Source of the DNA: Azoarcus sp. CIB
GTDB lineage: Bacteria > Pseudomonadota > Gammaproteobacteria > Burkholderiales > Rhodocyclaceae
Assembly (NCBI RefSeq): GCF_001190925.1
Contig: NZ_CP011072.1
Coordinates: forward strand, 2,852,001-2,916,000
Reading direction: 5' to 3'
DNA: 64,000 nt
A model generated the notes under the pieces. The model ran no database searches. It had not been told where the DNA came from and saw only the letters and a program-made list of their open reading frames with translations. The translations under genes were made by a program, and so were the position numbers. This document shows, one piece after another, positions 1 to 64,000 of this stretch (positions are counted from its first letter, which is position 1; the number at the start of each line of letters is the position of its first letter).

Positions 1-997
1 ACGACCCCTTGGGGATCGTCACGCCGTGCAGTTCCACCTCCTTGGCCGTCTCGCGCACCTTGAAGGTCGCCACCGGCTCATAGCGGACGGCTTCGTCGAT
101 CAGCTTGGGCACCAGCGAGCGGTCGGCCCTGACGCGATCGACCAGCCCCGGCGTCGTCAGCAACAGGGTCATGACGGAACTGAACGTGCGCGTGGTCGTC
201 TCGCCCGCCGCCGGCAACAGCGAGCGCACAAAGGTGATGACCTGGTGGTCGTCGAGCCTCTCGCCCTCATATTCGGCACGCAGCAGGCGCCCAATGATGT
301 CGTCGCCGTGGGAGCCCTCGGCGCGGCGCTTGACCACCACCTCCTGAATGGCGTCATAGAGCAGTTTGACCGCAACCCCGGCATCGCGGCGCGCCTCATC
401 GATCTTCTCGGGGTCGACCTGGTTGCCTCCGACCATCGCCAGGGTCCATGCCGCGTACTTCTTGTACTTCTCGGTGTCGTCCGTCGGGAAACCCATCAGC
501 GCGTACATTTCACGGATCGGGAAGTACAAGCCGAAGTCCATCAGATCCGCCTTCCTCTGCGACACCATCGGCTCGAGGAAGTCCTTGCGGATCACGTGGT
601 CGATCTGGCCCCGCCACTTGTTGACCGTATCCGGCATGAAGGCCGGTTGCAGCAAGGCCCGCACGCGCCGGTGTTGCTCGCCGTCCATCGCGAGAATGAT
701 CAGGCCATCGAAGAATGCCCCCAGTCCCTCGGCAATGAATCCGTTGGTGTAAGTGTCGGCATCACGCAGCACGTTCATCACGTCCTTGTAGTCGAACAGC
801 GCGAACGTGGGCCGAGTGCCCTGTTTGAGGCCGGCGTTCGTCGGCACGCCGAACTGCTTGATGAAGTCCCCGACGTAGATCGGGGACTTGCCGCGCATCT
901 CCCGGCACGCGGCGTGAATGTCGCCTTTGCCCTTGTAGGTTTCCGATACGGCCGTGTATGCGGTTTCGAGGTCGAGGTTGAGGATATCGGTGCTCAC
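1..997 (-). CDS. Cytochrome P450, C-terminus beyond the left edge
   Basis: Heme-thiolate monooxygenase that would hydroxylate a small hydrophobic substrate with electrons from a separate ferredoxin/reductase; the substrate is not deducible. The 332 visible codons start at a GTG behind an AGGAG ribosome site. Around residues 105-113 is the C-helix pattern DGEQHRRVR, at 264-268 the I-helix oxygen-activation motif AGETT, and at 302-305 the ExxR pair (EAVR). The heme-binding cysteine loop lies past the window edge, so integrity cannot be judged. It is divergent from a TetR gene, with a palindromic operator-like site in the gap. The adjacent FAD oxidoreductase, acyl-CoA ligase and VOC genes suggest a catabolic locus. 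The family call is firm; the pathway role is inferred. Confidence 0.93.
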   Translation of the reverse strand, partial: MSTDILNLDLETAYTAVSETYKGKGDIHAACREMRGKSPIYVGDFIKQFGVPTNAGLKQGTRPTFALFDYKDVMNVLRDADTYTNGFIAEGLGAFFDGLIILAMDGEQHRRVRALLQPAFMPDTVNKWRGQIDHVIRKDFLEPMVSQRKADLMDFGLYFPIREMYALMGFPTDDTEKYKKYAAWTLAMVGGNQVDPEKIDEARRDAGVAVKLLYDAIQEVVVKRRAEGSHGDDIIGRLLRAEYEGERLDDHQVITFVRSLLPAAGETTTRTFSSVMTLLLTTPGLVDRVRADRSLVPKLIDEAVRYEPVATFKVRETAKEVELHGVTIPKGS

Positions 998-1129
998 GGT
1001 TGTCTCCTGTGTGGCGCCCGTTGCTGCGGTTATCGAGAAACAACCGCCAGACACATGCGCATTTTTTGCAAAAGCGTCCACATCCTAACCATCAAATCGA
1101 AGCGGTGGCCGATTCGGCAGCGACTGTCG

Positions 1130-1146
1130 TTTGACCTCGAGTCAAC
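1130..1146. promoter_or_regulatory. TetR-type operator candidate
   Basis: Palindrome TTTGAC-N5-GTCAAC in the 194-bp gap between the divergent P450 and TetR genes. Nearly the same site (TTTGAC-N5-GTCAAA) lies upstream of the FAD oxidoreductase at 3632-3648. Size and symmetry suit a TetR dimer; binding is inferred. Confidence 0.55.
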
Positions 1147-1191
1147 TGCGCTAAGCTTCGCGGACAACAAGCGGAAACGAAATCTTCCAAC

Positions 1192-1911
1192 ATGCCCAGC
1201 TCTTCCCGAAACCCGAGCAAGTCGACCGAACGCGCGGCCCCCGATAAGAGGGAGACCTTGCGCCGCATCAGCGCTGCGGCGCGACGGGAATTCGCCGCCA
1301 AGGGACTGGCGGACGCCCGCATCGACGATATCGCCCATGCCGCCGGCGTCACAAAACAGCTCGTTTATCACTACTTCCGGAGCAAGGAGGAACTCTTCGC
1401 CTGCGTGCTGGAAGACTCGTCCGCGACGACCATGGGCGAACTCGTCGCGGTAGAACTGGATCACCTGGCGCCGCGTGACGCGCTGCGGGCACTCCTCAAC
1501 CACATGATCCGGCCCTATTGCGACCCCATGCTGAGCGCGCTCGCACAGGAAGGGATCCGCTACCACGAGAGCCATGCCACGCCGCGCAACAGCTTTGTCG
1601 ACCTCGCTCCCGAGCTCAAGCGCAAGATGCGCAGCGTGCTCGCACGCGGGGCCCAAAGTGGCGATTTTTGTGCGAACGTCGACCCGGACCTGTTCCTCGC
1701 CGCAGCCGCGCAGGTGACCACCAGCGCCTTCGTCAGCCGCTACACCGTCGTCACCCTGTGCGGCCTGGACGTGGCGAACGCCGACGACGCGGACACATGG
1801 CGACGCTTCGCGGTCGACTTCGTGCTGGCTGCCGTCGAGCGCGAGCGCAGCGACCAACATCCGCTCATGCGGCCCGACGCCCCGCCGAAGACGCCGCCCG
1901 AAGCGGCCTGA
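1192..1911 (+). CDS. TetR/AcrR-family transcriptional regulator
   Basis: Ligand-responsive DNA-binding repressor of 239 residues. After a basic N-terminal tail, residues about 20-70 form the TetR helix-turn-helix, including the recognition stretch DDIAHAAGVTKQLVYHYF. The C-terminal two thirds is the variable ligand/dimer domain. It is divergent from the P450 gene, and the gap contains the TTTGAC-N5-GTCAAC palindrome, so it probably represses the P450 and itself. The same palindrome upstream of the convergent FAD oxidoreductase suggests a shared regulon. The effector is unknown; a catabolic intermediate or a CoA thioester would be typical of such loci. Confidence 0.92.
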   Translation: MPSSSRNPSKSTERAAPDKRETLRRISAAARREFAAKGLADARIDDIAHAAGVTKQLVYHYFRSKEELFACVLEDSSATTMGELVAVELDHLAPRDALRALLNHMIRPYCDPMLSALAQEGIRYHESHATPRNSFVDLAPELKRKMRSVLARGAQSGDFCANVDPDLFLAAAAQVTTSAFVSRYTVVTLCGLDVANADDADTWRRFAVDFVLAAVERERSDQHPLMRPDAPPKTPPEAA

Positions 1912-1944
1912 CAGCTACGGCCACCTTGCGCGACGCGCGCCACA

Positions 1945-3525
1945 TCAGCGTGCGAGGAAACGCTTCACCCGACTGGCGGCGATCCGTCCCGGCAAGCCGT
2001 TGACCCCACCACCCGGGTGGATGCCCGCGCCTCCGAGGAAGAGTCCTGCAACCGGCAGGCTGTCCCCACCCAATCCCGCCGCCGGCCTCATCATCGCGGA
2101 ACGCGTGGTGCTCGTATCCACATGCACCACGCAGCCGCGATGCACATTGAGCCGTTTCTCCAGGTCCGGCGCGGCCTCGACCCGACGACCGATCTCGAAT
2201 TCCTTGAGACCCAGCATGTATTCGGCGGCCTGGTCGATGACCGTCTGCCCTACCCGGTCCCTGATGGCATCCCATCCTTCGCGCGGCTCGACCGGCGTCG
2301 CAACGGGATAGAGGTAGGCCACGTCCTGCCCCTCTGGCGCCTGCCCAGGATCGACAGCGGTCGGCACCGTGATCCACATGTAGGGCAGCTTCGACACCTC
2401 GCCGCGCGCGGCGCAGCGGAAGTTGTCGAGCACGGCATCGGAGGTGCCGATCAGGAGCACGCTCTTGCGCAGACTCAGCCCGTCGGCCCGCAGGGCTTCA
2501 ATGCGGCGGTAATTCACCTGGCTACTGAGCGCGACATCGACCTTCAGTGGCGATGCCCCGTGGCCGTTGGCCGGCGCAAGTGCTACGCGAGTTAGCGTGC
2601 GCCGATCGAGCGCCCCGGGCGTAACCATTTCCAGCGCCATCTTCGGGTGGATCGACGCCACCACGGCTTTCGCCGACAGTACACGTCCGTCCTTGAGTCG
2701 CACCCCCTTCGCCCGACCATCGCCGGCAATGATCTCCGCCACCGGCGCAGAAACCAGGATCTCCCCACCCAGCTCGCGCAACCGGGCTGCCAGCGCATCC
2801 GACAACGCCTGAGTCCCCCCCACGGCGCGACCCAGCCCGAAGCGATGGATGAAGCCCAACAGCGCGAAGTAGATCCCCGTCGCGTCGTTCGCGATGGGTC
2901 CGGCCGCGCCAAGCAGGCAGCACAGCGCCGACTGTACGACCGGATGCTCGAAGCGCTCCATGATCGACGTGTACGCCGGACTGCCGATGAGCGCCATGAT
3001 TTCCGGTTTCAGATGGCGGTTCCTGAGGACCGCCTTCAGGGCCTGCCATTTCGCGCCCAGGTTGCGCTGCGCGGGGTCGACACGCATCATCGGAATGGCC
3101 ATGTCGATGAAGGCATCCACGAGCTTCATCAGTGCCAGGAACTCCTCCGCGTCTCGGGACGAGAAGCGCCGGATCTCGGCCGCAGTCTTTTCCGGCTCGC
3201 GCCAGAACACCAGCGAATTGCCATCCGGATGGACGTACACATATCCGGGAGACATTTCGACCTGACGAAACCCATGACGCTCGAGCTGCAGCTCCTGCGG
3301 CATCATGGGATGAACCCGGAGCGACATAAGATCAAGCGCGCAGGGGTTGATCAGATGCCGGGGCGCCTCCGGAATCAGGTAACCACTGGAGGCCATGCCG
3401 CCGATCTTCTCGCGGGCCTCGATGACGACGACACGTTTGCCTGCCTCGGCCAGATAACAGGCGGCCGCCAAGCCATTGTGCCCGCCACCGACGATCGCCA
3501 CGTCATAACTGTTTGCGCCACTCAT
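1945..3525 (-). CDS. FAD-dependent oxidoreductase, PYROXD2/CrtI-like
   Basis: Flavoprotein of the phytoene-desaturase/amine-oxidase superfold, 526 residues, most like the PYROXD2-type branch of NAD(P)/FAD oxidoreductases. The N-terminus has the dinucleotide-binding fold DVAIVGGGHNGLAAACYLA followed by an acidic strand end (VVVIEAREKIGG). The C-terminus has the second FAD contact region, with LFLGGAGIHPGGGVNGLPG. I chose the ATG at 3525 because GGAGGGAGAC sits just upstream; a longer in-frame extension to 3621 has no comparable site and runs toward the operator. It is convergent with the first TetR gene. The likely role is dehydrogenation of a hydrophobic intermediate in the same pathway as the P450; the substrate is unknown. 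Confidence 0.88.
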   Translation of the reverse strand: MSGANSYDVAIVGGGHNGLAAACYLAEAGKRVVVIEAREKIGGMASSGYLIPEAPRHLINPCALDLMSLRVHPMMPQELQLERHGFRQVEMSPGYVYVHPDGNSLVFWREPEKTAAEIRRFSSRDAEEFLALMKLVDAFIDMAIPMMRVDPAQRNLGAKWQALKAVLRNRHLKPEIMALIGSPAYTSIMERFEHPVVQSALCCLLGAAGPIANDATGIYFALLGFIHRFGLGRAVGGTQALSDALAARLRELGGEILVSAPVAEIIAGDGRAKGVRLKDGRVLSAKAVVASIHPKMALEMVTPGALDRRTLTRVALAPANGHGASPLKVDVALSSQVNYRRIEALRADGLSLRKSVLLIGTSDAVLDNFRCAARGEVSKLPYMWITVPTAVDPGQAPEGQDVAYLYPVATPVEPREGWDAIRDRVGQTVIDQAAEYMLGLKEFEIGRRVEAAPDLEKRLNVHRGCVVHVDTSTTRSAMMRPAAGLGGDSLPVAGLFLGGAGIHPGGGVNGLPGRIAASRVKRFLAR

Positions 3526-3631
3526 TCTGTCTCCCTCCGGGGTGTACCGGATGCGCTTGTTGGTGAAATGCGTCCGATTCGACGAACCAACCGATTGAAG
3601 CACAGCGCCCCGGCCGGACACGGCGGAGCGG

Positions 3632-3648
3632 TTTGACGCGGAGTCAAA
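3632..3648. promoter_or_regulatory. Second copy of the TetR-type operator
   Basis: Perfect palindrome TTTGAC-N5-GTCAAA about 107 bp upstream of the FAD oxidoreductase start. It matches the half-sites and 5-bp spacing of the site in the P450/TetR gap, which argues for co-regulation of the two enzymes. Confidence 0.55.
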
Positions 3649-3714
3649 GCGCAGTGGAAGACGGACGGATGCCGCACCCTCACTCGTCCGCAGCGGCGGG
3701 CGGACGCGGCGTGT

Positions 3715-4404
3715 TCAGCGGCGGGAAACGCGGCCCTGCATCAGCATGGCGAACATCCGCTCGAGGCGGCGCGGCAGGCTTCGGCGCTCAGGGCCGGCGG
3801 GGACGAGAATCTCACTGAGGATGTATCGGACCAGCAGTTCGCAGGTGAGCTCGCGGTCGATTTTGATTCCCGCACGCGACTCCCACGCATCGAAGACCGG
3901 CCCAAGCACGTCCTGGAACCGGATCACCGAGTCGGGGAAGATGCGCTGCAGCCAGCGCATTGCGTACTCCGGCGCGACCACGAGCAGCCGTCGTGCATTC
4001 CCGCGCTCGAGGTAATCATCGACGAATCGCAATACGGCGTCGAAACGTTCGTCCGGATCGGTATACGGAGCAGTCGCCTCGATCAGCGCGGCATGGAAAC
4101 GATCGCGCCGATGACGTGAAAACGCGTCCAGGAGATCGTCCTGCGACGAAAAATACCTGTAGAACGTCCCACGCGAGATGCCTGCGGTCTCACAAACGTC
4201 GAGGATATTTACCCGGTCTGCTCCGGACTCGAGAACCACCGCTTCGGTAGCGTCGAAAATGCCCAGGATCGTGCTTTCGGACCGCCTGTTCCGGCGAACT
4301 GCCTTCACGGCCTTGACCGGCGCGGGCTCGGCGCCCTCCTTCGCAGAGGCGGTCGCGCGAGGCTTCTTCACCTTTGCCTTTCCCGCCTCGACTGCTTCCG
4401 CCAT
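3715..4404 (-). CDS. TetR-family transcriptional regulator with a basic/alanine-rich tail
   Basis: About 229 residues. A lysine/alanine-rich low-complexity N-terminus (roughly the first 40 residues) precedes the TetR helix-turn-helix (VNILDVCETAGISRGTFYRYFSSQDDLL). The remainder is a helical ligand domain with no recognisable subfamily motif. The start at 4404 has GGGGAGCGGAG directly upstream; an ATG seven codons earlier has no good ribosome site. It is divergent from the acyl-CoA ligase, whose promoter lies in the shared gap, so the ligase is its most likely target. The basic tail may add non-specific DNA contacts. Confidence 0.88.
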   Translation of the reverse strand: MAEAVEAGKAKVKKPRATASAKEGAEPAPVKAVKAVRRNRRSESTILGIFDATEAVVLESGADRVNILDVCETAGISRGTFYRYFSSQDDLLDAFSRHRRDRFHAALIEATAPYTDPDERFDAVLRFVDDYLERGNARRLLVVAPEYAMRWLQRIFPDSVIRFQDVLGPVFDAWESRAGIKIDRELTCELLVRYILSEILVPAGPERRSLPRRLERMFAMLMQGRVSRR

Positions 4405-4501
4405 CTCCGCTCCCCGAGAATTCACCGACGGTGATTGTAGCGTGCCCCAACCGCATGAACATCCGAGCCCCCATCAAAATGATCACTCCGCCTCCTTATA
4501 T

Positions 4502-4530
4502 TTGACAGTTTTTCTCTTTGTGTTTATGTT
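4502..4530 (+). promoter_or_regulatory. Sigma70-type promoter for the acyl-CoA ligase gene
   Basis: Consensus -35 box TTGACA (4502-4507), 17-bp spacer and -10 box TATGTT (4525-4530) in an unusually AT-rich tract, about 60 bp upstream of the ligase start. It lies in the divergent gap with the second TetR gene. Confidence 0.65.
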
Positions 4531-4592
4531 TTACCATCACAAGGAAAGCTGCACATCACCCCAACACGGCGAATCGGGACAGGAGACATTAC

Positions 4593-6224
4593 ATGGCAGG
4601 CATGGGCAATCAGGAAAGCTGGTCGGTCGGCCCACAGGATACGGTCATCGCGGCACTCGACCGGGCAGTTGCAAAGCACCCCGAGCGGGTGCTGCTCGAC
4701 TTCGGCGGCGAGTTTTACACTTACGGCCAGGTCGACCAGCTTTCGACGCGCCTCGCCCACTCGCTCGCAGCATTGGGCGTCCAGGCCGGGCAGACGGTCC
4801 TGAGCATGCTCGACAACAACATCGATGCAGTCGTGACCTGGCTCGCCATCAACAAACTGTGTGCCGTGAGTGTTCCTGTCAACACTGCGCTGCGGGGCGA
4901 GTTCCTCCGCCATCAGATCGCGGACTCGCAGGCTGCAATCGTGATCTGCGAGGCGGATTACGTCGAACGCATCGCGCAGGTGGCGGACGGATTGCCGGAA
5001 ATGCAGCTGATCCTTCACCGCACCCACCTCACCAAGGTCCCGGAGTGCCGCGCCCGCATCGCGCCGCTGGACGAACACCGGGGCCGGCGCGACGACGCGA
5101 TCGAGACGAAGCCGAATCCCTGGGACCTCGCCTGCATCGTCTATACGTCGGGCACCACCGGGCCGTCCAAGGGCTGCATGCTGAGCTACAATTACATGTG
5201 CAATCTCGCCCGCCTCCAGCTGCGCGCGGGACCGGCAACCGAGAATGACATCACCATCACCCCGCTGCCGCTCTTCCACATGAACGCGCTGTGTGTCGGC
5301 ATCCTCTCGAACATCATGGTCGGCGCCCGGGTCGCGATCGTGCAGCGCTTCTCGGTATCCAATTTCTGGCCCGAAGTCGAGCGCAGCGGCGCCACCATCG
5401 CGTCGATCCTCGGCAGCATGGGCGGACTGCTCGCCCAGGCGCCGGACAACGAGTCGATGAAACGTTGCGTCGGACAAATCCACACCGTGCGCGGCAACCC
5501 CTTCACCGAGGAATCAAAGAAGATCTGGCGCGAACGCTTCGGCGCCAAGCAGGTGGGCGGCAATGGCTACGGCCTCACCGAAGCGAGCGTCATTACCTCG
5601 CTACCCGGCGGCGAGTACGCAGCGCCCGGCTCCTCCGGGAAGCGCATCCCCGACTTCGACGTGCGCATCGTCGACGACCTCGATCGCGAGCTTCCGGCCA
5701 ACACGCCAGGCGAGATCGTCGTTCGCCCCCTGCGCCCCGACATCATGTTCATGGGCTACTGGGGACGCCCCGCCGACACCATGAAGCTGCTGCGCAACAT
5801 GTGGTTCCACACCGGCGACATCGGAAAATTCGACGAAGAAGGTTTCTTCTATTTCGTGGACCGCAAGAAGGACTACCTGCGCCGGCGCGGCGAAAACATC
5901 TCTAGCTTCGAGATGGAAGCCGCCTTCGCAGCGCATCCGGCCATCGAAGAAGTTGCGGTCCACGCCGTGCCTTCCGACAAGGGCGAGGATGACGTCAAGG
6001 TCACCGCGATTCTCAAGCCCGGCAGCGCCCTCATGCCCGAAGAATTGTTCAAGTGGGCAATCGACTCCGTTCCCTATTACGCCCTCCCCCGCTATATCGA
6101 ATTCCGCAGCTCGATGCCCAAGAACCCGCAGGGCCGGGTGCTGAAGTACCAGCTGCGCGAAGAGGGCAAGACGCCAACGACCTGGGATCTGGAAGAGACC
6201 GACATCAAGGTCAGCAAGCGCTGA
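4593..6224 (+). CDS. Acyl-CoA ligase (class I adenylate-forming, CaiC-like)
   Basis: Activates a carboxylic acid with ATP and joins it to CoA; 543 residues, normal for the family. The P-loop-like A3 motif YTSGTTGPSKG is near residue 182, the A5 motif GYGLTEAS near 324, and the A8 hinge DRKKDYLRRRGENIS near 423. A C-terminal KNPQGRVLKYQL stretch carries the catalytic lysine region. The hinge and overall pattern most resemble crotonobetaine/carnitine-CoA ligases, so a branched or unsaturated acid is plausible but unproven. The start is the ATG behind AGGAGA at 4581. The gene has its own promoter and is followed 35 bp later by the VOC gene, so the two probably share a transcript. Confidence 0.92.
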   Translation: MAGMGNQESWSVGPQDTVIAALDRAVAKHPERVLLDFGGEFYTYGQVDQLSTRLAHSLAALGVQAGQTVLSMLDNNIDAVVTWLAINKLCAVSVPVNTALRGEFLRHQIADSQAAIVICEADYVERIAQVADGLPEMQLILHRTHLTKVPECRARIAPLDEHRGRRDDAIETKPNPWDLACIVYTSGTTGPSKGCMLSYNYMCNLARLQLRAGPATENDITITPLPLFHMNALCVGILSNIMVGARVAIVQRFSVSNFWPEVERSGATIASILGSMGGLLAQAPDNESMKRCVGQIHTVRGNPFTEESKKIWRERFGAKQVGGNGYGLTEASVITSLPGGEYAAPGSSGKRIPDFDVRIVDDLDRELPANTPGEIVVRPLRPDIMFMGYWGRPADTMKLLRNMWFHTGDIGKFDEEGFFYFVDRKKDYLRRRGENISSFEMEAAFAAHPAIEEVAVHAVPSDKGEDDVKVTAILKPGSALMPEELFKWAIDSVPYYALPRYIEFRSSMPKNPQGRVLKYQLREEGKTPTTWDLEETDIKVSKR

Positions 6225-6259
6225 TCCCCATAGGGCAGAAAAACAGAGAGGAAGACACC

Positions 6260-6652
6260 ATGAGCATCTTTACCCACGTCACGCTCGGGACGCGCGACAT
6301 CGCGCGCGCGAAGACCTTCTACGATCAGGTTCTCGAACCGCTGCAGTTCAAGTGCCTGCTTGAGGTCGAAGGCAAGGCCTGCGGCTGGGGTATCGATGCA
6401 CCGCAGTTCATGATCCTCTACCCCCGTAACGGGGAACCCGCCACTATCGGTAACGGCATGACCATCGGCCTCGGAGCCCCGAACCGCGCTGCCGTGCGCG
6501 AGTTCCATCGGCGCGCGCTTGAACTCGGGGGTACCTGCGAAGGCGCCCCTGGCCCCCGACCTTTCGCGCCGCATGCCTACGCCGCATACATACGCGACCT
6601 CGACGGAAACAAGCTCGTGGCCTCCTGCCGCAAATGTGAAGAAGAGGGATAG
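6260..6652 (+). CDS. VOC-superfamily (glyoxalase/dioxygenase-like) protein
   Basis: A single-module vicinal-oxygen-chelate protein of 130 residues. The start (MSIFTHVTLGTRDIARAKTFYDQVL) and the end (AYIRDLDGNKLVASC) are typical of the small VOC/Glo_EDI_BRP-like group, which binds a divalent metal as a dimer and includes isomerases, epimerases and resistance proteins. The ribosome site is GAGAGG upstream of the ATG. It lies 35 bp after the CoA ligase and probably belongs to its operon, perhaps acting on a CoA-ester product. The exact reaction cannot be assigned from sequence. Confidence 0.85.
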   Translation: MSIFTHVTLGTRDIARAKTFYDQVLEPLQFKCLLEVEGKACGWGIDAPQFMILYPRNGEPATIGNGMTIGLGAPNRAAVREFHRRALELGGTCEGAPGPRPFAPHAYAAYIRDLDGNKLVASCRKCEEEG

Positions 6653-6666
6653 GCTGTCTATACTGA

Positions 6667-8613
6667 ATGATGAGTACGCCAGCCAATGCTCAAATTGCAC
6701 GACCCAACGCTTCGGCGACGATAGCCGACAACGAGAAGGAACTGCTTCGCGTCAACCGCGCCCTGAAGACGCTCAGCGCAGGCAACAGGACGCTGTTGCG
6801 GGCCAGCGATGAGGCCGAACTGGTGAATGCGATGTGCCGCGTCATCGTCGAGCAAGGCGGCTACCGCATGAGCTACGTCGGCTACGTACAGCACGATGAG
6901 CGAAAATCCGTCTCCCTGGCGGCGTTCGGTTTCGACGACCACTATGAGCAGGAGGAGGAGACGCTTCGAAACCTGTATGCGAGCTGGGCCGACAACGAGT
7001 TCGGTCACAGCGTGACCGGTATTTCAATCCGCACGGGCAAACCGTGTATCGTGCGCCACCTGCTGACCGACCCCGATCACGCACCGTGGCACGCGGAGGC
7101 GCTTCGCTTTCACTACGCATCCGCCAGCGCCTTTCCGCTGCACGTCGACGGCGAGGTGATCGGCACGTTGGGGATTGCGGCCTCGGAGCCGGACGCCTTC
7201 GATGACGCCGAAGTAAAACTGCTCGCGGAGTTGGCCGACGACCTCGCTTACGGCATCGGCAACCTGCGCTCGCGGCTTCGCCGCCAGGAGGCTGAAGCTA
7301 CCATTCACCGCATGGCCTACTGCGATGCGCTGACCGGTCTACCCAATCGGGCGAGCTTATGCGAGCGGTTCGAGTCCGTTCTTGCTACCGCGGTTGCGCA
7401 GAACCAGCCGCTCGCGCTCATGATCGTAAGCCTCGACCATCTGCAGGAAGTCAATGACACCCTGGGCTACGCTCAAGGCGATCGGCTCATCCAGACATTC
7501 GCGCGCCGACTGATCGAGGCCAAGCTTGCCGAAACAGTCGCCCGGGTGGGCGAAGGCGAATTCGCGCTGCTGTTGCCGAATGCCGATTCGGCTCGCTCCT
7601 CCGCGACGGCACAGCAGCTTTCGAAGTTGTTGCACACCTCGATCGACGTCGAGGGGTTGGCGTTCGATGTACACACTCACACCGGTCTGGCCCTGTTTCC
7701 CGGCCATGGGGCGGACGCGGAGGTGTTACTACGACGCGCTCGCGTGGCGATGCGCGATGCGATGCAGGCCGGTCGGGACTACGCGGTCTTTGCACCGGCG
7801 CTCGATCAGGAAGCCTCGCGCAGGCTGGCGTTGATGGGGGAGCTGCGCCACGCGATCGAGAGGCACCAACTCGCGCTCCAGCTTCAGCCCAAGCTGCACC
7901 TGGCTTCGGCAGCGATCTGTGGCGCCGAGGCACTGGTTCGGTGGAAGCATCCACTGCTCGGCCAGGTCCCGACGTTCGAGTTCATCACGCTCGCGGAACA
8001 GGCGGGAATGATCACCCCCGTCACTCACTGGGTTCTCGAAGCGACGTTCCGCCAGCGCTACGCGTGGCACATGGCAGGAATCGAACTGCCGCTGTCGGTG
8101 AATCTCTCGGCGCACGATCTGCGCGACCCGACGCTGCTCGACAAGCTCAAGGGCCTGGTCGAGACCTGGGGAGCCCAGCCAGGCTGGATTCAGCTGGAGC
8201 TGACGGAGAGCGCGCTGATGGTGGACGCCTCGGCCGCGGTCGAGATCCTTCACTCCCTGAAGCGGCTGGGTTTTCAACTTGCCATCGACGACTTCGGTGC
8301 CGGCTATTCGAGCCTGGGTTATCTGCATCGCCTGCCCGTCGATGCCATCAAGATTGACCAGTCGTTTGTCATCCCGCTGGTACAGAGCGAGGATTGCGCG
8401 ACCATCGTCAGCTCGGCCGCACAGATGGCGCACAAGCTGGGCTTCGAAGTTGTGGCAGAGGGCGTGGAAAGCCAGGATGCGTTGCGGCGCGTGACGGAAC
8501 TGGGATGTGATATCGCGCAGGGCCATTTTGTGAGCCATCCGATGGCGGCCGACCAGTTCGGGGCGTGGCGGGCCGCTTCGCCCTGGTCGAGCCCGGCTTC
8601 ACTCGCGCACTGA
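6667..8613 (+). CDS. GAF-GGDEF-EAL cyclic-di-GMP protein with a degenerate GGDEF
   Basis: Cytosolic signalling protein of 648 residues. Residues about 40-205 form a GAF sensor domain, about 225-375 a GGDEF domain, and about 395-640 an EAL domain. The cyclase signature reads GEGEF rather than GGDEF, so diguanylate cyclase activity is doubtful and the domain may instead bind GTP or regulate. The EAL domain keeps its key elements: GAEALVRWKHP, LTESALM, IDDFGAGYSSLG, KIDQSF and AEGVES. The likely net activity is therefore c-di-GMP hydrolysis. No clear ribosome site precedes the ATG, and an alternative ATG lies one codon later. A weak hairpin with a T-tract follows the stop. Confidence 0.9.
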   Translation: MMSTPANAQIARPNASATIADNEKELLRVNRALKTLSAGNRTLLRASDEAELVNAMCRVIVEQGGYRMSYVGYVQHDERKSVSLAAFGFDDHYEQEEETLRNLYASWADNEFGHSVTGISIRTGKPCIVRHLLTDPDHAPWHAEALRFHYASASAFPLHVDGEVIGTLGIAASEPDAFDDAEVKLLAELADDLAYGIGNLRSRLRRQEAEATIHRMAYCDALTGLPNRASLCERFESVLATAVAQNQPLALMIVSLDHLQEVNDTLGYAQGDRLIQTFARRLIEAKLAETVARVGEGEFALLLPNADSARSSATAQQLSKLLHTSIDVEGLAFDVHTHTGLALFPGHGADAEVLLRRARVAMRDAMQAGRDYAVFAPALDQEASRRLALMGELRHAIERHQLALQLQPKLHLASAAICGAEALVRWKHPLLGQVPTFEFITLAEQAGMITPVTHWVLEATFRQRYAWHMAGIELPLSVNLSAHDLRDPTLLDKLKGLVETWGAQPGWIQLELTESALMVDASAAVEILHSLKRLGFQLAIDDFGAGYSSLGYLHRLPVDAIKIDQSFVIPLVQSEDCATIVSSAAQMAHKLGFEVVAEGVESQDALRRVTELGCDIAQGHFVSHPMAADQFGAWRAASPWSSPASLAH

Positions 8614-8614
8614 G

Positions 8615-8633
8615 CCCGCGCGGGGCGTTTTTA
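8615..8633 (+). terminator. Weak terminator-like hairpin after the GGDEF-EAL gene
   Basis: A short GC-rich self-complementary core (GCCC...GGGC) followed by GTTTTT just after the stop codon. The stem is only about four pairs, so this is tentative. Confidence 0.3.
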
Positions 8634-8790
8634 CCCATTGCGCGATGCCCGGCAAAGACTCACATAGATCTCAACCACCTCCGTTGCACCGACCGTCAAT
8701 CGCCGATCCTGGCTGCTTTTCCCGATACCGTCGCACGTCCGGCGGTAGCGCGACGTCCGGCCGGGCAGCGCGGAGCCAACAGGGAATTAG

Positions 8791-10012
8791 GGAGCCACTG
8801 ATTTATTCGTCCGCCACCGCCCGGCTGGTGGGATGCCTTTGAGATAATGGCCGCTGCTGAGCCACAACGGGACCTCAACCGATGCAATCGAGCTTTTCCG
8901 AGCTGGAGTACGCCGCCAAGAAGAAGCAGACGCGGCGTGACCGGTTCCTCGCCGAGATCGAGGCGGTGACGCCGTGGTCGGCGCTGGAGGCCGAGATCGA
9001 GCCGTTCTACCCGAAGGGCGCGGGTCGCGGGCGCCCGCCGATCGGGGTGGGACGGATGCTGCGGATGTACGTGGCGCAGCAGTGTTTCGGGTTGTCGGAC
9101 GAAGGGATTGAGGACGCGATCTACGACAGCCAGGCGATCCGCGGCTTCGTCGGCATCGACTTGGCTCGGGAAGCGGCGCCCGACGCGACCACGCTGTTGA
9201 AGTTCCGCCGCCTGCTGGAGACGCACGGGCTTACGCGCAAGATCTTCGAGGTCATCAAGACGCATCTCGCCGAGAAGGGCCTGATGATGCGCGAGGGCAC
9301 CATCGTTGATGCCACCCTGATCGCTGCGCCGCCCTCGACCAAGAACCGCGCCAAGGCGCGCGACCCCGAGATGCACCAAGCAAAGAAGGGCAACCAGTGG
9401 TACTTCGGGATGAAGGCGCACATCGGCGTCGATGCCGAGTCAGGCTTGGTGCATGCGGTGGTCGCGACGGCCGCCCACGTGAGCGACGTGAGCCAGACGC
9501 ACAAGCTGCTGCACGGTAAGGAGACGGAGGTGCTCGGTGACGCGGGCTATCAGGGCGTCGAGAAGCGCGAAGAGAACCGGGGCACCAAGGTGACCTGGCA
9601 CGTCGCCATGAAGCGCAGCAAGCGCAAGGCATTGCCGGCCAACCGGCTGGGGAAGCTTCTCGAGAAGCTTGAGCGCGTCAAGGCGAGCATTCGCGCCAAG
9701 GTCGAGCACCCGTTCCATGTGGTCAAGAACCTCTTCAAGCATAAGAAGACCCGCTACCGCGGGCTGGCGAAGAACGAAGCTCAGTTGTTCTCGCTCTTCG
9801 GCCTGGCCAATCTGTTCCTGGCGCGCCGACCGTTGTTGGCGCTTCATGCCCGAGGTGCGTCCTGATGGGACACCAAGGAGCGAAAACGGGGGGCAACAGC
9901 CCGTGAACGACCCGATCGGAAGCGAAAAATGTCTTCGACCTCGAATGGTCATCACTGATACGCGCTCGAAATCGGTCCGCGGGCGCTTGAACTTGATTTG
10001 TTCAGCATTTCC
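8791..10012 (+). mobile_element. Complete IS5-family insertion sequence (1222 bp)
   Basis: The element is bounded by a 4-bp direct repeat TTAG at 8787-8790 and 10013-10016, matching the YTAR target of IS5-group elements. The ends are imperfect inverted repeats: left GGAGCCACTGATTTATTC, right (reverse complement) GGAAATGCTGAACAAATC, 11 of 18 positions matching including GGA and CTGA. It contains a single transposase gene. The right end lies 5 bp upstream of the ribA start codon. Removing the element and one TTAG restores an AGGGA ribosome site ahead of ribA. Confidence 0.88.
8882..9865 (+). CDS. IS5-family DDE transposase
   Basis: Catalyses cut-and-paste transposition of the surrounding element; 327 residues, full length. 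The DUF772-type N-terminal domain (residues about 15-110, including GRPPIGVGRMLRMYVAQQ) is followed by the DDE catalytic core: Asp143 in IVDATLI, Asp220 in LGDAGYQG, and Glu275 in KVEHPFHVVK. No frameshift or internal stop is visible and both element ends are intact, so the element may still be mobile. The promoter is probably within the first 90 bp of the element. Confidence 0.95.
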   Translation: MQSSFSELEYAAKKKQTRRDRFLAEIEAVTPWSALEAEIEPFYPKGAGRGRPPIGVGRMLRMYVAQQCFGLSDEGIEDAIYDSQAIRGFVGIDLAREAAPDATTLLKFRRLLETHGLTRKIFEVIKTHLAEKGLMMREGTIVDATLIAAPPSTKNRAKARDPEMHQAKKGNQWYFGMKAHIGVDAESGLVHAVVATAAHVSDVSQTHKLLHGKETEVLGDAGYQGVEKREENRGTKVTWHVAMKRSKRKALPANRLGKLLEKLERVKASIRAKVEHPFHVVKNLFKHKKTRYRGLAKNEAQLFSLFGLANLFLARRPLLALHARGAS

Positions 10013-10017
10013 TTAGC

Positions 10018-10656
10018 ATGCAGAACAAGTTCAACGAAACGGACAAAACGTCCGGTAGCGAGATCCTCCACGTCGCCGCGTGTCACTTGCCGACACCGTG
10101 GGCGACATTCGAACTCCACGGTTTCGAAGAAGTCGCCAGCGGACGCGAGCACGTCGCCCTGACGCTCGGCGCGGTGACCGACGGGGCGCCGGTGCTCACC
10201 CGCGTCCATTCCGAATGCCTGACCGGCGACGCGTTGTTCAGCCAGCGCTGCGACTGCGGCCCGCAGCTCGAAGCGGCGCTCGCCGCAATCGCCACCGAAG
10301 GCCGCGGCGTGCTGCTGTACCTGCGCCAGGAAGGCCGCGGGATCGGGCTGCTGAACAAGATCCGCGCGTACGCGCTGCAGGACCAAGGCGCCGACACCGT
10401 CGAGGCCAACGAACGTCTCGGCTTTCCCGCGGATAGGCGCGACTACTCGGTCGCGGCGGCGATGCTGCGCAGCCTCGGCATCGCGACGCTGAAGCTGATG
10501 ACGAACAATCCCCGGAAGGTGCACGCGCTGGAGCGCTACGACATTGCGGTCGCCGAGCGCGTCCCCCACATCATCGAGCCGAACCCCCACAACGCCGGCT
10601 ACCTGCGCACGAAGGCGGAGCGGCTCGGCCATCTGTTCCCTTGGCCGGAAGCTTGA
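10018..10656 (+). CDS. ribA: GTP cyclohydrolase II
   Basis: First committed enzyme of riboflavin synthesis, converting GTP to a diaminopyrimidine with release of formate and pyrophosphate. Stand-alone form of 212 residues. Zinc ligands Cys67, Cys78 and Cys80 lie in [18 protein letters not shown]. The active-site stretch [19 protein letters not shown] and the later LTNNP-type signature (here MTNNPRK) are intact. The IS5 element ends 5 bp upstream of the ATG and leaves no ribosome site within about 25 bp. The next in-frame codons upstream contain a stop and no start codon. Expression is therefore probably weak or dependent on the insertion sequence, unless another ribA copy exists elsewhere in the genome. 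Confidence 0.95.
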
Positions 10657-10888
10657 TCGGGGCGCATGTGTGCTCTGGACATTACGGCCCAAGGCTTCAA
10701 TCGCGCCCAAACGAGCCAGTTGCGAAAGCGACGACTCCCTCTTCGCATGCCCGTACGTCAAGAGTATTTCGCGTAATTCAATTTGGTTGCAGCTACGCAG
10801 CGGGATTGGACCGAGACCGCAGCCTTGAGCGCGGGCACTGTGGTGGGCGCGCCGCCGTTCGCAGCTAGACGCAACAGTGAGCACGACA

Positions 10889-10933
10889 TTTCACTTCTTG
10901 AAGTGAAACCGGTCACCGCGAGGCGACCGGTTT
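10889..10933. repeat. Two abutting inverted repeats downstream of ribA
   Basis: TTTCACTTC-TT-GAAGTGAAA (10889-10908) overlaps AAACCGGTC-N10-GACCGGTTT (10906-10933). Both have perfect 9-bp arms. Neither strand has a U-tract, so an operator or a recombination/attachment remnant is as likely as a terminator. The rest of 10657-10985 shows no gene. Confidence 0.6.
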
Positions 10934-10985
10934 GGATTCGTCGCCGCTGTATCGTTTTCGCGCCCAACCAGAGGCAGGAGCTATC

Positions 10986-11336
10986 TCAGAGGCTGACCGG
11001 TCGCAACGCCCGGCTCGGCTTGGTCAACGGTGTGGATTCACGTCTCGCGCGCCGGCAGTCCGCCCGGGACAATCCGCAGGGCAACCACACCCGGCCATTG
11101 TCGCTGACATAGGCGACCTGATGGTCGCCGCTGTCGAGCACCTAGCCTCCTGCCCAATTGCCGGCGCCAGGCGCATACTCCGCGACAAAAGTACGCACGC
11201 ACCAGCGCGCCTCATGCATCGAGGCGACTGGTGTCAATCGGTTGGCAATTCCCAGCAGCGGCAGGCCGGGATCCTGGCCGAGGTCCGGATTGCCGCGTGT
11301 GAGGAGTGCTACCAGCAACGGATGCATATGCCCCAC
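10986..11336 (-). pseudogene. Broken copy of the small ICE gene found at the right edge
   Basis: In the minus frame the reading MHPLLVALLTRG, then NPDLGQDP, LLGIANRLTPVAS and GNWAGG, matches the gene at 63752-64000 (PDLGQDP, LLGVRNRLAPVAS, GNWVGG). At 11142-11144 a TAG replaces the glutamine codon of the GGQVLD motif. The same frame then continues VLDSGDHQVAYVSDNGRVWLP, again matching (VLDGCGQQVACVSYNGRVWLP), and stops at 10986. It is therefore a full-length homologue with one nonsense codon. The function of the family is unknown to me. The last bases overlap a decayed copy of the leader element described at 63661-63725, in the same gene-then-element order. Confidence 0.72.
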
Positions 11337-11354
11337 TACACCATGGCAACCTCG

Positions 11355-11390
11355 TCGGCCTCGCGGTCGGCCTCGCGGTCGGCGTCACGG
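11355..11390. repeat. Three tandem 12-bp repeats
   Basis: TCGGCCTCGCGG occurs twice, followed by TCGGCGTCACGG (two mismatches), upstream of the broken minus-strand gene. Slippage-prone sequence in a non-coding stretch; no other feature is seen in 11391-11568 apart from the DUF72 ribosome site. Confidence 0.75.
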
Positions 11391-11568
11391 GCTCGGAACG
11401 CGCCTCGGCGCGACGCTGATATGAATCTCGCTCCAACTGCCGAAACCCGCGAATCCTGACCGTCCGGTGGCCCACCCATGCCCGTCGATCAGTGCATCGC
11501 ACACGCGGGGACGCTAACCGTCTTGACCTGTGCACGCTACCTGAAACAGATGCAACCAGGAGAACGGC

Positions 11569-12486
11569 ATGACCGGCACTATCCTCATCGGAACAGCCTC
11601 ATGGACCGACAAGACCCTCATCGAGTCCGGACTCTTCTACCCCGACGAAGTGAAGACCCCAGCGGGCCGTCTCCATTACTACGCCACCCAATTTCCAGTC
11701 GTGGAGGCGGACAGCTCCTATTACGCCATGCCCTCGGTGAGAAACGCCTTGTTGTGGGTCGAGAGAACACCTCCCGACTTCACCTTTGACGTAAAGGCGT
11801 TTCGCCTTTTCACGCAACACCAGACCGATCCGCAGGCATTACCAAAGGACATCCGGGATGCTCTGGGAGCAGTGCAGAAGAAGAACGTGTATTACAGGGA
11901 CCTACCGCCAGAGCTCAAGGATGAATTATGGACTCGGTTTGCAATGGCCGTGGAACCGTTACGTGCAGCCCAAAAGCTCGGGGTGGTTCTATTCCAGTTC
12001 CCGCCCTGGTTCGTGCCCTCCAGGGCGGCTTTCGATCACATACTGGAATGCGCTGAACAGCTCCGGGGATTTCAAGTGGCGGTGGAGTTCCGGAACCGGA
12101 CTTGGTTTGAGGGCGATCGGGCAGCCCAGGTGATGGCGTTTGAACGGGAACATCGGTTGGCACACGTCGTCGTCGATGAACCCCAAGGCTTTGCCAGCAG
12201 TGTCCCGGCACTTTGGGAGGTGACGTGCCCGCACGTGGCGATTGTCCGGTTTCACGGGAGAAACACCGACACCTGGGACAAGAAAGGACTGAGCTCGTCC
12301 GGGGAACGGTTCAACTACCTCTATGCCGATGCGGAGTTGACCGAGTTGGCTCAGAAGGTCCGACAGCTGGCGCGGGAGGCCAAGTCCGTCCATGCCGTTT
12401 TCAACAACAACTTCGGTGACTATGCGCAACGGAACGCGGCCCAATTCCGGCAGATGGTCGCGAGAGCTATGACCGAACCCCGATAG
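11569..12486 (+). CDS. DUF72 (YecE-like) protein
   Basis: TIM-barrel-like protein of 305 residues belonging to DUF72, whose members have no established reaction. The opening GTASWTDKTLIESGLFYP, the strand VEADSSYYAMP, the stretch FTFDVKAFRLFTQHQTD and the late VRFHGRN and AVFNNNFGDYAQRNA blocks are typical of the family. The start follows AGGAGAA. The gene appears intact. It is followed 13 bp later, in a frame that overlaps its own 3' end, by a truncated RES-domain gene, so its downstream border looks like a rearrangement joint. Confidence 0.9.
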   Translation: MTGTILIGTASWTDKTLIESGLFYPDEVKTPAGRLHYYATQFPVVEADSSYYAMPSVRNALLWVERTPPDFTFDVKAFRLFTQHQTDPQALPKDIRDALGAVQKKNVYYRDLPPELKDELWTRFAMAVEPLRAAQKLGVVLFQFPPWFVPSRAAFDHILECAEQLRGFQVAVEFRNRTWFEGDRAAQVMAFEREHRLAHVVVDEPQGFASSVPALWEVTCPHVAIVRFHGRNTDTWDKKGLSSSGERFNYLYADAELTELAQKVRQLAREAKSVHAVFNNNFGDYAQRNAAQFRQMVARAMTEPR

Positions 12487-12499
12487 CAACCTGCGGGCC

Positions 12500-12778
12500 T
12501 TGGGACTGATGCGCTCGCAGCTTCTCGAGCCGGGACCGGCGCACTATGACCGCACCGCCTCCTGGGCCTCGACCCTCCATGCAGCCTGCCCCGATGCCGA
12601 CGGTCTGATCTGGCGATCGCGCCAGCACGACGACAGCGAATGCCTGCTTCTCTCTGGCGACCGCGTTGGTGAGGCGGAGCTGGTCGTCAGCGAGCGAATG
12701 AGCTTCGAACCGCCGAACGGGTGGCAGACCCTTCTCGCCGCGGCCGCACAGGCAGGCTTCGTTATCACCGAGAACTGA
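12500..12778 (+). pseudogene. C-terminal fragment of a RES-domain protein
   Basis: The 92 codons read SQLLEPGPAHYDRTASWAST and then ADGLIWRSRQHDDSECLLLS, which match the C-terminal half of RES domains. RES proteins are NAD-degrading toxins of the MbcT/ParT type when paired with a Xre-like antitoxin. A full domain needs about 150 residues, so the N-terminal half with the first catalytic arginine is missing. The open frame runs upstream into the DUF72 3' end without its own ribosome site; TTG at 12500 and ATG at 12509 are the only local starts. No antitoxin gene is adjacent. I read it as a truncation product at a junction. Confidence 0.6.
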
Positions 12779-12847
12779 AATACGCTTCGCGCTGCCGGTT
12801 GTGACTGGCCGACCTCAGCGCAAGCAGGATGAGACAGGGGCAATCGT

Positions 12848-13264
12848 TTACGTGGCGTCGACAGCCGCCTCGCTCGTGGAACCAGCGAGCTCGCGCTTGG
12901 GTTTGTAGTCGGCTCGCTCGACCCGGCCCAGGCATAGCGTGACGTCGTCAGCGGTCACCTGGAAGCCGGGCACCTTGTCGGGGGCGCCCTCCGGCGAGTA
13001 CATGAACTGCTTGAGGACGCCTTCGACCTGCACGCGCGCACCTCGCCGCAGCACGCGCGCGGCGTCCTCGCCGCGCTGGCCCCACAGCGACACACTCATC
13101 CAGAATCCGCCGACCTGCTGATATTCGTCGTTGGTCTGGTCGTAGGCGTAGTCGTCGAAGAACACGCGCATCTCGGCGACGACCTCATCGACCCCGTTGA
13201 TTGGGACGTGCTTGAGGATCGGCGTATCGCCGAGATTGCCTTTCCCGCGAAATACGTTCGGCAT
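12848..13264 (-). CDS. ssb: ICE-type single-stranded DNA-binding protein
   Basis: Protein of 138 residues that would coat single-stranded DNA during conjugative replication. The start MPNVFRGKGNLGDTP and the core stretch GFWMSVSLWGQRGEDAARVL with GARVQVEGVL fit the OB-fold of the SSB proteins carried by ICEs of this class, rather than the longer housekeeping SSB. The acidic C-terminal tip of housekeeping SSB is absent; the end is EAAVDAT. The ATG at 13264 follows AAGGAG. It is the last gene of the minus-strand partition module. In related elements a topB gene often follows; here the module ends and chromosomal-looking genes begin. Confidence 0.8.
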   Translation of the reverse strand: MPNVFRGKGNLGDTPILKHVPINGVDEVVAEMRVFFDDYAYDQTNDEYQQVGGFWMSVSLWGQRGEDAARVLRRGARVQVEGVLKQFMYSPEGAPDKVPGFQVTADDVTLCLGRVERADYKPKRELAGSTSEAAVDAT

Positions 13265-13333
13265 GTTGCACTCCTTGGCGTCGACGTAGAACACGACGGT
13301 GGCCGACGCCGGTGCCCGCCGCCGTGCGGCATA

Positions 13334-13816
13334 CTACGGATCGCGCTGCCGGGCATGCTTCAGGGCGAGGCGCGCCTCGATTTCACGCCGGTTGAGCTCG
13401 ATGGCGCGCCGGTGGGTGCGCTCATACCACTCGCGCAGCGTCCCGGGGAGTTGGGCGAAATGGGCGTGGATGGCGCCCCAGGGGATGTGGCCGGCCCGGG
13501 GCCCGGCGCCTGCCGCACGCCAGCGCAGTTGCACCTGCCCGGTCACAGTGCGCCGGTGGAGCGCCAAGTAGAAGGTGCGCCCTCGCACTCGGCGTGTGAT
13601 TCGCGACAGTTCCTCCTGTTGGCGGTGAATCGTGTCGACACGGGCCTGCGCCTGCCGCACGTCGGCGGGGGCGCCGCCCCTACCCGTAAAGGCCTTTGCG
13701 TCAGCATCCGGTTGACAAGGCTTACTGTCGCAGCGCTGGTCGACGACATCGGCAGCACCCGGCGGATCAGGTTGCGCCAACTCCGTTTCCGGCGCGTCAG
13801 TCGACCAGCCCATCAT
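13334..13816 (-). CDS. DUF3158-family ICE protein
   Basis: About 160 residues, lying between the PFL_4669-like gene and ssb exactly as in PFGI-1/ICEclc-type elements. The C-terminal half (TFYLALHRRTVTGQVQLRWR, then GHIPWGAIHAHFAQLP and a basic helix) fits DUF3158, whose function is unknown. The N-terminal 60 residues are polar and proline-rich. Two adjacent ATGs (13816, 13813) overlap the 3' end of the preceding gene and follow GAGG, implying translational coupling. Confidence 0.72.
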   Translation of the reverse strand: MMGWSTDAPETELAQPDPPGAADVVDQRCDSKPCQPDADAKAFTGRGGAPADVRQAQARVDTIHRQQEELSRITRRVRGRTFYLALHRRTVTGQVQLRWRAAGAGPRAGHIPWGAIHAHFAQLPGTLREWYERTHRRAIELNRREIEARLALKHARQRDP

Positions 13817-14942
13817 CCGTTGCCTCATCGCCCGCTGCGCCACGTTCCGAATCGATGGCGGCGATCTCAGCGGCCACGCGCTCGAGCATGGCCTTCTCGG
13901 TGTCCGAAATCGAAATACGGCGCTGGGAGTGGCGCGAGATCTGGTGGCCTGCGTAGATGCCTGCTGGCACAGCACCGAAGATACCGGTGACGGCTGCGAC
14001 ACGCTTCTGCGCATTGGCGTCGGCGCCGGGCAGGAAGTCGGCGCGGCTGAGCGGCAGCAGGTCCGGCTTGGTGAGCCAGTTCTCGAAGCGGATGAACTCC
14101 TCGAAAGCGGCGCGGATCGGCCGGGTGAATTGACGGATGGCGTCATGCGCCTCCTTGTCGGAGAACAGAGCCTTGCGGCCAAGGGTCTTGACCACCCGGA
14201 TGTAGTAGTCGAACTCCACGATCAGCTCGGCAATCACATAGCCGTAGGGGCTGCGGAATCCGAGTTCCAGGACCTTCGGCTCGCGGGACTTGAGGATGCC
14301 GAAACCCAGTCCCTTGTCGGCCCGCTTCTTGAGCTCGGCGCTGAGCAGGGTTGCTTGGCGGTCGAGCGCCCGCCTGAGCTCCGGAATGCGGTGATCGGCG
14401 CGAAGGAGCGCCCAGTCGGCATAGGGGTTGTTGTTGCGCGTGAGTGCCCACAATGCTTTCAGGCTCGAGGCGACCCGTTTGCCGCCGGGAATCGCGTTGT
14501 AGTGCCCCGCCGGGTCGCGTCGGCGGCCCATGAACATCCGAAAGCCCTCTTTCGTATGGAGGGTCATGGTGTCGACACCGTCGTCGACCAGGGAGCCCAG
14601 ATCGCGCAGCTGGGTCGCGACCGCGGGTTCGACGGTGGCGTCGGCTCCCGCAGTAACCCGGTATTCAGCCTCCATCTGCTTGAGCTTGTCGCAGCGTTGA
14701 AGGTAGAGCTCGTAGCGCGCCCAGAGCGGATCGTGGGGATCGGGGTCGTCTGCCTCGATGAGATCGGCAAGCTTCTCGCGCTCCTTGGCAATGCTGTAAC
14801 GATCGGGAAACGGGGAGCGATCGTCGGTCTCGAAGGGGATTGGGGTTCCGCCTGGAAAGACGGGATCGAGGAGTCCGGGCTGATCGTCGACAGGTGCCAG
14901 AGAGGACCGGGGGATCGGTGGGGCGATCGGGTGGGATGACAT
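13797..14942 (-). CDS. Integrating conjugative element protein, PFL_4669 (TIGR03761) family
   Basis: Conserved ICE protein of unknown function, 381 residues, longer than many members because of a proline-rich N-terminal extension of about 100 residues. The core contains LHTKEGFRMFMGRRRDPAG, then IPGGKRVASSLKALW, NNPYADWALL and a run ending YGYVIAELIVEFDYYIRVV, which define the family. Its constant position between ParB/DUF2857 and SSB in related elements suggests a role in element replication or maintenance. It overlaps the next gene by 20 bp. The C-terminal tail is acidic. Confidence 0.85.
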   Translation of the reverse strand: MSSHPIAPPIPRSSLAPVDDQPGLLDPVFPGGTPIPFETDDRSPFPDRYSIAKEREKLADLIEADDPDPHDPLWARYELYLQRCDKLKQMEAEYRVTAGADATVEPAVATQLRDLGSLVDDGVDTMTLHTKEGFRMFMGRRRDPAGHYNAIPGGKRVASSLKALWALTRNNNPYADWALLRADHRIPELRRALDRQATLLSAELKKRADKGLGFGILKSREPKVLELGFRSPYGYVIAELIVEFDYYIRVVKTLGRKALFSDKEAHDAIRQFTRPIRAAFEEFIRFENWLTKPDLLPLSRADFLPGADANAQKRVAAVTGIFGAVPAGIYAGHQISRHSQRRISISDTEKAMLERVAAEIAAIDSERGAAGDEATDDGLVD

Positions 14943-14952
14943 TTGTCTTCCT

Positions 14953-15351
14953 CTAGGTGGCGTCGGTGAGGTCGTCCGCAGGCGACTCGACGGGTTGCAG
15001 TTGGGCCAGCGCCGGAATGGGCGTGAATCCGGGTAGGAAGTCGCATTCGGGAAGGGGGCCGCTCAAGAGGTGCCGGAGCGCCGCCATGTCGACGGTGTAC
15101 GCGCCGGTGGCGCAGCGGACCTTGCGACTGCGGATCAAACCGTGCCTTTCCAGGCGCAGCAAGGCGCGCTGGACAACCTGGTGTCCCAGCAGGGTGTACT
15201 CGGCCAGTGCGCGGCTGGAGATGCGCACTGGCGCCCGATCTGCGGCCCGCCACAGCAAGGCGAGGAGGACGGCGGTGGCGGCGTAGTCACCGTCCAGGCG
15301 AACGAGAACCTCGAGGGTGATCTGCGGCTCGGAAAGGGAATGTCCGGACAT
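14953..15351 (-). CDS. Winged-helix protein in the partition operon
   Basis: About 132 residues. Residues about 20-85 read as a winged helix (TAVLLALLWRAADRAPVRIS, then LAEYTLLGHQVVQRALLRLERHGLI), so a DNA-binding or regulatory role is plausible. The tail is proline-rich. I could not place it in a named family. It sits between DUF2857 and the PFL_4669-like gene, a slot that is usually empty or variable in related elements. The ATG at 15351 gives the compact product; an in-frame TTG at 15384 would add 11 residues. No strong ribosome site is seen for either. Confidence 0.6.
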   Translation of the reverse strand: MSGHSLSEPQITLEVLVRLDGDYAATAVLLALLWRAADRAPVRISSRALAEYTLLGHQVVQRALLRLERHGLIRSRKVRCATGAYTVDMAALRHLLSGPLPECDFLPGFTPIPALAQLQPVESPADDLTDAT

Positions 15352-15400
15352 CGGTGAAGCACGGCTGGGTAAATGGAATCCCAACGAAGTCGGCGTTGCT

Positions 15401-15457
15401 GTTGGGTTGGATGAATCCAGTTGTTTACGGCTTTAACGTTGGATTGGATGAATCCAG
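15401..15457. repeat. 20-bp direct repeat spanning the DUF2857 3' end
   Basis: GTTGGGTTGGATGAATCCAG (15401-15420) and GTTGGATTGGATGAATCCAG (15438-15457) differ at one base and are 37 bp apart. Each holds the palindrome TGGATGAATCCA. It may be a local duplication or a pair of regulator sites ahead of the winged-helix gene. Confidence 0.7.
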
Positions 15458-16018
15458 AAAATCGATGCCCTCGACATCCGCGTCGAACTCATGCACGACA
15501 TGCCACAGCGTGGCGATCGAATGGTCCGGGAATGCGCGATGGAGATCTACGAACTGACGTTGTGGCGGGTGCGTGCATCGAATTCGCGACCAAGCGTTAT
15601 GGATCGCTTCACGTACGCTTGGATCGGGAAGGGCCGGCCGGCCGCGAGGCGGCGGATCGGGGCACAGCAGCGCGCGGTGCTGCTGAATCTCCGTCAGGGT
15701 CATTTTGAAGAGGTGAACCAGGAGCGGAGGCTGGGCGCCGTGCATCACGTGATATTCCATCAGCTGCCGCATTTCGGCGATCGCGCAGTGCCGTCGATAG
15801 GCGGCCTCGAGCGTTGCGGGATCGAAATGAATGCAGACGTCGAGCTGAGGCATGCCGGCGATGGATGCGAGATCCCGTGCGGACGCGGCACGCAGGGTAT
15901 CCAGAATCTCGGGGCTGAGCCCGGCCTCGAGCAGCGTCTGCAGCTCTCCGGTGTCGAGCAGGTGAATGAGATGCGACAGCAGAGCGTAGCGCAGCTGCTC
16001 ACTTCTTATCGGGATCAT
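15425..16018 (-). CDS. DUF2857-family ICE protein
   Basis: Protein of 197 residues fitting DUF2857, found next to parB in PFGI-1-type elements. The N-terminus (ALLSHLIHLLDTGELQTLLEAG, then LSPEILDTLRAASARDLA) is helical. A C-terminal segment (PDPSVREAIHNAWSR, then DHSIATLWHVVHEFD) resembles a helix-turn-helix region, so DNA binding is possible. The gene starts 9 bp downstream of the parB stop, in the same operon. Its last codons lie inside the second copy of the 20-bp repeat. Function is otherwise unknown. Confidence 0.78.
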   Translation of the reverse strand: MIPIRSEQLRYALLSHLIHLLDTGELQTLLEAGLSPEILDTLRAASARDLASIAGMPQLDVCIHFDPATLEAAYRRHCAIAEMRQLMEYHVMHGAQPPLLVHLFKMTLTEIQQHRALLCPDPPPRGRPALPDPSVREAIHNAWSRIRCTHPPQRQFVDLHRAFPDHSIATLWHVVHEFDADVEGIDFLDSSNPTLKP

Positions 16019-16027
16019 CTCCTCCTC

Positions 16028-17461
16028 CTAGTTGTCCTCGGCGGTGTGTGGCTTCTCCGTGCATGCGCGGTGATACGCGTCGATCAGCGAACGCGTGAGC
16101 GACCACGACGCCGGATGTCGCAGCAGGGCCACAACGGGGTCGTCGGCTTCCCCGTCGCCCCCCTCAGCCGACAGGGCGAGCTGCACCAAGAGCCGGTGCG
16201 CCCCGTGGCGTTCGGGCTCTCCGGACGCGTCGGAGGGCATGCGAAGCGGCTCAACGCTGAATCCCCCCCGCCGGCCGGCGTCCTGGCGAATGCAGTCCGA
16301 GAGCTTGAATGCGGCAGCGAAGTCGCCCAGCCGCCTCGAAAAGCGCGTGCCGGCCCGCCCCGCGGGGGTCATTCGCGCAGCGTGTCCGGTGCCGTCCGTC
16401 GCCTCGGGCACCGCCTCCTTCGGGGGCTCGGTTAGGAGGCGGTGGATCTCCGCAAAAGCAAGCTGCCCCTCGGCGCCGGCGACCGCCACGAGCGCACGCT
16501 CCACGGCCGCTTGCACGCATTGCGCGAGCGCCGCGAACTGGGCGGTCATGCGAGACAGGATCATCTCGACCTCGGGCTTGGTGAGCCGCGGCGGCTCGTC
16601 CATGTCGCGAACGGCATTGATCCCCGTCGCCACCTCGGCGATGAGCTCGTCGAAGGCGGTCTTGCGCACGTAGGGGGCCAGGTTGATCGCATCGGCAAGC
16701 TTTTCCAGGCACCCGAAACGGCTTCGAATGGCCCCCGCGCTCTCGTGGGTGAGGTGCGGGCCGATCGGCGCCAGGTAATCCACTGCGAAGAGGAGATTGG
16801 CGGCCGTCGCGCCATGAAGCTTCAATCCGCAACCCCGCGCGCGCTCCGCTAGCTCGCGCAGCGACAGAGGCCGCTTCAGCTCGCACTCGAGCTCGCTCTT
16901 GAGGAGCGCCACCCCTCGCCCCCGCTCCCAGAACGTGATGTCGCCTCGATTCTCGTTCTCGGCCAGATGCGCCGCAATGACATCGCTTTCACTCACCCAC
17001 GGGCGCACCACCACGTGGATCCATTCGTAGCGGGGATCATGGGTCTCAAGCCACAGCTCCTGCATGATCTGCAGCCGCGTGTTGCCGCCGAAATAGCACA
17101 TGTACCGCCCGGCACCGGGCCGGCGCGTCACCGAGAGGGCTTCGGTGAGGCCGCCGCGCGATTCGATCGATGCGCGAATGTCCGCATAGCGCGGATTGGT
17201 CCGGATTCGTGGGTTCTTGTCGTAGCAGTCGATCTCCATGCAGCGCATCAAGCTCCAGCCGTCCACGTCCTCGCCCGGCTGGAGGTCGGCCGCGGCGTTG
17301 GTCGGCCCCTTGACCGCCAGGCTATGCTGGGCGAGCAGCGCGCGACGCTCCCCGGTCGTGGCATTGGAGGACGCTTGCGGCTGGAGCTTTCCTCGCTTTT
17401 CCATGTGCTCGGCCAGCTCCTTGACCGAGATGGAGTCAGGCAATCGCGTTCTGGGCGTCAT
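16028..17461 (-). CDS. parB: ICE-type ParB partition protein
   Basis: 477 residues, matching the long ParB form of PFGI-1-class elements (TIGR03764 type). The N-terminal ParB/sulfiredoxin-like domain includes DCYDKNPRIRTNPRYADI, then the signature SRGGLTEALSVTRRPG and FGGNTRLQIMQEL, a variant of the ParB box. A predicted helix-turn-helix region follows (LRELAERARGCGLKLHGATA), then a long helical C-terminus. The chosen ATG overlaps parA by 26 bp, as is common for coupled parAB pairs. The role is element partition and maintenance in the excised or replicating form; no parS repeat was identified nearby. Confidence 0.85.
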   Translation of the reverse strand: MTPRTRLPDSISVKELAEHMEKRGKLQPQASSNATTGERRALLAQHSLAVKGPTNAAADLQPGEDVDGWSLMRCMEIDCYDKNPRIRTNPRYADIRASIESRGGLTEALSVTRRPGAGRYMCYFGGNTRLQIMQELWLETHDPRYEWIHVVVRPWVSESDVIAAHLAENENRGDITFWERGRGVALLKSELECELKRPLSLRELAERARGCGLKLHGATAANLLFAVDYLAPIGPHLTHESAGAIRSRFGCLEKLADAINLAPYVRKTAFDELIAEVATGINAVRDMDEPPRLTKPEVEMILSRMTAQFAALAQCVQAAVERALVAVAGAEGQLAFAEIHRLLTEPPKEAVPEATDGTGHAARMTPAGRAGTRFSRRLGDFAAAFKLSDCIRQDAGRRGGFSVEPLRMPSDASGEPERHGAHRLLVQLALSAEGGDGEADDPVVALLRHPASWSLTRSLIDAYHRACTEKPHTAEDN

Positions 17462-18341
17462 GGTCACCGCCAACCTCGCAGGGGGCTCCGGGCGGCACAC
17501 CGGCGTGGATGCCGTCGAGGCTCGGAATGAGCTCCCACAGGAGCGCATGCATTGCAGGACACGCCTTGACCGGGTCGACCCAGTGGACCGGGACCTGGGC
17601 AGTGGCAGCATTGCGGTATGCAACGGCGTGCGGGATGACCGTCTTCAGGAGCAGGACCTTGCACTTGAGTTGCTGATAGCTCTCGCAAATGGCCTTGCCG
17701 ATCTCACGTGCATCGCGGGTGTTCTCGTGACGGTAGATCATCGCCAGCATTTGCGGCACGGAGATGCCGAATGCAGCAGCCGTTTCGACGCGGTTCAGCA
17801 ATTCCTCAGTGCCCGACAGGAACTCGCGCGCGGAGAGGATATCGGGCGAGATCGGCGAAAGGAGCACATCGGCTGCCAGGACTGCGGCATCCTGAAGGTG
17901 CCCCACCGCGCCCTGGGTGTCGATGAGCACGACGTCGTAGTGCTCATGCAGCAGCGGACTGCGCAAGGCGAGCTTGATGCGCAGCGCGCTGTCCATGCGC
18001 GGCGCCAGCCAGTCCTGGAGCGTCCCTTGCGGCGCATCGGAGATGACGATGTCCAGGCAGCCATTCGGGTTGAGCCGCGGCTGGCGACGCAGTGGCATGG
18101 GCGCGAGCGCGAAGTCGATAGTCGAAATGCAGTCGTCTGTGAGCGCGCCCTGCTTGATCATTTGCGTCAGTCCGTGCCGCGCCCTCTTGGCAATGGGGTA
18201 ATAGCGACTGAGGCTCGGCTGCACATCGGCATCGACCAGCAAGACACGCATGCCGATGTCAGCGAGCAGCGCGCCGAGGTTAGCGGTCAGGGTGGATTTC
18301 CCGACGCCTCCTTTAGTCGATACGGTGCTGTAGACGATCAT
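17436..18341 (-). CDS. parA: ParA/Soj-family partition ATPase
   Basis: 301 residues with the deviant Walker A motif STKGGVGKST at the N-terminus, the A' aspartate in VLLVDADVQPSLS and the Walker B-like VVLIDTQGAVG. The start at 18341 follows GGAGG by 3-4 bp; upstream in-frame codons to 18428 lack a ribosome site. It partners the overlapping parB. In related elements this gene lies at one extremity of the ICE, whereas here the MobH relaxase gene precedes it on the same strand, a less usual order. Confidence 0.92.
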   Translation of the reverse strand: MIVYSTVSTKGGVGKSTLTANLGALLADIGMRVLLVDADVQPSLSRYYPIAKRARHGLTQMIKQGALTDDCISTIDFALAPMPLRRQPRLNPNGCLDIVISDAPQGTLQDWLAPRMDSALRIKLALRSPLLHEHYDVVLIDTQGAVGHLQDAAVLAADVLLSPISPDILSAREFLSGTEELLNRVETAAAFGISVPQMLAMIYRHENTRDAREIGKAICESYQQLKCKVLLLKTVIPHAVAYRNAATAQVPVHWVDPVKACPAMHALLWELIPSLDGIHAGVPPGAPCEVGGDHDAQNAIA

Positions 18342-18481
18342 CCGACCTCCTCCGGTCAAGCAGCGGCGGCGAGCAGGGGACGAAAGCGAAGGGAAAGCAT
18401 GAGTGCCGGCGAGGTGAAGCTGCGGCACACGCGCATGAAGCGACGAGGGCGTCCCGGATGGAATGGAGCGTATTCCTAAAC

Positions 18482-18510
18482 AGAATTGAACATCATCCTC
18501 GGCTTGTCAA
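18482..18510 (-). promoter_or_regulatory. Possible promoter for the parA operon
   Basis: On the minus strand TTGACA (18510-18505), a 17-bp spacer and AATTCT (18487-18482). The -35 is perfect and the -10 weak. It lies in the 250-bp gap between the relaxase and parA, with a leader of about 140 nt. Nothing else is seen in that gap. Confidence 0.4.
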
Positions 18511-18591
18511 CGCCGATACATCCCGAAACACGCAACTGGCATGGGGACCGGATCCCTGGTTGAGCAGGTTTGGCAACCGCGAGCAAGCGGA

Positions 18592-20742
18592 TCACGAGGA
18601 TGCACCGGATTGCTCGGACGAGTCGGGATCGACAAAGGACACAATGTTCGGATTCGATGGCGGGACAGGATTGAACCAGTGCTCGGGGTGCTTGATCACG
18701 ACGGCTGCGAGTTTTCCTACGCGTTTTCCGCCGCGGCCGAGAACGCCGAAGTGATGAACGTTCGAGTTTCCGGGCCCGACCAAGTGCCAGCGCGCCTTGA
18801 TGACCTGCCGCTGGATGCCGATGCCCAGCTTGTCCGACGGGCTCGCATCAGGATCCATCCCGTTGCCGTCGTCACCGTAGAGCGCCGCGAAGTCGCGGAA
18901 TGTCCGCGGGGAGACGAGTGCCATCCCTTCTGGCACGAAATGGACCGGTGCGCCGGCTTCGTTGTAGGGGATGGATCCATCAGCGATCCCCTGTTGCAGC
19001 CACGCCATGAAGCGAACGGCTGCATCGCTGGGCGTCTCGTGAATGGACTTGGCGTCGTCGGTGTCCGACTTTGGCACGGATGCGAACGGAGTAACGGGTC
19101 GCGTGGCTGAAGGCGGTTGGCGGCGGGGCCTCCCGGATGTCGTGCCCGCGGATGTCACCGAGTCGTCATCCGAGAGGAATTCGTCTTTTCGGCCGAGATT
19201 CGCGGTCGTGGCTGGTACCTCGTGCCCCTTGGCTTCGCTGGTCTTCACCTCGCTCGCCGGCTGGTCACGACCCGTGGATGGCCTGGTCGCCGCATGGGCG
19301 GGCTTGGGAGGAGGAATATCGGGCGGCGTCAGCGGACCCGAGGCGCGTTGCCGCTCAGGGCGATCACCGGGCTTTGGTGCCCCGCCCTGGCCGTCGCCCG
19401 GTGGTTCGTCCGCTCGCTTGTCCCGTGTCTTTCGGGGCGGTTTGACGACGAGGTCGCCATCGAAGTCGGACGGGTAGTCGTCGGCCGAATCGAAGAGCTT
19501 CGCCAAGGGGAACTTCAGCATCGCGAACTCGTGGGCGTAGCCCTCGCCGCGGACCTCCACGTACCAAATCGCCTGACCGGTGTCGGGGTTGCGCTCCAGC
19601 AGCCCATAGTCCTGCCAAGTGTCGAACAGCCGGTCGTTCTTGGCCGGACCGGGCATGCTCGCGCCATCATCCGGATTGGCGTGCGCAATCTCTTCCCGGA
19701 CCGTGTCCGCGAGCCGCTTCGCCACAAACCAGGCTGCGCCAGCGCCGATCCAACCTGCCGCACCGTCCCGGTTGAGCGGCAACGCACCTTGGCGCAGCAG
19801 CCGGCGTATGGCGTCCATCAGTTGGTCGACCAGCGGGACCGCTGTCGCAGTCGCGAACTGGTTGCGTGGCCCATGCTGCAAGTTGCTCGCGGCCGAGCGG
19901 CGATCGGCCTGGCGCACGATCTCGGTCAGCACCCCGGTTGCGTCATCGCCCGACCAGGCAGCCTCGAGCTGGCGCATCACCGACGGTTCGCGCGCCACAA
20001 AGGTCAGGGCTGTTGCAGGGACGATCCTCGGCGCCAGCACCAGCGGCAGGCGACGGTGCGCACCGTAGTTGCGTTCGGCTTTCGGCGCGAATCGCACCTC
20101 GTATTCGACCGCGCCGGCGGTCGGCATGTCGCCGGATACCGGAAGCCATTGCCGTCCGGGGCCGCCTGGTCGGTCGGCGACACTCACCCGCAAGTCGGTC
20201 ATCGGTTTGCCGATGTCGTGGAACAGCGCGGCGAGGATGACGGCGTAGGTCCAGTGATCGCGCTGGGCGTCGATCGCCTCGGCGGCGCCGCCCTTGGGCA
20301 GCAGGTATCCATTGCGCAAGGTGACCGCTGCATGGAGTACCTCGATCGTGTGGGCGGCCAAGCCGCCGACATGGGCGTGATGGTGCGCTTCGCTGGCCGG
20401 CAAGAGCTGCACGAACCGCAGGTAGCCGAGGATCGCGGGCGCGACGTCGCGATCCCAAGTGGATTGGCTCAGTTTCGATTCACGATGGATCTGTTGCAGC
20501 GCGTTCGAAAGCTTGCATACCTGGACCAGGGTCGGCGCGTCGAGGACCCTGAGCCAGCCGCTTCGGCTGGCGGCCAGACCGGGGGCGGCAAGGGCACCGG
20601 TGGCCGGCGCTCCCGCCGTCGCCTGCTCCGCATCGGCATCGGCCGGACGTTGCCGCACGGCCCGTTCGCGGTAGATGGACCAGCCGAGCCAGCCGGCCAG
20701 CGCTGCCGCAGCCAGGAAACATGCGGCGGCAAGCGCGGCCAT
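18592..20742 (-). CDS. MobH-family relaxase (TraI_2 type)
   Basis: DNA-nicking relaxase of 716 residues expected to cut oriT and pilot the strand into the type IV channel. After a membrane-like N-terminal helix (residues about 3-22), the TraI_2 domain shows the three-histidine motif of MobH relaxases (H120-H122 with H124, in SEAHHHAHVGG) and the HD pair H175-D176 in ALFHDIGKP. A proline/charged linker (about 470-600) leads to a TraI_2_C-like domain (AVRFMAWLQQGIADGSIPYN and later VHFVPEGMALVSP). The ATG is just downstream of the preceding stop. Loss of the N-terminal helix would not affect the call. Confidence 0.9.
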   Translation of the reverse strand: MAALAAACFLAAAALAGWLGWSIYRERAVRQRPADADAEQATAGAPATGALAAPGLAASRSGWLRVLDAPTLVQVCKLSNALQQIHRESKLSQSTWDRDVAPAILGYLRFVQLLPASEAHHHAHVGGLAAHTIEVLHAAVTLRNGYLLPKGGAAEAIDAQRDHWTYAVILAALFHDIGKPMTDLRVSVADRPGGPGRQWLPVSGDMPTAGAVEYEVRFAPKAERNYGAHRRLPLVLAPRIVPATALTFVAREPSVMRQLEAAWSGDDATGVLTEIVRQADRRSAASNLQHGPRNQFATATAVPLVDQLMDAIRRLLRQGALPLNRDGAAGWIGAGAAWFVAKRLADTVREEIAHANPDDGASMPGPAKNDRLFDTWQDYGLLERNPDTGQAIWYVEVRGEGYAHEFAMLKFPLAKLFDSADDYPSDFDGDLVVKPPRKTRDKRADEPPGDGQGGAPKPGDRPERQRASGPLTPPDIPPPKPAHAATRPSTGRDQPASEVKTSEAKGHEVPATTANLGRKDEFLSDDDSVTSAGTTSGRPRRQPPSATRPVTPFASVPKSDTDDAKSIHETPSDAAVRFMAWLQQGIADGSIPYNEAGAPVHFVPEGMALVSPRTFRDFAALYGDDGNGMDPDASPSDKLGIGIQRQVIKARWHLVGPGNSNVHHFGVLGRGGKRVGKLAAVVIKHPEHWFNPVPPSNPNIVSFVDPDSSEQSGASS

Positions 20743-20747
20743 GGGGA

Positions 20748-21206
20748 TCAGCCCTGGCGATTGCGGATCTGAGCCGCGCAGAACTGCGCCAGCAGCCACT
20801 TCTGCAGCACGTCCGACGGTGGCGATGGCCGCTCGGACTCCCAGACCTCGACAGTCGTCCCTCGGCAGAACGAGGAGAAGGTTTCGGCCAGCGGCTTCCA
20901 CTTTTCGTCGTCGCGTTTCGCGCGGTACCGGCAGAACGACAGGGTGACCAGATCCGCCGCGAGCTGGGCCGGATCAGCCGGCCGCAGGGCCTCCACGTAA
21001 CGCGCCAGCAGGTCGCGGACCGTCAAGACCGGGTCATCCTCCGGGTAGAGGTACGCTTCCAGGCCATCGTATCGTCCAAGCCAGCACAGCAGCACGTTGC
21101 GCCATCCCGGCTCTCCAAGGCCCTCCAGGAAATGACCGATGGTCATGACGGCCTGGGTACGGGCCTCCTGCTGGTGCGGGGGAATTGGCGGGGGCAGGTC
21201 GTTCAT
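20748..21206 (-). CDS. Conserved-looking ICE protein of unknown function
   Basis: 152 residues, soluble and mostly helical (HFLEGLGEPGWRNVLLCWLG, then a long helix around PVLTVRDLLARYVEALR). I do not recognise the family. It is the first gene of the minus-strand relaxase transcript, with its stop 5 bp ahead of the relaxase ATG, so a role as an accessory factor for relaxosome assembly is possible. The ATG at 21206 follows AGAGGTG; upstream in-frame sequence to 21293 has no ribosome site and enters the divergent control region. Confidence 0.68.
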   Translation of the reverse strand: MNDLPPPIPPHQQEARTQAVMTIGHFLEGLGEPGWRNVLLCWLGRYDGLEAYLYPEDDPVLTVRDLLARYVEALRPADPAQLAADLVTLSFCRYRAKRDDEKWKPLAETFSSFCRGTTVEVWESERPSPPSDVLQKWLLAQFCAAQIRNRQG

Positions 21207-21552
21207 CACGAAAACACCTCTGAAAGGTGCGAGTTGTTTTTCTTCACGTCTTGGCCCAAGCCGTGGACGGCCGCCCGCGGCCGCGCATGGCACACCTTAC
21301 TTTAGGCATAGGACAGGGGACTTGGCGAGGACTCGATGACACCCGCGATTGCCGGATCCCGACGAGAGCGTGCCGCAATTCACCCTTTCTGTCCGCACCA
21401 AAATCGCGCCAGGTTTTTCGACTTTCCGCTTGACATGCCACAGTGGTTGTACCGGAACCTTTGGCGCATTTGCCGCCAAGCCGCTCCAGGCGGTCTGGCG
21501 GCCCGTCTCCCGTCGGCCTTTGCCGCAAGGCGCCCCGTACCCGTAAATCCTT

Positions 21553-21577
21553 CGCCCAGCGGAATTCGAGCTGGGCG
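21553..21577. repeat. Inverted repeat in the oriT/control-region candidate
   Basis: CGCCCAGC-N9-GCTGGGCG, perfect 8-bp arms, in the 618-bp gap between the divergent relaxase and transfer operons. No protein is convincingly encoded in 21207-21824. The gap is the natural place for oriT and both promoters. Confidence 0.6.
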
Positions 21578-21677
21578 CCCTTTCGGGTTGGGCCTGTAGC
21601 CCCGTAGAAGGCGGACCGCCACCGGCCGCCCACCCTTGCGCCCTTTCGCCAACCATTTTCTTCCCCGCGATGCAAGG

Positions 21678-21707
21678 CGAAACTCGAAAAATGTTTTTCG
21701 AATTTCG
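21678..21707. promoter_or_regulatory. AT-cored 30-bp palindrome, operator or oriT candidate
   Basis: The core CGAAAAA-TG-TTTTTCG (21685-21700) is perfect and is flanked symmetrically by CGAAA and TTTCG (21678-21682, 21703-21707). It is an unusually AT-rich site in GC-rich DNA between divergent transfer operons. A dimeric regulator site or a relaxase-accessory site are both possible. Confidence 0.6.
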
Positions 21708-21772
21708 GGCTGCAAGACGCAAACGCGCTCGCCACACTGCGCCCCGTGACTGGCCGCTGACCCCAGCAGCCC

Positions 21773-21802
21773 GGCGTCCTCACCGCTCCCGGTGGGGACG
21801 CC
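21773..21802 (+). promoter_or_regulatory. Long hairpin in the leader of the transfer operon
   Basis: GGCGTCC-t-CACCG-ctcc-CGGTG-g-GGACGCC folds into a 12-pair stem with one internal T/G mismatch and a 4-nt loop. It ends 22 bp before the pilL-like start codon. It could control translation or be part of oriT; there is no U-tract. Confidence 0.55.
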
Positions 21803-21824
21803 TCCCCTCACGGAGCGGACCCAC

Positions 21825-22310
21825 ATGCCTCGCCTTCTTGCGCTTGCGCTGCTGCTGGTTGTCACCGGTGCGTGGGCCACCACGCCCGACCAGGTCCGCC
21901 TTGCCCGTTACACCGTCGCCGAACCTGCACCTGCCGCAGCCGTCGTCGATCCGCTCGCCGTAGTCGCAGCCGTCAACTTCCCGCGCGAGCATGTGCGAAC
22001 CGTAGGCGATGCGATCGCCTACCTCCTCCTGCGGACCGGCTACCGCGTGGCATCGGCCGATCCCGCTGCCACCGCCCTCCTGGCCCTGCCCCTGCCCGAA
22101 TCACATCGCGTCCTGGGACCCTACCCGGCCCGCGCGATTCTTCATGTCCTCCTCGGGGACCCGTACAACGTGAACCCCTCGCCCGTCGATCGCACCCTGA
22201 CGATCGCTCTGCGCGGCCCCAACTCTGAGGCCCCAAACGAGGTGGCGATTGTGGAAGCAGTCATCACCCGTCCCGTCGCACCTGTCACGCCACCGGAGAC
22301 GATCGAATGA
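21825..22310 (+). CDS. PilL N-terminal-domain protein of the ICE transfer system (TIGR03748-like)
   Basis: Periplasmic protein of 161 residues with a cleavable signal (residues 1-18, ending TGAWA). The mature part has the PilL-N pattern: RYTVAEPAP, then DPLAVVAAVNFPREHVRTVG, GDAIAYLLLRTGYRV, and LPLPESHRVLGPYPARAILH. In this class of ICE, PilL opens the transfer cluster, as here. It is the first gene on the plus strand after the divergent control region and overlaps the next gene by 4 bp (ATGA), so it is translationally coupled. Confidence 0.85.
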   Translation: MPRLLALALLLVVTGAWATTPDQVRLARYTVAEPAPAAAVVDPLAVVAAVNFPREHVRTVGDAIAYLLLRTGYRVASADPAATALLALPLPESHRVLGPYPARAILHVLLGDPYNVNPSPVDRTLTIALRGPNSEAPNEVAIVEAVITRPVAPVTPPETIE

Positions 22311-22975
22311 ACGCGCCGCAAACTCCGCCCGTCGGCGCATTCTCCCGCTTCGCTCCACGCATTTCCCTGCGCGCGTCGGGCCACCGCGCGCGCGTCGTGT
22401 ACCTGATCGCTGCCCTGCTCGTCGCCGGGGCAGTCTTCCTGGTCCTCAGCCCGAGCCCGTCGGCACCGCTGCGCAAACCCGAAGGTGTGGATCCGGTGCC
22501 GCAGCCGCTACCCGCGATCGCGGCACCCGAGCCGCCGCCCCCTCCCTCGCCACGGCCGGACCAGCTTGACGACCGCATCGCTGAACTCTCTCGCTCCTTC
22601 GAGGATCTTGAGGCCCGGTTCTCGTCCATTGAGGCCCACCTTGTCGCGTTGGATGAGCGCAATGACGACATTCGCGCGCGGCTGGAAGCGCTCGCCAATT
22701 CACCCCTGCCGAAACCGGTACCGGCACAGCGGCCCGTAGGCGCCAAGCCGCCCAAACCGGCAGGGCCCAAGCCGCGGATGCCCACAGTCCTGTCGATCGA
22801 CACCTGGGGCAGTAAACCTTCTGTCGCGATTCGCGACGCACAAGGCAACTTGGCGTTCTATCGCGAGGGCGATGCTGTCGGAATTGCGCGCATCGAGCGC
22901 ATCGATTCCCAGGCCCGCCGGGTCCACCTCCGCCTGCCCGATGGCACCGTGACCGCCGTCGATGCCAAGAACTGA
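22307..22975 (+). CDS. Membrane-anchored periplasmic coiled-coil protein of the transfer operon
   Basis: 222 residues: a short basic cytoplasmic segment, one transmembrane helix (about 30-46), a proline-rich spacer, a coiled coil (about 86-127, DRIAELSRSFEDLEARFSSI) and a small C-terminal beta domain (VAIRDAQGNLAFYREGDAVG, then RIDSQARRVHLRLPDGT). This architecture resembles PilP/PilO-like pilus-assembly components but lacks a diagnostic signature. It overlaps the PilL gene by 4 bp. Its position suggests an inner-membrane scaffold role. Confidence 0.7.
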   Translation: MNAPQTPPVGAFSRFAPRISLRASGHRARVVYLIAALLVAGAVFLVLSPSPSAPLRKPEGVDPVPQPLPAIAAPEPPPPPSPRPDQLDDRIAELSRSFEDLEARFSSIEAHLVALDERNDDIRARLEALANSPLPKPVPAQRPVGAKPPKPAGPKPRMPTVLSIDTWGSKPSVAIRDAQGNLAFYREGDAVGIARIERIDSQARRVHLRLPDGTVTAVDAKN

Positions 22976-22985
22976 GGCGTGAGTC

Positions 22986-23471
22986 ATGCGCAAGACCGTC
23001 CTGTTCCTCCTCGTCGCCGCGCTGCACCCGGCCGCGGCCGTCGAGACCGGCCACACGCAGCTGCGCGCCGTTCAACCTGGTACCACCGCCGCCTACCCCT
23101 CGGCCCCCGATGCCACCGAAGTTGCTGCCGTCGATCGCGTCGAAGCCGGCTACTGGGGCATCACCCTCGAGGAGCTGCACCGCGCGCGACGCCTGATGCG
23201 CGGCCCACGCGGCGCCTTCAGCGTAGCCACCATCAGCCCGGTCGAAGTGCTTGGCATCCACGCCCGCTCCGACGCGGAGCGAGACCGCTACGCGGAGCTC
23301 TTCGCCAAACTGCTGCACGACGATACGCAGCGTGTCCTCGCGTGGCAGCGAGCCGGTGACGCGGCCACGCGGCGTCTCTACCCACACGGCAAGGCGATCG
23401 ACTTCGGGCGCGCTCCGAACGCCCCCACCCTCCCCAACTGGTATTTCACGCCAGGAGGTGCGGCGCAATGA
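22986..23471 (+). CDS. ICE protein TIGR03759 (PFL_4693) family
   Basis: 161 residues with a signal peptide (about 1-18). The conserved block YWGITLEELHRARRLMRGP, then GIHARSDAERDRYAELFAKL is characteristic of the family. Members are secreted or periplasmic transfer proteins of unknown biochemical role in MPF-G systems. The start codon is 11 bp after the previous stop. The 3' end overlaps the transglycosylase gene by 4 bp, and the ribosome site for that gene (AGGAGG) lies inside this one. Confidence 0.85.
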   Translation: MRKTVLFLLVAALHPAAAVETGHTQLRAVQPGTTAAYPSAPDATEVAAVDRVEAGYWGITLEELHRARRLMRGPRGAFSVATISPVEVLGIHARSDAERDRYAELFAKLLHDDTQRVLAWQRAGDAATRRLYPHGKAIDFGRAPNAPTLPNWYFTPGGAAQ

Positions 23472-24043
23472 ACTCGTCTCCCGCACGTCGCACCTTCCTC
23501 GTCCGCCTCTGCCAAGGCGGGCTGCTCGCGGCAGTGCCTGGGCTCACCTTCGGCCACGAGCGCGCCCGCGTGGTCTATCCACCAGTCCCGCCCGCCTACC
23601 GCATCGTGGCCCAGTCGCTCGCGCTCCCGCCCAAGCTCCTTTTCGCCATCGCGATCCAGGAGTCCACCATGCAGTGGGGCGCGCTGGCGCTGCCCTGGCC
23701 GTGGACGCTCAATGTCCGCCGTAGCCCCCGCCGCTACCAACGCTATCCGGAAGCGGTCACCGACCTCAAGCACATGCTCGCCCAAGGGGTACGCAACGTG
23801 GATTGCGGCCCGATGCAGGTTAACTGGCACTACCACTCCGACAAGTTACGCACGCCCGAGCTTGCGCTCGACCCCTGGCACAACCTGCGGGTGGCCGGCG
23901 CGATCCTCCTCGAGAGGCGCCGTTCCGCAGCCAACTGGTTCGACGCCGCCGGCGCCTATCACAGCCCCGGCGACTCGGCGCGGGCCAACCGCTACGCGCG
24001 TTCCGTCTTCGCACGGATGGAAAGGATTCCCGATCATGCCTGA
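23468..24043 (+). CDS. Lytic transglycosylase of the conjugative system (VirB1-like)
   Basis: 191 residues. Cleaves peptidoglycan to let the transfer channel pass the cell wall. A twin-basic N-terminus with a hydrophobic stretch (RRTFLVRLCQGGLLAAVPGL) directs export. The SLT-like domain has the catalytic glutamate in AIAIQESTMQWGA, followed by the element-specific block LPWPWTLNVRR and the GPMQVNWHYH motif. The start codon overlaps the previous stop and follows AGGAGG. A second, unrelated hydrolase-like protein occurs at 43066-43983 in the same operon. Confidence 0.87.
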   Translation: MNSSPARRTFLVRLCQGGLLAAVPGLTFGHERARVVYPPVPPAYRIVAQSLALPPKLLFAIAIQESTMQWGALALPWPWTLNVRRSPRRYQRYPEAVTDLKHMLAQGVRNVDCGPMQVNWHYHSDKLRTPELALDPWHNLRVAGAILLERRRSAANWFDAAGAYHSPGDSARANRYARSVFARMERIPDHA

Positions 24044-24316
24044 CTTGCCGCATCGGACGCGTCTCACTGGCTTCCGCATCGGGGGCGACCGCCCGCACCT
24101 CTGCGCTGCCTCTGCCACCTTCCGTGCGGGATCCCATCGCGCCGGAACGACTCCGGCGCCATATCCCATCCACATTGCCTTGTTGTCTCCCTCCCCTCGC
24201 AGTTCTTGCGGGTCCTTGACCGCTGCAACGGCGGCTTCAGCACAACCATGGTCCTCTTCAACGGCCTCCTCCCTGCCGATGGACCATGGTTGTGCGCTCT
24301 TCTTGGGGAATCGCAC
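24044..24316 (+). other. Inter-gene stretch between transglycosylase and coupling protein
   Basis: An open frame from an ATG at 24035 to 24320 (95 codons) crosses this gap but is serine/threonine/alanine-rich with no family likeness and no proper ribosome site. It is probably not a gene. In many related ICEs the PFL_4695-type gene sits in this slot; here that gene is at 41945-42484 instead. Confidence 0.4.
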
Positions 24317-26530
24317 ATGAGCCATGGCACCATCGAAGCGTGGCTGCGCCCTCCCATCGAGATCTGGAGTGCCCTGACCGCGGCGTGCTGCGGCCTCGTC
24401 GCACTCATCACTCCGTGGGCGCTGATGATGCCCCCGGACCTCGGCCTGGGCACCGCCGCCCTCGCCTTCGCCTTCGCCGCCCTGCGCGCCCGACAGGCCT
24501 GGCGGGTATGCCGTTATCAGTACGGTCTCACCCGGTACAAGGCGACGACCATCGCGCCGCACAAGCTGCCGCGCATTCCGGGCAAGCTGTATCTGGGCGA
24601 AGGCTTCGCCTGGGGGCAACAACACACGCAGCGCCGCATGGACGCCACACGCCCGCAGGCCCAGCCCTACCTGGTCGAAGGCGCAAGCATCCGCGCAACG
24701 CGCGCGGTGCTTCGCGCGATGGGCGCCACACCGCTCAAGCCGATTGCCGCGGCGCTCGCGCTCCCCCGTTGGTGGAACCCGCTATCGGAGCCTGCCGATC
24801 TCGGCGGAACGCCGGTACTGCACGGTGTCGAGCCCAATGAGGCTCACGTCGCCCTCGGGCAGAAGCATCGCCCCGGTCACCTGGTCGTCCTCGGCACGAC
24901 GCGCGTCGGCAAGACCCGTGCAATGGAACTCTTCGCCACCCAGGACATCCGCGACGGGAAGGTCGTCATCGTCATCGACCCGAAGGGCGACGCGGACCTC
25001 ATGCTGCGCGTCCATGCCGAAGCTGCGCGCGCCGGGCGCCTCGACCACCTCTATCTCTTCCACCTGGGTTACCCCGAAATCTCCGCCCGTTACAACGGCA
25101 TCGGCAACTTCGCCCGAATCACCGAGGTCGCGAACCGAACGACGAATCCCCTGCCCTCCAGCGGCAACTCGGCGGCCTTCAAGGAATTCGCATGGCGCTT
25201 CACGAATCTCGTCGCCCAAGCCCAGGTCGCCCTCGGGCAGGTGCCCACCTACAACCTGCTGCTGCGCGACATCACGGACATCGAACCGCTCTTCCTGCGC
25301 TACGCGACGCACGTGTTGCGCACGGAAGGCCCCGAGAACTGGGAGATCCTTGTCGAGGAAGTACAGACCCGCATCGAGAAACGCCAGATCACTGTTCCGC
25401 GCGCCCTGCAGGATCGCAGCGACCGCCTGATCGCCCTCGTGCACGTGCTGAAGGATCTGCAGCTTCCCGATCCCGTCCTCCAGGGTCTCGCCACCGCGGT
25501 CCGCTACGAGCGGAGCTTCTTCGAGAAGATCGTGGCCTCGCTCGGCCCCTTCCTCGAGAAGCTCACCACCGGCCCCGTCGGCAAGCTGATCTCGCCGGAC
25601 TATTTCGACGCGACCGATATCCGGCCGATCTTCGACTGGATGCAGGTCATCCGGCAGGACGGCATCGTCTATGTCGGTCTCGACGCACTCTCGGACGCCA
25701 CGGTCGCAGCGGCCGTCGGGAACTCGATGCTCGCCGATCTCGTCAGCGTTGGCGGCAAACTCTACAAGACCGGCCTCGATCCCCACCATCCCGAAGGCAA
25801 GATCATCCTGCCCGATGTGGCCTGCCACTTCGACGAGGTTAACGAGATCGCTGGACCGGAGTTTGTGCCGATGGTGAACAAGCTGGGCGGATCGGGCTTC
25901 AGCATCACCGCCTACACCCAGACCATTCCCGACATCGAGGCGAAGCTCGGAGACGCCGCCAAGGCCCGTCAGGTGCTGGGCAACTTCAACAACATCATCA
26001 TGCTGCGGGTGAAGGATCCGGGCACTGCGGAGTTCTTCTGCAATCAGCTGCCTGAGGTCGACGTGCAGCACCTCATGGTCGTGACCGGCGTGAGCGACAC
26101 CGACGGGTCGACCGAGACGGACTTCACCTCCCGCAACGAGGACCGCCTCACCACCCAGCGGGTCCCGATGGTATCCCCGGCTGACATCATGGCCCTGCCG
26201 CAAGGACAGGCCTTCGCCCTGCTGGAGGGCAACCGCCTCTTCAAGCTGCGCTTTCCGCTGCCCGATGCCACGAACGATCGCTTCATTCCGCCGTCGCTCC
26301 GCGAGGTGGCAGTCCAGATGCGGGCCAAGTATCGGACGGCCGAGCACTGGGCCGCTCAGACCGATTGGTTGAAGGACATGCCGGTCGGGCTCGTCGCGCC
26401 ACTGGGCTTCGACACCTCGGACGATGACGCCGGGGAGGCGGCAGTGAGCACCCCCGCCCGGCCGCCCGAAGGGGGCGCTCCCCCTCCCTCGGGGAGGATG
26501 TCGCGTAGCGACAGGAGGGCAGTCCAGTGA
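24317..26530 (+). CDS. traD: Type IV coupling protein, TraD SXT/TOL subfamily
   Basis: Hexameric ATPase that brings the relaxase-DNA complex to the secretion channel; 737 residues. Two N-terminal membrane helices (about 15-60) anchor it. The Walker A region is LGTTRVGKTRAMEL near residue 192, the Walker B-like VVIVIDPKGD follows about 25 residues later, and the family block GSGFSITAYTQTIPDIEAKL lies near residue 530. The start at 24317 follows GGGGAA. The acidic, proline-rich C-terminus is the usual substrate-recruitment region. It overlaps the next gene by 4 bp. Confidence 0.93.
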   Translation: MSHGTIEAWLRPPIEIWSALTAACCGLVALITPWALMMPPDLGLGTAALAFAFAALRARQAWRVCRYQYGLTRYKATTIAPHKLPRIPGKLYLGEGFAWGQQHTQRRMDATRPQAQPYLVEGASIRATRAVLRAMGATPLKPIAAALALPRWWNPLSEPADLGGTPVLHGVEPNEAHVALGQKHRPGHLVVLGTTRVGKTRAMELFATQDIRDGKVVIVIDPKGDADLMLRVHAEAARAGRLDHLYLFHLGYPEISARYNGIGNFARITEVANRTTNPLPSSGNSAAFKEFAWRFTNLVAQAQVALGQVPTYNLLLRDITDIEPLFLRYATHVLRTEGPENWEILVEEVQTRIEKRQITVPRALQDRSDRLIALVHVLKDLQLPDPVLQGLATAVRYERSFFEKIVASLGPFLEKLTTGPVGKLISPDYFDATDIRPIFDWMQVIRQDGIVYVGLDALSDATVAAAVGNSMLADLVSVGGKLYKTGLDPHHPEGKIILPDVACHFDEVNEIAGPEFVPMVNKLGGSGFSITAYTQTIPDIEAKLGDAAKARQVLGNFNNIIMLRVKDPGTAEFFCNQLPEVDVQHLMVVTGVSDTDGSTETDFTSRNEDRLTTQRVPMVSPADIMALPQGQAFALLEGNRLFKLRFPLPDATNDRFIPPSLREVAVQMRAKYRTAEHWAAQTDWLKDMPVGLVAPLGFDTSDDDAGEAAVSTPARPPEGGAPPPSGRMSRSDRRAVQ

Positions 26531-27297
26531 GCACCGCCGCGTCGTCCGCAGGATCCGCCCGTCCCCCGGCGCCCCAGGCATCGGCCACACCGGCGGGCCG
26601 GTCCCGCGGCCCCATTGCTGCCCTGGCGAGCGTTGTGATCGGCCTCGCCTTTTCCACCCTGAGCTCCTGGATCTTCGGGACTGCCCTTACCATCCTAGGC
26701 GATCACACCTTCTGGAAGGGCCGCGGCGTCGAACGCGCCATAGCCGCCGTGGAGGAGGACTTCGGCTACCTCCAGGGCTATCCCCGGTCGCTCATGGTCG
26801 ACGACACCGTCGCCTTTGCGCGCGACTTCGCCGAGCTCGTCGCGCGTCCGTTCCATTCGCTGGGCGCCCCCGCCTTCATCGCCCGTACGACTGCCATTGA
26901 GCCCGACGCGGTGGCGAATCCCCACGCGCGCGCCGTACGCTGCATCGTCAAGGAAGTCGGGCGCGCCGTCGAGACCGCCTACTACGTGGCCCAGGACACC
27001 GCCATCCGCCTGGCGATCGCCTTCTATGCGCTGCCGGCCTTCGCGATGGCCATCTTCATCGGCCTGATCGATGGCCTGGTCCGTCGCGACCTGCGCAGGT
27101 GGACCGGTGGCCGGGAGTCCTCCTACGTCTACCACCACACGAAGCGCTTCACGTGGTGGTTCCTCACTGCCGGTTTCACCGCCTATCTCGCGTGGCCTTT
27201 TGGCGGATTCAATCCCGCGTACCTCGTCCTGATCTTCGCAACCCTGGTGGCCGCGGCCCTCTCGACCACCGCCAGCACGTTCAAGAAGTACCTGTAG
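26527..27297 (+). CDS. Transfer operon membrane protein, TIGR03747/DUF4400 family
   Basis: 256 residues with about four membrane helices (32-58, 160-182, 205-225, 232-248) and a soluble middle part (GVERAIAAVEEDFGYLQGYP). The motif YVYHHTKRFTWWFL before the third helix is typical of the family, which is always encoded next to the coupling protein in these elements. It probably partners TraD in the inner membrane. An ATGA-type overlap couples it to traD. Confidence 0.85.
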   Translation: MSTAASSAGSARPPAPQASATPAGRSRGPIAALASVVIGLAFSTLSSWIFGTALTILGDHTFWKGRGVERAIAAVEEDFGYLQGYPRSLMVDDTVAFARDFAELVARPFHSLGAPAFIARTTAIEPDAVANPHARAVRCIVKEVGRAVETAYYVAQDTAIRLAIAFYALPAFAMAIFIGLIDGLVRRDLRRWTGGRESSYVYHHTKRFTWWFLTAGFTAYLAWPFGGFNPAYLVLIFATLVAAALSTTASTFKKYL

Positions 27298-27314
27298 CAA
27301 CCAAGGAGTCCGTC

Positions 27315-27611
27315 ATGCCATTGCTGCTCCGCTTCACCATCGCCGCCCTCGTCGCAGCTACCACCTTGCCGGTGGCTGCCGACACCGACCGCGAGCGCGA
27401 GAACCTCGCACGCCTGGAACATGAGCTCGCACTTCTCAGCTCCGAGGTTCGCGCAGCGAAGGCAGATGCCCCCTCCATTGCCCGCATCCATTTTCAGTAC
27501 GACGAGCTCGCCCGCGACCTCGATCTCATCCGTGCGGGTATTGCGGATCACCTCGACGCACCACGCCATCCCCGCCCGATCGAACCGCTAAAGGGCGACT
27601 ACCGGCGCTGA
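27315..27611 (+). CDS. RAQPRD-family periplasmic transfer protein
   Basis: 98 residues: a signal peptide (1-22, ending LPVAA) and a helical mature part (ENLARLEHELALLSSEVRAA) ending in the proline/arginine block HPRPIEPLKGDYRR, as in the RAQPRD (TIGR01690) proteins of ICE transfer clusters. Exact role unknown. The ribosome site AAGGAG precedes the ATG. It is in the usual position ahead of the small membrane protein and pilin-like genes. Confidence 0.8.
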   Translation: MPLLLRFTIAALVAATTLPVAADTDRERENLARLEHELALLSSEVRAAKADAPSIARIHFQYDELARDLDLIRAGIADHLDAPRHPRPIEPLKGDYRR

Positions 27612-27627
27612 GCCCGGAGGTACCGGC

Positions 27628-27858
27628 ATGTCGCCCCAACAGTCCGCCGCCTTCGCCGCCGCCGCCGGCTACCAACCCAGCTACATCGGGCTCTTCTTCG
27701 CCCTGCTCGTCGGCGCCGTGGTCGTTCTCTGGGCCGCCGACATGGTGCGCAGACTCGGGATCGAAGGCCTCGACGACCCGCGCCGCCTGCCGATGCTCCT
27801 GTTCTACAAGCTGCGTGTGCTGATCATCGTTCTGCTGCTGATCTATCTGCTCAGCTAG
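27628..27858 (+). CDS. Small membrane protein, TIGR03758/DUF3262 family
   Basis: 76 residues with two transmembrane helices (about 18-40 and 58-76) joined by a short charged loop (RLGIEGLDDPRRLP). It is the small inner-membrane component upstream of the pilin-like protein in this ICE class. The ribosome site GGAGG is upstream. A similar two-helix layout appears at the C-terminus of the hydrolase at 43066-43983. Confidence 0.82.
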   Translation: MSPQQSAAFAAAAGYQPSYIGLFFALLVGAVVVLWAADMVRRLGIEGLDDPRRLPMLLFYKLRVLIIVLLLIYLLS

Positions 27859-27939
27859 ATCGCGACCGCCTCGGCAGGCCGGGCCGCAGGCCTGCCGGCG
27901 TTCCACGTTGCGGCGCCTCACCACCTCACGGAGGAAACC

Positions 27940-28377
27940 ATGAAACTCCTTATCCAACCTTCGGGCGCAGCGAACGCCGCGGATCGTCACATGACGACAG
28001 CCCCCATGCTTCCCCAGCGGTGCTGGGCGAAAGCCACCGCCCGCATCGCTTTGCTTGGCCTCGCCGTCCTCGCCTCGGTCTTTGTCGCCGAACCGGCCTT
28101 GGCCGAGTTGCCGACGGCCGTCGCCGCGGACGGTGCCGCTTCGGGGGACTACATCGAGATCGGCAAGCAGTATTTCAAGAACGGCCTGCTCGTCCTGGGT
28201 CTCATCATCGCCACGCTGGGCTTCATCGCGGTCGCGGCCGGCGGCATCGCGAAATTCAACGAGTACCGCATGGGCCGGGCCGAACTCGGGGACTTGGGCG
28301 TGCTGGCCGTCGTCGGCGCCGTGGTGCTGGTGCTCATGGTCTACCTCCTCAACGAGGCGGCCACCATCATCGCCTAG
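27940..28377 (+). CDS. Pilin-like transfer protein, TIGR03745/DUF2976 family
   Basis: 145 residues. A long signal region (to about residue 54, ALAELP) is followed by a short mature protein with two hydrophobic helices (NGLLVLGLIIATLGFIAVAA and LGVLAVVGAVVLVLMVYLL), the size and layout of VirB2/TraA-type pilins. DUF2976 proteins occupy this position in PFGI-1 elements and are the best candidates for the conjugative pilus subunit. It is preceded by an 81-bp gap with GGAGG just before the ATG. Confidence 0.82.
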   Translation: MKLLIQPSGAANAADRHMTTAPMLPQRCWAKATARIALLGLAVLASVFVAEPALAELPTAVAADGAASGDYIEIGKQYFKNGLLVLGLIIATLGFIAVAAGGIAKFNEYRMGRAELGDLGVLAVVGAVVLVLMVYLLNEAATIIA

Positions 28378-28385
28378 GCGTCGCC

Positions 28386-28820
28386 ATGGACTCCTCCAGC
28401 CCCCTGGCATCGCCGCCGGAAACCTCCTTCGGACCGGGTCACGCGCCGCTGCCGGACCGCGTGAACGCGGAGCCCGCGATCATCAAGGGGCTCTCGTACA
28501 CCGAGTCCAAGTGGGTCATCGGGCTGGCCTTCCTGCTGTGGTTCCCGGTGGGCGGCGTGGTGGGCCTGGCCCTGCAGCACTTTCCGGTAGCCGTCCTCAT
28601 CATCGCCACTGGCCCCATCGCCACGGTCTGGGTCGCGGCGGGTTACCTCGCCACGATGAAGCGCAATCGCCCCGATCACTACTACGTTCAGCTGCTCAAG
28701 CGTCGCGCGTCGCGCCTCGGCCTCATCCGCTCTCATCTTGTTTCGCACGCGGGCGCCTGGGACCTCGGCCGCACACTCGTGCCCCCTCAGGTGGCGAAAC
28801 GCCGGAACCCGTTGTGCTGA
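28386..28820 (+). CDS. Transfer membrane protein, TIGR03750/DUF3487 family (VirB3/TraL-like)
   Basis: 144 residues. A polar N-terminus is followed by the conserved GLSYTESKWVIGLAFLLWFP and a second helix (VAVLIIATGPIATVWVAAGY), then a basic cytoplasmic tail (KRRASRLGLIRSH). Layout and position between the pilin-like and VirB8-like genes match TraL/VirB3-type inner-membrane proteins. The ATG is 8 bp after the previous stop. Confidence 0.85.
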   Translation: MDSSSPLASPPETSFGPGHAPLPDRVNAEPAIIKGLSYTESKWVIGLAFLLWFPVGGVVGLALQHFPVAVLIIATGPIATVWVAAGYLATMKRNRPDHYYVQLLKRRASRLGLIRSHLVSHAGAWDLGRTLVPPQVAKRRNPLC

Positions 28821-28835
28821 GCCCGGAGCATTGCC

Positions 28836-29609
28836 ATGCCTGCCTACACCGACAACCTCGCAAACGCCCGCGCGACGATTCGCCTCCAGTCCTGGGCCAT
28901 CCTCGTCGCGCTGGTCATCGTGCTGATCGCGGTGGCCGACCGGTTCGTGAGGCAGACGGATTTCACCGTGCATATCCCGCCAGACCTCTCCCGCGGGGCC
29001 ACCATTCAGGCGGGACGTGCTCCGGAGGTGCCGCCTCCGAACGTCTATGCCTTCGGCTACCTCATCTGGCAGCAGCTCAACCGCTGGGCCAAGGATGGCT
29101 CCAAGGACTACGTCGCGCAGATCTACGCGCTCCAGAACTACCTGACGCCGTCCTGCCGCGAGCAACTCCTCAAGGACGTCAGCGTCAAGTCCGGCGATGC
29201 GGAGCTGATCCAGCGCACCCGCGCCCTCCTGGAGATTCCCGGGTACGGCTTCACTGCGAACCGGGTGACGGCGCACGGCAACGGTGGATGGACGGTGCTC
29301 CTCGATGCCCAGATCCTCGAGACCTCCAGGGGGATGCCCGTGAAGGACACCTTCATCCGCTATCCCCTGCACGTGGTGCGCTACGACGTCGACCGGGAGC
29401 GCAACCCCTGGGGCCTCGCCCTGAACTGCTTCGCCCGCCGCCATCCCGAACGGATCGACCCGCAGGCCCTGGAGGCGCCGATCGCCGCCCAGCCGGCGCC
29501 GGCGGCGCCGCTGCCTCCGTCCGCGGCACCGTCTCCCACCACTACTGGTTCAGACCTGCCGCAGGCCGTGCCGCCGCGGCTCCCGGACACGAAGGAGGAG
29601 GAGTCATGA
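28836..29609 (+). CDS. Transfer protein TIGR03746/DUF2895 (TraE/VirB8-like)
   Basis: 257 residues: one N-terminal membrane helix (about 17-37) and a periplasmic domain (ALQNYLTPSCREQLLKD, then VRYDVDRERNPWGLALNCF) of the VirB8/TraE type, which nucleates the inner-membrane complex. The last 50 residues are a proline/alanine-rich tail. The gene overlaps the following one by 4 bp. Confidence 0.85.
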   Translation: MPAYTDNLANARATIRLQSWAILVALVIVLIAVADRFVRQTDFTVHIPPDLSRGATIQAGRAPEVPPPNVYAFGYLIWQQLNRWAKDGSKDYVAQIYALQNYLTPSCREQLLKDVSVKSGDAELIQRTRALLEIPGYGFTANRVTAHGNGGWTVLLDAQILETSRGMPVKDTFIRYPLHVVRYDVDRERNPWGLALNCFARRHPERIDPQALEAPIAAQPAPAAPLPPSAAPSPTTTGSDLPQAVPPRLPDTKEEES

Positions 29610-30658
29610 TCGCCATTCGCGCCGCCACCGCGCTTGTTTGCCTCGGCGTTCTTGCTTCTGCCTCTGCGCAGGAGCCCGAAGCCAAGGCGCCCTCCCCGGT
29701 TGGCCTGTCGCCCGGGCCTGTCGGAACGGGGACTGCGCCAACCTGGCATCCCGCCGGCACGACGACCATGGATCTCGGCACCCTCCCCCCAGAGCCGGCC
29801 CCCAAGCCCGCTCCTGCACCCGCACCCCAGTCTCACGGCTCAGCCGCCGGGAAGCCTGCAAATCCTCTATCGCCCCCGGAAACGCAGGCGCCGCTGCGGT
29901 CACCCGATCGCCCCGACGACCGCCAAACTAATGTCGGCCGCACCCAGCATGTGCTGTTCGAGCGCCTTCCCGTCCGGGTGCTCCTGAGCCCAGGGCGGGA
30001 GCGCCTGCTGCAGCTCCCGTTCGTCGCATTGATGGATGTGCCCGCTAGCCTGCAGGGTCTGCTCGAGGTCCAGATTATCGAGGACACCGCTTATCTGACA
30101 GCGAACGGACCCTTCCCGCGCGCCCGGCTGTATGCGCAGGCAATCGACGGCGGCGCGACGGTTCCGCTCGATATCGAGTCGGTCGAAGGCGTCCAGGTCC
30201 CGCCGATGCTCCGCGTCCATCTGCCTGGTGATGCCGCAGAGAGTAACGAGCTTGCCGAAACCCGGCGGAACGACGAGCCGGCGGTCGACATGATCCAGCT
30301 CACTCGCTACGCGGCGCAGATGCTGTATGCGCCGGCCCGCCTGCTCCCCACGCAGCCGGGTGTACGCCAGGAACCGGTTGATCGGTCCCCCGTGGCCGGC
30401 CTCTACCGGGGAGGAGAGATCGAAACGGCGCCCTTGGGGGCGTGGTCGAGCGGGTCGCTGTACGTGACCGCCGTGCGCTTTACCAACCGCACCGGACGCG
30501 CCATCGACCTCGAGCTGGACACGCGGTGGCTGCGCGGGCAGTGGATCGCCGCAACACCCCAGCACTGGCATCTCCTGCCCCATGGCTCCGAGGCCGACAC
30601 GACCGCCGTCTACCTCGTCTCCGACCGGCCGTTTACGGCCGTGCCGCTGTGGCGCTAG
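29606..30658 (+). CDS. Transfer protein TIGR03749/DUF3438 (TraK/VirB9-like)
   Basis: 350 residues. Signal peptide (1-21), then an unusually long proline-rich spacer (to about 105), then the family domain starting RTQHVLFERLPVRVLLSPGR and ending with a beta-rich segment (AVRFTNRTGRAIDLELDTRW) as in TraK/VirB9-type outer-membrane-complex proteins. The ATG follows GGAGGAG and overlaps the VirB8-like stop. Confidence 0.85.
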   Translation: MIAIRAATALVCLGVLASASAQEPEAKAPSPVGLSPGPVGTGTAPTWHPAGTTTMDLGTLPPEPAPKPAPAPAPQSHGSAAGKPANPLSPPETQAPLRSPDRPDDRQTNVGRTQHVLFERLPVRVLLSPGRERLLQLPFVALMDVPASLQGLLEVQIIEDTAYLTANGPFPRARLYAQAIDGGATVPLDIESVEGVQVPPMLRVHLPGDAAESNELAETRRNDEPAVDMIQLTRYAAQMLYAPARLLPTQPGVRQEPVDRSPVAGLYRGGEIETAPLGAWSSGSLYVTAVRFTNRTGRAIDLELDTRWLRGQWIAATPQHWHLLPHGSEADTTAVYLVSDRPFTAVPLWR

Positions 30659-30668
30659 GAGGCTCGCC

Positions 30669-32123
30669 ATGCAGATTGTCCAGAACAGGCTGGTCCCCTT
30701 CCTCGCCGTGATTGCCCTCATCGTGACGGGCTACATCCTCTATCGGCAGAGCGAGACGCCGGGCGTCGAGCCGGGGCCGCCCCTGAACGCAGTGCCGGAA
30801 GTACCCCTGCCTCCCACCGCCAAGGGGGCCGACGCCGATACGCCGCAGGAAACCCTCAAGACCGTGGTCGCGGGCTACACCGAGTTGAACGATCAGGTGC
30901 AGTCCCTGATCGCCGAAAACCGGCGCCTGCTGGAGCAGAACGATCGCCACCAGCGTAGCGAGGATCGCATCCGTGAGCAGCTTCGCCGTGAGTTGCGTAC
31001 CGAAATGACAACCGAAATGGACGCCCTCAAGCGCCAACAGGCCGCCGCGGCCGACTCACAGGCATCGAGCGGTGTGCTGGGATCAGCGATCGGCGCAGGC
31101 AACCTCCCTGCCGGCTTCGGCTTCGACAAGGCGAAACCGGATGCGGTAGCGATGGCCGGGAACGCTGCACCGACCCGCGTCCTGCCGCTGGGCTACGAGA
31201 TGGGCAAGGGCGCCGACGGAAGGCAAGGCGTCGTGCGCAAGGTCACCATCGCCGAAGCGGCGCCGCCCGCCCGCCGTACGGCGCGCGCCCCGGCCCGAAC
31301 GGCCGCCCCCGCCCCCACGCCCTTCTACACGATCCCGGAGAACGCGACCCTGACAGGCGTCGCCAATATGACCGCGATCATCGGCCGCGTTCCGGTGGAT
31401 GGCAAAGTGACCGATCCGATGCAGTTCAAGCTTCTGCTTGGGCCTGAGAACCTGGCCGCCAACGGTCATTACCTTCCCCGCAACCTGGCCGGCATCGTCG
31501 TTTCGGGCGTTGCCATCGGCGACATGACGCTCTCCTGCGCCGAGGGCCTCATCCAGTCCATGACCTTCGTCTTCAACGACGGAAGCATTCAGACAGTCAG
31601 CCGTCGCCGCGACGGAACGACCCCGTTGTACGGCGCAAGCGGTGGGGCAGCCGGCGGCAAGCCTTCACTCGCCGCGGCGCCGAAGCTCGGCTGGATCTCC
31701 GACCGCCACGGCAACCCATGCATCCCCGGGCAGTTCGTGACCAATGCCCCGGCCGTCCTCGCCGACACCATTGGCCTGCGGAGCCTGTCGATCGCGGGCC
31801 AGGCGGCGGCCGCGGCCCAGACCACCACCACGGAGAACGTCTTCGGCACAACCTCCAGCCGGGTCACCGGGAGCAAGGGCACCTACATCCTCGGGCAGAT
31901 GGCGAGCGCCGGCACCGACGAGGTGACGAACTGGCTGATGCGCCGGCTCGCCGACAGTTTCGATGCGGTCGTCGTACGCGCCGGGGGCGAGGTGGACGTG
32001 CACATCGACACCGAGATCCAGATCGACAAGGCGCCCGACGCGCGGCGAATCGACTACGGGCGTCTCGACGCCCCGGCAACCACGACTTCCCATCTGCGAG
32101 GTAGTTATTATGGACTGGACTGA
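30669..32123 (+). CDS. Transfer protein TIGR03752 (PFL_4705; TraB/VirB10-like)
   Basis: 484 residues. One N-terminal membrane helix (about 8-24), a long coiled coil (about 65-125) and a periplasmic beta-barrel-like domain beginning ENATLTGVANMTAIIGRVPV. This is the VirB10/TraB layout that bridges inner and outer membranes. The central linker is alanine/proline-rich. The ATG is 11 bp after the previous stop with GGAGG upstream. The 3' end overlaps the lipoprotein gene. Confidence 0.87.
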   Translation: MQIVQNRLVPFLAVIALIVTGYILYRQSETPGVEPGPPLNAVPEVPLPPTAKGADADTPQETLKTVVAGYTELNDQVQSLIAENRRLLEQNDRHQRSEDRIREQLRRELRTEMTTEMDALKRQQAAAADSQASSGVLGSAIGAGNLPAGFGFDKAKPDAVAMAGNAAPTRVLPLGYEMGKGADGRQGVVRKVTIAEAAPPARRTARAPARTAAPAPTPFYTIPENATLTGVANMTAIIGRVPVDGKVTDPMQFKLLLGPENLAANGHYLPRNLAGIVVSGVAIGDMTLSCAEGLIQSMTFVFNDGSIQTVSRRRDGTTPLYGASGGAAGGKPSLAAAPKLGWISDRHGNPCIPGQFVTNAPAVLADTIGLRSLSIAGQAAAAAQTTTTENVFGTTSSRVTGSKGTYILGQMASAGTDEVTNWLMRRLADSFDAVVVRAGGEVDVHIDTEIQIDKAPDARRIDYGRLDAPATTTSHLRGSYYGLD

Positions 32124-32619
32124 TTTTCCGCGGTTCGCACGTCTCATCGCAGCTGCCACGGTCGCGGCCCTCGCCCTCGCCGCCTGCAGCGTCGCAGGCC
32201 CCCGCAAGTCGCCCTTGCCGGACGACGGACCCACCGTCGAGGAGATCTACCGCCAGCGTACCTCCGAGTACGAGCGCATCCGGGCCCGCGAAGCCCTCCC
32301 GCTGCGGCCCGCCACCGAAGTCTTGCCCGGCCCCGTCATGGAGCCGGCGATGCTCCAGCTCGAGCGCCGCTTCGCCCGGCTGCCCAACCCGGATCTCATC
32401 ATGGTCGTGTTTCCCCACCTGTCCCGAGGGAAGTACCCGGCACCGGGATACGTGACGGCGTTTCCGATGTACGAGCGGGTCGAGTACCTGGTCCCAGGCG
32501 AGGCGGACGCACTGCGGCCGGTGCTCGCGCCCGCTCCCGCGTCCGCTTCGACGTCAACTCCCGCCCCAAGCGTCCCGCCGGCGCACGATTCCGGCGCCAG
32601 CCGGGTGGCCCAACCCTGA
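32110..32619 (+). CDS. Transfer lipoprotein, TIGR03751 (PFL_4707) family
   Basis: 169 residues with a lipobox near residues 24-27 (LALAACS), so the mature protein is lipid-anchored, probably in the outer membrane like TraV/VirB7. The family stretch PTVEEIYRQRTSEYERIR and MVVFPHLSRGKYPAPGYVTAFPMY follow. The tail is proline/serine-rich. The start ATG lies 14 bp inside the preceding gene, with GAGG upstream. Confidence 0.83.
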   Translation: MDWTDFPRFARLIAAATVAALALAACSVAGPRKSPLPDDGPTVEEIYRQRTSEYERIRAREALPLRPATEVLPGPVMEPAMLQLERRFARLPNPDLIMVVFPHLSRGKYPAPGYVTAFPMYERVEYLVPGEADALRPVLAPAPASASTSTPAPSVPPAHDSGASRVAQP

Positions 32620-32632
32620 AGGAGCGTCGGCC

Positions 32633-35482
32633 ATGCTCGGATTGATTCGCATGCTGGGGCTCGCGCCAACCGCCGGGGCCGCCCCTGCCGACACGGAGGT
32701 CTCGCGACGCGAGCCCGCCGTGCCAAGGAACCCCCTCCCGGTGCGGGAGCGCCAGCACCTCGCCTCCCGCCCACCCAGCATCACCGACCTGCTGCCCTGG
32801 CGGGACTTCGACGAGAAGACGGGCACCTTCCTCCTCGAGGACGGCGTCTCGCGCGCTCTGCTCTACGAGCTCGATCCGATGCCGAGCGAGGCCTGCGCCG
32901 ATCAGTATCTCAAGGCGCGCTGCGCGGAGGTCCAGGCGGCGCTCCAGGCCCTGCCCGAATACGACGAAGCCCCGTGGATCGTCCAGTTCTTCTGCAACGA
33001 CGACACGGATCTCTCGTGGCAGATCGAACGCATTCGCGACTACATCGTCTCGGTGCATGCCAAGGCACCCGAGCGGGCACAGCAGATTCTCGCGAGTGAC
33101 TTCACGCGCCACTTCCTCGCCGAGATGGCAGAGCATCTGTCGCTCGTAGCCCGGCCCGAGGGCCTCTTCCTCGATGAGGGGGTGTCGGGCAACCGGTGGC
33201 GCGGCCAGATCCGCCGCGTGCGTTGCGCCATCTATCGCCGATTCCCGCCGCGCTTCGACTTCTCCCGGGAGCTCCTCGATCCCGTCGAGACGCTGCAGCA
33301 GACGGCGCGCGGGCTCATCGCCGGCCTGGCGCAGACCGGCATCCATGCCCGGCCGATGAACGCCGCGGACTTCTACTCGTGGCTGTTGCCGTTCTTCAAC
33401 CCGAAACCCGACTTCGCCAAAACCGTCGGTGACCTCCTCCGGCTGTGTCCGTACCCGCAACCCGACGAGGCGCCAGACGACCTCGATCTTGGGGAGTTGC
33501 TCTTCCTCGCTGCGCCGAAGTCGGATCCGACGGCCGGTCTGTGGTTTTTCGACGGCCGGCCCGTGCGGGCGCTGGCACTGCAGTCGATGCGCAAGCTCCC
33601 CGAGATCGGCCACTTCACCGCCGAGCGCGATCATGCCGGCAAGCTCTTCGCGCGCTTCGACCGCTTTCCCGAAGGCACGATGCTCTCGGCGACCGTCGTG
33701 ATCTGCCCGCAGGACACGATGACCGGTCGCATCGAAACCATCAAGAGCGCCTCGCGCGCAAATATCCTCGAAGCCGCTCACACCTACGACGAGGCGGTGG
33801 CCGTCCTCGACAACATGCGCACCGATAAGCTCTACCCGATGTACCTCACGCTGTTCGTGCGGGGCGACGACACCGCCCAGCTTGGGCGCACGGTGGCAGA
33901 CCTCACCGCCGCCCTGCACACATCGGGGCTCCGCTTCATTCAGCCAGTAGACGAGCTCCACGGCTGCGACGTCTTCCTGCGTGCACTCCCGATGTGCTTC
34001 GACCCCCGGTTCGACGCGCGCCACCTGCGCCGCTCACGCCTCGCCTTCGCTTCCCAGATCGCGTCCCTGCTTCCCCTCTATGGGCGCGCCCGCGGCACCG
34101 GCAACCCCGGCTTCTGGCTGTGGAACCGCGGCGGCGAGCCCCTCCTGTTCGACCCCTTGAATCCGCACGATCGCAACAAGAACGCCCATCTCCTCACTCT
34201 GGGTCCGACCGGCGCCGGCAAGTCGGCGACCCTGTGCTATCTCGCGATGCAGATGATGGCGATCTACCGACCACGCTTCTTCATCATCGACGCAGGGAAA
34301 TCCTTCGGCCTCCTGGGCGAGCACATGCGCCGCCACGGGCTCACCGTCAACCAGGTCGAGCTCACCCCCGATACGCATGTCAGCCTGCCACCCTTCGCGA
34401 TGGCCCCGCGGCTCTTCGATCAGGAAGGCATCAAGGCCCTCGACGAGGCATTCCGGACGCCGGGTGACGATGAGCTCCCGGACTCGGACCCCGACGGGCT
34501 CCCCGCGTCGCCCGAGGACGATGACGAAGGTGCGGACCCCGGCAAGCGCGACATCCTGGGCGAGATGGTCATCGCGACGACGCTGATGATTACTGGCGGA
34601 GAGGAATGCGAGATGCGCAAGATGAGTCGCGCGGACCGCTACCTGGTCGCTCGGGGAATCCTGGCCGCCGCGCGCCAAGCCCGCGACCGCGGCCAGCCGC
34701 ATCCCCGGGTGCAGGACGTCGCCCACGCCCTGATGGCCATGCGTGACGACGAGGATCTGGGGCCCTCGCGGCGCGACCGGGCCGAGGAGATGGGCCAGGC
34801 CATGATGGTCTTCTGCGACGGTCTGCGCGGAAGGCTCTTCAACCGGTACGGCGCGACCTGGCCGGATGCTGACGTGACGATCGTGGAGATGGGCACGCTG
34901 GCGCAGGAGGGATATGAGGATGCCCTCGCGGTCGCCTATACGTCCCTGATCACCCATGTCCAGGCGCTGGCCGAGGCGACCCAGTATGACCACCGCCCCA
35001 TCATCAACCTCACCGACGAAGGGCACATCATCACGGCCAATGATCTGCTGAACGTCTACTCCGTCAAGATTACCAAGATGTGGCGGAAGCTCGGCGCGTG
35101 GTACTGGCTCGGCACCCAGAACATGCAGGACTTTCCGGCATCGGCCTCCCGAATTCTCAACATGTGCGAGCACTGGGTGCTCCTCACCATGGACCGCGAC
35201 GAGATCGAGCAGGTCGCCCGCTTCCGTACCTTAACCCCCGAACAGCGCGCGCTGATGGAGTCCGCTCGCAAGGAGCCTCCGAAGTACACCGAGGGGGTGA
35301 TCCTCAATCCGCAAATGCAGGCCCTCTTCAGGAACGTGCCCCCGCCGCTCGCCATCGCGCTCGCGATGACGGAGAAGCACGAGAAGGCCTGGCGCCTGGA
35401 CATCATGAAGGCCACCGGCTGCACCGAACTCGAGGCGGCCTACGCGATTTCCCGCGAGATCGCGGCGAAGAGGGCAGCGTGA
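32633..35482 (+). CDS. VirB4/TraC-type conjugative transfer ATPase (TIGR03744)
   Basis: 949 residues; the main energy-providing ATPase of pilus assembly. The N-terminal TraC/VirB4 domain includes ITDLLPWRDFDEKTGTFLLE. Walker A (LGPTGAGKSATLCYLA) is near residue 523 and Walker B (IINLTDEGHI) near 789; a downstream NMQDFPASASRILNMCEHW block is typical of the family. The insert after the Walker A domain contains a very acidic run (about 615-640). It ends in an ATGA overlap with the next gene. Confidence 0.93.
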   Translation: MLGLIRMLGLAPTAGAAPADTEVSRREPAVPRNPLPVRERQHLASRPPSITDLLPWRDFDEKTGTFLLEDGVSRALLYELDPMPSEACADQYLKARCAEVQAALQALPEYDEAPWIVQFFCNDDTDLSWQIERIRDYIVSVHAKAPERAQQILASDFTRHFLAEMAEHLSLVARPEGLFLDEGVSGNRWRGQIRRVRCAIYRRFPPRFDFSRELLDPVETLQQTARGLIAGLAQTGIHARPMNAADFYSWLLPFFNPKPDFAKTVGDLLRLCPYPQPDEAPDDLDLGELLFLAAPKSDPTAGLWFFDGRPVRALALQSMRKLPEIGHFTAERDHAGKLFARFDRFPEGTMLSATVVICPQDTMTGRIETIKSASRANILEAAHTYDEAVAVLDNMRTDKLYPMYLTLFVRGDDTAQLGRTVADLTAALHTSGLRFIQPVDELHGCDVFLRALPMCFDPRFDARHLRRSRLAFASQIASLLPLYGRARGTGNPGFWLWNRGGEPLLFDPLNPHDRNKNAHLLTLGPTGAGKSATLCYLAMQMMAIYRPRFFIIDAGKSFGLLGEHMRRHGLTVNQVELTPDTHVSLPPFAMAPRLFDQEGIKALDEAFRTPGDDELPDSDPDGLPASPEDDDEGADPGKRDILGEMVIATTLMITGGEECEMRKMSRADRYLVARGILAAARQARDRGQPHPRVQDVAHALMAMRDDEDLGPSRRDRAEEMGQAMMVFCDGLRGRLFNRYGATWPDADVTIVEMGTLAQEGYEDALAVAYTSLITHVQALAEATQYDHRPIINLTDEGHIITANDLLNVYSVKITKMWRKLGAWYWLGTQNMQDFPASASRILNMCEHWVLLTMDRDEIEQVARFRTLTPEQRALMESARKEPPKYTEGVILNPQMQALFRNVPPPLAIALAMTEKHEKAWRLDIMKATGCTELEAAYAISREIAAKRAA

Positions 35483-36018
35483 TGGACACACAGGATCCGC
35501 GCGAACCCCTTGCCGCCGACCTTATCCTAGCCGCGCAGCTCGATCGGGTCACGGCCGAAGCCCGCGGACACCACCGGCTGCTCTTCCTGGAGTGCGTGCC
35601 CGACGACGCATTTGCCGTGTGGGCCCGCGCCAAGGCGCTCTCGGAGCCGGACGACGTGGCCTACATCCACCTTCTGGCGAGCGGCCAAGGCCTCATTTCC
35701 GGGGTCATCGTCGGCCTCGAGGTGGACGGCGACGACTTGGACGAAGACCTCAACACCGTGCTCTTCGGGCGGGCTCTGGTCCTCGTGTCCGGCATCGACA
35801 AAGCCCGCCAGCACCTGGGCGAGCGCCTGTTCCAGTGGCTGGAATGGGCCGCCATCCAGCTGCCGCTGACGGTTGCCAATACCGCGGACGCGACGCCGTT
35901 CGTAAGTCGCCTCGGGCACCACCCCGTCGCCGTCGACCAGATCCTCGACGGCCGGTTCTCGGGCACAGCCGCCGAGCTCGCGGGCCGTGTCATCAAATCC
36001 TCACGGACGAACCCATGA
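35482..36018 (+). CDS. Unrecognised ICE protein between VirB4 and the TIGR03755 gene
   Basis: 178 residues, soluble, acidic, no signal peptide. Visible pieces are ECVPDDAFAVWARAKALSEP and the helix around RLFQWLEWAAIQLPL. I do not recognise a family. It is coupled at both ends (its ATG overlaps the virB4 stop, its stop overlaps the next ATG), so it is surely translated as part of the operon and may be a cytoplasmic partner of the ATPase. Confidence 0.65.
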   Translation: MDTQDPREPLAADLILAAQLDRVTAEARGHHRLLFLECVPDDAFAVWARAKALSEPDDVAYIHLLASGQGLISGVIVGLEVDGDDLDEDLNTVLFGRALVLVSGIDKARQHLGERLFQWLEWAAIQLPLTVANTADATPFVSRLGHHPVAVDQILDGRFSGTAAELAGRVIKSSRTNP

Positions 36019-37334
36019 AGACGATGCGAAGCATTGCCGCCGCCGTCCTCCTTGGCCTCGCCGCCACGGCCCTCCAGGCGGCGGACATCCCGAGCACCCG
36101 ATCCGGCCTCTACTACCGACTGGGAGGCGGCGATTCCGCTTCGCGTGCGGCCAACCCCCACGGCGTGCCCTATAAGCTCGCCCTGTCGGGGGTCGCCCGC
36201 CTCCACTACTCGTGCGGAGCCTATGACTTCGAGGTTTCGTTCCAGAACCTCATGAACCGGTTCGCGCAACTCGGCACCCAGGTCACGAACGCCGTTCAGG
36301 CCGGCATCGCCGCGTTGCCGCTGTACCTGTTCCAGCGGGCATCGCCCGGACTGTACGAGCTATTCCAGACCTACGCGAAGAAGGCCGAGGTGGCAATCCA
36401 GATCGCCACCAAGAGCTGCGAGGAGATGGAGGCCCAGATCAAGGCCGGCGAGGATCCCTACGAGGATTTCATCCGCATGGCCCGGGGCGAGGCCTGGAAG
36501 CAGCAGGCGACCGTCACCAGCGATGTGGTGGTGGCGAAGGACAAGGTCAATGCCAGTGCCGGGAATGAGGGCATCAGTTGGATCGGAGGGGAAAAGGCCG
36601 GGGGAGTCGCCCAGGAGCCTGTCCGAATAGTGTATGACACAGTATTCGGGGGCTTCAACGTCACAATGGGGCAATCGCCCAAGACGCCGGCTGCAGCCTA
36701 TCCTGCCGTCAAGTTGACAGAGACCTTTCCCTCTCCGGGAAGCGCCGCCACCTTCGGAACGGACGTACTTGGCGATGTGGAGATAAGTACCTGCAAGGAA
36801 AATGCCTGCCCCGTACCTCAGTCGAAGACCGGCCTTGGCCTGATTCAGAAGTTCGAGCTTGAAATCCCGGTCGTGCAACGGCAAGTCGACGCCGTATTTG
36901 CCAACGTCGTGCCACGCGGGACGGATCTCGCGGCGGCGTCCGCTCCCGGTATCGTCGTGACCCGCGAGCTCGCCGACGCCATTCGCGAGCTTCCTGCCAT
37001 CGAGCAAGGCATTGCGCGCCAGCGCCTGGTCCAGGACGTGGCACTAGCGAGGACCGTCGACAAGGCACTGATCATCAGGAACCTGCTCCTGACGGGACGG
37101 ATGATCCCCGAGGTGTACAAGACCGCCAATACACAGATCGAATCGAAGCTCGCCGAGCTGAATCGCCACATCGACGACGTGCTCTACGAGGCCAACGTCC
37201 GTAAACGCATCATCTCCGAAACGGCGACCATCCTGCTGGACAATTATCACGCCGCGCGCGCCGCTTCGGCCGCGAATGCCGTGCAGCAGCCGGTCGACCA
37301 GCGGCCCATGATCGACGGGCGGGTCAGGAAATGA
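36015..37334 (+). CDS. ICE transfer protein TIGR03755 (PFL_4711; TraH-like)
   Basis: 439 residues. Signal peptide (1-22, ALQAA), then the conserved LYYRLGGGDSASRAANPHG block and the helical YSCGAYDFEVSFQNLMNRF segment; a C-terminal helical domain ends VRKRIISETATILLDNYHAA. Family members are secreted assembly factors, by analogy with TraH. It overlaps its neighbours by 4 bp on both sides. An internal stretch (36550-36850) reads less GC-rich than its surroundings. Confidence 0.83.
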   Translation: MKTMRSIAAAVLLGLAATALQAADIPSTRSGLYYRLGGGDSASRAANPHGVPYKLALSGVARLHYSCGAYDFEVSFQNLMNRFAQLGTQVTNAVQAGIAALPLYLFQRASPGLYELFQTYAKKAEVAIQIATKSCEEMEAQIKAGEDPYEDFIRMARGEAWKQQATVTSDVVVAKDKVNASAGNEGISWIGGEKAGGVAQEPVRIVYDTVFGGFNVTMGQSPKTPAAAYPAVKLTETFPSPGSAATFGTDVLGDVEISTCKENACPVPQSKTGLGLIQKFELEIPVVQRQVDAVFANVVPRGTDLAAASAPGIVVTRELADAIRELPAIEQGIARQRLVQDVALARTVDKALIIRNLLLTGRMIPEVYKTANTQIESKLAELNRHIDDVLYEANVRKRIISETATILLDNYHAARAASAANAVQQPVDQRPMIDGRVRK

Positions 37335-37708
37335 CGGTTCATCCGTTGCCGTCGCGACGCCGACGCCTCGTCACTCGTCCTCTCGCCCGCTCGGTCATGG
37401 CCGCACTGCTGGCGATTGTCGGGCTCGCCGCCTTCGTCGTGGTAGCGCTGATTGCGCTCGGATTCCGCGACGATCTGGAGGTCCTGCATCAGGTCGTCGG
37501 GCGGATCAAACCGTACCTGGCCGGATTACACCTCCTCGCGATCGGCGCCCTGTGGCTGGCCTGGCCATGGCTCACCCAGCGCTTGCCGGCGCACTGGCCC
37601 AACGAAGCCCGCGCGGCCTTCCTGGGCGCGCGCCACCGGATCTGCATCGGCTTGCTCTTCATCGAGCTCCTCGTGGTGCTCGGAATTCCATTCGGCCACA
37701 GCATGTAG
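37331..37708 (+). CDS. Small integral membrane protein of the transfer operon
   Basis: 125 residues with an arginine-rich start and three hydrophobic helices (about 20-44, 62-80, 103-120). No family recognised. The ATG overlaps the preceding stop (ATGA). It lies just ahead of the TraG-N gene and is perhaps a membrane partner of that protein. Confidence 0.65.
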   Translation: MTVHPLPSRRRRLVTRPLARSVMAALLAIVGLAAFVVVALIALGFRDDLEVLHQVVGRIKPYLAGLHLLAIGALWLAWPWLTQRLPAHWPNEARAAFLGARHRICIGLLFIELLVVLGIPFGHSM

Positions 37709-37719
37709 GAGGACCTGCC

Positions 37720-39309
37720 GTGAGCGTCGACAGTTACCTGGAGCTCTTCACCACCATGTACGGCTGGGCGTTCGCGGGCATCTTTCGCGACATCCTCGTG
37801 GACACTGGCATCATCTTCCTCCCCTTCCTCTTCATCATCATCGGCACCTGGTTGCGCGCCCACGAAATGAACGCCGTCGAAGGCGCCGATGCGGCCTGGA
37901 TGGTGAGGAAAATGGAGGTCGAGTTCTGGACCGCCATCTTCGTCATGGCCTTCTGCTTCACGCCGGTCGGCACCAGCCTCCAAAACGTCAGTCTCCGCCA
38001 CACGCCCGCAGCGACCGCGCTCAATCCGGCTCCCGCCACTGCAACCGGAACGAGCTCGGACAGCACCTACGACGATGCCTTCAGCTCGGTGCCGCAGAAC
38101 CTTGCGCTGCCCCCCTGGTGGTTTTCCGTCATGGGCCTGTCTGCCGGGTTCAATGATGCGGTGCGCGGCGGCATCTCGGGCGGCTTGAGCGGCCTCCGGG
38201 AAGTGGAAGAATTCGCCCGCTCCGCCGCGGTGGAGGATCCGACCCTGCGCGCGGAGGTGCAGCGCTTCTACAACGAATGCTACCTGCCAGGCCGGTCCCG
38301 TTATCTCGAAAATCCGCCATCCCCTGCCGCGGCTGCCGCGCTGGAGGCCTACGGCGAAGGGGATCCCGACTGGATGGGAAGCCACGCCTTTCAGGCCGAC
38401 CCGAACCTCTACCCGGCCCTGCATGCGCGTGCCGGCGTGCCGGGGTTCGCTCTCGACAAAGCCGTCCAGGATGCGGATATGGATGCCAACACCGCAGTCC
38501 CGGACTACGGGCGCCCCACCTGTCTCGAATGGTGGGCGGATCCTGCGATCGGGGTGCGAGCCAAGCTGGTCAAGGGCGTCGGCAATCTCGCGGCGATGTC
38601 GACCTCGCTGACCGAGAAGGTGGCGCTGGTGTTCAGCCCAGTCGCCGTCGAGAAGCGGGAGGACGGACTGGCAAGGCTCGCCACGGGGCGGTCAAATCCG
38701 GCGCTCGCGCCCGAGACGATGCTCCCCGATGACAATCGCCGCTGGTACCAGGCCTTACTCGGAGCCGGACCCGACGTCGCAGGAATGGCGGGGATGGTGA
38801 ACAAGGCGCTCCACACCCAGGCTTCCCGCTTTCCCATCATCCAGTTCGCAACCCTGGCCCAGCCCCTGATCCTGATGGGTATCTACATGTTCCTGCCCCT
38901 GATCCTGGTCTTCGGGCGCTACAGCCTTCAGATCATGTTCCTGGGCGCGCTTGCCATCTTCACGGTCAAGCTTTGGGCGGTCCTCTGGTACATCGCGATG
39001 TGGATCGACGAACACCTGTGGATCGCGATGTACCCGGACGCCGAGCACCTGCTGCTGAACGTCCTGCACCTGGAGTTCGACGCGGCGCTCAAGCGTAGCA
39101 CCTTGAATACGCTGCTCATCGGCCTTTATCTCGGCCTACCCCTGATCTGGAGCGGGATGATGGGATGGGCGAGCCTGCACGTAGTGCATGGCATCGATGC
39201 CATGAAGCACAGTGCAATCACCGCGGGGATGGCGGCGGGCCAATCCGGAGCAAATATCGCCACCCGCTTTGTCGGTGGCGTCGGGCACACACTCCGGCGG
39301 GGACGATGA
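37720..39309 (+). CDS. TraG N-terminal-domain conjugation protein
   Basis: 529 residues, polytopic: helices near 12-45, 68-85, then a large periplasmic part and a C-terminal cluster of helices (about 375-500). The start (YLELFTTMYGWAFAGIFRDIL, shared region) and the EMNAVEGADAAWMVRKMEVEFW stretch are typical of TraG-N proteins of SXT/PFGI-type ICEs, involved in mating-pair stabilisation and pilus assembly. Start is a GTG behind AGGAGG. It is the last gene before a reverse-strand insertion. Confidence 0.87.
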   Translation: MSVDSYLELFTTMYGWAFAGIFRDILVDTGIIFLPFLFIIIGTWLRAHEMNAVEGADAAWMVRKMEVEFWTAIFVMAFCFTPVGTSLQNVSLRHTPAATALNPAPATATGTSSDSTYDDAFSSVPQNLALPPWWFSVMGLSAGFNDAVRGGISGGLSGLREVEEFARSAAVEDPTLRAEVQRFYNECYLPGRSRYLENPPSPAAAAALEAYGEGDPDWMGSHAFQADPNLYPALHARAGVPGFALDKAVQDADMDANTAVPDYGRPTCLEWWADPAIGVRAKLVKGVGNLAAMSTSLTEKVALVFSPVAVEKREDGLARLATGRSNPALAPETMLPDDNRRWYQALLGAGPDVAGMAGMVNKALHTQASRFPIIQFATLAQPLILMGIYMFLPLILVFGRYSLQIMFLGALAIFTVKLWAVLWYIAMWIDEHLWIAMYPDAEHLLLNVLHLEFDAALKRSTLNTLLIGLYLGLPLIWSGMMGWASLHVVHGIDAMKHSAITAGMAAGQSGANIATRFVGGVGHTLRRGR

Positions 39310-39323
39310 TGATGGCGTCAGAC

Positions 39324-39632
39324 TCAGAAATGGACGATCGGGTCACCGGAATATGCGCCGACTCTCTCCCCGTTGCGACCGACAGAGACCGGTTCGCGAC
39401 CATGCACCGTGTAACCGGTGTAAGCCCCCTCGGTAATGTCCAGGCCCCCAAAAGGTCCGTAGTCGAACGGCGCAATGTCGTGACGTCCGAACGCGTCAGC
39501 GCTGCGTTCATGGCTCTCTGCATACTCGTCACGCCCTGTCGTCAGGAAGAAAGCCAACAGCTTCGCCATGCCCGCCAGGAGGGCAAACGCGCAAACGAAC
39601 GTCGTACGGATCAAGTTCGCAATTGGCTTCAT
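39324..39632 (-). CDS. Small reverse-strand protein inside the transfer operon
   Basis: 102 residues with an excellent ribosome site (AGGAGG, 6 bp from the ATG). One N-terminal helix (about 10-31, FVCAFALLAGMAKLLAFFLT) is followed by a glycine/tyrosine-rich tail (FDYGPFGGLDITEGAYTGYT). It is convergent with TraG-N and divergent from the DsbC-like gene, with only 32 bp between the start codons. Related ICEs often carry a DUF3742 gene near here; I see only positional, not clear sequence, likeness. Function unknown. Confidence 0.62.
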   Translation of the reverse strand: MKPIANLIRTTFVCAFALLAGMAKLLAFFLTTGRDEYAESHERSADAFGRHDIAPFDYGPFGGLDITEGAYTGYTVHGREPVSVGRNGERVGAYSGDPIVHF

Positions 39633-39664
39633 ACGTGCCTCCTACACAGGTGAGGAATGTACCA

Positions 39665-40483
39665 ATGACAATCACCCACTCTGAAAAATACGCCGCCCGA
39701 CCCGGTACGTACACCTCGAAGATGTACCGCGCTGTAAGCCATGTGGCGGGCGCGATCCTCCTGTCCTTCTCCCTCGGCATCGCCACGGCCGATCCGATCA
39801 AGGCGTCCGACGACATCAAGGCCGCCGTCACGCGCAACACCGCCGGACAGGTCCGGCCCGACTCGGTGGCCCCCACGCCAGTTTCCGGCATCTACGAGAT
39901 CGTCAATGGAACGGACGTCTTCTATGTGGACGCGACCGGGCGCTACGCCTTCGTGGAGGGTCGCCTGGTGGACATGGTTGATCGCCGCGACCTCACGCAG
40001 GCGAGGCTCGAAGCGCTCGCGGCAATCCCCTTCGCCGATCTGCCGCTCGACCTTGCGATCAAGACGGTGCGCGGGAACGGCTCGCGGCGGCTCGCCGTGT
40101 TCGAGGATCCGGCTTGCCCTGCGTGCCGGTCGCTGCAGCCTACGCTCGCCGCACTCGACAATGTGACGATCTACACCTTCACGTACCCCGTTGTCTCCCC
40201 CGAATCGATTCCCGCAGCGGTGGCCGCCTGGTGCGGCACGGGCGGTCAACAGGCCGGTCAATGGCAGGCCTACATGGAAGGCGCGCCGGCGCCACGGCAG
40301 ATCGAGCCCCACTGCGAGCCGGCCATGGAGCGGGTCGGGCGGATCGTCGAGTTCGGGCGTAGCCGTGGTATCCGCAACACGCCCACCCTCGTGCTGGCCG
40401 ACGGGCGCCGGGTGGTCGGGGCGATCCCCGGCCCCGAGCTCGAGGAAGCCCTGACGCGCACTGCCGGGAAAGCAAGCAGGTGA
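39665..40483 (+). CDS. DsbC/DsbG-like thiol-disulfide protein of the ICE
   Basis: 272 residues: N-terminal extension with a hydrophobic export signal (about 22-42), a DsbC-N-like dimerisation part (VSGIYEIVNGTDVFYVDATG) and a thioredoxin fold with the active site C151-PA-C154 in VFEDPACPACRSL. Classical DsbC has CGYC; CPAC is a variant. A cis-proline loop (IRNTPTLVLADGR) is present. It probably isomerises disulfides in cysteine-rich transfer proteins such as the TraU-like product two genes downstream. The start follows GAGGAA. Confidence 0.85.
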   Translation: MTITHSEKYAARPGTYTSKMYRAVSHVAGAILLSFSLGIATADPIKASDDIKAAVTRNTAGQVRPDSVAPTPVSGIYEIVNGTDVFYVDATGRYAFVEGRLVDMVDRRDLTQARLEALAAIPFADLPLDLAIKTVRGNGSRRLAVFEDPACPACRSLQPTLAALDNVTIYTFTYPVVSPESIPAAVAAWCGTGGQQAGQWQAYMEGAPAPRQIEPHCEPAMERVGRIVEFGRSRGIRNTPTLVLADGRRVVGAIPGPELEEALTRTAGKASR

Positions 40484-40899
40484 ACACGACGATGCGGCGG
40501 CTCGTCGCGTCACTGGCCTGCGCCGCCGCCCTTCCGCCCGTCCAGGCTCAGGAGCGGGTCGAGGTCTTCCTGCTCGGCACCCAGCACGTGCGCGGCACGG
40601 GAACGGCGACGGTGTATCACGTTGACGGCATGGAACGAATTAATGCCGCCCTGTCCGCCGGGCTACCCCCCGACCCCGCTCGGGCCGAAGCGATCGCCAG
40701 GCGCCGCTTCGAGGCGCTCACCGAGGCCGACCGCCGGGCGATCGGGATCAGCACACAGGGCCTGGCCGCGGCCATGCAGTACCGGCTCATCAAGGTGCCG
40801 GCGATCGTCTTCGATGGGGCGGCCGTGGTTTACGGCGTGGAGGACGTGGATCAGGCCCGCGCCATCTACCAGACATGGCGTGCCCGGCGCGGCCGGTAG
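40480..40899 (+). CDS. ICE protein TIGR03757/DUF1525 family
   Basis: About 139 residues. Signal peptide (about 1-23, ending VQAQ), then VEVFLLGTQHVRGTGTATVY and YRLIKVPAIVFDGAAVVYGV with DVDQARAIYQ, the DUF1525 signature (TrbC/TraW-like, thioredoxin-fold-like). It normally precedes the TraU-like gene, as here. Start is GTG overlapping the upstream stop; an ATG four codons later (40492) is a good alternative. Confidence 0.82.
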   Translation: MNTTMRRLVASLACAAALPPVQAQERVEVFLLGTQHVRGTGTATVYHVDGMERINAALSAGLPPDPARAEAIARRRFEALTEADRRAIGISTQGLAAAMQYRLIKVPAIVFDGAAVVYGVEDVDQARAIYQTWRARRGR

Positions 40900-40910
40900 G
40901 AGGAAGCGGC

Positions 40911-41939
40911 ATGTACGCATATTCCGTCACCCGGTCGGCCGCGGCGCCGCGTCTGCACGCGCTCCTGGCCGCCTGCCTCGTCACCTGCGCGCCCCAGTCG
41001 GGCGCTGTGGAGATCACCACCACCGCTGCCCTCCTCGCCCAGGCAGTCGCAAGCTACCCGGCCTGCGCTGCTTGGCATGTGTCGGGGATCTGCTACTGGT
41101 TGCAGTGCACGCCCACCGGCTGTTCCATCAGGACATCCACCCGCTTCAGCCACTTCGCCCCCGACCTGGTAGTGAGCACCTACCATGATGTAACCACGCA
41201 CCCCTGGCCCGAGCTTGGCATCCCGCTCGCGGCCGCGAGCCAAGGCCTCCTCGGGACACTGCTCGGCATCGATCTGGCCGACAGCGCCGGAACCCACTCG
41301 CAGACCGATCGCACAGACAAGCAGCGGCGCTTCCGCGACGCGGATGTCATCGGCCATCCCGCGGCTGGACTGCCCGACCTCGTCACCTGCCCCTCGGCCG
41401 TGACTCCCTTCGTGCCCTACTACCAATCGACCCTGGACGCGGCCGTGTGGCGTTCTTATCTGCCAGCAGAGCTCCTGCTTCCTGCCTCCTGGGTGCCGGG
41501 CATGCGCGAGGTCGGCGCCTGGCCGCTCAACACCTGGGGCAACCTCTATCCGCGCACCGGCGAGGTGGTGCAGCAGCACGAGGTCAAGGCCGCCGCGGTC
41601 CTGTCGCAGCGCATCGCCGATTTCATCACCCGGCCGGCGCAACCGCACGTCTACGCCTACGTCGCCTCGGGCGGCACGCGGCGCCGGCGCGGTCAGCTGG
41701 TATGGGATCCGCCGCCGGCGCGGGAAAACGATCCCATGGGTGGCCTGTGGCAGATGAACGTCGCGCTCCCCACACCCTGCCACGTCTTCGGGCTCAATGA
41801 CACTGCGAGCCCAGTCTCCTACGGCGACGCCATGACCACCCGTTCCGGAAGCTACGCCTACACGCTGTGGCGTCCGTACGCCTGCTGCCGGGTGCGCGGC
41901 CAGATCTTTCTCGGCAGCATCCAGTTCGGCTTGTGGTGA
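40911..41939 (+). CDS. TraU-like transfer protein TIGR03756 (PFL_4710)
   Basis: 342 residues with a signal peptide (to about 32) and many cysteines in the mature part (YPACAAWHVSGICYWLQCTP, shared block). The end CCRVRGQIFLGSIQFGLW is characteristic of TraU-type mating-pair stabilisation proteins. Cysteine content fits the DsbC-like gene next door. The ATG follows AGGAGG. Confidence 0.87.
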   Translation: MYAYSVTRSAAAPRLHALLAACLVTCAPQSGAVEITTTAALLAQAVASYPACAAWHVSGICYWLQCTPTGCSIRTSTRFSHFAPDLVVSTYHDVTTHPWPELGIPLAAASQGLLGTLLGIDLADSAGTHSQTDRTDKQRRFRDADVIGHPAAGLPDLVTCPSAVTPFVPYYQSTLDAAVWRSYLPAELLLPASWVPGMREVGAWPLNTWGNLYPRTGEVVQQHEVKAAAVLSQRIADFITRPAQPHVYAYVASGGTRRRRGQLVWDPPPARENDPMGGLWQMNVALPTPCHVFGLNDTASPVSYGDAMTTRSGSYAYTLWRPYACCRVRGQIFLGSIQFGLW

Positions 41940-41944
41940 ATGCG

Positions 41945-42484
41945 ATGAATCCGATCCGTTTCATCCCCATGCTGGCCGTTCTTCTCGCCGCGCCGTCCTG
42001 GTCGGCGGCCCCCCTTGCCAGCCGGCCGCCCACCGTCATCCACGACGCCGGAGGCATGCCGCTCGCGCCATACCTCGAGCCGTTCGCCGACGACTCCCGC
42101 GACGCGACTGCCGAGCCGGTACCCCAAATGCCGGCGCAACCACAGCCGCCTCAGCTCTTCCCGGTGGTCTCGATCCGCGCGGGGCCCGGTCGGTTGCTGC
42201 AGAACCCAATGCCCAGCAAGCTGCCGGGCGGACCCGGGCAGCCCGTCTTCATCGTCGGCGACGACCCGGCCTCCCTCGACTGGCTGCAACGCAACGCGGA
42301 CGCATTGCGTCGGATGGGCGCGCGGGGAATCGTCGCGTCGGTGGGCACCCCGGAGGATTTCCTGCGCCTGCGGACCTCGGTCGACCTGAACATGGTGCCC
42401 ATGTCGGCCGATGCGCTCCTCGAGGCGGCCGGGATTCACGTCTGGCCCGTCCTCATCGGCGCCGACGGGGCGATTTCGCAGTAG
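41945..42484 (+). CDS. ICE protein TIGR03765 (PFL_4695) family
   Basis: 179 residues with a signal peptide (1-21). The pattern PPTVIHDAGGMPLAPYLEPF, then QPVFIVGDDPASLDWLQRNA and AAGIHVWPVLIGADG matches the PFL_4695 family, secreted proteins of unknown role. In many related elements this gene lies just before traD; here it has moved to follow the TraU-like gene. A GTG nine bases upstream is an alternative start. Confidence 0.82.
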   Translation: MNPIRFIPMLAVLLAAPSWSAAPLASRPPTVIHDAGGMPLAPYLEPFADDSRDATAEPVPQMPAQPQPPQLFPVVSIRAGPGRLLQNPMPSKLPGGPGQPVFIVGDDPASLDWLQRNADALRRMGARGIVASVGTPEDFLRLRTSVDLNMVPMSADALLEAAGIHVWPVLIGADGAISQ

Positions 42485-42494
42485 GAGGCACACC

Positions 42495-43055
42495 ATGAGT
42501 CAGAGAAGCAACCTCCCGCAGGGGCTTGCCATCGGCTTTGCCCTCGCCTATTCGGGCGTGCCGCTGGCCGCAGACACGTCGCACGGCGAGTTACAGACGC
42601 TTGCCGCCGCGCTCTTCGCCGCGGTGCCGCCTGCCGGGTTGTCTCAAACAGACCGGGCCGAGCTCGCGGCCCTCACGCCTCTCGCCCTGCGCAATGGCGT
42701 CGTCGTGAGCAGCCTCCCCGGCTGCGAAACGGCGATGCATCCCGAGGTGACCCTCGAAGACCTGAACGGCGACGGCGGCCCCGAGGTCTTCGTTGTCGCC
42801 GGCAATACCTGCACGTCGGGGATGACGGGCAGCAGCGTCTGGCTGTTCGCCAAACGCCTCGACGGGCGCTGGAGCCAGCGCCTCGACGTCACGGCGGCCG
42901 CCTACCGCGTGCTGCCAACAACGACCCAGGGGTGGCGCGACCTGACCGTCGGCGGCCGTGGGTTGTGCCAAGGGGTGTGGCGGCTCGCCGCAGACGGTGC
43001 GTACCGGTACGCGCGCTCCATCAGGCCCGACGGGACACCGTGCCCAAACCAATAG
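42495..43055 (+). CDS. Secreted protein with a calcium/FG-GAP-like loop
   Basis: 186 residues with a signal peptide (about 1-26). The middle part VTLEDLNGDGGPEVFVVAG resembles an FG-GAP/calcium-binding loop of secreted proteins, followed by a short beta-rich domain. No transfer family recognised. The ATG follows AGGAGG and the gene is tightly packed in the operon, so a surface or periplasmic accessory function is likely. Confidence 0.68.
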   Translation: MSQRSNLPQGLAIGFALAYSGVPLAADTSHGELQTLAAALFAAVPPAGLSQTDRAELAALTPLALRNGVVVSSLPGCETAMHPEVTLEDLNGDGGPEVFVVAGNTCTSGMTGSSVWLFAKRLDGRWSQRLDVTAAAYRVLPTTTQGWRDLTVGGRGLCQGVWRLAADGAYRYARSIRPDGTPCPNQ

Positions 43056-43065
43056 GAGGCGTGGC

Positions 43066-43983
43066 ATGAACGCCCGCATGCGGCTCGCATTCGTCCTGTT
43101 TCTGCTGGCCGGCCTCGTCTGGGCCGGCGTGGCATACACCGATTTCCTCAAGGCGTTGGGGCAGCGGGAGAGCAGGATGAACCCGGATGTCACCAACCGG
43201 TTCGGTTACGTCGGCCTCTTTCAGTTCGGTGAAGCCGCCCTGCAGGACGCAGGCCTCTACGCGGGCGACGGCACACCGAAGACCAACGACTGGGCGGGCC
43301 GCTTCACCGGTAAGTACGGGGTGAATTCACTGGCCGATCTTCTCGCGAATCCCGACGCCCAGGTCCGGGCGGTAACCGCCTACCACGAGCAGGTGTGGAA
43401 CACACTCATGAAAGTCCATGGCGCCGAAAGCTACCTGGGGACGACGATCAATGGCATCCGCGTCACCGCGTCGGGTCTCGTCGCTGCGGCACACCTCGTG
43501 GGCGCTGGTGCCGTGGGAGAGTGGCTGAAATCGGGTGGAGCGACCGATCCGGCCGACGGCAACGGCACCAAGCTCGTCTCCTACCTGGGGCAGTTTGCCG
43601 GCTATACGCTGGCCTTCATGCCCCCGAGCTACGCCGAGGTCCTCGCCGCCACACCCACGAGCGGCTCGCCTGGCGGCTATGTCCATACCCCTGCCCCCTT
43701 GAAGCCGTCGGCTGGGACAGGCTCCGCCGCCTTGCTGAAGGGCACGAGCTCCGGCTACACCTCCGCCGCGCAAGGCTTCTTCGGCGCCACCGGCTACCAG
43801 ATGGGGCAGGTCCGGCAGTTGCTGGTCGGAATTGCGGCAATGGCCCTCGTTACCTGGATCGCATGGGTCGTCGTCGCCAAGTGGCGCGGCCTGTCGGAGG
43901 GATTTGATACAAAGCGGGATCTCGCGGTCGACGTCGGTCGCGCTATTGTTCTGACATGGATTGTGCTGCTCATCATGATGTAG
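43066..43983 (+). CDS. Peptidoglycan-hydrolase-like protein fused to a C-terminal membrane module
   Basis: 305 residues. An N-terminal helix (6-24) exports a lysozyme/transglycosylase-like domain: DFLKALGQRESRMNP with a catalytic-type glutamate, then RFGYVGLFQFGEAAL. After a glycine/serine/threonine linker (about 200-240) come two membrane helices (VGIAAMALVTWIAWVVVAKW and AIVLTWIVLLIMM) laid out like the TIGR03758/DUF3262 small protein of the same operon. It is thus a second, membrane-tethered wall hydrolase besides the VirB1-like protein. The start follows AGGAGG. Confidence 0.75.
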   Translation: MNARMRLAFVLFLLAGLVWAGVAYTDFLKALGQRESRMNPDVTNRFGYVGLFQFGEAALQDAGLYAGDGTPKTNDWAGRFTGKYGVNSLADLLANPDAQVRAVTAYHEQVWNTLMKVHGAESYLGTTINGIRVTASGLVAAAHLVGAGAVGEWLKSGGATDPADGNGTKLVSYLGQFAGYTLAFMPPSYAEVLAATPTSGSPGGYVHTPAPLKPSAGTGSAALLKGTSSGYTSAAQGFFGATGYQMGQVRQLLVGIAAMALVTWIAWVVVAKWRGLSEGFDTKRDLAVDVGRAIVLTWIVLLIMM

Positions 43984-44009
43984 GTCTGATGACTTCCATG
44001 GAGGCGATG

Positions 44010-44642
44010 ATGAAACGAACGCCATACCTGGCCGCCCTCCTTCTGGTGGCGGCCCTACAGCCCGCTCGCGCCGACGTGCTCGACGGCCTGATCTTCGGCG
44101 CCAAGTGCATGGGCGCTACCGATCGCAAGGCCTGCGAGGAGCAAGCCAAACGCGAGGCCGACGAAACGCGCGAGCGAATGCGACAGCAGTCGAACCATAG
44201 CGCACCGACCATGACGAATCCCGACTCGCCCGAAGATACCCTCGGCAAGAGGATCTATCGGAACTGGCGCAAGAATGTGGAGTGCAACCCATTCTCTACA
44301 CGCTCCGTCCGAGACGTCGATTCAACTTATGCGCGGGTGATGAGCCGGTACAGCTTCGTTACTCCGAACCAGGCCAAGGTTCAATCAGGAACCGGCGAGG
44401 CGGGACTCTACATCGCGGGTTATCTCCACGAGACCACTCCCGGCGCCCTATACCGCCTCGAACAGGTGGTGCATTCGCCCGACGTGGCCGACGGCCGGCG
44501 CCAGTACAAGCTGCGCCTCGACCTCGCCCGCGACGGCTCCGGCACCCGCGTCACCGGCCAGTACTGCGTCACTACCGATGACCCGGCCGGCTGGCAGGAT
44601 CTGCCAGCCAAGATCCGCTCAAGCCTCGACAACACCTTCTAA
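44010..44642 (+). CDS. Secreted hypothetical protein near the end of the transfer operon
   Basis: About 210 residues. Signal peptide (about 1-22), a charged helix (CEEQAKREADETRERMRQQS) and a C-terminal domain containing KNVECNPFSTRSVRD and two further cysteines, possibly disulfide-bonded. No family recognised. Of four clustered ATGs I prefer 44010, since GGAGG then lies at the right distance; 44007, 43998 and 43989 are alternatives. Confidence 0.62.
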   Translation: MKRTPYLAALLLVAALQPARADVLDGLIFGAKCMGATDRKACEEQAKREADETRERMRQQSNHSAPTMTNPDSPEDTLGKRIYRNWRKNVECNPFSTRSVRDVDSTYARVMSRYSFVTPNQAKVQSGTGEAGLYIAGYLHETTPGALYRLEQVVHSPDVADGRRQYKLRLDLARDGSGTRVTGQYCVTTDDPAGWQDLPAKIRSSLDNTF

Positions 44643-44659
44643 CCGTCTGGAGCCTCGCC

Positions 44660-44893
44660 ATGCTCAACGACAAACAGCCCTGCCCGCACTGCCGCGGTGC
44701 GGGCGAGACCCAGGTAGCGAGCGAGCGCACTTGCCACTCGTGCGGTGGCACCGGTCGCGACCGGCGCTCCTCGACCGACGATCCGCGGTTCGGCGCCGAC
44801 ACCTGCCGGGCATGTCACGGGTACGGCGTCGAGACGAGCAGAGAATTTCAGCTGTGCCCGTCCTGCAACGGCCGAGGCTCAATTCCTGGCTAA
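44660..44893 (+). CDS. Mini-protein made of four DnaJ-type CxxCxGxG zinc motifs
   Basis: 77 residues consisting almost only of the DnaJ cysteine-rich repeat: CPHCRGAG, CHSCGGTG, CRACHGYG and CPSCNGRG. Pairs 1+4 and 2+3 would form two zinc sites as in DnaJ, but the J and substrate domains are absent. Such modules can bind zinc and act as small adaptors or redox-sensitive folding helpers. It is the last plus-strand gene of the transfer operon, preceded by a 17-bp gap. Confidence 0.82.
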   Translation: MLNDKQPCPHCRGAGETQVASERTCHSCGGTGRDRRSSTDDPRFGADTCRACHGYGVETSREFQLCPSCNGRGSIPG

Positions 44894-44963
44894 CGGCATT
44901 TCGGCACATTCGCACCTTTGTCGAACTGTGCGCCATGCCCCTGACAGCAAAGGACCTTCGCTA

Positions 44964-45000
44964 CTTATCCACAGCTCTATCCCCAGTTTCTGTGGACAAG
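44964..45000. other. Inverted pair of DnaA-box-like sites
   Basis: A perfect DnaA box TTATCCACA (44965-44973) faces TGTGGACAA (44991-44999, complement TTGTCCACA, one change). The arms CTTATCCACAG and CTGTGGACAAG form an 11-bp inverted repeat with one mismatch. It lies in the 374-bp gene-free stretch 44894-45267, about 1.3 kb upstream of replication-like genes. Confidence 0.55.
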
Positions 45001-45120
45001 CGCGTTGGCGCCGGCGCGATTCGCATTGGCGTGAGCTCGGAGAGGCCGCGCACTGCCACAAGGGGTGCCGTCCGACATTGAAATCGTGCCACGCGCCAAC
45101 TAGCATGTCTTCAACGCCCA

Positions 45121-45190
45121 GCCGCGCGGCTGCGTTGCGTCCGGTCAGCCCCTGTAACCGGAACGGCCTTCGGGCTCGGGGTCAAGGATC
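45121..45190 (+). ncRNA. Structured leader element, copy A (upstream of radC)
   Basis: Begins GCCGCGCG and has stem 1 CCGGT/ACCGG closing the 11-nt loop CAGCCCCTGTA (45141-45161), then a second hairpin GGCC-TTCG-GGCT type (45165-45176) and CGGGGTC. Copies B (48281-48340) and C (63661-63725) share the loop while the stem pairs differ but still pair. It starts about 150 nt and ends 78 nt before the radC start. It may correspond to the known radC RNA motif; I could not compare with the Rfam model. Confidence 0.65.
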
Positions 45191-45267
45191 AGTTTCTCGT
45201 CAATCCCGTGGGGAGTTGTTTTCCCGCGGGAACACGGCGCTCCCCGCATTTCTCCAAGGAGACGCCG

Positions 45268-45858
45268 ATGTTGTCCTTCTTTTCCTCTCAAACGTCCCTT
45301 GCGGATGCCGCACTGCTCGAGCGCTTCTTCGGCCCCGAAGCCGAGGACATCTGGGAGCACTGCGATGGATCCTGGAGCAAGATCGTCGAACTTGCCCGGG
45401 AGCCGCGCACCCCGGCATGGGAGGCGCTCGCCTGCGCGATCGAGGTTCTGCACCGCAGCTTCGCTGAGCAACTGACAACCCGGAACGTCCTCGACTCGCC
45501 TGATGTCGTCAGGCAGTTCCTCCGGACGTTCTTCGAGGGGCTGCCCTACGAGGTCTTCGTGGTCCTGTACCTCAATGCCCGAAACCACCTTATCCGCGCC
45601 GAAGAGGCGTTCCGCGGCACGCTGACCCAGACCAGCGTCTATCCCCGCGAGATCGTGCGCCGAGCGCTCGAGCTTCGCGCAGCCGGCGTGATCTTCTCGC
45701 ACCAGCACCCGTCGGGCGCGTCGGAGCCTTCGACGGCCGATGAGCTCCTGACCCGGCAACTGAGGGAGGCACTCGCCACGGTCGATGTGAAGGTGCTCGA
45801 CCACTTCGTCATCGCAGGCACTGCGGACGTGTCCTTCGCCCAGCGGGGGCTCCTGTAG
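45268..45858 (+). CDS. radC: RadC-like JAMM-domain protein
   Basis: 196 residues, mobile-element type without the usual N-terminal UPF0758 helix-hairpin-helix. JAMM/MPN+ metal motif: H145-x-H147-PSG...D158 in SHQHPSGASEPSTAD, with an upstream glutamate (EVFVVLYLN). Function of RadC is unsettled; ICE-borne copies are common and may act on DNA or antagonise host defences. The ATG follows AAGGAGA. The leader contains the structured element, and a perfect hairpin follows the stop. Confidence 0.92.
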   Translation: MLSFFSSQTSLADAALLERFFGPEAEDIWEHCDGSWSKIVELAREPRTPAWEALACAIEVLHRSFAEQLTTRNVLDSPDVVRQFLRTFFEGLPYEVFVVLYLNARNHLIRAEEAFRGTLTQTSVYPREIVRRALELRAAGVIFSHQHPSGASEPSTADELLTRQLREALATVDVKVLDHFVIAGTADVSFAQRGLL

Positions 45859-46303
45859 TCTTGCCTATCCTGCGGCCACCGTAGCCGTGGCGTCGATCCG
45901 TCAGGGGAATTCGCCAGCGAATTCCCCTGCACTTGCCAAACCACGGTCTGGCCGGTATTTTCGTCCTGTCTCGAAGGCGCAATGCCGCCACTCGAGACCC
46001 GGCGGGGACGCTCTTGATCTCTCGCTTCGCGCGGCACTTGCGCATTTCCTTGCTCGTCGACCGGCGCCTCCCGCCGCTCTGACCTCGACCCGTCCTGATG
46101 CCCCGCCCCGCGGCCGATGCAATCGCCATCGGACTGCCTTGGCATGTATCGACCATCTCGGACCACGAATGCCAGCGAGGAAAGCACATGGAGGAATCAC
46201 AGGCAGCATATCCCGGGCGTCAATTCGACGGCTTGATTCACGCCGATCAAGAGATGCGCTGTCCTCCTCGACCCACGGCCCGCGCGGGTGAGGTAGCGTC
46301 TTC
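45859..46303. other. Gene-free 445-bp stretch between radC and the replication pair
   Basis: No convincing gene on either strand. It contains the strong palindrome at 45902-45929 and, before the replication gene, a possible leader with no repeat that I can support. Confidence 0.5.
45902..45929. repeat. Perfect 13-bp inverted repeat after radC
   Basis: CAGGGGAATTCGC-CA-GCGAATTCCCCTG, 43 bp after the radC stop. No U-tract follows on either strand, so besides a factor-assisted terminator it could be a protein-binding palindrome. Confidence 0.7.
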
Positions 46304-47260
46304 GTGAGCATCAAGGTCATGTCCCTCGTGTGGGAAGGTTTCCCTGCGTCCGGAAGCGAGATGCTGGCAATGCTCGCCCTCGCCGACTGGTGCAATGACG
46401 AGGGCGGGAGCCTCCACCCATCGATGAAAGCTGTTGCGGAAAAGATCCGTGTGTCGGAAAAGCAGGCCCGTAGGATCATTCACGGCTTTGAAGAGGAGGG
46501 ATACCTCAAGGTGGTCGGGCATGCCAATGGTGGCGCGCCCGGCACCACCAAGCAGTATCAGCTCAACGTCGCGAAGCTAAAGGGGTTGGCGGACGGGGCG
46601 GCAGCCCGAAAGACGGCTCCCGTCGGTGTCACCCCTCCCGCCGATGTCACCCCTCCCCCCAATGTCACCCCTCCCGTCGTTGTCACCCCTCCCACTCAGG
46701 GGTGCGGAGGGCTCCCGCCCATGGGAGGGGAGGCCTCCCATGGGTGTCCCGAGACGCCTCCCACCCATGGGAGCCAAACCGTCAGTGAACCACCAATGAA
46801 CCACCAGTTAACCGTCAGGGGGACGGCGCCGTGTTCGGAGCCAGAACGCCTCCCTGCTGTCGCCAAGGCGCCAGCCCCCCAGCAGGATCCGGCCGGCGAG
46901 ACGCGCCTACAGGCCGCGTGCCGGACGACCTGGGCGGCCTACCGGAACGCCTATGCAGGCCGCTACGGCGCCGCCCCAGTTCGAAACCAGAAGGTCAGTT
47001 CGCAGGTGAAGCAGTTCGTGCAGCGCATCGGCTACGACGAATCACCCTTGATTGCCGCGTGGTTCGTGCAGCACCCGGGGAGCTACTACGTTGGCCGCAT
47101 GCACGACTTCGGCTGCCTGCTGAGCGACGCCGAGAAGTTGCGCACCGAGTGGGTGACGGGAAGGCTCATGACCGCCGGCAAGGCGCGCCAGTCCGACAGA
47201 GCCGGCACCACCATGGCCGCCCTCGCCGAGGTGCTGGCCGAACGAGGAGAGTCACTGTGA
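46304..47260 (+). CDS. Lambda O-like replication initiator candidate with an embedded repeat array
   Basis: 318 residues from a GTG start. Residues about 10-85 form a winged helix (LADWCNDEGGSLHPSMKAVA, EKIRVSEKQARRIIHGFEEE) of the type seen in phage/plasmid replication proteins. Residues about 108-131 are four copies of xVTPPx, encoded by four near-identical 18-bp DNA repeats. A proline-rich linker leads to a C-terminal domain (FVQRIGYDESPLIAAWFVQHP). The next gene overlaps by 4 bp and looks like a loader partner. Layout (N-terminal DNA binder, iterons in mid-gene, partner gene next) resembles lambda O/P. Initiator function is inferred. Confidence 0.65.
   Translation: MSIKVMSLVWEGFPASGSEMLAMLALADWCNDEGGSLHPSMKAVAEKIRVSEKQARRIIHGFEEEGYLKVVGHANGGAPGTTKQYQLNVAKLKGLADGAAARKTAPVGVTPPADVTPPPNVTPPVVVTPPTQGCGGLPPMGGEASHGCPETPPTHGSQTVSEPPMNHQLTVRGTAPCSEPERLPAVAKAPAPQQDPAGETRLQAACRTTWAAYRNAYAGRYGAAPVRNQKVSSQVKQFVQRIGYDESPLIAAWFVQHPGSYYVGRMHDFGCLLSDAEKLRTEWVTGRLMTAGKARQSDRAGTTMAALAEVLAERGESL
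46627..46693 (+). repeat. Four iteron-like direct repeats, period 18 bp
   Basis: TGTCACCCCTCCC starts at 46627, 46645, 46663 and 46681, always identical over 13 bp with 5 variable bases between. Identical codon choice in all four units (GTC ACC CCT CCC) suggests recent duplication or selection on the DNA itself. Confidence 0.85.
46718..46773. repeat. Inverted repeats flanking the iteron-like array
   Basis: CCCATGGGAGG (46718-46728) and CCTCCCATGGG (46734-46744) are perfect arms; a third unit CCCATGGGAG is at 46764-46773. A less GC-rich tract with two copies of GAACCACCA follows (about 46786-46806). Together with the iterons this resembles an origin layout. Confidence 0.7.
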
Positions 47261-48159
47261 GCGCGAACACGCTGAAGGCCATTGCCATGACGGCCGAACT
47301 GACCGGGACCGAGCTATCCGCGGCGGCACTGAAGGTCATGGATGCGGACCTGTCGGCCTACCCCGACGCCGACGTACTGCGCGCCCTGGAGCGTTGCCGC
47401 AAGGAACTGAAGGGTCGCCTGACCGTGGCCGCCGTGCTCGAGCGGGTCGCGGAGCTCGATAGTCGCCCTGGCGCGGAGGAGGCGTGGGCGACCGCCCTTT
47501 CCGCGGACGACGACGCCGCGACCGTGGTATGGACCGACGAGATCACGCAGGCGCTGGCGGTGGCTAGGCCGCTCCTTGATGCGCGCGACAAGGTGGCGGC
47601 GCGCATGGCGTTCTGCCAGGCGTACGAGCGTCTGGTGCGCGAGGCGCGCGAGGCGAGGTTGCCATGCCGGTGGTGGGCGTCGCTCGGCCATGACCCGCAA
47701 CGGCGCGCGGCGACGCTCTCTGCGGCCGTCGTGGCGGGGCGGATCACACAGGAGGCCGTCCAGCCCTTGCTGCCCGCGCCGGCGGACGGCGACGCGGTGG
47801 TGGCGTCGCTCATCGGCAACGACGACGCGAAGCTGCTCGCCCACGTTCCGGAGGATGCCCGCGAGACCGCGACGCGCGGCCTCAAGCGCCTCCGGGCCCA
47901 CCTCGCCGAACTGGGGGCCCAGGCGGCGAATCTCGACGCGCAGCGCGCGGCCGATGAGCGAGGGCGGCAGGCCGCGGTGGCGGAACGCAAGGCCAGCATG
48001 TTCCGCGCCGCGCAAGAGCGCATGAACGGCATGGGTTCGACGCGGCCCTCCCCTTGTGCCGAAGAGCCGGCCCACACAGAGGGCTGCGTGCATGCCGACT
48101 GCTCGAATCACGCCAGCCCGTCCAACGCTCGCATCCGGTCAGACCCTGGTACGCGGTAA
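47257..48159 (+). CDS. Replication partner candidate (phage P-like position)
   Basis: 300 residues from a GTG overlapping the upstream stop. An N-terminal helical domain (LSAAALKVMDADLSAYPDADVL, split here as ALKVMDADLSAYPDADV) and the block ATVVWTDEITQALAVARPLL, then KVAARMAFCQAYERLV, are of a kind I associate with genes following O-like initiators in prophages. A long coiled coil (about 205-255) and a disordered tail end the protein. No Walker motif is seen, so it would be a loader or adaptor rather than a helicase. Function inferred from context. Confidence 0.55.
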   Translation: MSANTLKAIAMTAELTGTELSAAALKVMDADLSAYPDADVLRALERCRKELKGRLTVAAVLERVAELDSRPGAEEAWATALSADDDAATVVWTDEITQALAVARPLLDARDKVAARMAFCQAYERLVREAREARLPCRWWASLGHDPQRRAATLSAAVVAGRITQEAVQPLLPAPADGDAVVASLIGNDDAKLLAHVPEDARETATRGLKRLRAHLAELGAQAANLDAQRAADERGRQAAVAERKASMFRAAQERMNGMGSTRPSPCAEEPAHTEGCVHADCSNHASPSNARIRSDPGTR

Positions 48160-48280
48160 CCACGAATCAACAGCCCTTTCCGAGGAAGGCCGCCCTCGCC
48201 CCCCGACCATCCTTAATCCTTGAATGCCAGCCTGGCATGAACCACAATTGGATGACATTCTCCAGCACCGGCTCCTCGTA

Positions 48281-48340
48281 GCCGCGCGACCTGTCAGCCC
48301 CTGAAACAGGTACGGCATCAGCCCGGGGTCTTCGTCCCAG
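48281..48340 (+). ncRNA. Structured leader element, copy B
   Basis: GCCGCGCG start; stem 1 CCTGT/ACAGG (48290-48310) closes the 11-nt loop CAGCCCCTGAA; stem 2 GGC-ATCA-GCC (48314-48323); then CGGGGTCTTCGTCC. It ends 91 nt before the 77-residue gene. The stem differs from copies A and C but pairs fully. The rest of 48160-48431 shows nothing else. Confidence 0.65.
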
Positions 48341-48431
48341 TTGCATCCAACTTCCCCTCCGGGATGATCCACGTCCCGGTCGCGGCTCGTGCGTTCTCCC
48401 GTCCAGCACCTACCCTCCGGGAGATCGCAAA

Positions 48432-48665
48432 ATGTGGCACGACGAACCCGCCAACAGGCCGGGGCAGGATCCCCAAGCCTACCTTCCATTTACCCACTGG
48501 GAGGACCGTTTTCGCGAACGCATCGCACATTACCAGGAGCTGCTACTCGTGTTTCCCCGCTCCGCTTACTTCGCAAACGAGCTCGCAAAGTACCAGCGCT
48601 GGTTCCATGAGCATCTCTTGCTGCGCCCCACCGGCTCTATCGCCGAAGAAGAGCTACCGTTCTAA
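48432..48665 (+). CDS. Small hypothetical ICE protein (77 residues)
   Basis: Compact aromatic-rich protein (FTHWEDRFRERIAHYQELLL, then FANELAKYQRWFHEHLLLRP) likely to be a helical bundle. No family recognised. The ribosome site is CGGGAG upstream. It has its own leader with structured element B and is followed 10 bp after the stop by a perfect 11-bp hairpin, so it looks like a single-gene transcription unit. Confidence 0.65.
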   Translation: MWHDEPANRPGQDPQAYLPFTHWEDRFRERIAHYQELLLVFPRSAYFANELAKYQRWFHEHLLLRPTGSIAEEELPF

Positions 48666-48675
48666 CCAGAAAGCG

Positions 48676-48703
48676 GCGTTCCGGGCAGATTGGCCCGGAA
48701 CGC
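48676..48703. repeat. Perfect 11-bp hairpin after the 77-residue gene
   Basis: GCGTTCCGGGC-AGATTG-GCCCGGAACGC. It is terminator-like in position but has no U-tract. The remainder of 48704-49094 holds no gene; a smaller hairpin GGCCGA...TCGGCC (49047-49066) lies in the leader of the EAL gene. Confidence 0.6.
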
Positions 48704-49094
48704 TCGACACCGCCCGCGCAGCCAGCATGCTGCAATAATGCCTTGCCGATATTCGACTGAAGCACTATCGTAAAGCCGTCCAGTCGACATTTCCTGCTCT
48801 CGCTCCCCTCGCTAAGCGACGCCTCTTCGACCCTTCGAAGCAGCTTCGCCTCTTGCTTTCCCTTCGCTGCTGTCTGAGCGACTCGCCTAGGCGGGTTGCC
48901 TCGTCTCGTTGGATCCCTCGCGGCCGGCGCATGCCGGCACAGTGTCCAGGCGTTCCGCGCCTGGCGTCGCTCCGCTTTCGCGATCGGTGTCCGCCCGCCT
49001 CCACGCCCCGTGCCTGGCTGCGACACGTCGAAAAGCCAAGAACCACGGCCGAGACATTTTTCGGCCACCGGCAACCGAGACACGGAGAGGAACA

Positions 49095-49991
49095 ATGCAC
49101 ACGACACGCAATCCCCCGGAACACCCGCATGGGTGGAATTGGAATCAACGGCGCAGCGTCCGGCCCGCGCGCCGGCTCCATCAAGCCACGGACGCAACGG
49201 CTCGCTCGCACCTTCGGATCGGGCGAGACCTCCGACGCGCCGTCGAGCATGACGAGTTCGTCCTTCACTACCAGCCCGAGATCGACGCAAGCACTGGCCG
49301 CATGGTGGCGGCCGAGGCGCTGATCCGCTGGCAGCACCCCCAACTCGGCATGATCCGCCCCAACACCTTCATCCCGGTCGCGGAAGACCAAGGACTCATC
49401 GGCAAGATCGGACAATGGGTGCTTGAGACCGCGTGCGCGCAGCTTCACGCGTGGCACGCCGCCGGCCATGACCTGCGGGTCGCGGTCAACTTCTCGGTCG
49501 AGCAATTGCGCCGGCGCGACATCGCCGACACGGTCGCCAACGCACTCGAACGATTCGACCTGCGACCCGATGACCTGGTAGTCGAAATAACCGAGAGCAT
49601 TTGCATGCGCGCCAACGATCGCGCGCGGGAGAACGTCGCCCGCCTCGCGCATCTGGGCATACGGCTGGCCATCGACGACTTCGGCACCGGCTACTCCTCG
49701 CTAAGCTACCTCAAGCGCATACCGGTCCGCATCCTGAAGATCGATCGAAGCTTCGTCGTCGATCTCGCCGACCGCGCGGATTCGACAATTGTGCGAAACA
49801 TCATATCGCTCGCCCATGAACTGGATCTGATCGTCATCGTGGAAGGCGTCGAGACGGCGGCTCAGCATGAACTCCTGCGCATCATGGGTTGTGACATGGT
49901 CCAGGGCTACCTGGTTGGCAAAAGCCTGCCACCGGCCCTGTTCCACGACGCGTTTCTCGCGCCCCGACAGCACACGATCGTCGAACCATAG
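49095..49991 (+). CDS. Stand-alone EAL-domain c-di-GMP phosphodiesterase
   Basis: 298 residues: a basic N-terminal tail of about 40 residues and one EAL domain. Catalytic elements present: AAEALIRWQHP, VNFSVEQLRR, VEITESI, AIDDFGTGYSSLSYL, LKIDRSF and VEGVET. It should hydrolyse c-di-GMP to pGpG, lowering the biofilm signal and favouring motility or contact behaviour. There is no sensor domain, so activity would depend on expression or on partners. The ATG follows GGAGAGG. Cargo gene of the ICE. Confidence 0.9.
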   Translation: MHTTRNPPEHPHGWNWNQRRSVRPARRLHQATDATARSHLRIGRDLRRAVEHDEFVLHYQPEIDASTGRMVAAEALIRWQHPQLGMIRPNTFIPVAEDQGLIGKIGQWVLETACAQLHAWHAAGHDLRVAVNFSVEQLRRRDIADTVANALERFDLRPDDLVVEITESICMRANDRARENVARLAHLGIRLAIDDFGTGYSSLSYLKRIPVRILKIDRSFVVDLADRADSTIVRNIISLAHELDLIVIVEGVETAAQHELLRIMGCDMVQGYLVGKSLPPALFHDAFLAPRQHTIVEP

Positions 49992-50229
49992 CGGATCTGA
50001 ATGAACACGCCGACCGACAAGCTGGCGCTGCGCGCCGACCCTTCAGGTGCAGCCTCCGTTATCGCGGAGGGGGTCACACGCGCCGTCATCGAGACAACCA
50101 ATCACTCTGACTTCGGCGTCAATCTCGGCAAGCCGCACTTTGACCTGTTGGCGGTCGTCGCTGAGCACGGTAGTGTGTCGCCGTCGCTGATCGCGATGAC
50201 GAGGCCGAAGATGAAATCGGCGGTCCCGC
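49992..50229. other. Short stretch with one doubtful open frame
   Basis: A plus-strand frame opens at 50001 (MNTPTDKLALRADPSG) and runs through the reverse-strand regulator gene. Its second half is serine/arginine-rich antisense-like sequence. Only the first 75 codons could be genuine; I do not call it a gene. Confidence 0.35.
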
Positions 50230-50472
50230 TCACGAGCTCTTCTTCGTCTTCGCTATCCCGCGCAGTTCGCCGAGAATCGTGGCGGCTTTCGCTTCGGTGC
50301 CGAATGCGAGGTTCAGGAGTACCTGCACCGGGCCGGGGATGTCGCGGCCGGCTTCGTACCGACTCCCACCACTTTGCGTGGTTTGAAACGGCGCCCAGAA
50401 CTGCGCTTGGTTCAGTCCCGCCTTGCGCCGTAGTTCGCGAACGTCTTTGCCGGAGTAGTTCTTGAGCTTCAT
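50230..50472 (-). CDS. XRE-family helix-turn-helix regulator
   Basis: 80 residues, a single Cro/CI-like domain: VRELRRKAGLNQAQFWAPFQ, then SRYEAGRDIPGPVQVLLNLA. The recognition helix region departs slightly from consensus (TTQSGGSRYE). The size and partner-like gene upstream on the same strand recall HigA/MqsA-type antitoxins, but no toxin family is recognised. It ends with a lysine-rich tail. Confidence 0.82.
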   Translation of the reverse strand: MKLKNYSGKDVRELRRKAGLNQAQFWAPFQTTQSGGSRYEAGRDIPGPVQVLLNLAFGTEAKAATILGELRGIAKTKKSS

Positions 50473-50502
50473 GACGCGTCTCGAATGTTCCACGCGCATA
50501 TT

Positions 50503-50823
50503 CTACTTCGGCGAGTTCCACCGCTGCAGTCCGTCCGGCCCGATGATCTGTTCGAGCGGCCGGACCTCCCATTCCTGTAACACTGCACGGTCGCCGGCTT
50601 GCTCGAACCCGCGAACGAGCATGCCGCCAACACCGTTCTGGATGGCGATCACGCGCGCGTCGTAAAGGACGTCAATCGGCTCCGTGTTTGACAGATGCCG
50701 CGTGAGGATGAAACGCCCGGCGGAGGACTGCAGGTCGCCTTGGGCGCAATGCTCAGGGTGCCCTGCCTCATGGTCTGGAATGCGGCGGCCCGCACGACGA
50801 AGGCGGCGAATTCGAACGAACAT
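50503..50823 (-). CDS. Hypothetical protein upstream of the XRE gene
   Basis: Up to 106 residues; the credible part is the C-terminal 60 (RHLSNTEPIDVLYDARVIAI, then MLVRGFEQAGDRAVLQEWEV). No ribosome site precedes the ATG at 50823, and the arginine-rich N-terminus may be untranslated. It ends 30 bp before the XRE start, on the same strand, so the two may form a regulator/partner pair. I do not recognise the family. Confidence 0.5.
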   Translation of the reverse strand: MFVRIRRLRRAGRRIPDHEAGHPEHCAQGDLQSSAGRFILTRHLSNTEPIDVLYDARVIAIQNGVGGMLVRGFEQAGDRAVLQEWEVRPLEQIIGPDGLQRWNSPK

Positions 50824-50838
50824 CTACGTGGCTTTAAG

Positions 50839-50854
50839 CTGTACAAACATATAG
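50839..50854. promoter_or_regulatory. LexA-box-like site
   Basis: CTGTACAAACATATAG fits CTGT-N8-ACAG with one mismatch in the right half-site and has an AT-rich core. It lies 65 bp upstream of the SRAP gene and 15 bp from the divergent hypothetical gene. Confidence 0.4.
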
Positions 50855-50918
50855 TTTAGCTGCCGACTCTCCTTCGGTGTAGGGTGGTCGCGTTGCCACA
50901 ACAAGTTGGGGCCCAGCC

Positions 50919-51635
50919 ATGTGCGGCAGATACGCCTTGTACGGACCGATCTCGCGCGCCCGCAGGCAGTTCAACGTCGACCTCGACTACGACGACTTCG
51001 AGATCGTTCCGCGCGATGCTCCGAGCCCGTTCACCTGGGCAGACCGTTACAACGTTGCACCGACGCAGTTCGCCCCAGTGATCCGCGCACTGGGCAGCCA
51101 TCGAGAGATTCTCGCGGCGCGCTGGGGTCTGCGGCCGCGCTGGATCAAGGAACCCGGCAAGCTCTCTCAACCCATCAACGCGAAGATCGAAACCGCGGCG
51201 GAAAAGCCGATGTTCCGCGATGCGTTCAGACGGTCCCGCGTGCTCGTGCCTGCGTGCGGCTTCTACGAGTGGCAGCCAGCAGCGGGTGGCAAGCAGCCGT
51301 ATTTCATTCGCCCGGCTGGCGGCGAGGCGCTGTTCGGCTTCGGCGGGCTGCACGAACGCTGGGAGGGCCCAGACGGCCCGCTGCTCACGTTCGCGATCCT
51401 GACCACAGCGGCGAACGAGCTGATGGCGTCGATTCACGACCGCATGCCGGTGATCATCCAGCCCGAGGACTACACGGCATGGCTTGATCCGGGCGTCACC
51501 GACCCCGGGCTCGTGCGCGAGCTGGCCGCCGAGTTTCCCGTGGACCGCATGGAGGCTTACCCCGTTGGTCGGGCGGTCGGCAATCCCCGGACGGAGGGTC
51601 CGGGGCTGGTCGAACGGGCCGACGTTCCTAGCTGA
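50919..51635 (+). CDS. SRAP domain protein (YedK/HMCES-like)
   Basis: 238 residues. Senses abasic sites in single-stranded DNA and forms a covalent DNA-protein link via Cys2 after methionine removal. The invariant start MCGRYALYG is present, as are the RYNVAPTQFAPVI block, ARWGLRPRW, INAKIETAAEKPMF, the catalytic CGFYEWQP (with its glutamate) and HDRMPVII. The LexA-like site upstream suits its link to the SOS response. It may protect single-stranded transfer intermediates of the ICE; that part is inference. Confidence 0.93.
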   Translation: MCGRYALYGPISRARRQFNVDLDYDDFEIVPRDAPSPFTWADRYNVAPTQFAPVIRALGSHREILAARWGLRPRWIKEPGKLSQPINAKIETAAEKPMFRDAFRRSRVLVPACGFYEWQPAAGGKQPYFIRPAGGEALFGFGGLHERWEGPDGPLLTFAILTTAANELMASIHDRMPVIIQPEDYTAWLDPGVTDPGLVRELAAEFPVDRMEAYPVGRAVGNPRTEGPGLVERADVPS

Positions 51636-51653
51636 CCAATCGCGCGGCGGTGC

Positions 51654-51989
51654 TCACTTCGAGGCCTCCATGAGCCGTTGCAGCTTGGCGCTGGTGAAGT
51701 TGCGGTCGCGGTTACTGACTGCCTTGAACTTGCTGCCGTCGATCACGACCACGGCTTCGATGAGGAGCTCCAGTTCGCGGCACTGCACGACGAACTGGCG
51801 GCAGACGCTACGGATGCCCTTCGGATTGTCCTTACGGAAGTAGGCGATGGTATTGAAGTCGGGCGTCAGACGCCCGACGAGCCACATCAGCTCCAGGTTG
51901 CGCTGCGCTCGGCACCGAGCGTTGTTGACCAGCAGCAACGGTTTGGGCGGCGTCCTTCCCCGCTGCCGAAATCTGCCAACCAACGTCAA
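51654..51989 (-). pseudogene. Fragment of an IS1182-family transposase
   Basis: The frame reads NLELMWLVGRLTPDFNTIAY, then CRELELLIEAVVVIDGSKFK and SNRDRNFTSAKLQRLMEA, a middle segment of IS1182-type transposases including the first catalytic aspartate (IDGSKF). N-terminal and C-terminal thirds and both element ends are missing. It sits at the left border of the restriction-modification cargo, suggesting an insertion-sequence-mediated junction. Confidence 0.8.
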
Positions 51990-52324
51990 AAACCCTTTAC
52001 TTCACAGGTCTTTCGCAAGAGCCAAGATCACCGGCAGCAACCGACGAGCAGGCAGCGTACCCGGAGACAGCGAGCCCACTGCCTCCTCGTCGGCCGGAGC
52101 GGCCATTCCGCTACCAAGCAGCGTATGGCAGGTTTACATTTTCAAGCTGACGATCTTGCCTGAATACGAAAAGCGGGGACGATTCAGTTTTTTTGATGTC
52201 CGCGTGATTAACGTTCCGTCTCCCACAGAAAGTCGGACTTGTCCAACAGGCCACCAAAGCCGGCCTCTGTTAGACTGATGACGATTTTGAACGACTTTCA
52301 GGCTACAAGCTGAGCGCCATCACC
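51990..52324. other. Gene-free stretch before the restriction cassette
   Basis: No gene is seen. The last part (about 52180-52320) reads as AT-richer than the preceding ICE DNA and includes a T-run near 52188-52195 and a possible -10-like GTTAGACT near 52266; promoters for the restriction cassette are expected here. Confidence 0.4.
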
Positions 52325-52534
52325 ATGAATTCCGAACCGTGGGTCACTGCCATCGATGTCGCCCGCCATCTGGGCGTCGTGAAAGACACCGTCTACCGCT
52401 GGCGCGAGCGCAAAGGCCTGCCCGCGCACAAGATCGGCCGGCTGTGGAAATTCCAGCTGTCCGAGGTCGATGAATGGGTGCGTACGGGTGGCGCGGATGA
52501 AGATTCAAGCAACCCCGTGCAGCAAGAACAATAA
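52325..52534 (+). CDS. Excisionase/MerR-like helix-turn-helix protein
   Basis: 69 residues: VTAIDVARHLGVVKDTVYRW followed by RERKGLPAHKIGRLWKFQLS and EVDEWV, the compact winged helix-turn-helix shared by excisionase-type regulators. It is the first gene of the type I restriction cassette, 15 bp ahead of hsdR. Such small regulators often delay restriction until methylation is complete after transfer. It could alternatively be a stray excisionase. Confidence 0.82.
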   Translation: MNSEPWVTAIDVARHLGVVKDTVYRWRERKGLPAHKIGRLWKFQLSEVDEWVRTGGADEDSSNPVQQEQ

Positions 52535-52549
52535 GGGAGATCAGCTGAG

Positions 52550-55500
52550 ATGATTTTCAGCGAAGACGCACGGGTCAAAATTCCGTGCATCCTGCATCTG
52601 GTCCGGCTTGGCTACAGTTACCACTCGCTCAAGAATGCCGTTTGGGACGAAGAAACCAATATCTTCCCCACGCTTTTCAATGAAGCCATTGCCCGCATCA
52701 ACCCTGATTTGAATGCGGAAGACGTCACCCGATTGCTGGCCGACGTCCAACTACTGCTGGACAACGAAGACCTCGGCAACGCCTTCTATGACCGGCTTAC
52801 CGAGCGTTCCGGCGTCCGCCTGATCGACTTCGAGAATTTCGACAACAACAGCTTTCACGTCGTTACCGAACTGACCTGCAAGAACGGTGACGATGAGTTC
52901 CGGCCCGACATCACCTTGCTCATCAACGGCATGCCGCTGGCCTTTATCGAGGTCAAGAAGCCCAACAATCGCGAAGGCGTGCTGGCCGAGCGCAACCGCA
53001 TCATCACGCGCAGCCGCAATCCAAAATTCCGGCGCTTCATCAACATCGCGCAGTTGATGGTCTTCTCCAACAACATGGAGTACGACGACGGCTCGCCGCA
53101 GCCCATCGAAGGCGCGTTTTATGCCAGCCCATCCTATGACTCGCCCGTCTTCAACTATTTCCGCGAAGAAGAAACGCTGGACCTCAGTCAGCTTTTGGCG
53201 GAGGAAGATGACACCCTCGAAAACGAAGTGCTGCGCGATAACAACCTCAACGTCATCAAGCACAGCCCCGAGTTTCTGAGTAACAAATCGCCAGATACGC
53301 CAACCAACCGCATCTGCACCTCCCTGTTCAGTCGTGAGCGGCTGTCCTTCCTGCTGCGCTTTGCGCTCGTCTATGTGAACGAGAGCGACGGCCTGCACAA
53401 ACATGTGATGCGCTACCCCCAACTCTTTGCCACCAAGGCCATCAAGAAGAAACTCGATGCCGGGGTGAACAAGGGCATCATCTGGCATACCCAGGGCAGC
53501 GGCAAGACCGCACTGGCGTATTACAACACCCGATTCCTCACTGATTACTTCCAGCGCCAGGAGGTGATTCCGAAGTTTTACTTCATCGTCGACCGGCTTG
53601 ATCTGGCTACGCAGGCGCAGCGTGAATTTTCCTGTCGCGGTCTGGTGGTACATACCATCGACAGCCGCGAAGCCTTTGCCCGCGACATTAAAACCACGCA
53701 GGTGCTGCACAACCACAGCGGCAAGCCGGAAATCACCGTAGTTAATATCCAGAAATTTCAGGACGACCCGGATGTGGTGCGCACCGAGGATTACGACTTC
53801 AGCATCCAGCGCGTCTACTTTCTTGATGAAGTGCACCGCAGCTACAACCCGCAGGGCAGCTTTCTGGCCAACCTCAGCCAGTCCGACCGCAACGCCATCA
53901 AGATCGGTCTCACCGGCACGCCGCTGCTGGGTGACGATTACAACTCGCGCGCCCTGTTTGGCGACTACATCCACAAGTATTACTACAACGCCTCCATTGC
54001 CGATGGTTACACCCTGCGCCTGATCCGCGAGGAGATCGCCACCAACTACAAAATCTCGCTGCAAGAGGCGCTCGCCGCCGTCCAGTTGCAGCAAGGCGAT
54101 ATCGACCGCAAGCTGATCTACTCGCACCCGCAATTTGTCGAGCCCATGCTCGATTACATCGTGAGTGATTTCGAGAAAAGCCGCAGCGCGCTGGGCGATG
54201 CCAGCATCGGCGGCATGGTAATCTGCGACAGCGCCGATCAAGCCAAACAGATGTTCGACATCTTCAATACGGTCTATGCCGCCCGGCCATCACCCGCATA
54301 TGCCGCTCAGGACTCCGCGCAAACCGTGATCGCCGCGGCGCAGCCTGACAGCTACGCCGCCCGCACCCTGCTGAAAAACCGCGTCAGGAACGCCGCGCTG
54401 ATCCTGCACGACATCGGCAGCAAGGACGAGCGCAAGCAATGGGTAGAAGACTTCAAGGCCGGCAAGATCGATCTCCTGTTTGTCTACAACATGCTGCTCA
54501 CCGGCTTTGACGCCAAGCGCCTGAAAAAACTCTACCTGGGCCGTGTCATCAAAGCGCATAACCTGCTGCAGGCACTCACCCGCGTCAACCGCACCTACAA
54601 GGATTTCCGCTACGGCTACGTGGTGGACTTTGCCGACATCCGCAAGGAATTCGACAAGACCAATAGAGACTACTTTGACGAATTGCAATCCGAGCTGGGC
54701 GACGAGATCGAGCACTACTCCAACCTGTTCAAATCGGCCGAAGAAATCAAGCAAGAAATCGAAGCCATCAAGGACATCCTGTTCCGCTTCAATATCGAAA
54801 ACGCCGAAGAGTTTTCAAAACAACTCAGCCAGATTCAAGATCGTGCCACCGTGCTGGCACTCAAAAAAGCGCTCGCCGATGCCCGCAATCTCTACAACCT
54901 GATCCGCCTGCAAGGCGACTACGAGCAACTGCAGCAGCTCGATTTCCACAAGCTGGGTCAGCTCTACCGCGAAACCTGCAACCACCTCGATCTGCTCAAC
55001 CTGAAAGAAACCATCGAATCGGCCACCGACACCAGCAATCTGCTCAATGTCGCCCTGGAAGAGGTGATCTTCAAATTTGCCAAGATCAGGGAAGAAGAGC
55101 TGGTCCTGGCCGACCAGCTAAAAAACACCCTGCGCCAGACGCGCGAAGCCCTGGCGGACAATTTCGACCAGCAAGACCCCAAATTCGTCACCCTGCGCGA
55201 AGAGCTGAAACGGCTGTTCAAGAAAAAGAAACTCAGCGAAGTCAGCCAGGAAGAGATGACCGCCAACATCGGCGCGCTCAATGCGATTCACGACAAAGTC
55301 AAAGAGCTGAACCGCCAGAACAACCTGCTGCGCGCCAAATACCAGGGCGATGCCAAATACACGCGCATTCACAAGCGCCTGCATGAGCGCGGCGCGTTCT
55401 CGGAAATCGAGCGCCGCCTGTTTGAAGCCCTCAATGGCGTCAAGCAGCAGGCCGACGAACAGGTGCTGCAAAACACCCAACTGCTCAATAACGAAAGCTA

Positions 55501-55678
55501 TTTCGAGCGGATGATGCAGCCCATCGTCATCGGCGAGTTCTCCACCCGCCAGCACATCAAACTCACCCCCGACGCCAGCCGCAGCATCAACCAGCTGGTG
55601 GTGGCCGAATACATGCATGAATTTTCCGCAGGCGCCCGCTTGGGCGGCAGTCGTAACACTGGAGCACACCCTTGGTAA
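52550..55678 (+). CDS. hsdR: Type I restriction endonuclease subunit R
   Basis: 1042 residues. Translocating nuclease subunit of the HsdRMS complex. PD-(D/E)xK nuclease: D120 in RPDITLLINGMPL and E134-VK136 in AFIEVKKPN. Helicase motifs: Walker A WHTQGSGKTALAY near residue 316, DEVH box (YFLDEVHRSYN) near 424 and GLTGTPLLGDD near 454. A long coiled C-terminus (about 740-1000) contacts the methylase core. It is the first of four overlapping or closely spaced genes. The DNA of the cassette appears less GC-rich than the transfer region. Confidence 0.95.
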   Translation: MIFSEDARVKIPCILHLVRLGYSYHSLKNAVWDEETNIFPTLFNEAIARINPDLNAEDVTRLLADVQLLLDNEDLGNAFYDRLTERSGVRLIDFENFDNNSFHVVTELTCKNGDDEFRPDITLLINGMPLAFIEVKKPNNREGVLAERNRIITRSRNPKFRRFINIAQLMVFSNNMEYDDGSPQPIEGAFYASPSYDSPVFNYFREEETLDLSQLLAEEDDTLENEVLRDNNLNVIKHSPEFLSNKSPDTPTNRICTSLFSRERLSFLLRFALVYVNESDGLHKHVMRYPQLFATKAIKKKLDAGVNKGIIWHTQGSGKTALAYYNTRFLTDYFQRQEVIPKFYFIVDRLDLATQAQREFSCRGLVVHTIDSREAFARDIKTTQVLHNHSGKPEITVVNIQKFQDDPDVVRTEDYDFSIQRVYFLDEVHRSYNPQGSFLANLSQSDRNAIKIGLTGTPLLGDDYNSRALFGDYIHKYYYNASIADGYTLRLIREEIATNYKISLQEALAAVQLQQGDIDRKLIYSHPQFVEPMLDYIVSDFEKSRSALGDASIGGMVICDSADQAKQMFDIFNTVYAARPSPAYAAQDSAQTVIAAAQPDSYAARTLLKNRVRNAALILHDIGSKDERKQWVEDFKAGKIDLLFVYNMLLTGFDAKRLKKLYLGRVIKAHNLLQALTRVNRTYKDFRYGYVVDFADIRKEFDKTNRDYFDELQSELGDEIEHYSNLFKSAEEIKQEIEAIKDILFRFNIENAEEFSKQLSQIQDRATVLALKKALADARNLYNLIRLQGDYEQLQQLDFHKLGQLYRETCNHLDLLNLKETIESATDTSNLLNVALEEVIFKFAKIREEELVLADQLKNTLRQTREALADNFDQQDPKFVTLREELKRLFKKKKLSEVSQEEMTANIGALNAIHDKVKELNRQNNLLRAKYQGDAKYTRIHKRLHERGAFSEIERRLFEALNGVKQQADEQVLQNTQLLNNESYFERMMQPIVIGEFSTRQHIKLTPDASRSINQLVVAEYMHEFSAGARLGGSRNTGAHPW

Positions 55679-57324
55679 GCCAGCAATTTGAACAACGCAC
55701 CCGCGAGCTGATCGACAGCCTCAAGGCCATCTGTGCCGCTTATGGCCTGGGCAACGATGGCAACGAATTCAAGATCATCACCCAGGTTTTCCTCTACAAG
55801 TTTCTCAACGACAAGTTCGCCTTTGAGGCCAAGAAGATCCAGCCGGCACTCGCCAAGGCTGCGAGTTGGGAGGCAGCCATCGCGGCCATGAGTGCCGACG
55901 ACATGGAAATGCTGCAAATGCAGATGGGGCCGGATACCGCCCGCCTGAAGCCCGAGCATTTCATCGCCCACCTGTGGAGCCGCCAAACCGCGCCCGAATT
56001 CGCCAAACTGTTTGACGACACCCTGCGCGACATTGCCATCACCAACAACGACATCTTCGCCGTCAAAACCGACGGCGGCGCCAAGATCACGCTGTTTGAC
56101 CGGGTCAGCGAATTCATCACCGACCCGTCAAAGCGCGATGCCTTTTGCCGCGCCATTATCAACAAGCTGGGCGACTTCAGCTTTGAGCGCATCTTTAACG
56201 AAAAATACGATTTCTACGCCGCGCTGTTTGAATACCTGATCAAGGACTACAACAAGGACAGCGGCGGCAAATACGCCGAGTACTACACCCCGCACGCCGT
56301 CGCCAAGATCATGGCCGCCATCCTCGTGCCGGAAGTTGTGCGCGGCAAAATCAGCAATGTGAGCTGCTATGACCCCTCGGCCGGTTCCGGCACATTGCTG
56401 ATGAACATCGCCCACGCCATCGGCGAGCAGCGCTGCAGCATCTACTCGCAGGACATCTCGCAAAAATCTTCCAGCCTGCTGCGCCTGAACCTGATCCTGA
56501 ACAACCTGGTGCATTCCATCCCCAACATCATCCAGGGCAACACCATGCTCCACCCCTATCACCGGGAGGCACAGGGACAGGGACAAAAAAACGCGCTCAA
56601 GAAGTTCGACTACATCGTCAGCAATCCGCCGTTCAAGATGGACTTCAGCGATTTCCGCAATGAGCTGGACAGCAAAGAGCACCGCGAACGCTTCTTTGCC
56701 GGGGTGCCCAATATCCCGAAGCAGGCCGTGGACAAAATGGCCATCTACCAGCTCTTCCTGCAGCACATCATCTATTCGCTCAAGCCCGGCGGCAAAGCGG
56801 CCGTGGTCGTACCGACCGGCTTCATCACCGCGCAAAGCGGCATCGACAAAGGCATCCGCCAGCATCTGGTGGACAACAAAATGCTCGCTGGCGTCGTCTC
56901 CATGCCCAGCAACATCTTCGCCACCACCGGCACAAATGTCTCCATTTTGTTCGTCGACCGCAGCAATCAGCAGAACGTGGTGCTAATCGATGCCTCCAGC
57001 CTCGGCACCAAGGTCAAGGACGGCAAGAACCAGAAAACCCTGCTCTCCGAAGCCGAAGAAGACCGCATCATCGCTACCTTCAATGCAAAAGAGGCCGTAG
57101 AGGATTTCTCGGTGGTGGTCAGTTACGCTGACATCGCCGCCAAGAATTACAGCCTGAGCGCCGGGCAGTATTTTGACGTAAAGATCGAATACAGCGACCT
57201 GACCCCGGCGCAGTTTGCCGAAAAGATGCAGGGCTTTACCTATAGGCTGGATGGGCTGTTTAGGGAATCGGCGGGACTGGAGCGGGAGATCAAGAAGCAG
57301 TTGGCGGGATTGCGGTATGAGTAA
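55672..57324 (+). CDS. hsdM: Type I restriction-modification methyltransferase subunit M
   Basis: 550 residues; N6-adenine methyltransferase. HsdM N-terminal helical domain (IDSLKAICAAYGLGNDGNEF), SAM motif I CYDPSAGSGTLLMN near residue 233 and catalytic NPPF (DYIVSNPPFKMDF) near 318. The start is TTG at 55672, which follows GGAG by 7 bp and overlaps hsdR by 7 bp, giving coupling. C-terminal region contacts HsdS. Confidence 0.94.
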   Translation: MVSQQFEQRTRELIDSLKAICAAYGLGNDGNEFKIITQVFLYKFLNDKFAFEAKKIQPALAKAASWEAAIAAMSADDMEMLQMQMGPDTARLKPEHFIAHLWSRQTAPEFAKLFDDTLRDIAITNNDIFAVKTDGGAKITLFDRVSEFITDPSKRDAFCRAIINKLGDFSFERIFNEKYDFYAALFEYLIKDYNKDSGGKYAEYYTPHAVAKIMAAILVPEVVRGKISNVSCYDPSAGSGTLLMNIAHAIGEQRCSIYSQDISQKSSSLLRLNLILNNLVHSIPNIIQGNTMLHPYHREAQGQGQKNALKKFDYIVSNPPFKMDFSDFRNELDSKEHRERFFAGVPNIPKQAVDKMAIYQLFLQHIIYSLKPGGKAAVVVPTGFITAQSGIDKGIRQHLVDNKMLAGVVSMPSNIFATTGTNVSILFVDRSNQQNVVLIDASSLGTKVKDGKNQKTLLSEAEEDRIIATFNAKEAVEDFSVVVSYADIAAKNYSLSAGQYFDVKIEYSDLTPAQFAEKMQGFTYRLDGLFRESAGLEREIKKQLAGLRYE

Positions 57325-58492
57325 TGCCGCATCCAAACGCCTTGGTGATCTGATAAATCTCAAGCGTGGCTACGATCTTCCAGAAAATCAGCGCCGACCA
57401 GGCCCCTATCCAGTGATTAGCTCAGCTGGAATAACTGGCTATCACGACGAATACATGGTTGAGGGCACGGGTGTCGTAACAGGGCGATACGGCACGCTCG
57501 GGGAAATGTATTACGTTGATGGCAAATACTGGCCACACAATACTGCGCTTTATGTCACCACCTTCAAGGGTAATGACCCCAAGTACATCTACTACCTTCT
57601 GACCTGTCTTGGTCGAATTCGTACTTCGGACAAAAGCGCCGTTCCCGGCGTCAATCGGAACGAGTTGCATGAAATGGCGATACCGGTCGTTACCGACAAA
57701 AATCAGCAGCAAAGAATCGCCGCCGTCCTCTCAGCCCTCGACGCCAAGATCGACTCCAATAACCGCATCAACGCCGAGCTGGAGGCGATGGCAAAGACGC
57801 TGTACGACTACTGGTTCGTGCAGTTCGACTTCCCCGACGCCAACGGCAAGCCCTATAAATCCTCCGGCGGCAAGATGGTCTACAACGCCACGCTGAAACG
57901 GGAGATTCCGGCGGGGTGGCGTGCCGGCTTGGCGTCCGATTTATTTGACTTTAATCCGTCCCTGTCACTGCCATTGGGCACTGAAGCGAGTTATATCGAT
58001 ATGGCCGCATTGCCAGTAACCGGCTTCATGACTGAAGCACCTGAGTGCAAGGCATTTGCCGGTGGTATGAAATTTCAGAATGGAGACGTTGTAGTTGCAC
58101 GAATAACGCCCTGTTTGGAAAATGGGAAAACAGCGCTGATTTCTCTGCTGAAGGACAATGAAGTTGGTTTTGGTTCGACAGAATTCATTGTGATACGAGG
58201 CAAGAGCAAAACGCTTAGCGCATTTGCTGCCCAGTTGAGCAGATCGACATCTTTCAGGCAGTTTGCCATTTCCAACATGACAGGAACCTCTGGAAGAAAG
58301 CGCATCGACGCAAACACGCTAGAAACTTTCTCCATGCCGTTGCCACAAGAAGAGATTTTGTTGAAGTACGAGCAAATGGTTAGCGCTTGCTTTAAAAGGA
58401 TGACGATCAATGCCAAAGAAAACCAACAACTCGCCCAACTCCGCGACTGGCTTCTCCCCCTGCTGATGAACGGCCAGGTCACGGTAGCGTGA
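57317..58492 (+). CDS. hsdS: Type I restriction-modification specificity subunit S
   Basis: 391 residues with two target-recognition domains and two conserved helices: TRD1 (about 5-125), central helix (QQQRIAAVLSALDAKIDSNN), TRD2 (about 195-320) and C-terminal helix (YEQMVSACFKRMTINAKENQ). The DNA target cannot be read from the sequence. The start overlaps hsdM by 8 bp. The final LLPLLMNGQVTVA is typical of a complete C-terminus. Confidence 0.92.
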   Translation: MSNAASKRLGDLINLKRGYDLPENQRRPGPYPVISSAGITGYHDEYMVEGTGVVTGRYGTLGEMYYVDGKYWPHNTALYVTTFKGNDPKYIYYLLTCLGRIRTSDKSAVPGVNRNELHEMAIPVVTDKNQQQRIAAVLSALDAKIDSNNRINAELEAMAKTLYDYWFVQFDFPDANGKPYKSSGGKMVYNATLKREIPAGWRAGLASDLFDFNPSLSLPLGTEASYIDMAALPVTGFMTEAPECKAFAGGMKFQNGDVVVARITPCLENGKTALISLLKDNEVGFGSTEFIVIRGKSKTLSAFAAQLSRSTSFRQFAISNMTGTSGRKRIDANTLETFSMPLPQEEILLKYEQMVSACFKRMTINAKENQQLAQLRDWLLPLLMNGQVTVA

Positions 58493-58503
58493 AGGAGACC
58501 CGC

Positions 58504-59562
58504 ATGAGCGATCAACCCAGCCTCCCGCAAACCCTGCTCGCCGCGCTGCGCGAGCTGATCGCACAGGGCCGCCAACGTGCCTTGCGGGCTGTGGACATGG
58601 TGCAGGTGCAGACCTGCTGGGAAATCGGCCGGCACATCGTCGAATTCGAACAGGGCGGCGAGCATCGTGCTGCCTACGGCAAAAAGCTGCTGTCCGGTCT
58701 GGCGGAAAACCTGACCCGCGAATTTGGCAAAGGCTTTGATGCCTCGAATTTGCGTTACATGCGGCTGTTTTATCAGGCCTTCCCGATGTGTGACGCACTG
58801 CGTCACGAATTGAGCTGGACTCACTACCGCACGCTATTGCGCGTCGAGAGCGCCGACGCCCGGCTGTGGTACATGAACGAAGCCGCCGCGCAAAACTGGA
58901 GTTCCCGCGCCTTGGAACGCCAGATCGGCACCTTGTATTACGAACGCCTGCTGCTGAGCGAAGACAAGCCGGCGCTGGCTGCCGAAGCCGATGCCAAGCT
59001 GCAAGCCCTGAAACAAGCACCGCGCGAATTCATCCGTGACCCGGTGATGCTGGAATTCCTCGGCTTCCCGGGTAGCGGCAAGCTGCTGGAGTCGACGCTG
59101 GAACAGGCCTTGATGGATAAATTGCAGGCTTTCCTGCTGGAACTGGGCAAGGGCTTTGCCTTTGTCGCCCGTCAGCAACGCATCAGCACCGAAAGCAAGG
59201 ATTTCTACATTGATCTGGTGTTCTACAACTACCTGCTCAAGTGTTTTGTGCTGATCGACCTGAAAACCCATGAGCTGACGCATCAGGACATCGGGCAGAT
59301 GGATATGTATGTCCGCATGTACGACGAGCTCAAACGCGGCCCGGATGACAACCCGACCGTCGGCATCCTGCTCTGCGAGTACAAGGATCACTCCGTGGTG
59401 CGCTACTCGGTGCTACACGAGAGCGAGCAGTTGTTCGCCAGCAAATATCGCCTGATCCTGCCCAGTGAAGAAGAGCTGCGCTGCGAGATCGAACGCGAGC
59501 GGGCGATCCTGGACGAAGCCCAAGACACTGCACAGAACATTCCGGGAAAAGGGCTGGCATGA
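58504..59562 (+). CDS. DUF1016 PDDEXK nuclease-family protein (YhcG-like)
   Basis: 352 residues. N-terminal DUF1016 helical domain (VQVQTCWEIGRHIVEFEQGG, NLRYMRLFYQAFP) and C-terminal PDDEXK fold with DFYIDLVFYNYLLKCFVLID, then LKTHELTHQDIGQMDMYVRM. Such proteins often accompany type I systems and other defence genes; activity is presumed nuclease. The ATG at 58504 follows AAGGAG; a GTG five codons earlier overlaps the hsdS stop. Confidence 0.88.
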   Translation: MSDQPSLPQTLLAALRELIAQGRQRALRAVDMVQVQTCWEIGRHIVEFEQGGEHRAAYGKKLLSGLAENLTREFGKGFDASNLRYMRLFYQAFPMCDALRHELSWTHYRTLLRVESADARLWYMNEAAAQNWSSRALERQIGTLYYERLLLSEDKPALAAEADAKLQALKQAPREFIRDPVMLEFLGFPGSGKLLESTLEQALMDKLQAFLLELGKGFAFVARQQRISTESKDFYIDLVFYNYLLKCFVLIDLKTHELTHQDIGQMDMYVRMYDELKRGPDDNPTVGILLCEYKDHSVVRYSVLHESEQLFASKYRLILPSEEELRCEIERERAILDEAQDTAQNIPGKGLA

Positions 59563-60078
59563 GCAAGAGCGCACCGCCAAGGGTTTCCAGGCGCAGTGCG
59601 GTTTCGAGCATCCGCTCCTCGGCAGCCGAAGGAGTTGGGGCAATACCGGGACGAGATCATGCAGCGCGCGCGAAGTCTTGCTCGAGATGTACGTTACTTG
59701 AGGCTCCGAGAGTATTCACGGAGGCGAGGGATCCGAGGTGAATTTGGCAGATACCGATAGCGATTCAATGGCACGTAAGCGGTACATTGCCGTCGAAGTC
59801 TAGCCAGATCCCCAAGGTCAACTCCGACTTGCACGCGTCGACTGTCCGGAAGGTTTTCGAGCGAAGCAAGCGCTCCAATGGCAGCGCTGCCGAAACGTCC
59901 GCGGCAGCAGGTGGTCCGCGGCGGTCTCTGCACAGCCGTCCACTGACGTCCGCGGCAGTTCCTAGTCAGCGCCTCACGCCAACGCGGGAGAAGCCGTCCC
60001 GTCGAGGGTACCAACGGTTGCAAGATGCGAGAGCGAGGTGAAACCAGGACGAGGGCTTCCGCCCGCGCCCTGGTTTCC
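59563..60078. other. Gene-free 516-bp stretch after the restriction cassette
   Basis: No gene with a ribosome site or family likeness is seen. The repeated word GTCCGCGGCAG occurs at about 59900 and 59950. This stretch probably marks the right border of the inserted cassette. Confidence 0.4.
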
Positions 60079-62364
60079 TCAGACCGCCAGCCTCTTGGCC
60101 AGCGCCACCTCGATGCTGTCGCCGGTCTGATTGAGGACGTCGAGGCCCGTCTCCGGCATGTCGCCCGACGTCGATTGCGCCACCGCGATCTTCTGCGCCA
60201 TCAATGTGAGACAGTCCATTTGCGCCGATTCCGCGTATCCGAAGAAGTGCACGGCCACGTCGTTCCGCTGCCCGATGCGCCATGAACGGCGCGAGGCCTG
60301 CTGCAGGGTATAGCAGTTGTAGCCCGACTGCATGTAGGCGATGGTAGGAAAGTCGAGCAGATCCAGCCCGGTTTTCACGAGTTCCGGGTTCGAGATGAGC
60401 ACGTCGATGCCGCGTTCGACCTGGTCGGCCACCCAGTCCTCGCGGCGGGCCGCTTCGACGCTTGCGCGCAGCACGGCCACCTTGAAGCCGGCACGTTCGA
60501 GCTGGGCCCGGAGGCGACTCGTGGTGTCTCGGGTCCCGGTGTAGATGGAGTACGCGAGCACCTTGCGGCCCCTGCCCTTCTCATGACGGCAAAGTTCGAT
60601 CAGCGCCGCTTCCTTCGGGCTCACGTCCCCGTCGCCGAAGACTGCGGTCTGATACGCAAGCTGGGCGCCAGTTCGAGGATGCCTGACGAGTTCGTCGCGG
60701 AAGCAGCAGTCGGGCCACGCCAGCAGCACCTGGAGCACCACACCGAGCAGCGTCGCGTCACCGCAACGCAGCGCCTGGCGCAACTCGGCCGTGAGGACCG
60801 TCGCGAGCTTCGTGTAGCCCTCGCGCTGGTCCTCCGTCATTGCCACCGATTCGAACACCTCGCGATACGGGGGCAGCACGTCGCCGCCGATGTCCTTAAG
60901 CTTCAGGAAGACCGTGCAGGGCAGCACGTACCGCATGATGCCCTTCGGGCCGAAGCCGGGGGCTTTGGCCGTTCGATGGCTGATCGTCTTGCCCTTCGCA
61001 GTCCGATGGGAGCGGCTTTCGGCCTCCCGGTAGATGTCCTTCACGACACCGTGGTCGCGCATGAAGGCCATTCCTGCCGGGCCCAGGCTGCGACGCACGT
61101 TCGGGCGATAGCCGTCGTCGATCATCGCCCTCGGATTGAGACGCCAGAGGAGATAGAACAGATCCTCGGCGTAGCCGCCCATCAGCGTGCCGGTCAGCAG
61201 CAGCGTCTTGCTGCACTTGGCGGCCAGGACGCCCATAGCTTGTCCCTGTGCGCTTCCGGCGTTCTTGTACTCATGCCCCTCGTCGACCACCAGCAGCCCG
61301 AAGTAGCCTTGGGGCAAGTACCGTTTGACGAATTCCGTCGCCTGGTAGTCGCCCTGGCCGAAGCCGATCTCCATGGCGGCCATGGCGCGCTCCATGCGTG
61401 CGGCCTGGCGGTCGGAGAAGACGAGCTCCCCCTCCTCGTCCATCAGGTTGATGAACTCGTGCACGTTGTCCGCCAGCATGGCGCCGAGCATCTCCTCGCC
61501 AAATCGTCGGACCAGGTTGTCAGCGGTCTTCACGCCGATGGTCGGCAGCTGCTGCAAAGCGTCCATGACGAGCTCGCGATGCGAGCGCTGCGGCTTGCCC
61601 TTGCGGGTCAATGTCCACAGGCGCCCGCTGCAATGAGGGCAAGCGCTTCGATTCTCGTCGAGCACGACCTTCGCCCGCGCCGCCGACATTGGCAGCTCGG
61701 AGTCGTTGGTCCTGTCCGTCAGCCATTGCCCGCAGTCTGGACACGCGGCGTAGGCGGCAACGTGGCGCGCGCCGAGCTCGTCCCGACAAACCGTCCTACG
61801 TACGTTGAACGCGGGCCGCCAATGAAAGCCCATGCGCATCCGCACGCGCCCAAGCACGAAAAACTCCGGCACTGCGGGCACCGTGCGCATCGCGCGCAGT
61901 GTGAGCAGCTTCTGCAAGGTATCCGGCCCGTTGAGTATCCAGACTCGAGCATCCGGCACGGTCAGCATGATTTCCCTGCGCCACTTGTACACCAAGTGAG
62001 GCGGAGACAGTACAAGGGTGCGGCGGAAGCCCGCCTCGTGCATCACGACGGCCGCGGCGATCGCCATCATGGTCTTGCCAGTTCCCATCTCGGCATTGAG
62101 GATCGCCGCCGGGTCGCCGGTGTCGAGCAGCAAGCGAGTCAAGGCTTGGACGGCATCGCGCTGCGCCGGAAAGGGCTTCCGGCGCAGCCGATCCATCAAC
62201 TCATCGCGCCGCGGATCGGCTGCGCCGTCGTAGACGGGAGGATTCTGGCGTCGAACGGCGTCCAGCAGGCTGGCGCCGAAGTCGTCGACGAACTCCGCCA
62301 GCGACAGCTGGGCAGCTTCCGGAAGGACGAGCGCCGACGCGAAGTCGGCATGTGCGAGTTGCAT
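60079..62364 (-). CDS. SNF2-like DEAD/DEAH-box helicase with a zinc ribbon
   Basis: 761 residues of superfamily 2. Walker A NAEMGTGKTMMAIAAAVV (GTGKT at 94-98), motif Ib-like LVLSPPHLVYKWRREI, a CPDC...CPHC zinc-ribbon insertion (about 207-255), DEGH box LLVVDEGHEYKNAG, motif III LLLTGTLMGG and motif VI QASRRSWRIGQ. Helicases of this kind recur in the accessory half of PFGI-1-type ICEs; the role (DNA remodelling, replication or defence) is undefined. A perfect 12-bp hairpin precedes its start. Confidence 0.88.
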   Translation of the reverse strand: MQLAHADFASALVLPEAAQLSLAEFVDDFGASLLDAVRRQNPPVYDGAADPRRDELMDRLRRKPFPAQRDAVQALTRLLLDTGDPAAILNAEMGTGKTMMAIAAAVVMHEAGFRRTLVLSPPHLVYKWRREIMLTVPDARVWILNGPDTLQKLLTLRAMRTVPAVPEFFVLGRVRMRMGFHWRPAFNVRRTVCRDELGARHVAAYAACPDCGQWLTDRTNDSELPMSAARAKVVLDENRSACPHCSGRLWTLTRKGKPQRSHRELVMDALQQLPTIGVKTADNLVRRFGEEMLGAMLADNVHEFINLMDEEGELVFSDRQAARMERAMAAMEIGFGQGDYQATEFVKRYLPQGYFGLLVVDEGHEYKNAGSAQGQAMGVLAAKCSKTLLLTGTLMGGYAEDLFYLLWRLNPRAMIDDGYRPNVRRSLGPAGMAFMRDHGVVKDIYREAESRSHRTAKGKTISHRTAKAPGFGPKGIMRYVLPCTVFLKLKDIGGDVLPPYREVFESVAMTEDQREGYTKLATVLTAELRQALRCGDATLLGVVLQVLLAWPDCCFRDELVRHPRTGAQLAYQTAVFGDGDVSPKEAALIELCRHEKGRGRKVLAYSIYTGTRDTTSRLRAQLERAGFKVAVLRASVEAARREDWVADQVERGIDVLISNPELVKTGLDLLDFPTIAYMQSGYNCYTLQQASRRSWRIGQRNDVAVHFFGYAESAQMDCLTLMAQKIAVAQSTSGDMPETGLDVLNQTGDSIEVALAKRLAV

Positions 62365-62392
62365 GGAGGTCTCCTCGAGAAGGCGGAGACCG

Positions 62393-62424
62393 AACCCATG
62401 CGGGTACGTGTCCCCGCATGGGTT
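62393..62424. promoter_or_regulatory. Perfect 12-bp inverted repeat ahead of the helicase gene
   Basis: AACCCATGCGGG-N8-CCCGCATGGGTT lies in the 120-bp gap between the two minus-strand genes, 28 bp upstream of the helicase ATG. No U-tract. It may limit read-through, act as an operator, or process the transcript. Confidence 0.6.
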
Positions 62425-62484
62425 TGATGTGGAAGAACGGGGCGATAGCCGAAGGCGGACGTATTCGCCCCGAACGCTTTTGCC

Positions 62485-63450
62485 TCAGTACTCTTCGGGC
62501 AGCAGCAAGGTCGTGACGCTGCGGTCCGCTTCAGTGATGACCCACAACGTATTGGTGCCGTAGCCTGCGCTCGGCCGCGCCGGGTCGATCGGATACGCGG
62601 CGAATATGCGGCTGTCGCCCAACCGCACGGCCTCGTCGTTCTGCTCGGGTTCGGAGCTCACACCCCAATCGCCTCGTAGGTAGGCGCCGAGGCAGCGGTC
62701 GACGAGATCCGGATAGCGCTCAAGGAGCCGCTCGACCCCTGCCGTCATCACCACGCGACCGAGCTTGAACAAGGGCTTGGACAGTGCCCGCGCGGGCGGC
62801 AATGCTTCGGCGATCGCCTGGATTTGTCCCGCGGCGTCAGCAGGCAGGTCGTCCGCCTCGAGCGTCAACACACCCTGCTTGACGGCCATCGAAACGATGT
62901 CCTGGAACCGCTCCTCCAGCGTGACGCGAATGCCGCCGACCTTGCCGAGCGGTGGATACCTGAAGCGGCTCAGTGGCATGCAGAGCCGATCGCCCAGACC
63001 GTCGAGCAGCGGATCGCGCCAGTGATCGAGGAGCGGCAGCGGGCTGAGGTCCCGGATCAGGGCCCACAGTTGGGAGCGCGGCACCTCGCGCTCATCACTC
63101 ACCAGCCAGGCGGCTCCCCCCGGCCGGTCGAGTTGCACCAGAACCGGGTCGTAGAGCCACGTGTGTGTCAGTGGTCCGAATAGGTTCCGGTCAGGGAAAC
63201 GACCTGTGAACTTCTGGAGCCGCTCCGGCTCCGGGACGAAGACCGTGTGTCGCGCTCCCTCATCGGCCAGGGTGAAGGTGGCCTCCCCCGCCTGGAGCAG
63301 GCCGCCCTGATCGCAAGGCACGGAGAAGGCGGACATGAACTGCAGCACGGAGGTGTCGCGTCCGTACAAGGACAGCAGCAACAGTTCGCCATTTTCACCG
63401 CGGACGCAGGCATCCGCGTACAGATCGGAGAAACCCTCGATCGACAACAT
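62485..63450 (-). CDS. Fusion-like ICE protein with a C-terminal plasmid-related domain
   Basis: 321 residues. The N-terminal 240 residues (LYADACVRGENGELLLLSLY, FMSAFSVPCDQGGLLQAGEA) match no family I know. The last 75 residues (RCLGAYLRGDWGVSSEPEQN, then TNTLWVITEADRSVTTLLLP) match the short plasmid-related proteins common in ICEs and plasmids, usually encoded alone. It is second in the minus-strand operon: 41-residue protein, this gene, helicase. The ATG follows GGGAGG. Confidence 0.68.
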   Translation of the reverse strand: MLSIEGFSDLYADACVRGENGELLLLSLYGRDTSVLQFMSAFSVPCDQGGLLQAGEATFTLADEGARHTVFVPEPERLQKFTGRFPDRNLFGPLTHTWLYDPVLVQLDRPGGAAWLVSDEREVPRSQLWALIRDLSPLPLLDHWRDPLLDGLGDRLCMPLSRFRYPPLGKVGGIRVTLEERFQDIVSMAVKQGVLTLEADDLPADAAGQIQAIAEALPPARALSKPLFKLGRVVMTAGVERLLERYPDLVDRCLGAYLRGDWGVSSEPEQNDEAVRLGDSRIFAAYPIDPARPSAGYGTNTLWVITEADRSVTTLLLPEEY

Positions 63451-63465
63451 GATGGGTGCCTCCCT

Positions 63466-63591
63466 TCATTGGACGCCAATCGCCCATGGCGATCGGTTTT
63501 CGGGTAGGGAGGCGAACCGGACGCGGGACAAGCGCCTGGCGTCCACGCCCGCGAGCGTGGCTTCGAGGTTGGTGAAATCGATGTTTTCCAT
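63466..63591 (-). CDS. 41-residue leader-proximal protein
   Basis: Short open frame (MENIDFTNLEATLAGVDARR, ending RSPWAIGVQ) with a good ribosome site GAGGAG 8 bp before the ATG, 15 bp ahead of the following gene's start. It lies directly after structured element C. It may be a genuine micro-protein or a leader peptide coupling translation to the next gene. Confidence 0.5.
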   Translation of the reverse strand: MENIDFTNLEATLAGVDARRLSRVRFASLPENRSPWAIGVQ

Positions 63592-63660
63592 GGCAAAGCT
63601 CCTCATGAAATGGGGAGATGCCGCGCCCCAGCGGGGAAGCGGATCTTCCCGATGGGGGTG

Positions 63661-63725
63661 GATGAAGGACGAATGCCCCGGGCCCCGAAGGGCCGTCGCT
63701 GTTTCAGGGGCTGACAGCGCGCGGC
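63661..63725 (-). ncRNA. Structured leader element, copy C
   Basis: On the minus strand: GCCGCGCG, stem 1 GCTGT/ACAGC (63718-63698) closing the loop CAGCCCCTGAA, then a 5-bp stem GGCCC/GGGCC with a TTCG tetraloop, then CGGGGCATTCGTCC. It ends 69 nt before the 41-residue frame. Covarying stems relative to copies A and B support an RNA structure. Confidence 0.65.
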
Positions 63726-63751
63726 GTCGACGCGATGGCGTCGCCGGAAAA

Positions 63752-64000
63752 CTACGTCTGGCAAACTGGCTGAGGCACTGCCCCGCGAGCGGGTAGCCAC
63801 ACCCGTCCGTTGTAACTCACGCAGGCGACCTGCTGGCCGCAACCGTCGAGGACTTGTCCGCCCACCCAATTACCGCCGCCGACTTGGTGCTCGACGATGA
63901 AGCGGCGGACAACACGGCTCGCGTCTCCAAGGGATGCCACCGGCGCCAGGCGATTCCGGACGCCGAGAAGTGTTTGCGCGGGGTCCTGACCGAGGTCCGG
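63752..64000 (-). CDS. Small ICE protein, N-terminus beyond the right edge
   Basis: The 82 visible residues read PDLGQDP, LLGVRNRLAPVASLGDASRV, then GGGNWVGGQVLDGCGQQVAC and VSYNGRVWLPARG. By comparison with the broken copy at 10986-11336, only about the first 14 residues are missing. The family is unknown to me; the tryptophan/glycine-rich beta pattern suggests a compact domain. The visible coding part is intact here, in contrast to the left copy. It is followed by structured element C. Confidence 0.6.
   Translation of the reverse strand, partial: PDLGQDPAQTLLGVRNRLAPVASLGDASRVVRRFIVEHQVGGGNWVGGQVLDGCGQQVACVSYNGRVWLPARGAVPQPVCQT

Follow-up and report, generated by a model that had tools for sequence, protein, structure and literature searches.

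The window analyzed here, a stretch of 64,000 nucleotides from the genome of Azoarcus sp. CIB, carries an ICE of the PFGI-1/ICEclc class, as recognized by class-specific conjugation and ParB models, a tRNA-adjacent integrase, and att repeats. Like other ICEs of this class, it possesses a backbone with TraI_2, a ParB protein of the TIGR03764 type, PilL2, and TIGR03746/52/55, and the ParA-type match accompanying ParB bears out the ParAB module of the original prediction. A pattern search of the whole genome found four copies of the att site, and in the 33 kb left of the conjugation genes no exact att match of at least 14 bp was found. The ICE backbone also includes a pair of genes arranged like the O and P genes of phage replication modules, with arrays of short DNA repeats inside the first of the two (Table 1).

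Table 1. Features of the O/P locus and of the ICE that carries it (window coordinates unless stated otherwise).
Feature	Position	Strand	Remarks
PFGI-1-class ICE ParB protein	16028..17623	-	TIGR03764, E 5.9e-45
ParA-type ATPase match (PF13614), ICE partition gene	17781..18326	-	genome positions 2869781-2870326
TraI_2 relaxase/helicase, rival replication initiator at oriT	18592..20901	-	PF07514, E 1.9e-51
DnaA box facing a near-perfect one	44965..44999		in the window and A. toluolicum; probably outside the origin
O-like replication initiator gene, 318 aa	46304..47260	+	PHROG 391; GTG start
Four 18-bp iteron-like units	46622..46693	+	each a variable 5-bp spacer followed by the constant 13-bp core TGTCACCCCTCCC
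Palindromic iteron-like site CTCCCGCCCATGGGAG	46712..46727		exact CTCCC-N6-GGGAG
Palindromic iteron-like site CTCCCACCCATGGGAG	46758..46773		exact CTCCC-N6-GGGAG
Four AACCRYCA words at 11-bp spacing	46777..46817	+	candidate unwinding tract, mildly AT-richer
phrog_6028 gene in the P (helicase-loader) position	47257..48159	+	phrog_6028, E 3.5e-68; AlphaFold pLDDT 85.9

The protein encoded by the first gene was matched to PHROG 391, “replication initiation O-like” (E 2.8e-21), and its AlphaFold model (pLDDT 76.7) consists of a winged helix (residues 1-104), a low-confidence and probably disordered linker (about 111-200), and a helical C-domain (201-313) that belongs to phrog_11527. The winged-helix N-terminus predicted for this GTG-initiated gene is thus present in the model and is echoed by an HTH_36-like match (E 1.1e-4, under Pfam’s cut-off), while a structure search by sequence likened the N-domain to general winged-helix proteins. 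At E values of up to 1, neither protein of the pair matched the lambda O or P models of Pfam. Regulators are common among winged-helix proteins, and the top rows of a fold search with the O model were mostly MarR-type regulators, which might be taken to mean that the repeats are operators controlling their own operon, or other ICE genes, and no origin. Such a role is improbable, however, given that DnaD and plasmid initiators were also among the fold matches, that the matched families are named for O-like replication initiation, that the array lies approximately 320 bp inside the gene, and that the partner gene is one of phage replication modules.

The repeats themselves are exactly as originally predicted: four identical copies of the 13-bp core TGTCACCCCTCCC begin at 46627, 46645, 46663, and 46681, a spacing of 18 bp. 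In the 5.26-Mb genome, exact searching found the core four times, always inside the O-like gene, and the array received the top TRF score in the window (29 rows). By comparison, no 13-mer occurred four times at equal spacing in any of 100 Markov-1 sequences of 64 kb. Within the 18-bp unit, variation is confined to four columns, all of them in the 5-bp spacer (chance 0.0016), and the units form no clear palindromes. At the protein level, the array is in frame, with six codons per unit, and coincides with the low-confidence linker of the AlphaFold model, which would suit a mere proline-rich linker built of VTPP units, with the DNA periodicity as a by-product. This explanation is highly improbable in view of the repeat pairs counted in the gene, 30 versus a mean of 1.47 and a maximum of 14 among 300 within-gene synonymous shuffles, none of which matched the observed count. 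Likewise, the peptides encoded by phage relatives are quite different, yet their DNA arrays are mostly retained. Conservation at the DNA level is also seen between the window and Aromatoleum buckelii, where identical codons make up 16 of 16 in the core, one of eight in the spacer, and 211 of 280 in the remainder of the gene (core versus spacer, Fisher 2e-5); the synonymous conservation of the core taken alone is not decisive (P 0.06).

Inverted repeats were expected after the iterons, and these are present as the two palindromes, which are the only exact CTCCC-N6-GGGAG matches in the window, and as a 12-bp inverted pair (46735-46746/46762-46773). The same pattern occurs with one mismatch at 46689-46704, and with up to two mismatches allowed its frequency in the window is no higher than expected (56 observed versus 57 expected). 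Next comes the candidate unwinding tract, whose AACCRYCA words start at positions 473, 484, 495, and 506 of the gene. The lower GC content predicted here is weak: positions 46764-46823 have 53-55% GC, the gene as a whole averages 66%, and another stretch of the gene, from 46420, drops as low as 47.5%. At least two AACCRYCA copies within 45 nt were found in 15 of 38 O homologues, the same set in which the motif was first noticed, as compared with no more than three in 200 shuffles. Since only one of 72 genes in an independent set possessed it, the motif is not general, and a universal 11-bp AACCRYCA unwinding motif was rejected.

Upstream of the gene pair, the facing DnaA boxes of the original prediction were also located, namely TTATCCACA at 44965 and TTGTCCACA on the minus strand at 44991. 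A perfect and a near-perfect box in this orientation could mark a DnaA-led oriV, with the O-like gene merely incidental. The pair occurs in two of four ICEs, those of the window and A. toluolicum, but A. buckelii and A. evansii, both of which retain O/P or its first part, lack the stretch that holds it, and for this reason a DnaA-box origin was rejected. In addition, with at most one mismatch allowed, DnaA-like boxes occur in the window about as often as expected by chance (24 observed versus 25.3 expected), and the probability that the origin lies at the boxes appears minimal.

The second gene of the pair overlaps the O-like gene by 4 bp (GTGA), as predicted, if its start is the GTG that alignment with homologues points to; the open frame itself starts further upstream. 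A P-type loader had been proposed for this position, and the gene product does belong to a phage replication-module family found in the P position, but by sequence that family, phrog_6028, is not the lambda P family, and Pfam and PHROG searches gave no match to lambda P (PF06992/phrog_109). The family is listed as being of unknown function. A fold search with the AlphaFold model produced a weak match to SPP1 G39P (1no1; TM 0.66 of target, rmsd 2.7, 66 columns), at an E value of 4.4 and rank 5 of 23, below unrelated chains. The top BFVD match was a “Replisome organizer” (E 3.2e-4, with a low TM of 0.26/0.32), and the viral-model matches, again with low TM-scores, carry the names replisome organizer, G39P, and replication protein P. 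A structure search by sequence returned no convincing PDB relative. No DnaB_C match was found within the ICE, and a loader encoded there would therefore need the DnaB of the host.

A search of viral contigs with the single P sequence gave no relative, but a P profile retrieved 589 loci, making phrog_6028 a common phage family with at least 589 viral contig stretches. Among the best 80 of these 589 loci, 74 have an upstream frame of at least 200 aa that ends between 60 bp before and 45 bp after the P start, and these full-length neighbors match PHROG 391 in 73 of 74 cases and phrog_11527 in all 74. DNA repeats beyond those of synonymous shuffles were detected in 65 of 72 distinct upstream genes, many of which are close relatives of one another. 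In a second set of O homologues or fragments, again with many mutually close relatives, an array was present in 25 of 43, and repeats were not clearly above the null in the remaining 18. Homologues that keep the protein but lose the 18-bp periodicity were named as a refutation of the original prediction, and in a formal sense this is partly what is seen, as the period varies (15, 17, 18, and 21-23 bp) and so does the repeated word; a DNA array nevertheless persists in the proportions given above.

The pairing of the two families is exemplified by Pseudomonas phages LESphi3, PotUPM1, and PseuP_222 and Erwinia phage Pavtok, which, like the window, combine a related O-like C-domain with phrog_6028, but do so in a phage genome and with different iteron words. 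In the three Pseudomonas phages, cI/Cro-type or other early regulators lie ahead of the pair, and Nin, Q, or other early genes come after it. In phage MD8, a related O is accompanied by a true lambda P (PF06992, 4.5e-31; phrog_109) in the slot held by phrog_6028 in LESphi3, and no phrog_6028 relative was found in the stretch examined of either SfIV or MD8, both of which have O relatives. On this comparison, a role as helicase loader is suggested for phrog_6028.

In lambdoid phages, the origin lies in the middle of gene O and comprises iterons and an AT-rich tract, as described in PMC7466680. The window shares with this module its mid-gene iterons and an overlapping downstream gene at the loader position, and the tract after its iterons is mildly looser. 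It differs in that the initiator matches PHROG 391 and no Pfam lambda O model, the loader-position gene is a phrog_6028 member, the iterons form a GC-rich 18-bp array supplemented by two palindromes, and the module resides in an ICE, where no phage genes were recognized adjoining the pair. The module itself is known from phages; what is unusual is its host element, and no report of a lambda-O-type origin in an ICE was found among the literature matches listed. Integrative elements with a theta-type replicon, as proposed for the window ICE, include SGI1 and TnGBS. In PMC7826253, SGI1 is described with four 16-bp iterons; its RepA is of the plasmid IncN2/N3 type with oriV downstream of repA, unlike the phage-type initiator and gene-internal array of the window.

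It could also be argued that recombination brought in the pair as a phage relic that is now inert, and that the ICE copies only from oriT via its TraI relaxase. Published reports describe relaxase-dependent copying for ICEclc, from oriT1 (PMC6561031), and relaxase/oriT-dependent copying for SXT/R391 (PMC4489591), and the window ICE does encode TraI_2. Moreover, dN/dS relative to A. toluolicum is 0.99 for O residues 130-318 and 0.91 for P, albeit at a very low divergence (dS only about 0.02), and ICEXTD (ICEclc/PFGI-1 class), the other ICE of Azoarcus sp. CIB, differs from the window ICE in lacking the O/P pair at the thresholds applied. Nevertheless, an inert relic seems unlikely. Both genes are open frames in the window as well as in A. 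buckelii, with a dN/dS of 0.33 for each gene between the two, and the iteron core is unchanged codon by codon while its spacers vary. The pair is also found whole in three Aromatoleum strains and is interrupted by the end of a contig in a fourth, and it occupies the identical backbone position in these related ICEs. In the draft assemblies of A. toluolicum and A. evansii, contigs break off within the repeat arrays.

Overall, the pair is best read as a phage-derived O/P-type replication module that has become a stable part of the ICE backbone and would give theta copying of the excised circle, a reading to which we assign a probability of roughly 70%. The winged helix of O would bind the iterons in its own gene, over the stretch that encodes the linker, and this binding would open the adjoining tract of 11-bp repeats. 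The O C-domain may then recruit the P-position protein, which would load the DnaB helicase of the host. The predicted outcome is theta-type copying of the excised circle beside relaxase/oriT replication and ParA/ParB partition. A broader proposition, at somewhat less than even odds, is that a lineage of the ICEclc class adopted a complete temperate-phage theta origin, made up of an initiator with embedded iterons and a DnaB loader of its own, by which the excised circle is multiplied without need of the relaxase, and that the element may hence have two replication starts, one of the conjugation type and one of the phage type.

The helicase-loader suggestion for phrog_6028 stands independently of the ICE. 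If the origin is genuine, it would represent a compact and GC-rich case of an origin that is encoded within a protein linker, and the persistence of excised ICEs in dividing cells would become testable by gene deletion. A phage-type theta origin in an ICEclc-class ICE would also make the distinction between ICEs, plasmids, and phages less sharp, and an element of an aromatic-degrading soil bacterium may, if so, replicate in circular form once it has left the chromosome.

The gene read here as a phage-type initiator (O) matches PHROG 391, 'replication initiation O-like' (E 2.8e-21, residues 1-299), and its C-domain also matches phrog_11527 (E 1.3e-20). To assess the iteron-like repeats inside it, direct pairs of 10-mers within 60 bp were counted and compared with within-gene synonymous shuffles; O holds 30 such pairs, against a shuffle mean of 1.47 and a maximum of 14 (300 shuffles). 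Two wider sets were treated likewise, each with many close relatives among its rows, so that the trials are not independent: the observed count was reached by at most two of 300 shuffles in 25 of 43 distinct O homologues or fragments (window gene included), and by at most two of 200 in 65 of 72 distinct genes lying upstream of viral relatives of the overlapping gene, P (80 loci minus six partial or short and two duplicates). The 18 sequences of the first set that fell short include the partial Aromatoleum toluolicum and A. evansii fragments and ten of a 15-bp, Erwinia-like group. The original prediction had staked the origin on homologues keeping the 18-bp periodicity; arrays beyond the shuffles persist in the proportions just listed, but the period itself does not, as repeat words and periods differ among homologues (15, 17, 18 and 21-23 bp), which is the expected outcome if sites are specific to each initiator.

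Table. Features of the window
Feature	Coordinates	Remark
ParA match	17781-18326	
O	46304-47260	
Iterons and following repeats	46622-46817	O residues 107-172
P	47257-48159	overlaps O
EAL-domain gene	48909-49991	adjoins O/P
RsaL-like regulator gene	50230-50499	beyond EAL-domain gene
Type I restriction-modification cluster and YhcG-type nuclease gene	52550-59562	low GC; ICE cargo

Codon comparison with A. buckelii points in the same direction. All 16 codons of the invariant 13-bp iteron cores are identical, whereas seven of eight in the variable 5-bp spacers have changed, six of them altering the residue; elsewhere in the gene 211 of 280 are identical (Fisher P 2e-5 for core versus spacer, 0.028 for core versus rest). 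As a sign of DNA constraint, the lack of synonymous change in the core is only suggestive, since its probability by chance is 0.06. Taken as a whole, the sequence comparisons indicate that the array in this phage-type initiator gene is real and that its repeats act at the DNA level. Draft contigs of A. toluolicum (the start of one, the end of another) and A. evansii (the end) break off inside the array, and the arrays of these strains may be longer or variable. In the genes upstream of viral P relatives, a further conserved DNA word stands out: overlapping 8-mers, jointly CAATGCTTTCCTC, are present in as many as 41 of the 72, relative to about 3 in synonymous shuffles, uncorrected for kinship.

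Lambdoid origins are described as lying mid-gene in O, with four (lambda) or six (Stx phages) iterons and an AT-rich tract, and the minimal site as a 19-bp imperfect inverted repeat (PMC7466680). The less GC-rich tract noted after the iterons is weak: at 53-55% GC, it is not the lowest in the gene. The upstream DnaA-box pair had also been proposed as part of the origin; it is present in the window and A. toluolicum but absent from A. buckelii and A. evansii, and this role is not supported.

P belongs to phrog_6028, a family of unknown function (E 3.5e-68). Phage relatives found by tblastn (63 records for O, 62 for P) are all below 60% identity. Among 11 phage or plasmid stretches read for gene arrangement, O and P relatives are adjacent in eight (Pavtok, PseuP_222, LESphi3, 8P, LASTA, PotUPM1, Parlo and a 44-kb P. 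aeruginosa plasmid record). The last (CP137442.1), a circular 'plasmid' record with its O/P pair amid phage-type genes, is possibly a circularised prophage or a phage-plasmid. In F116, the C-domain family forms a separate gene ahead of the P relative, and the stretches read from SfIV and MD8 contain an O relative and no phrog_6028 relative. Of 589 viral loci with a P relative, the best 80 were examined; a full-length frame ends beside the P start in 74 of them, matching PHROG 391 in 73 and phrog_11527 in all 74. A telling case, a natural loader swap, is seen in LESphi3 and MD8, where the N-terminal part of O is nearly the same and its end has changed: the next gene is phrog_6028 in LESphi3 and a true lambda P in MD8 (PF06992, 4.5e-31; phrog_109 'P-like helicase loader', 4.2e-52). 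This replacement within one slot supports, without proving, a loader role for phrog_6028, and P is probably a loader gene.

The O model (30 sequences, pLDDT 76.7) comprises a winged helix (1-104), a low-confidence stretch (~111-200), in which most of the repeat-encoded residues fall, and a helical C-domain (201-313). In the fold search it matched MarR-type regulators, plasmid initiators and the DnaD N-domain, among others, each at E > 0.001, and sequence-profile matches to structures fall on the N-domain. The P model (48 sequences, pLDDT 85.9) is helical almost throughout and has no significant match in the PDB; SPP1 G39P (1no1) is notable for its similarity in shape (TM 0.66 of target, rmsd 2.7, rank 5 of 23, E 4.4). 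Against BFVD, the top match is a 'Replisome organizer' (E 3.2e-4, low TM-scores), with weaker E-values for those named G39P and replication protein P.

The pair is also found in related ICEs. The window aligns with A. buckelii from 36.1 to 50.09 kb with short gaps, with A. evansii up to its contig end at 46652, and with two A. toluolicum contigs (to 46652 and from 46689), so that both genes are seen in three strains, that of the window among them, and a fourth shows the first part of O. The order TIGR03755-TraG_N-DsbC-DUF1525-SLT-RadC-O-P-EAL is common to the window and A. buckelii, the EAL-domain gene being conserved along with the backbone. A. toluolicum carries different DNA between the backbone parts flanking the restriction-modification cluster. 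When 29 ICE proteins were searched against 135 loci, most with flanks of just 1.5-10 kb per side, matches were confined to the four ICE loci and to five others where SRAP matched distantly. In the tree, P from the three ICEs groups as a single clade (100/98) next to a viral contig with phage-type neighbours (repressor, O-like, NinG), suggesting that the pair most likely came from a phage once. Counting the window's genome, a P relative was found in one of the 150 family genomes searched and in three of 369 searched from the class; one of these relatives (genome G421) sits in a prophage, with portal and terminase nearby.

Relative to A. buckelii, O and P alike have a dN/dS of 0.33 (six ICE neighbours, 0.10-0.28). 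Relative to A. toluolicum, it is 0.99 for O 130-318 and 0.91 for P at dS ~0.02 (neighbours 0.13-0.26; O 1-116, 0.13), which counts against strong protein constraint, with few changes behind it. Against A. buckelii, dS is lower in O (0.22) than in the six neighbours (0.37-0.94) and P (0.38); as the N-terminal part also has a low value (0.25), the iteron core cannot be the sole reason.

The genome is a single 5.26-Mb contig. ICEXTD, a 173.8-kb ICE from Azoarcus sp. CIB (PMC9960961), is delimited by two exact copies of its published att word, 173,776 bp apart. The window ICE is a second, distinct element, as its integrase gene is situated to the right of the window, 7.7-8.9 kb away, adjoining tRNA-His. 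The 45-bp tRNA-His end has four same-strand copies (2636351, 2683955, 2709219 and 2924976; gaps of 47.6, 25.3 and 215.8 kb), probably reflecting three elements inserted in a row, of which the window ICE is the largest; if the last two copies are its ends, it spans 2709219-2924976 (~216 kb). Pfam and NCBIfam models matched include TraI_2, TraG-D_C, TraC_F_IV, TraG_N, PilL2, TIGR03746, TIGR03752, TIGR03755, ParB TIGR03764, AcaB, DUF2857 and DUF1525. DnaB_C matches in the genome only at 652036 and 2262617, outside both ICEs, so the window ICE appears to lack its own replicative helicase; matches to bacterial topoisomerase are limited to 51856 and 5056600, the latter within ICEXTD.

Replication of integrative elements has been reported in several forms. 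ICEclc is copied less without TraI or oriT1, although a few mutant cells still had extra foci (PMC6561031); SXT/R391 copying needs TraI, and the same paper credits the pKLC102-ICEclc group of elements with a capacity to replicate (PMC4489591). Theta replication is described for SGI1, which relies on a plasmid-type RepA, and for TnGBS elements (PMC7826253), and ICEHin1056 has parA-dnaB-parB homologues (PMC3739013). A lambda-O-type origin in an ICE was found in none of the literature matches listed. The proposal that this ICE has its own theta origin, shorn of the DnaA boxes, now leans on the iteron array, the phage-type initiator and the probable loader gene. In this ICEclc-class element the O/P pair has a fixed place in the backbone, and replication by this module would be likely.
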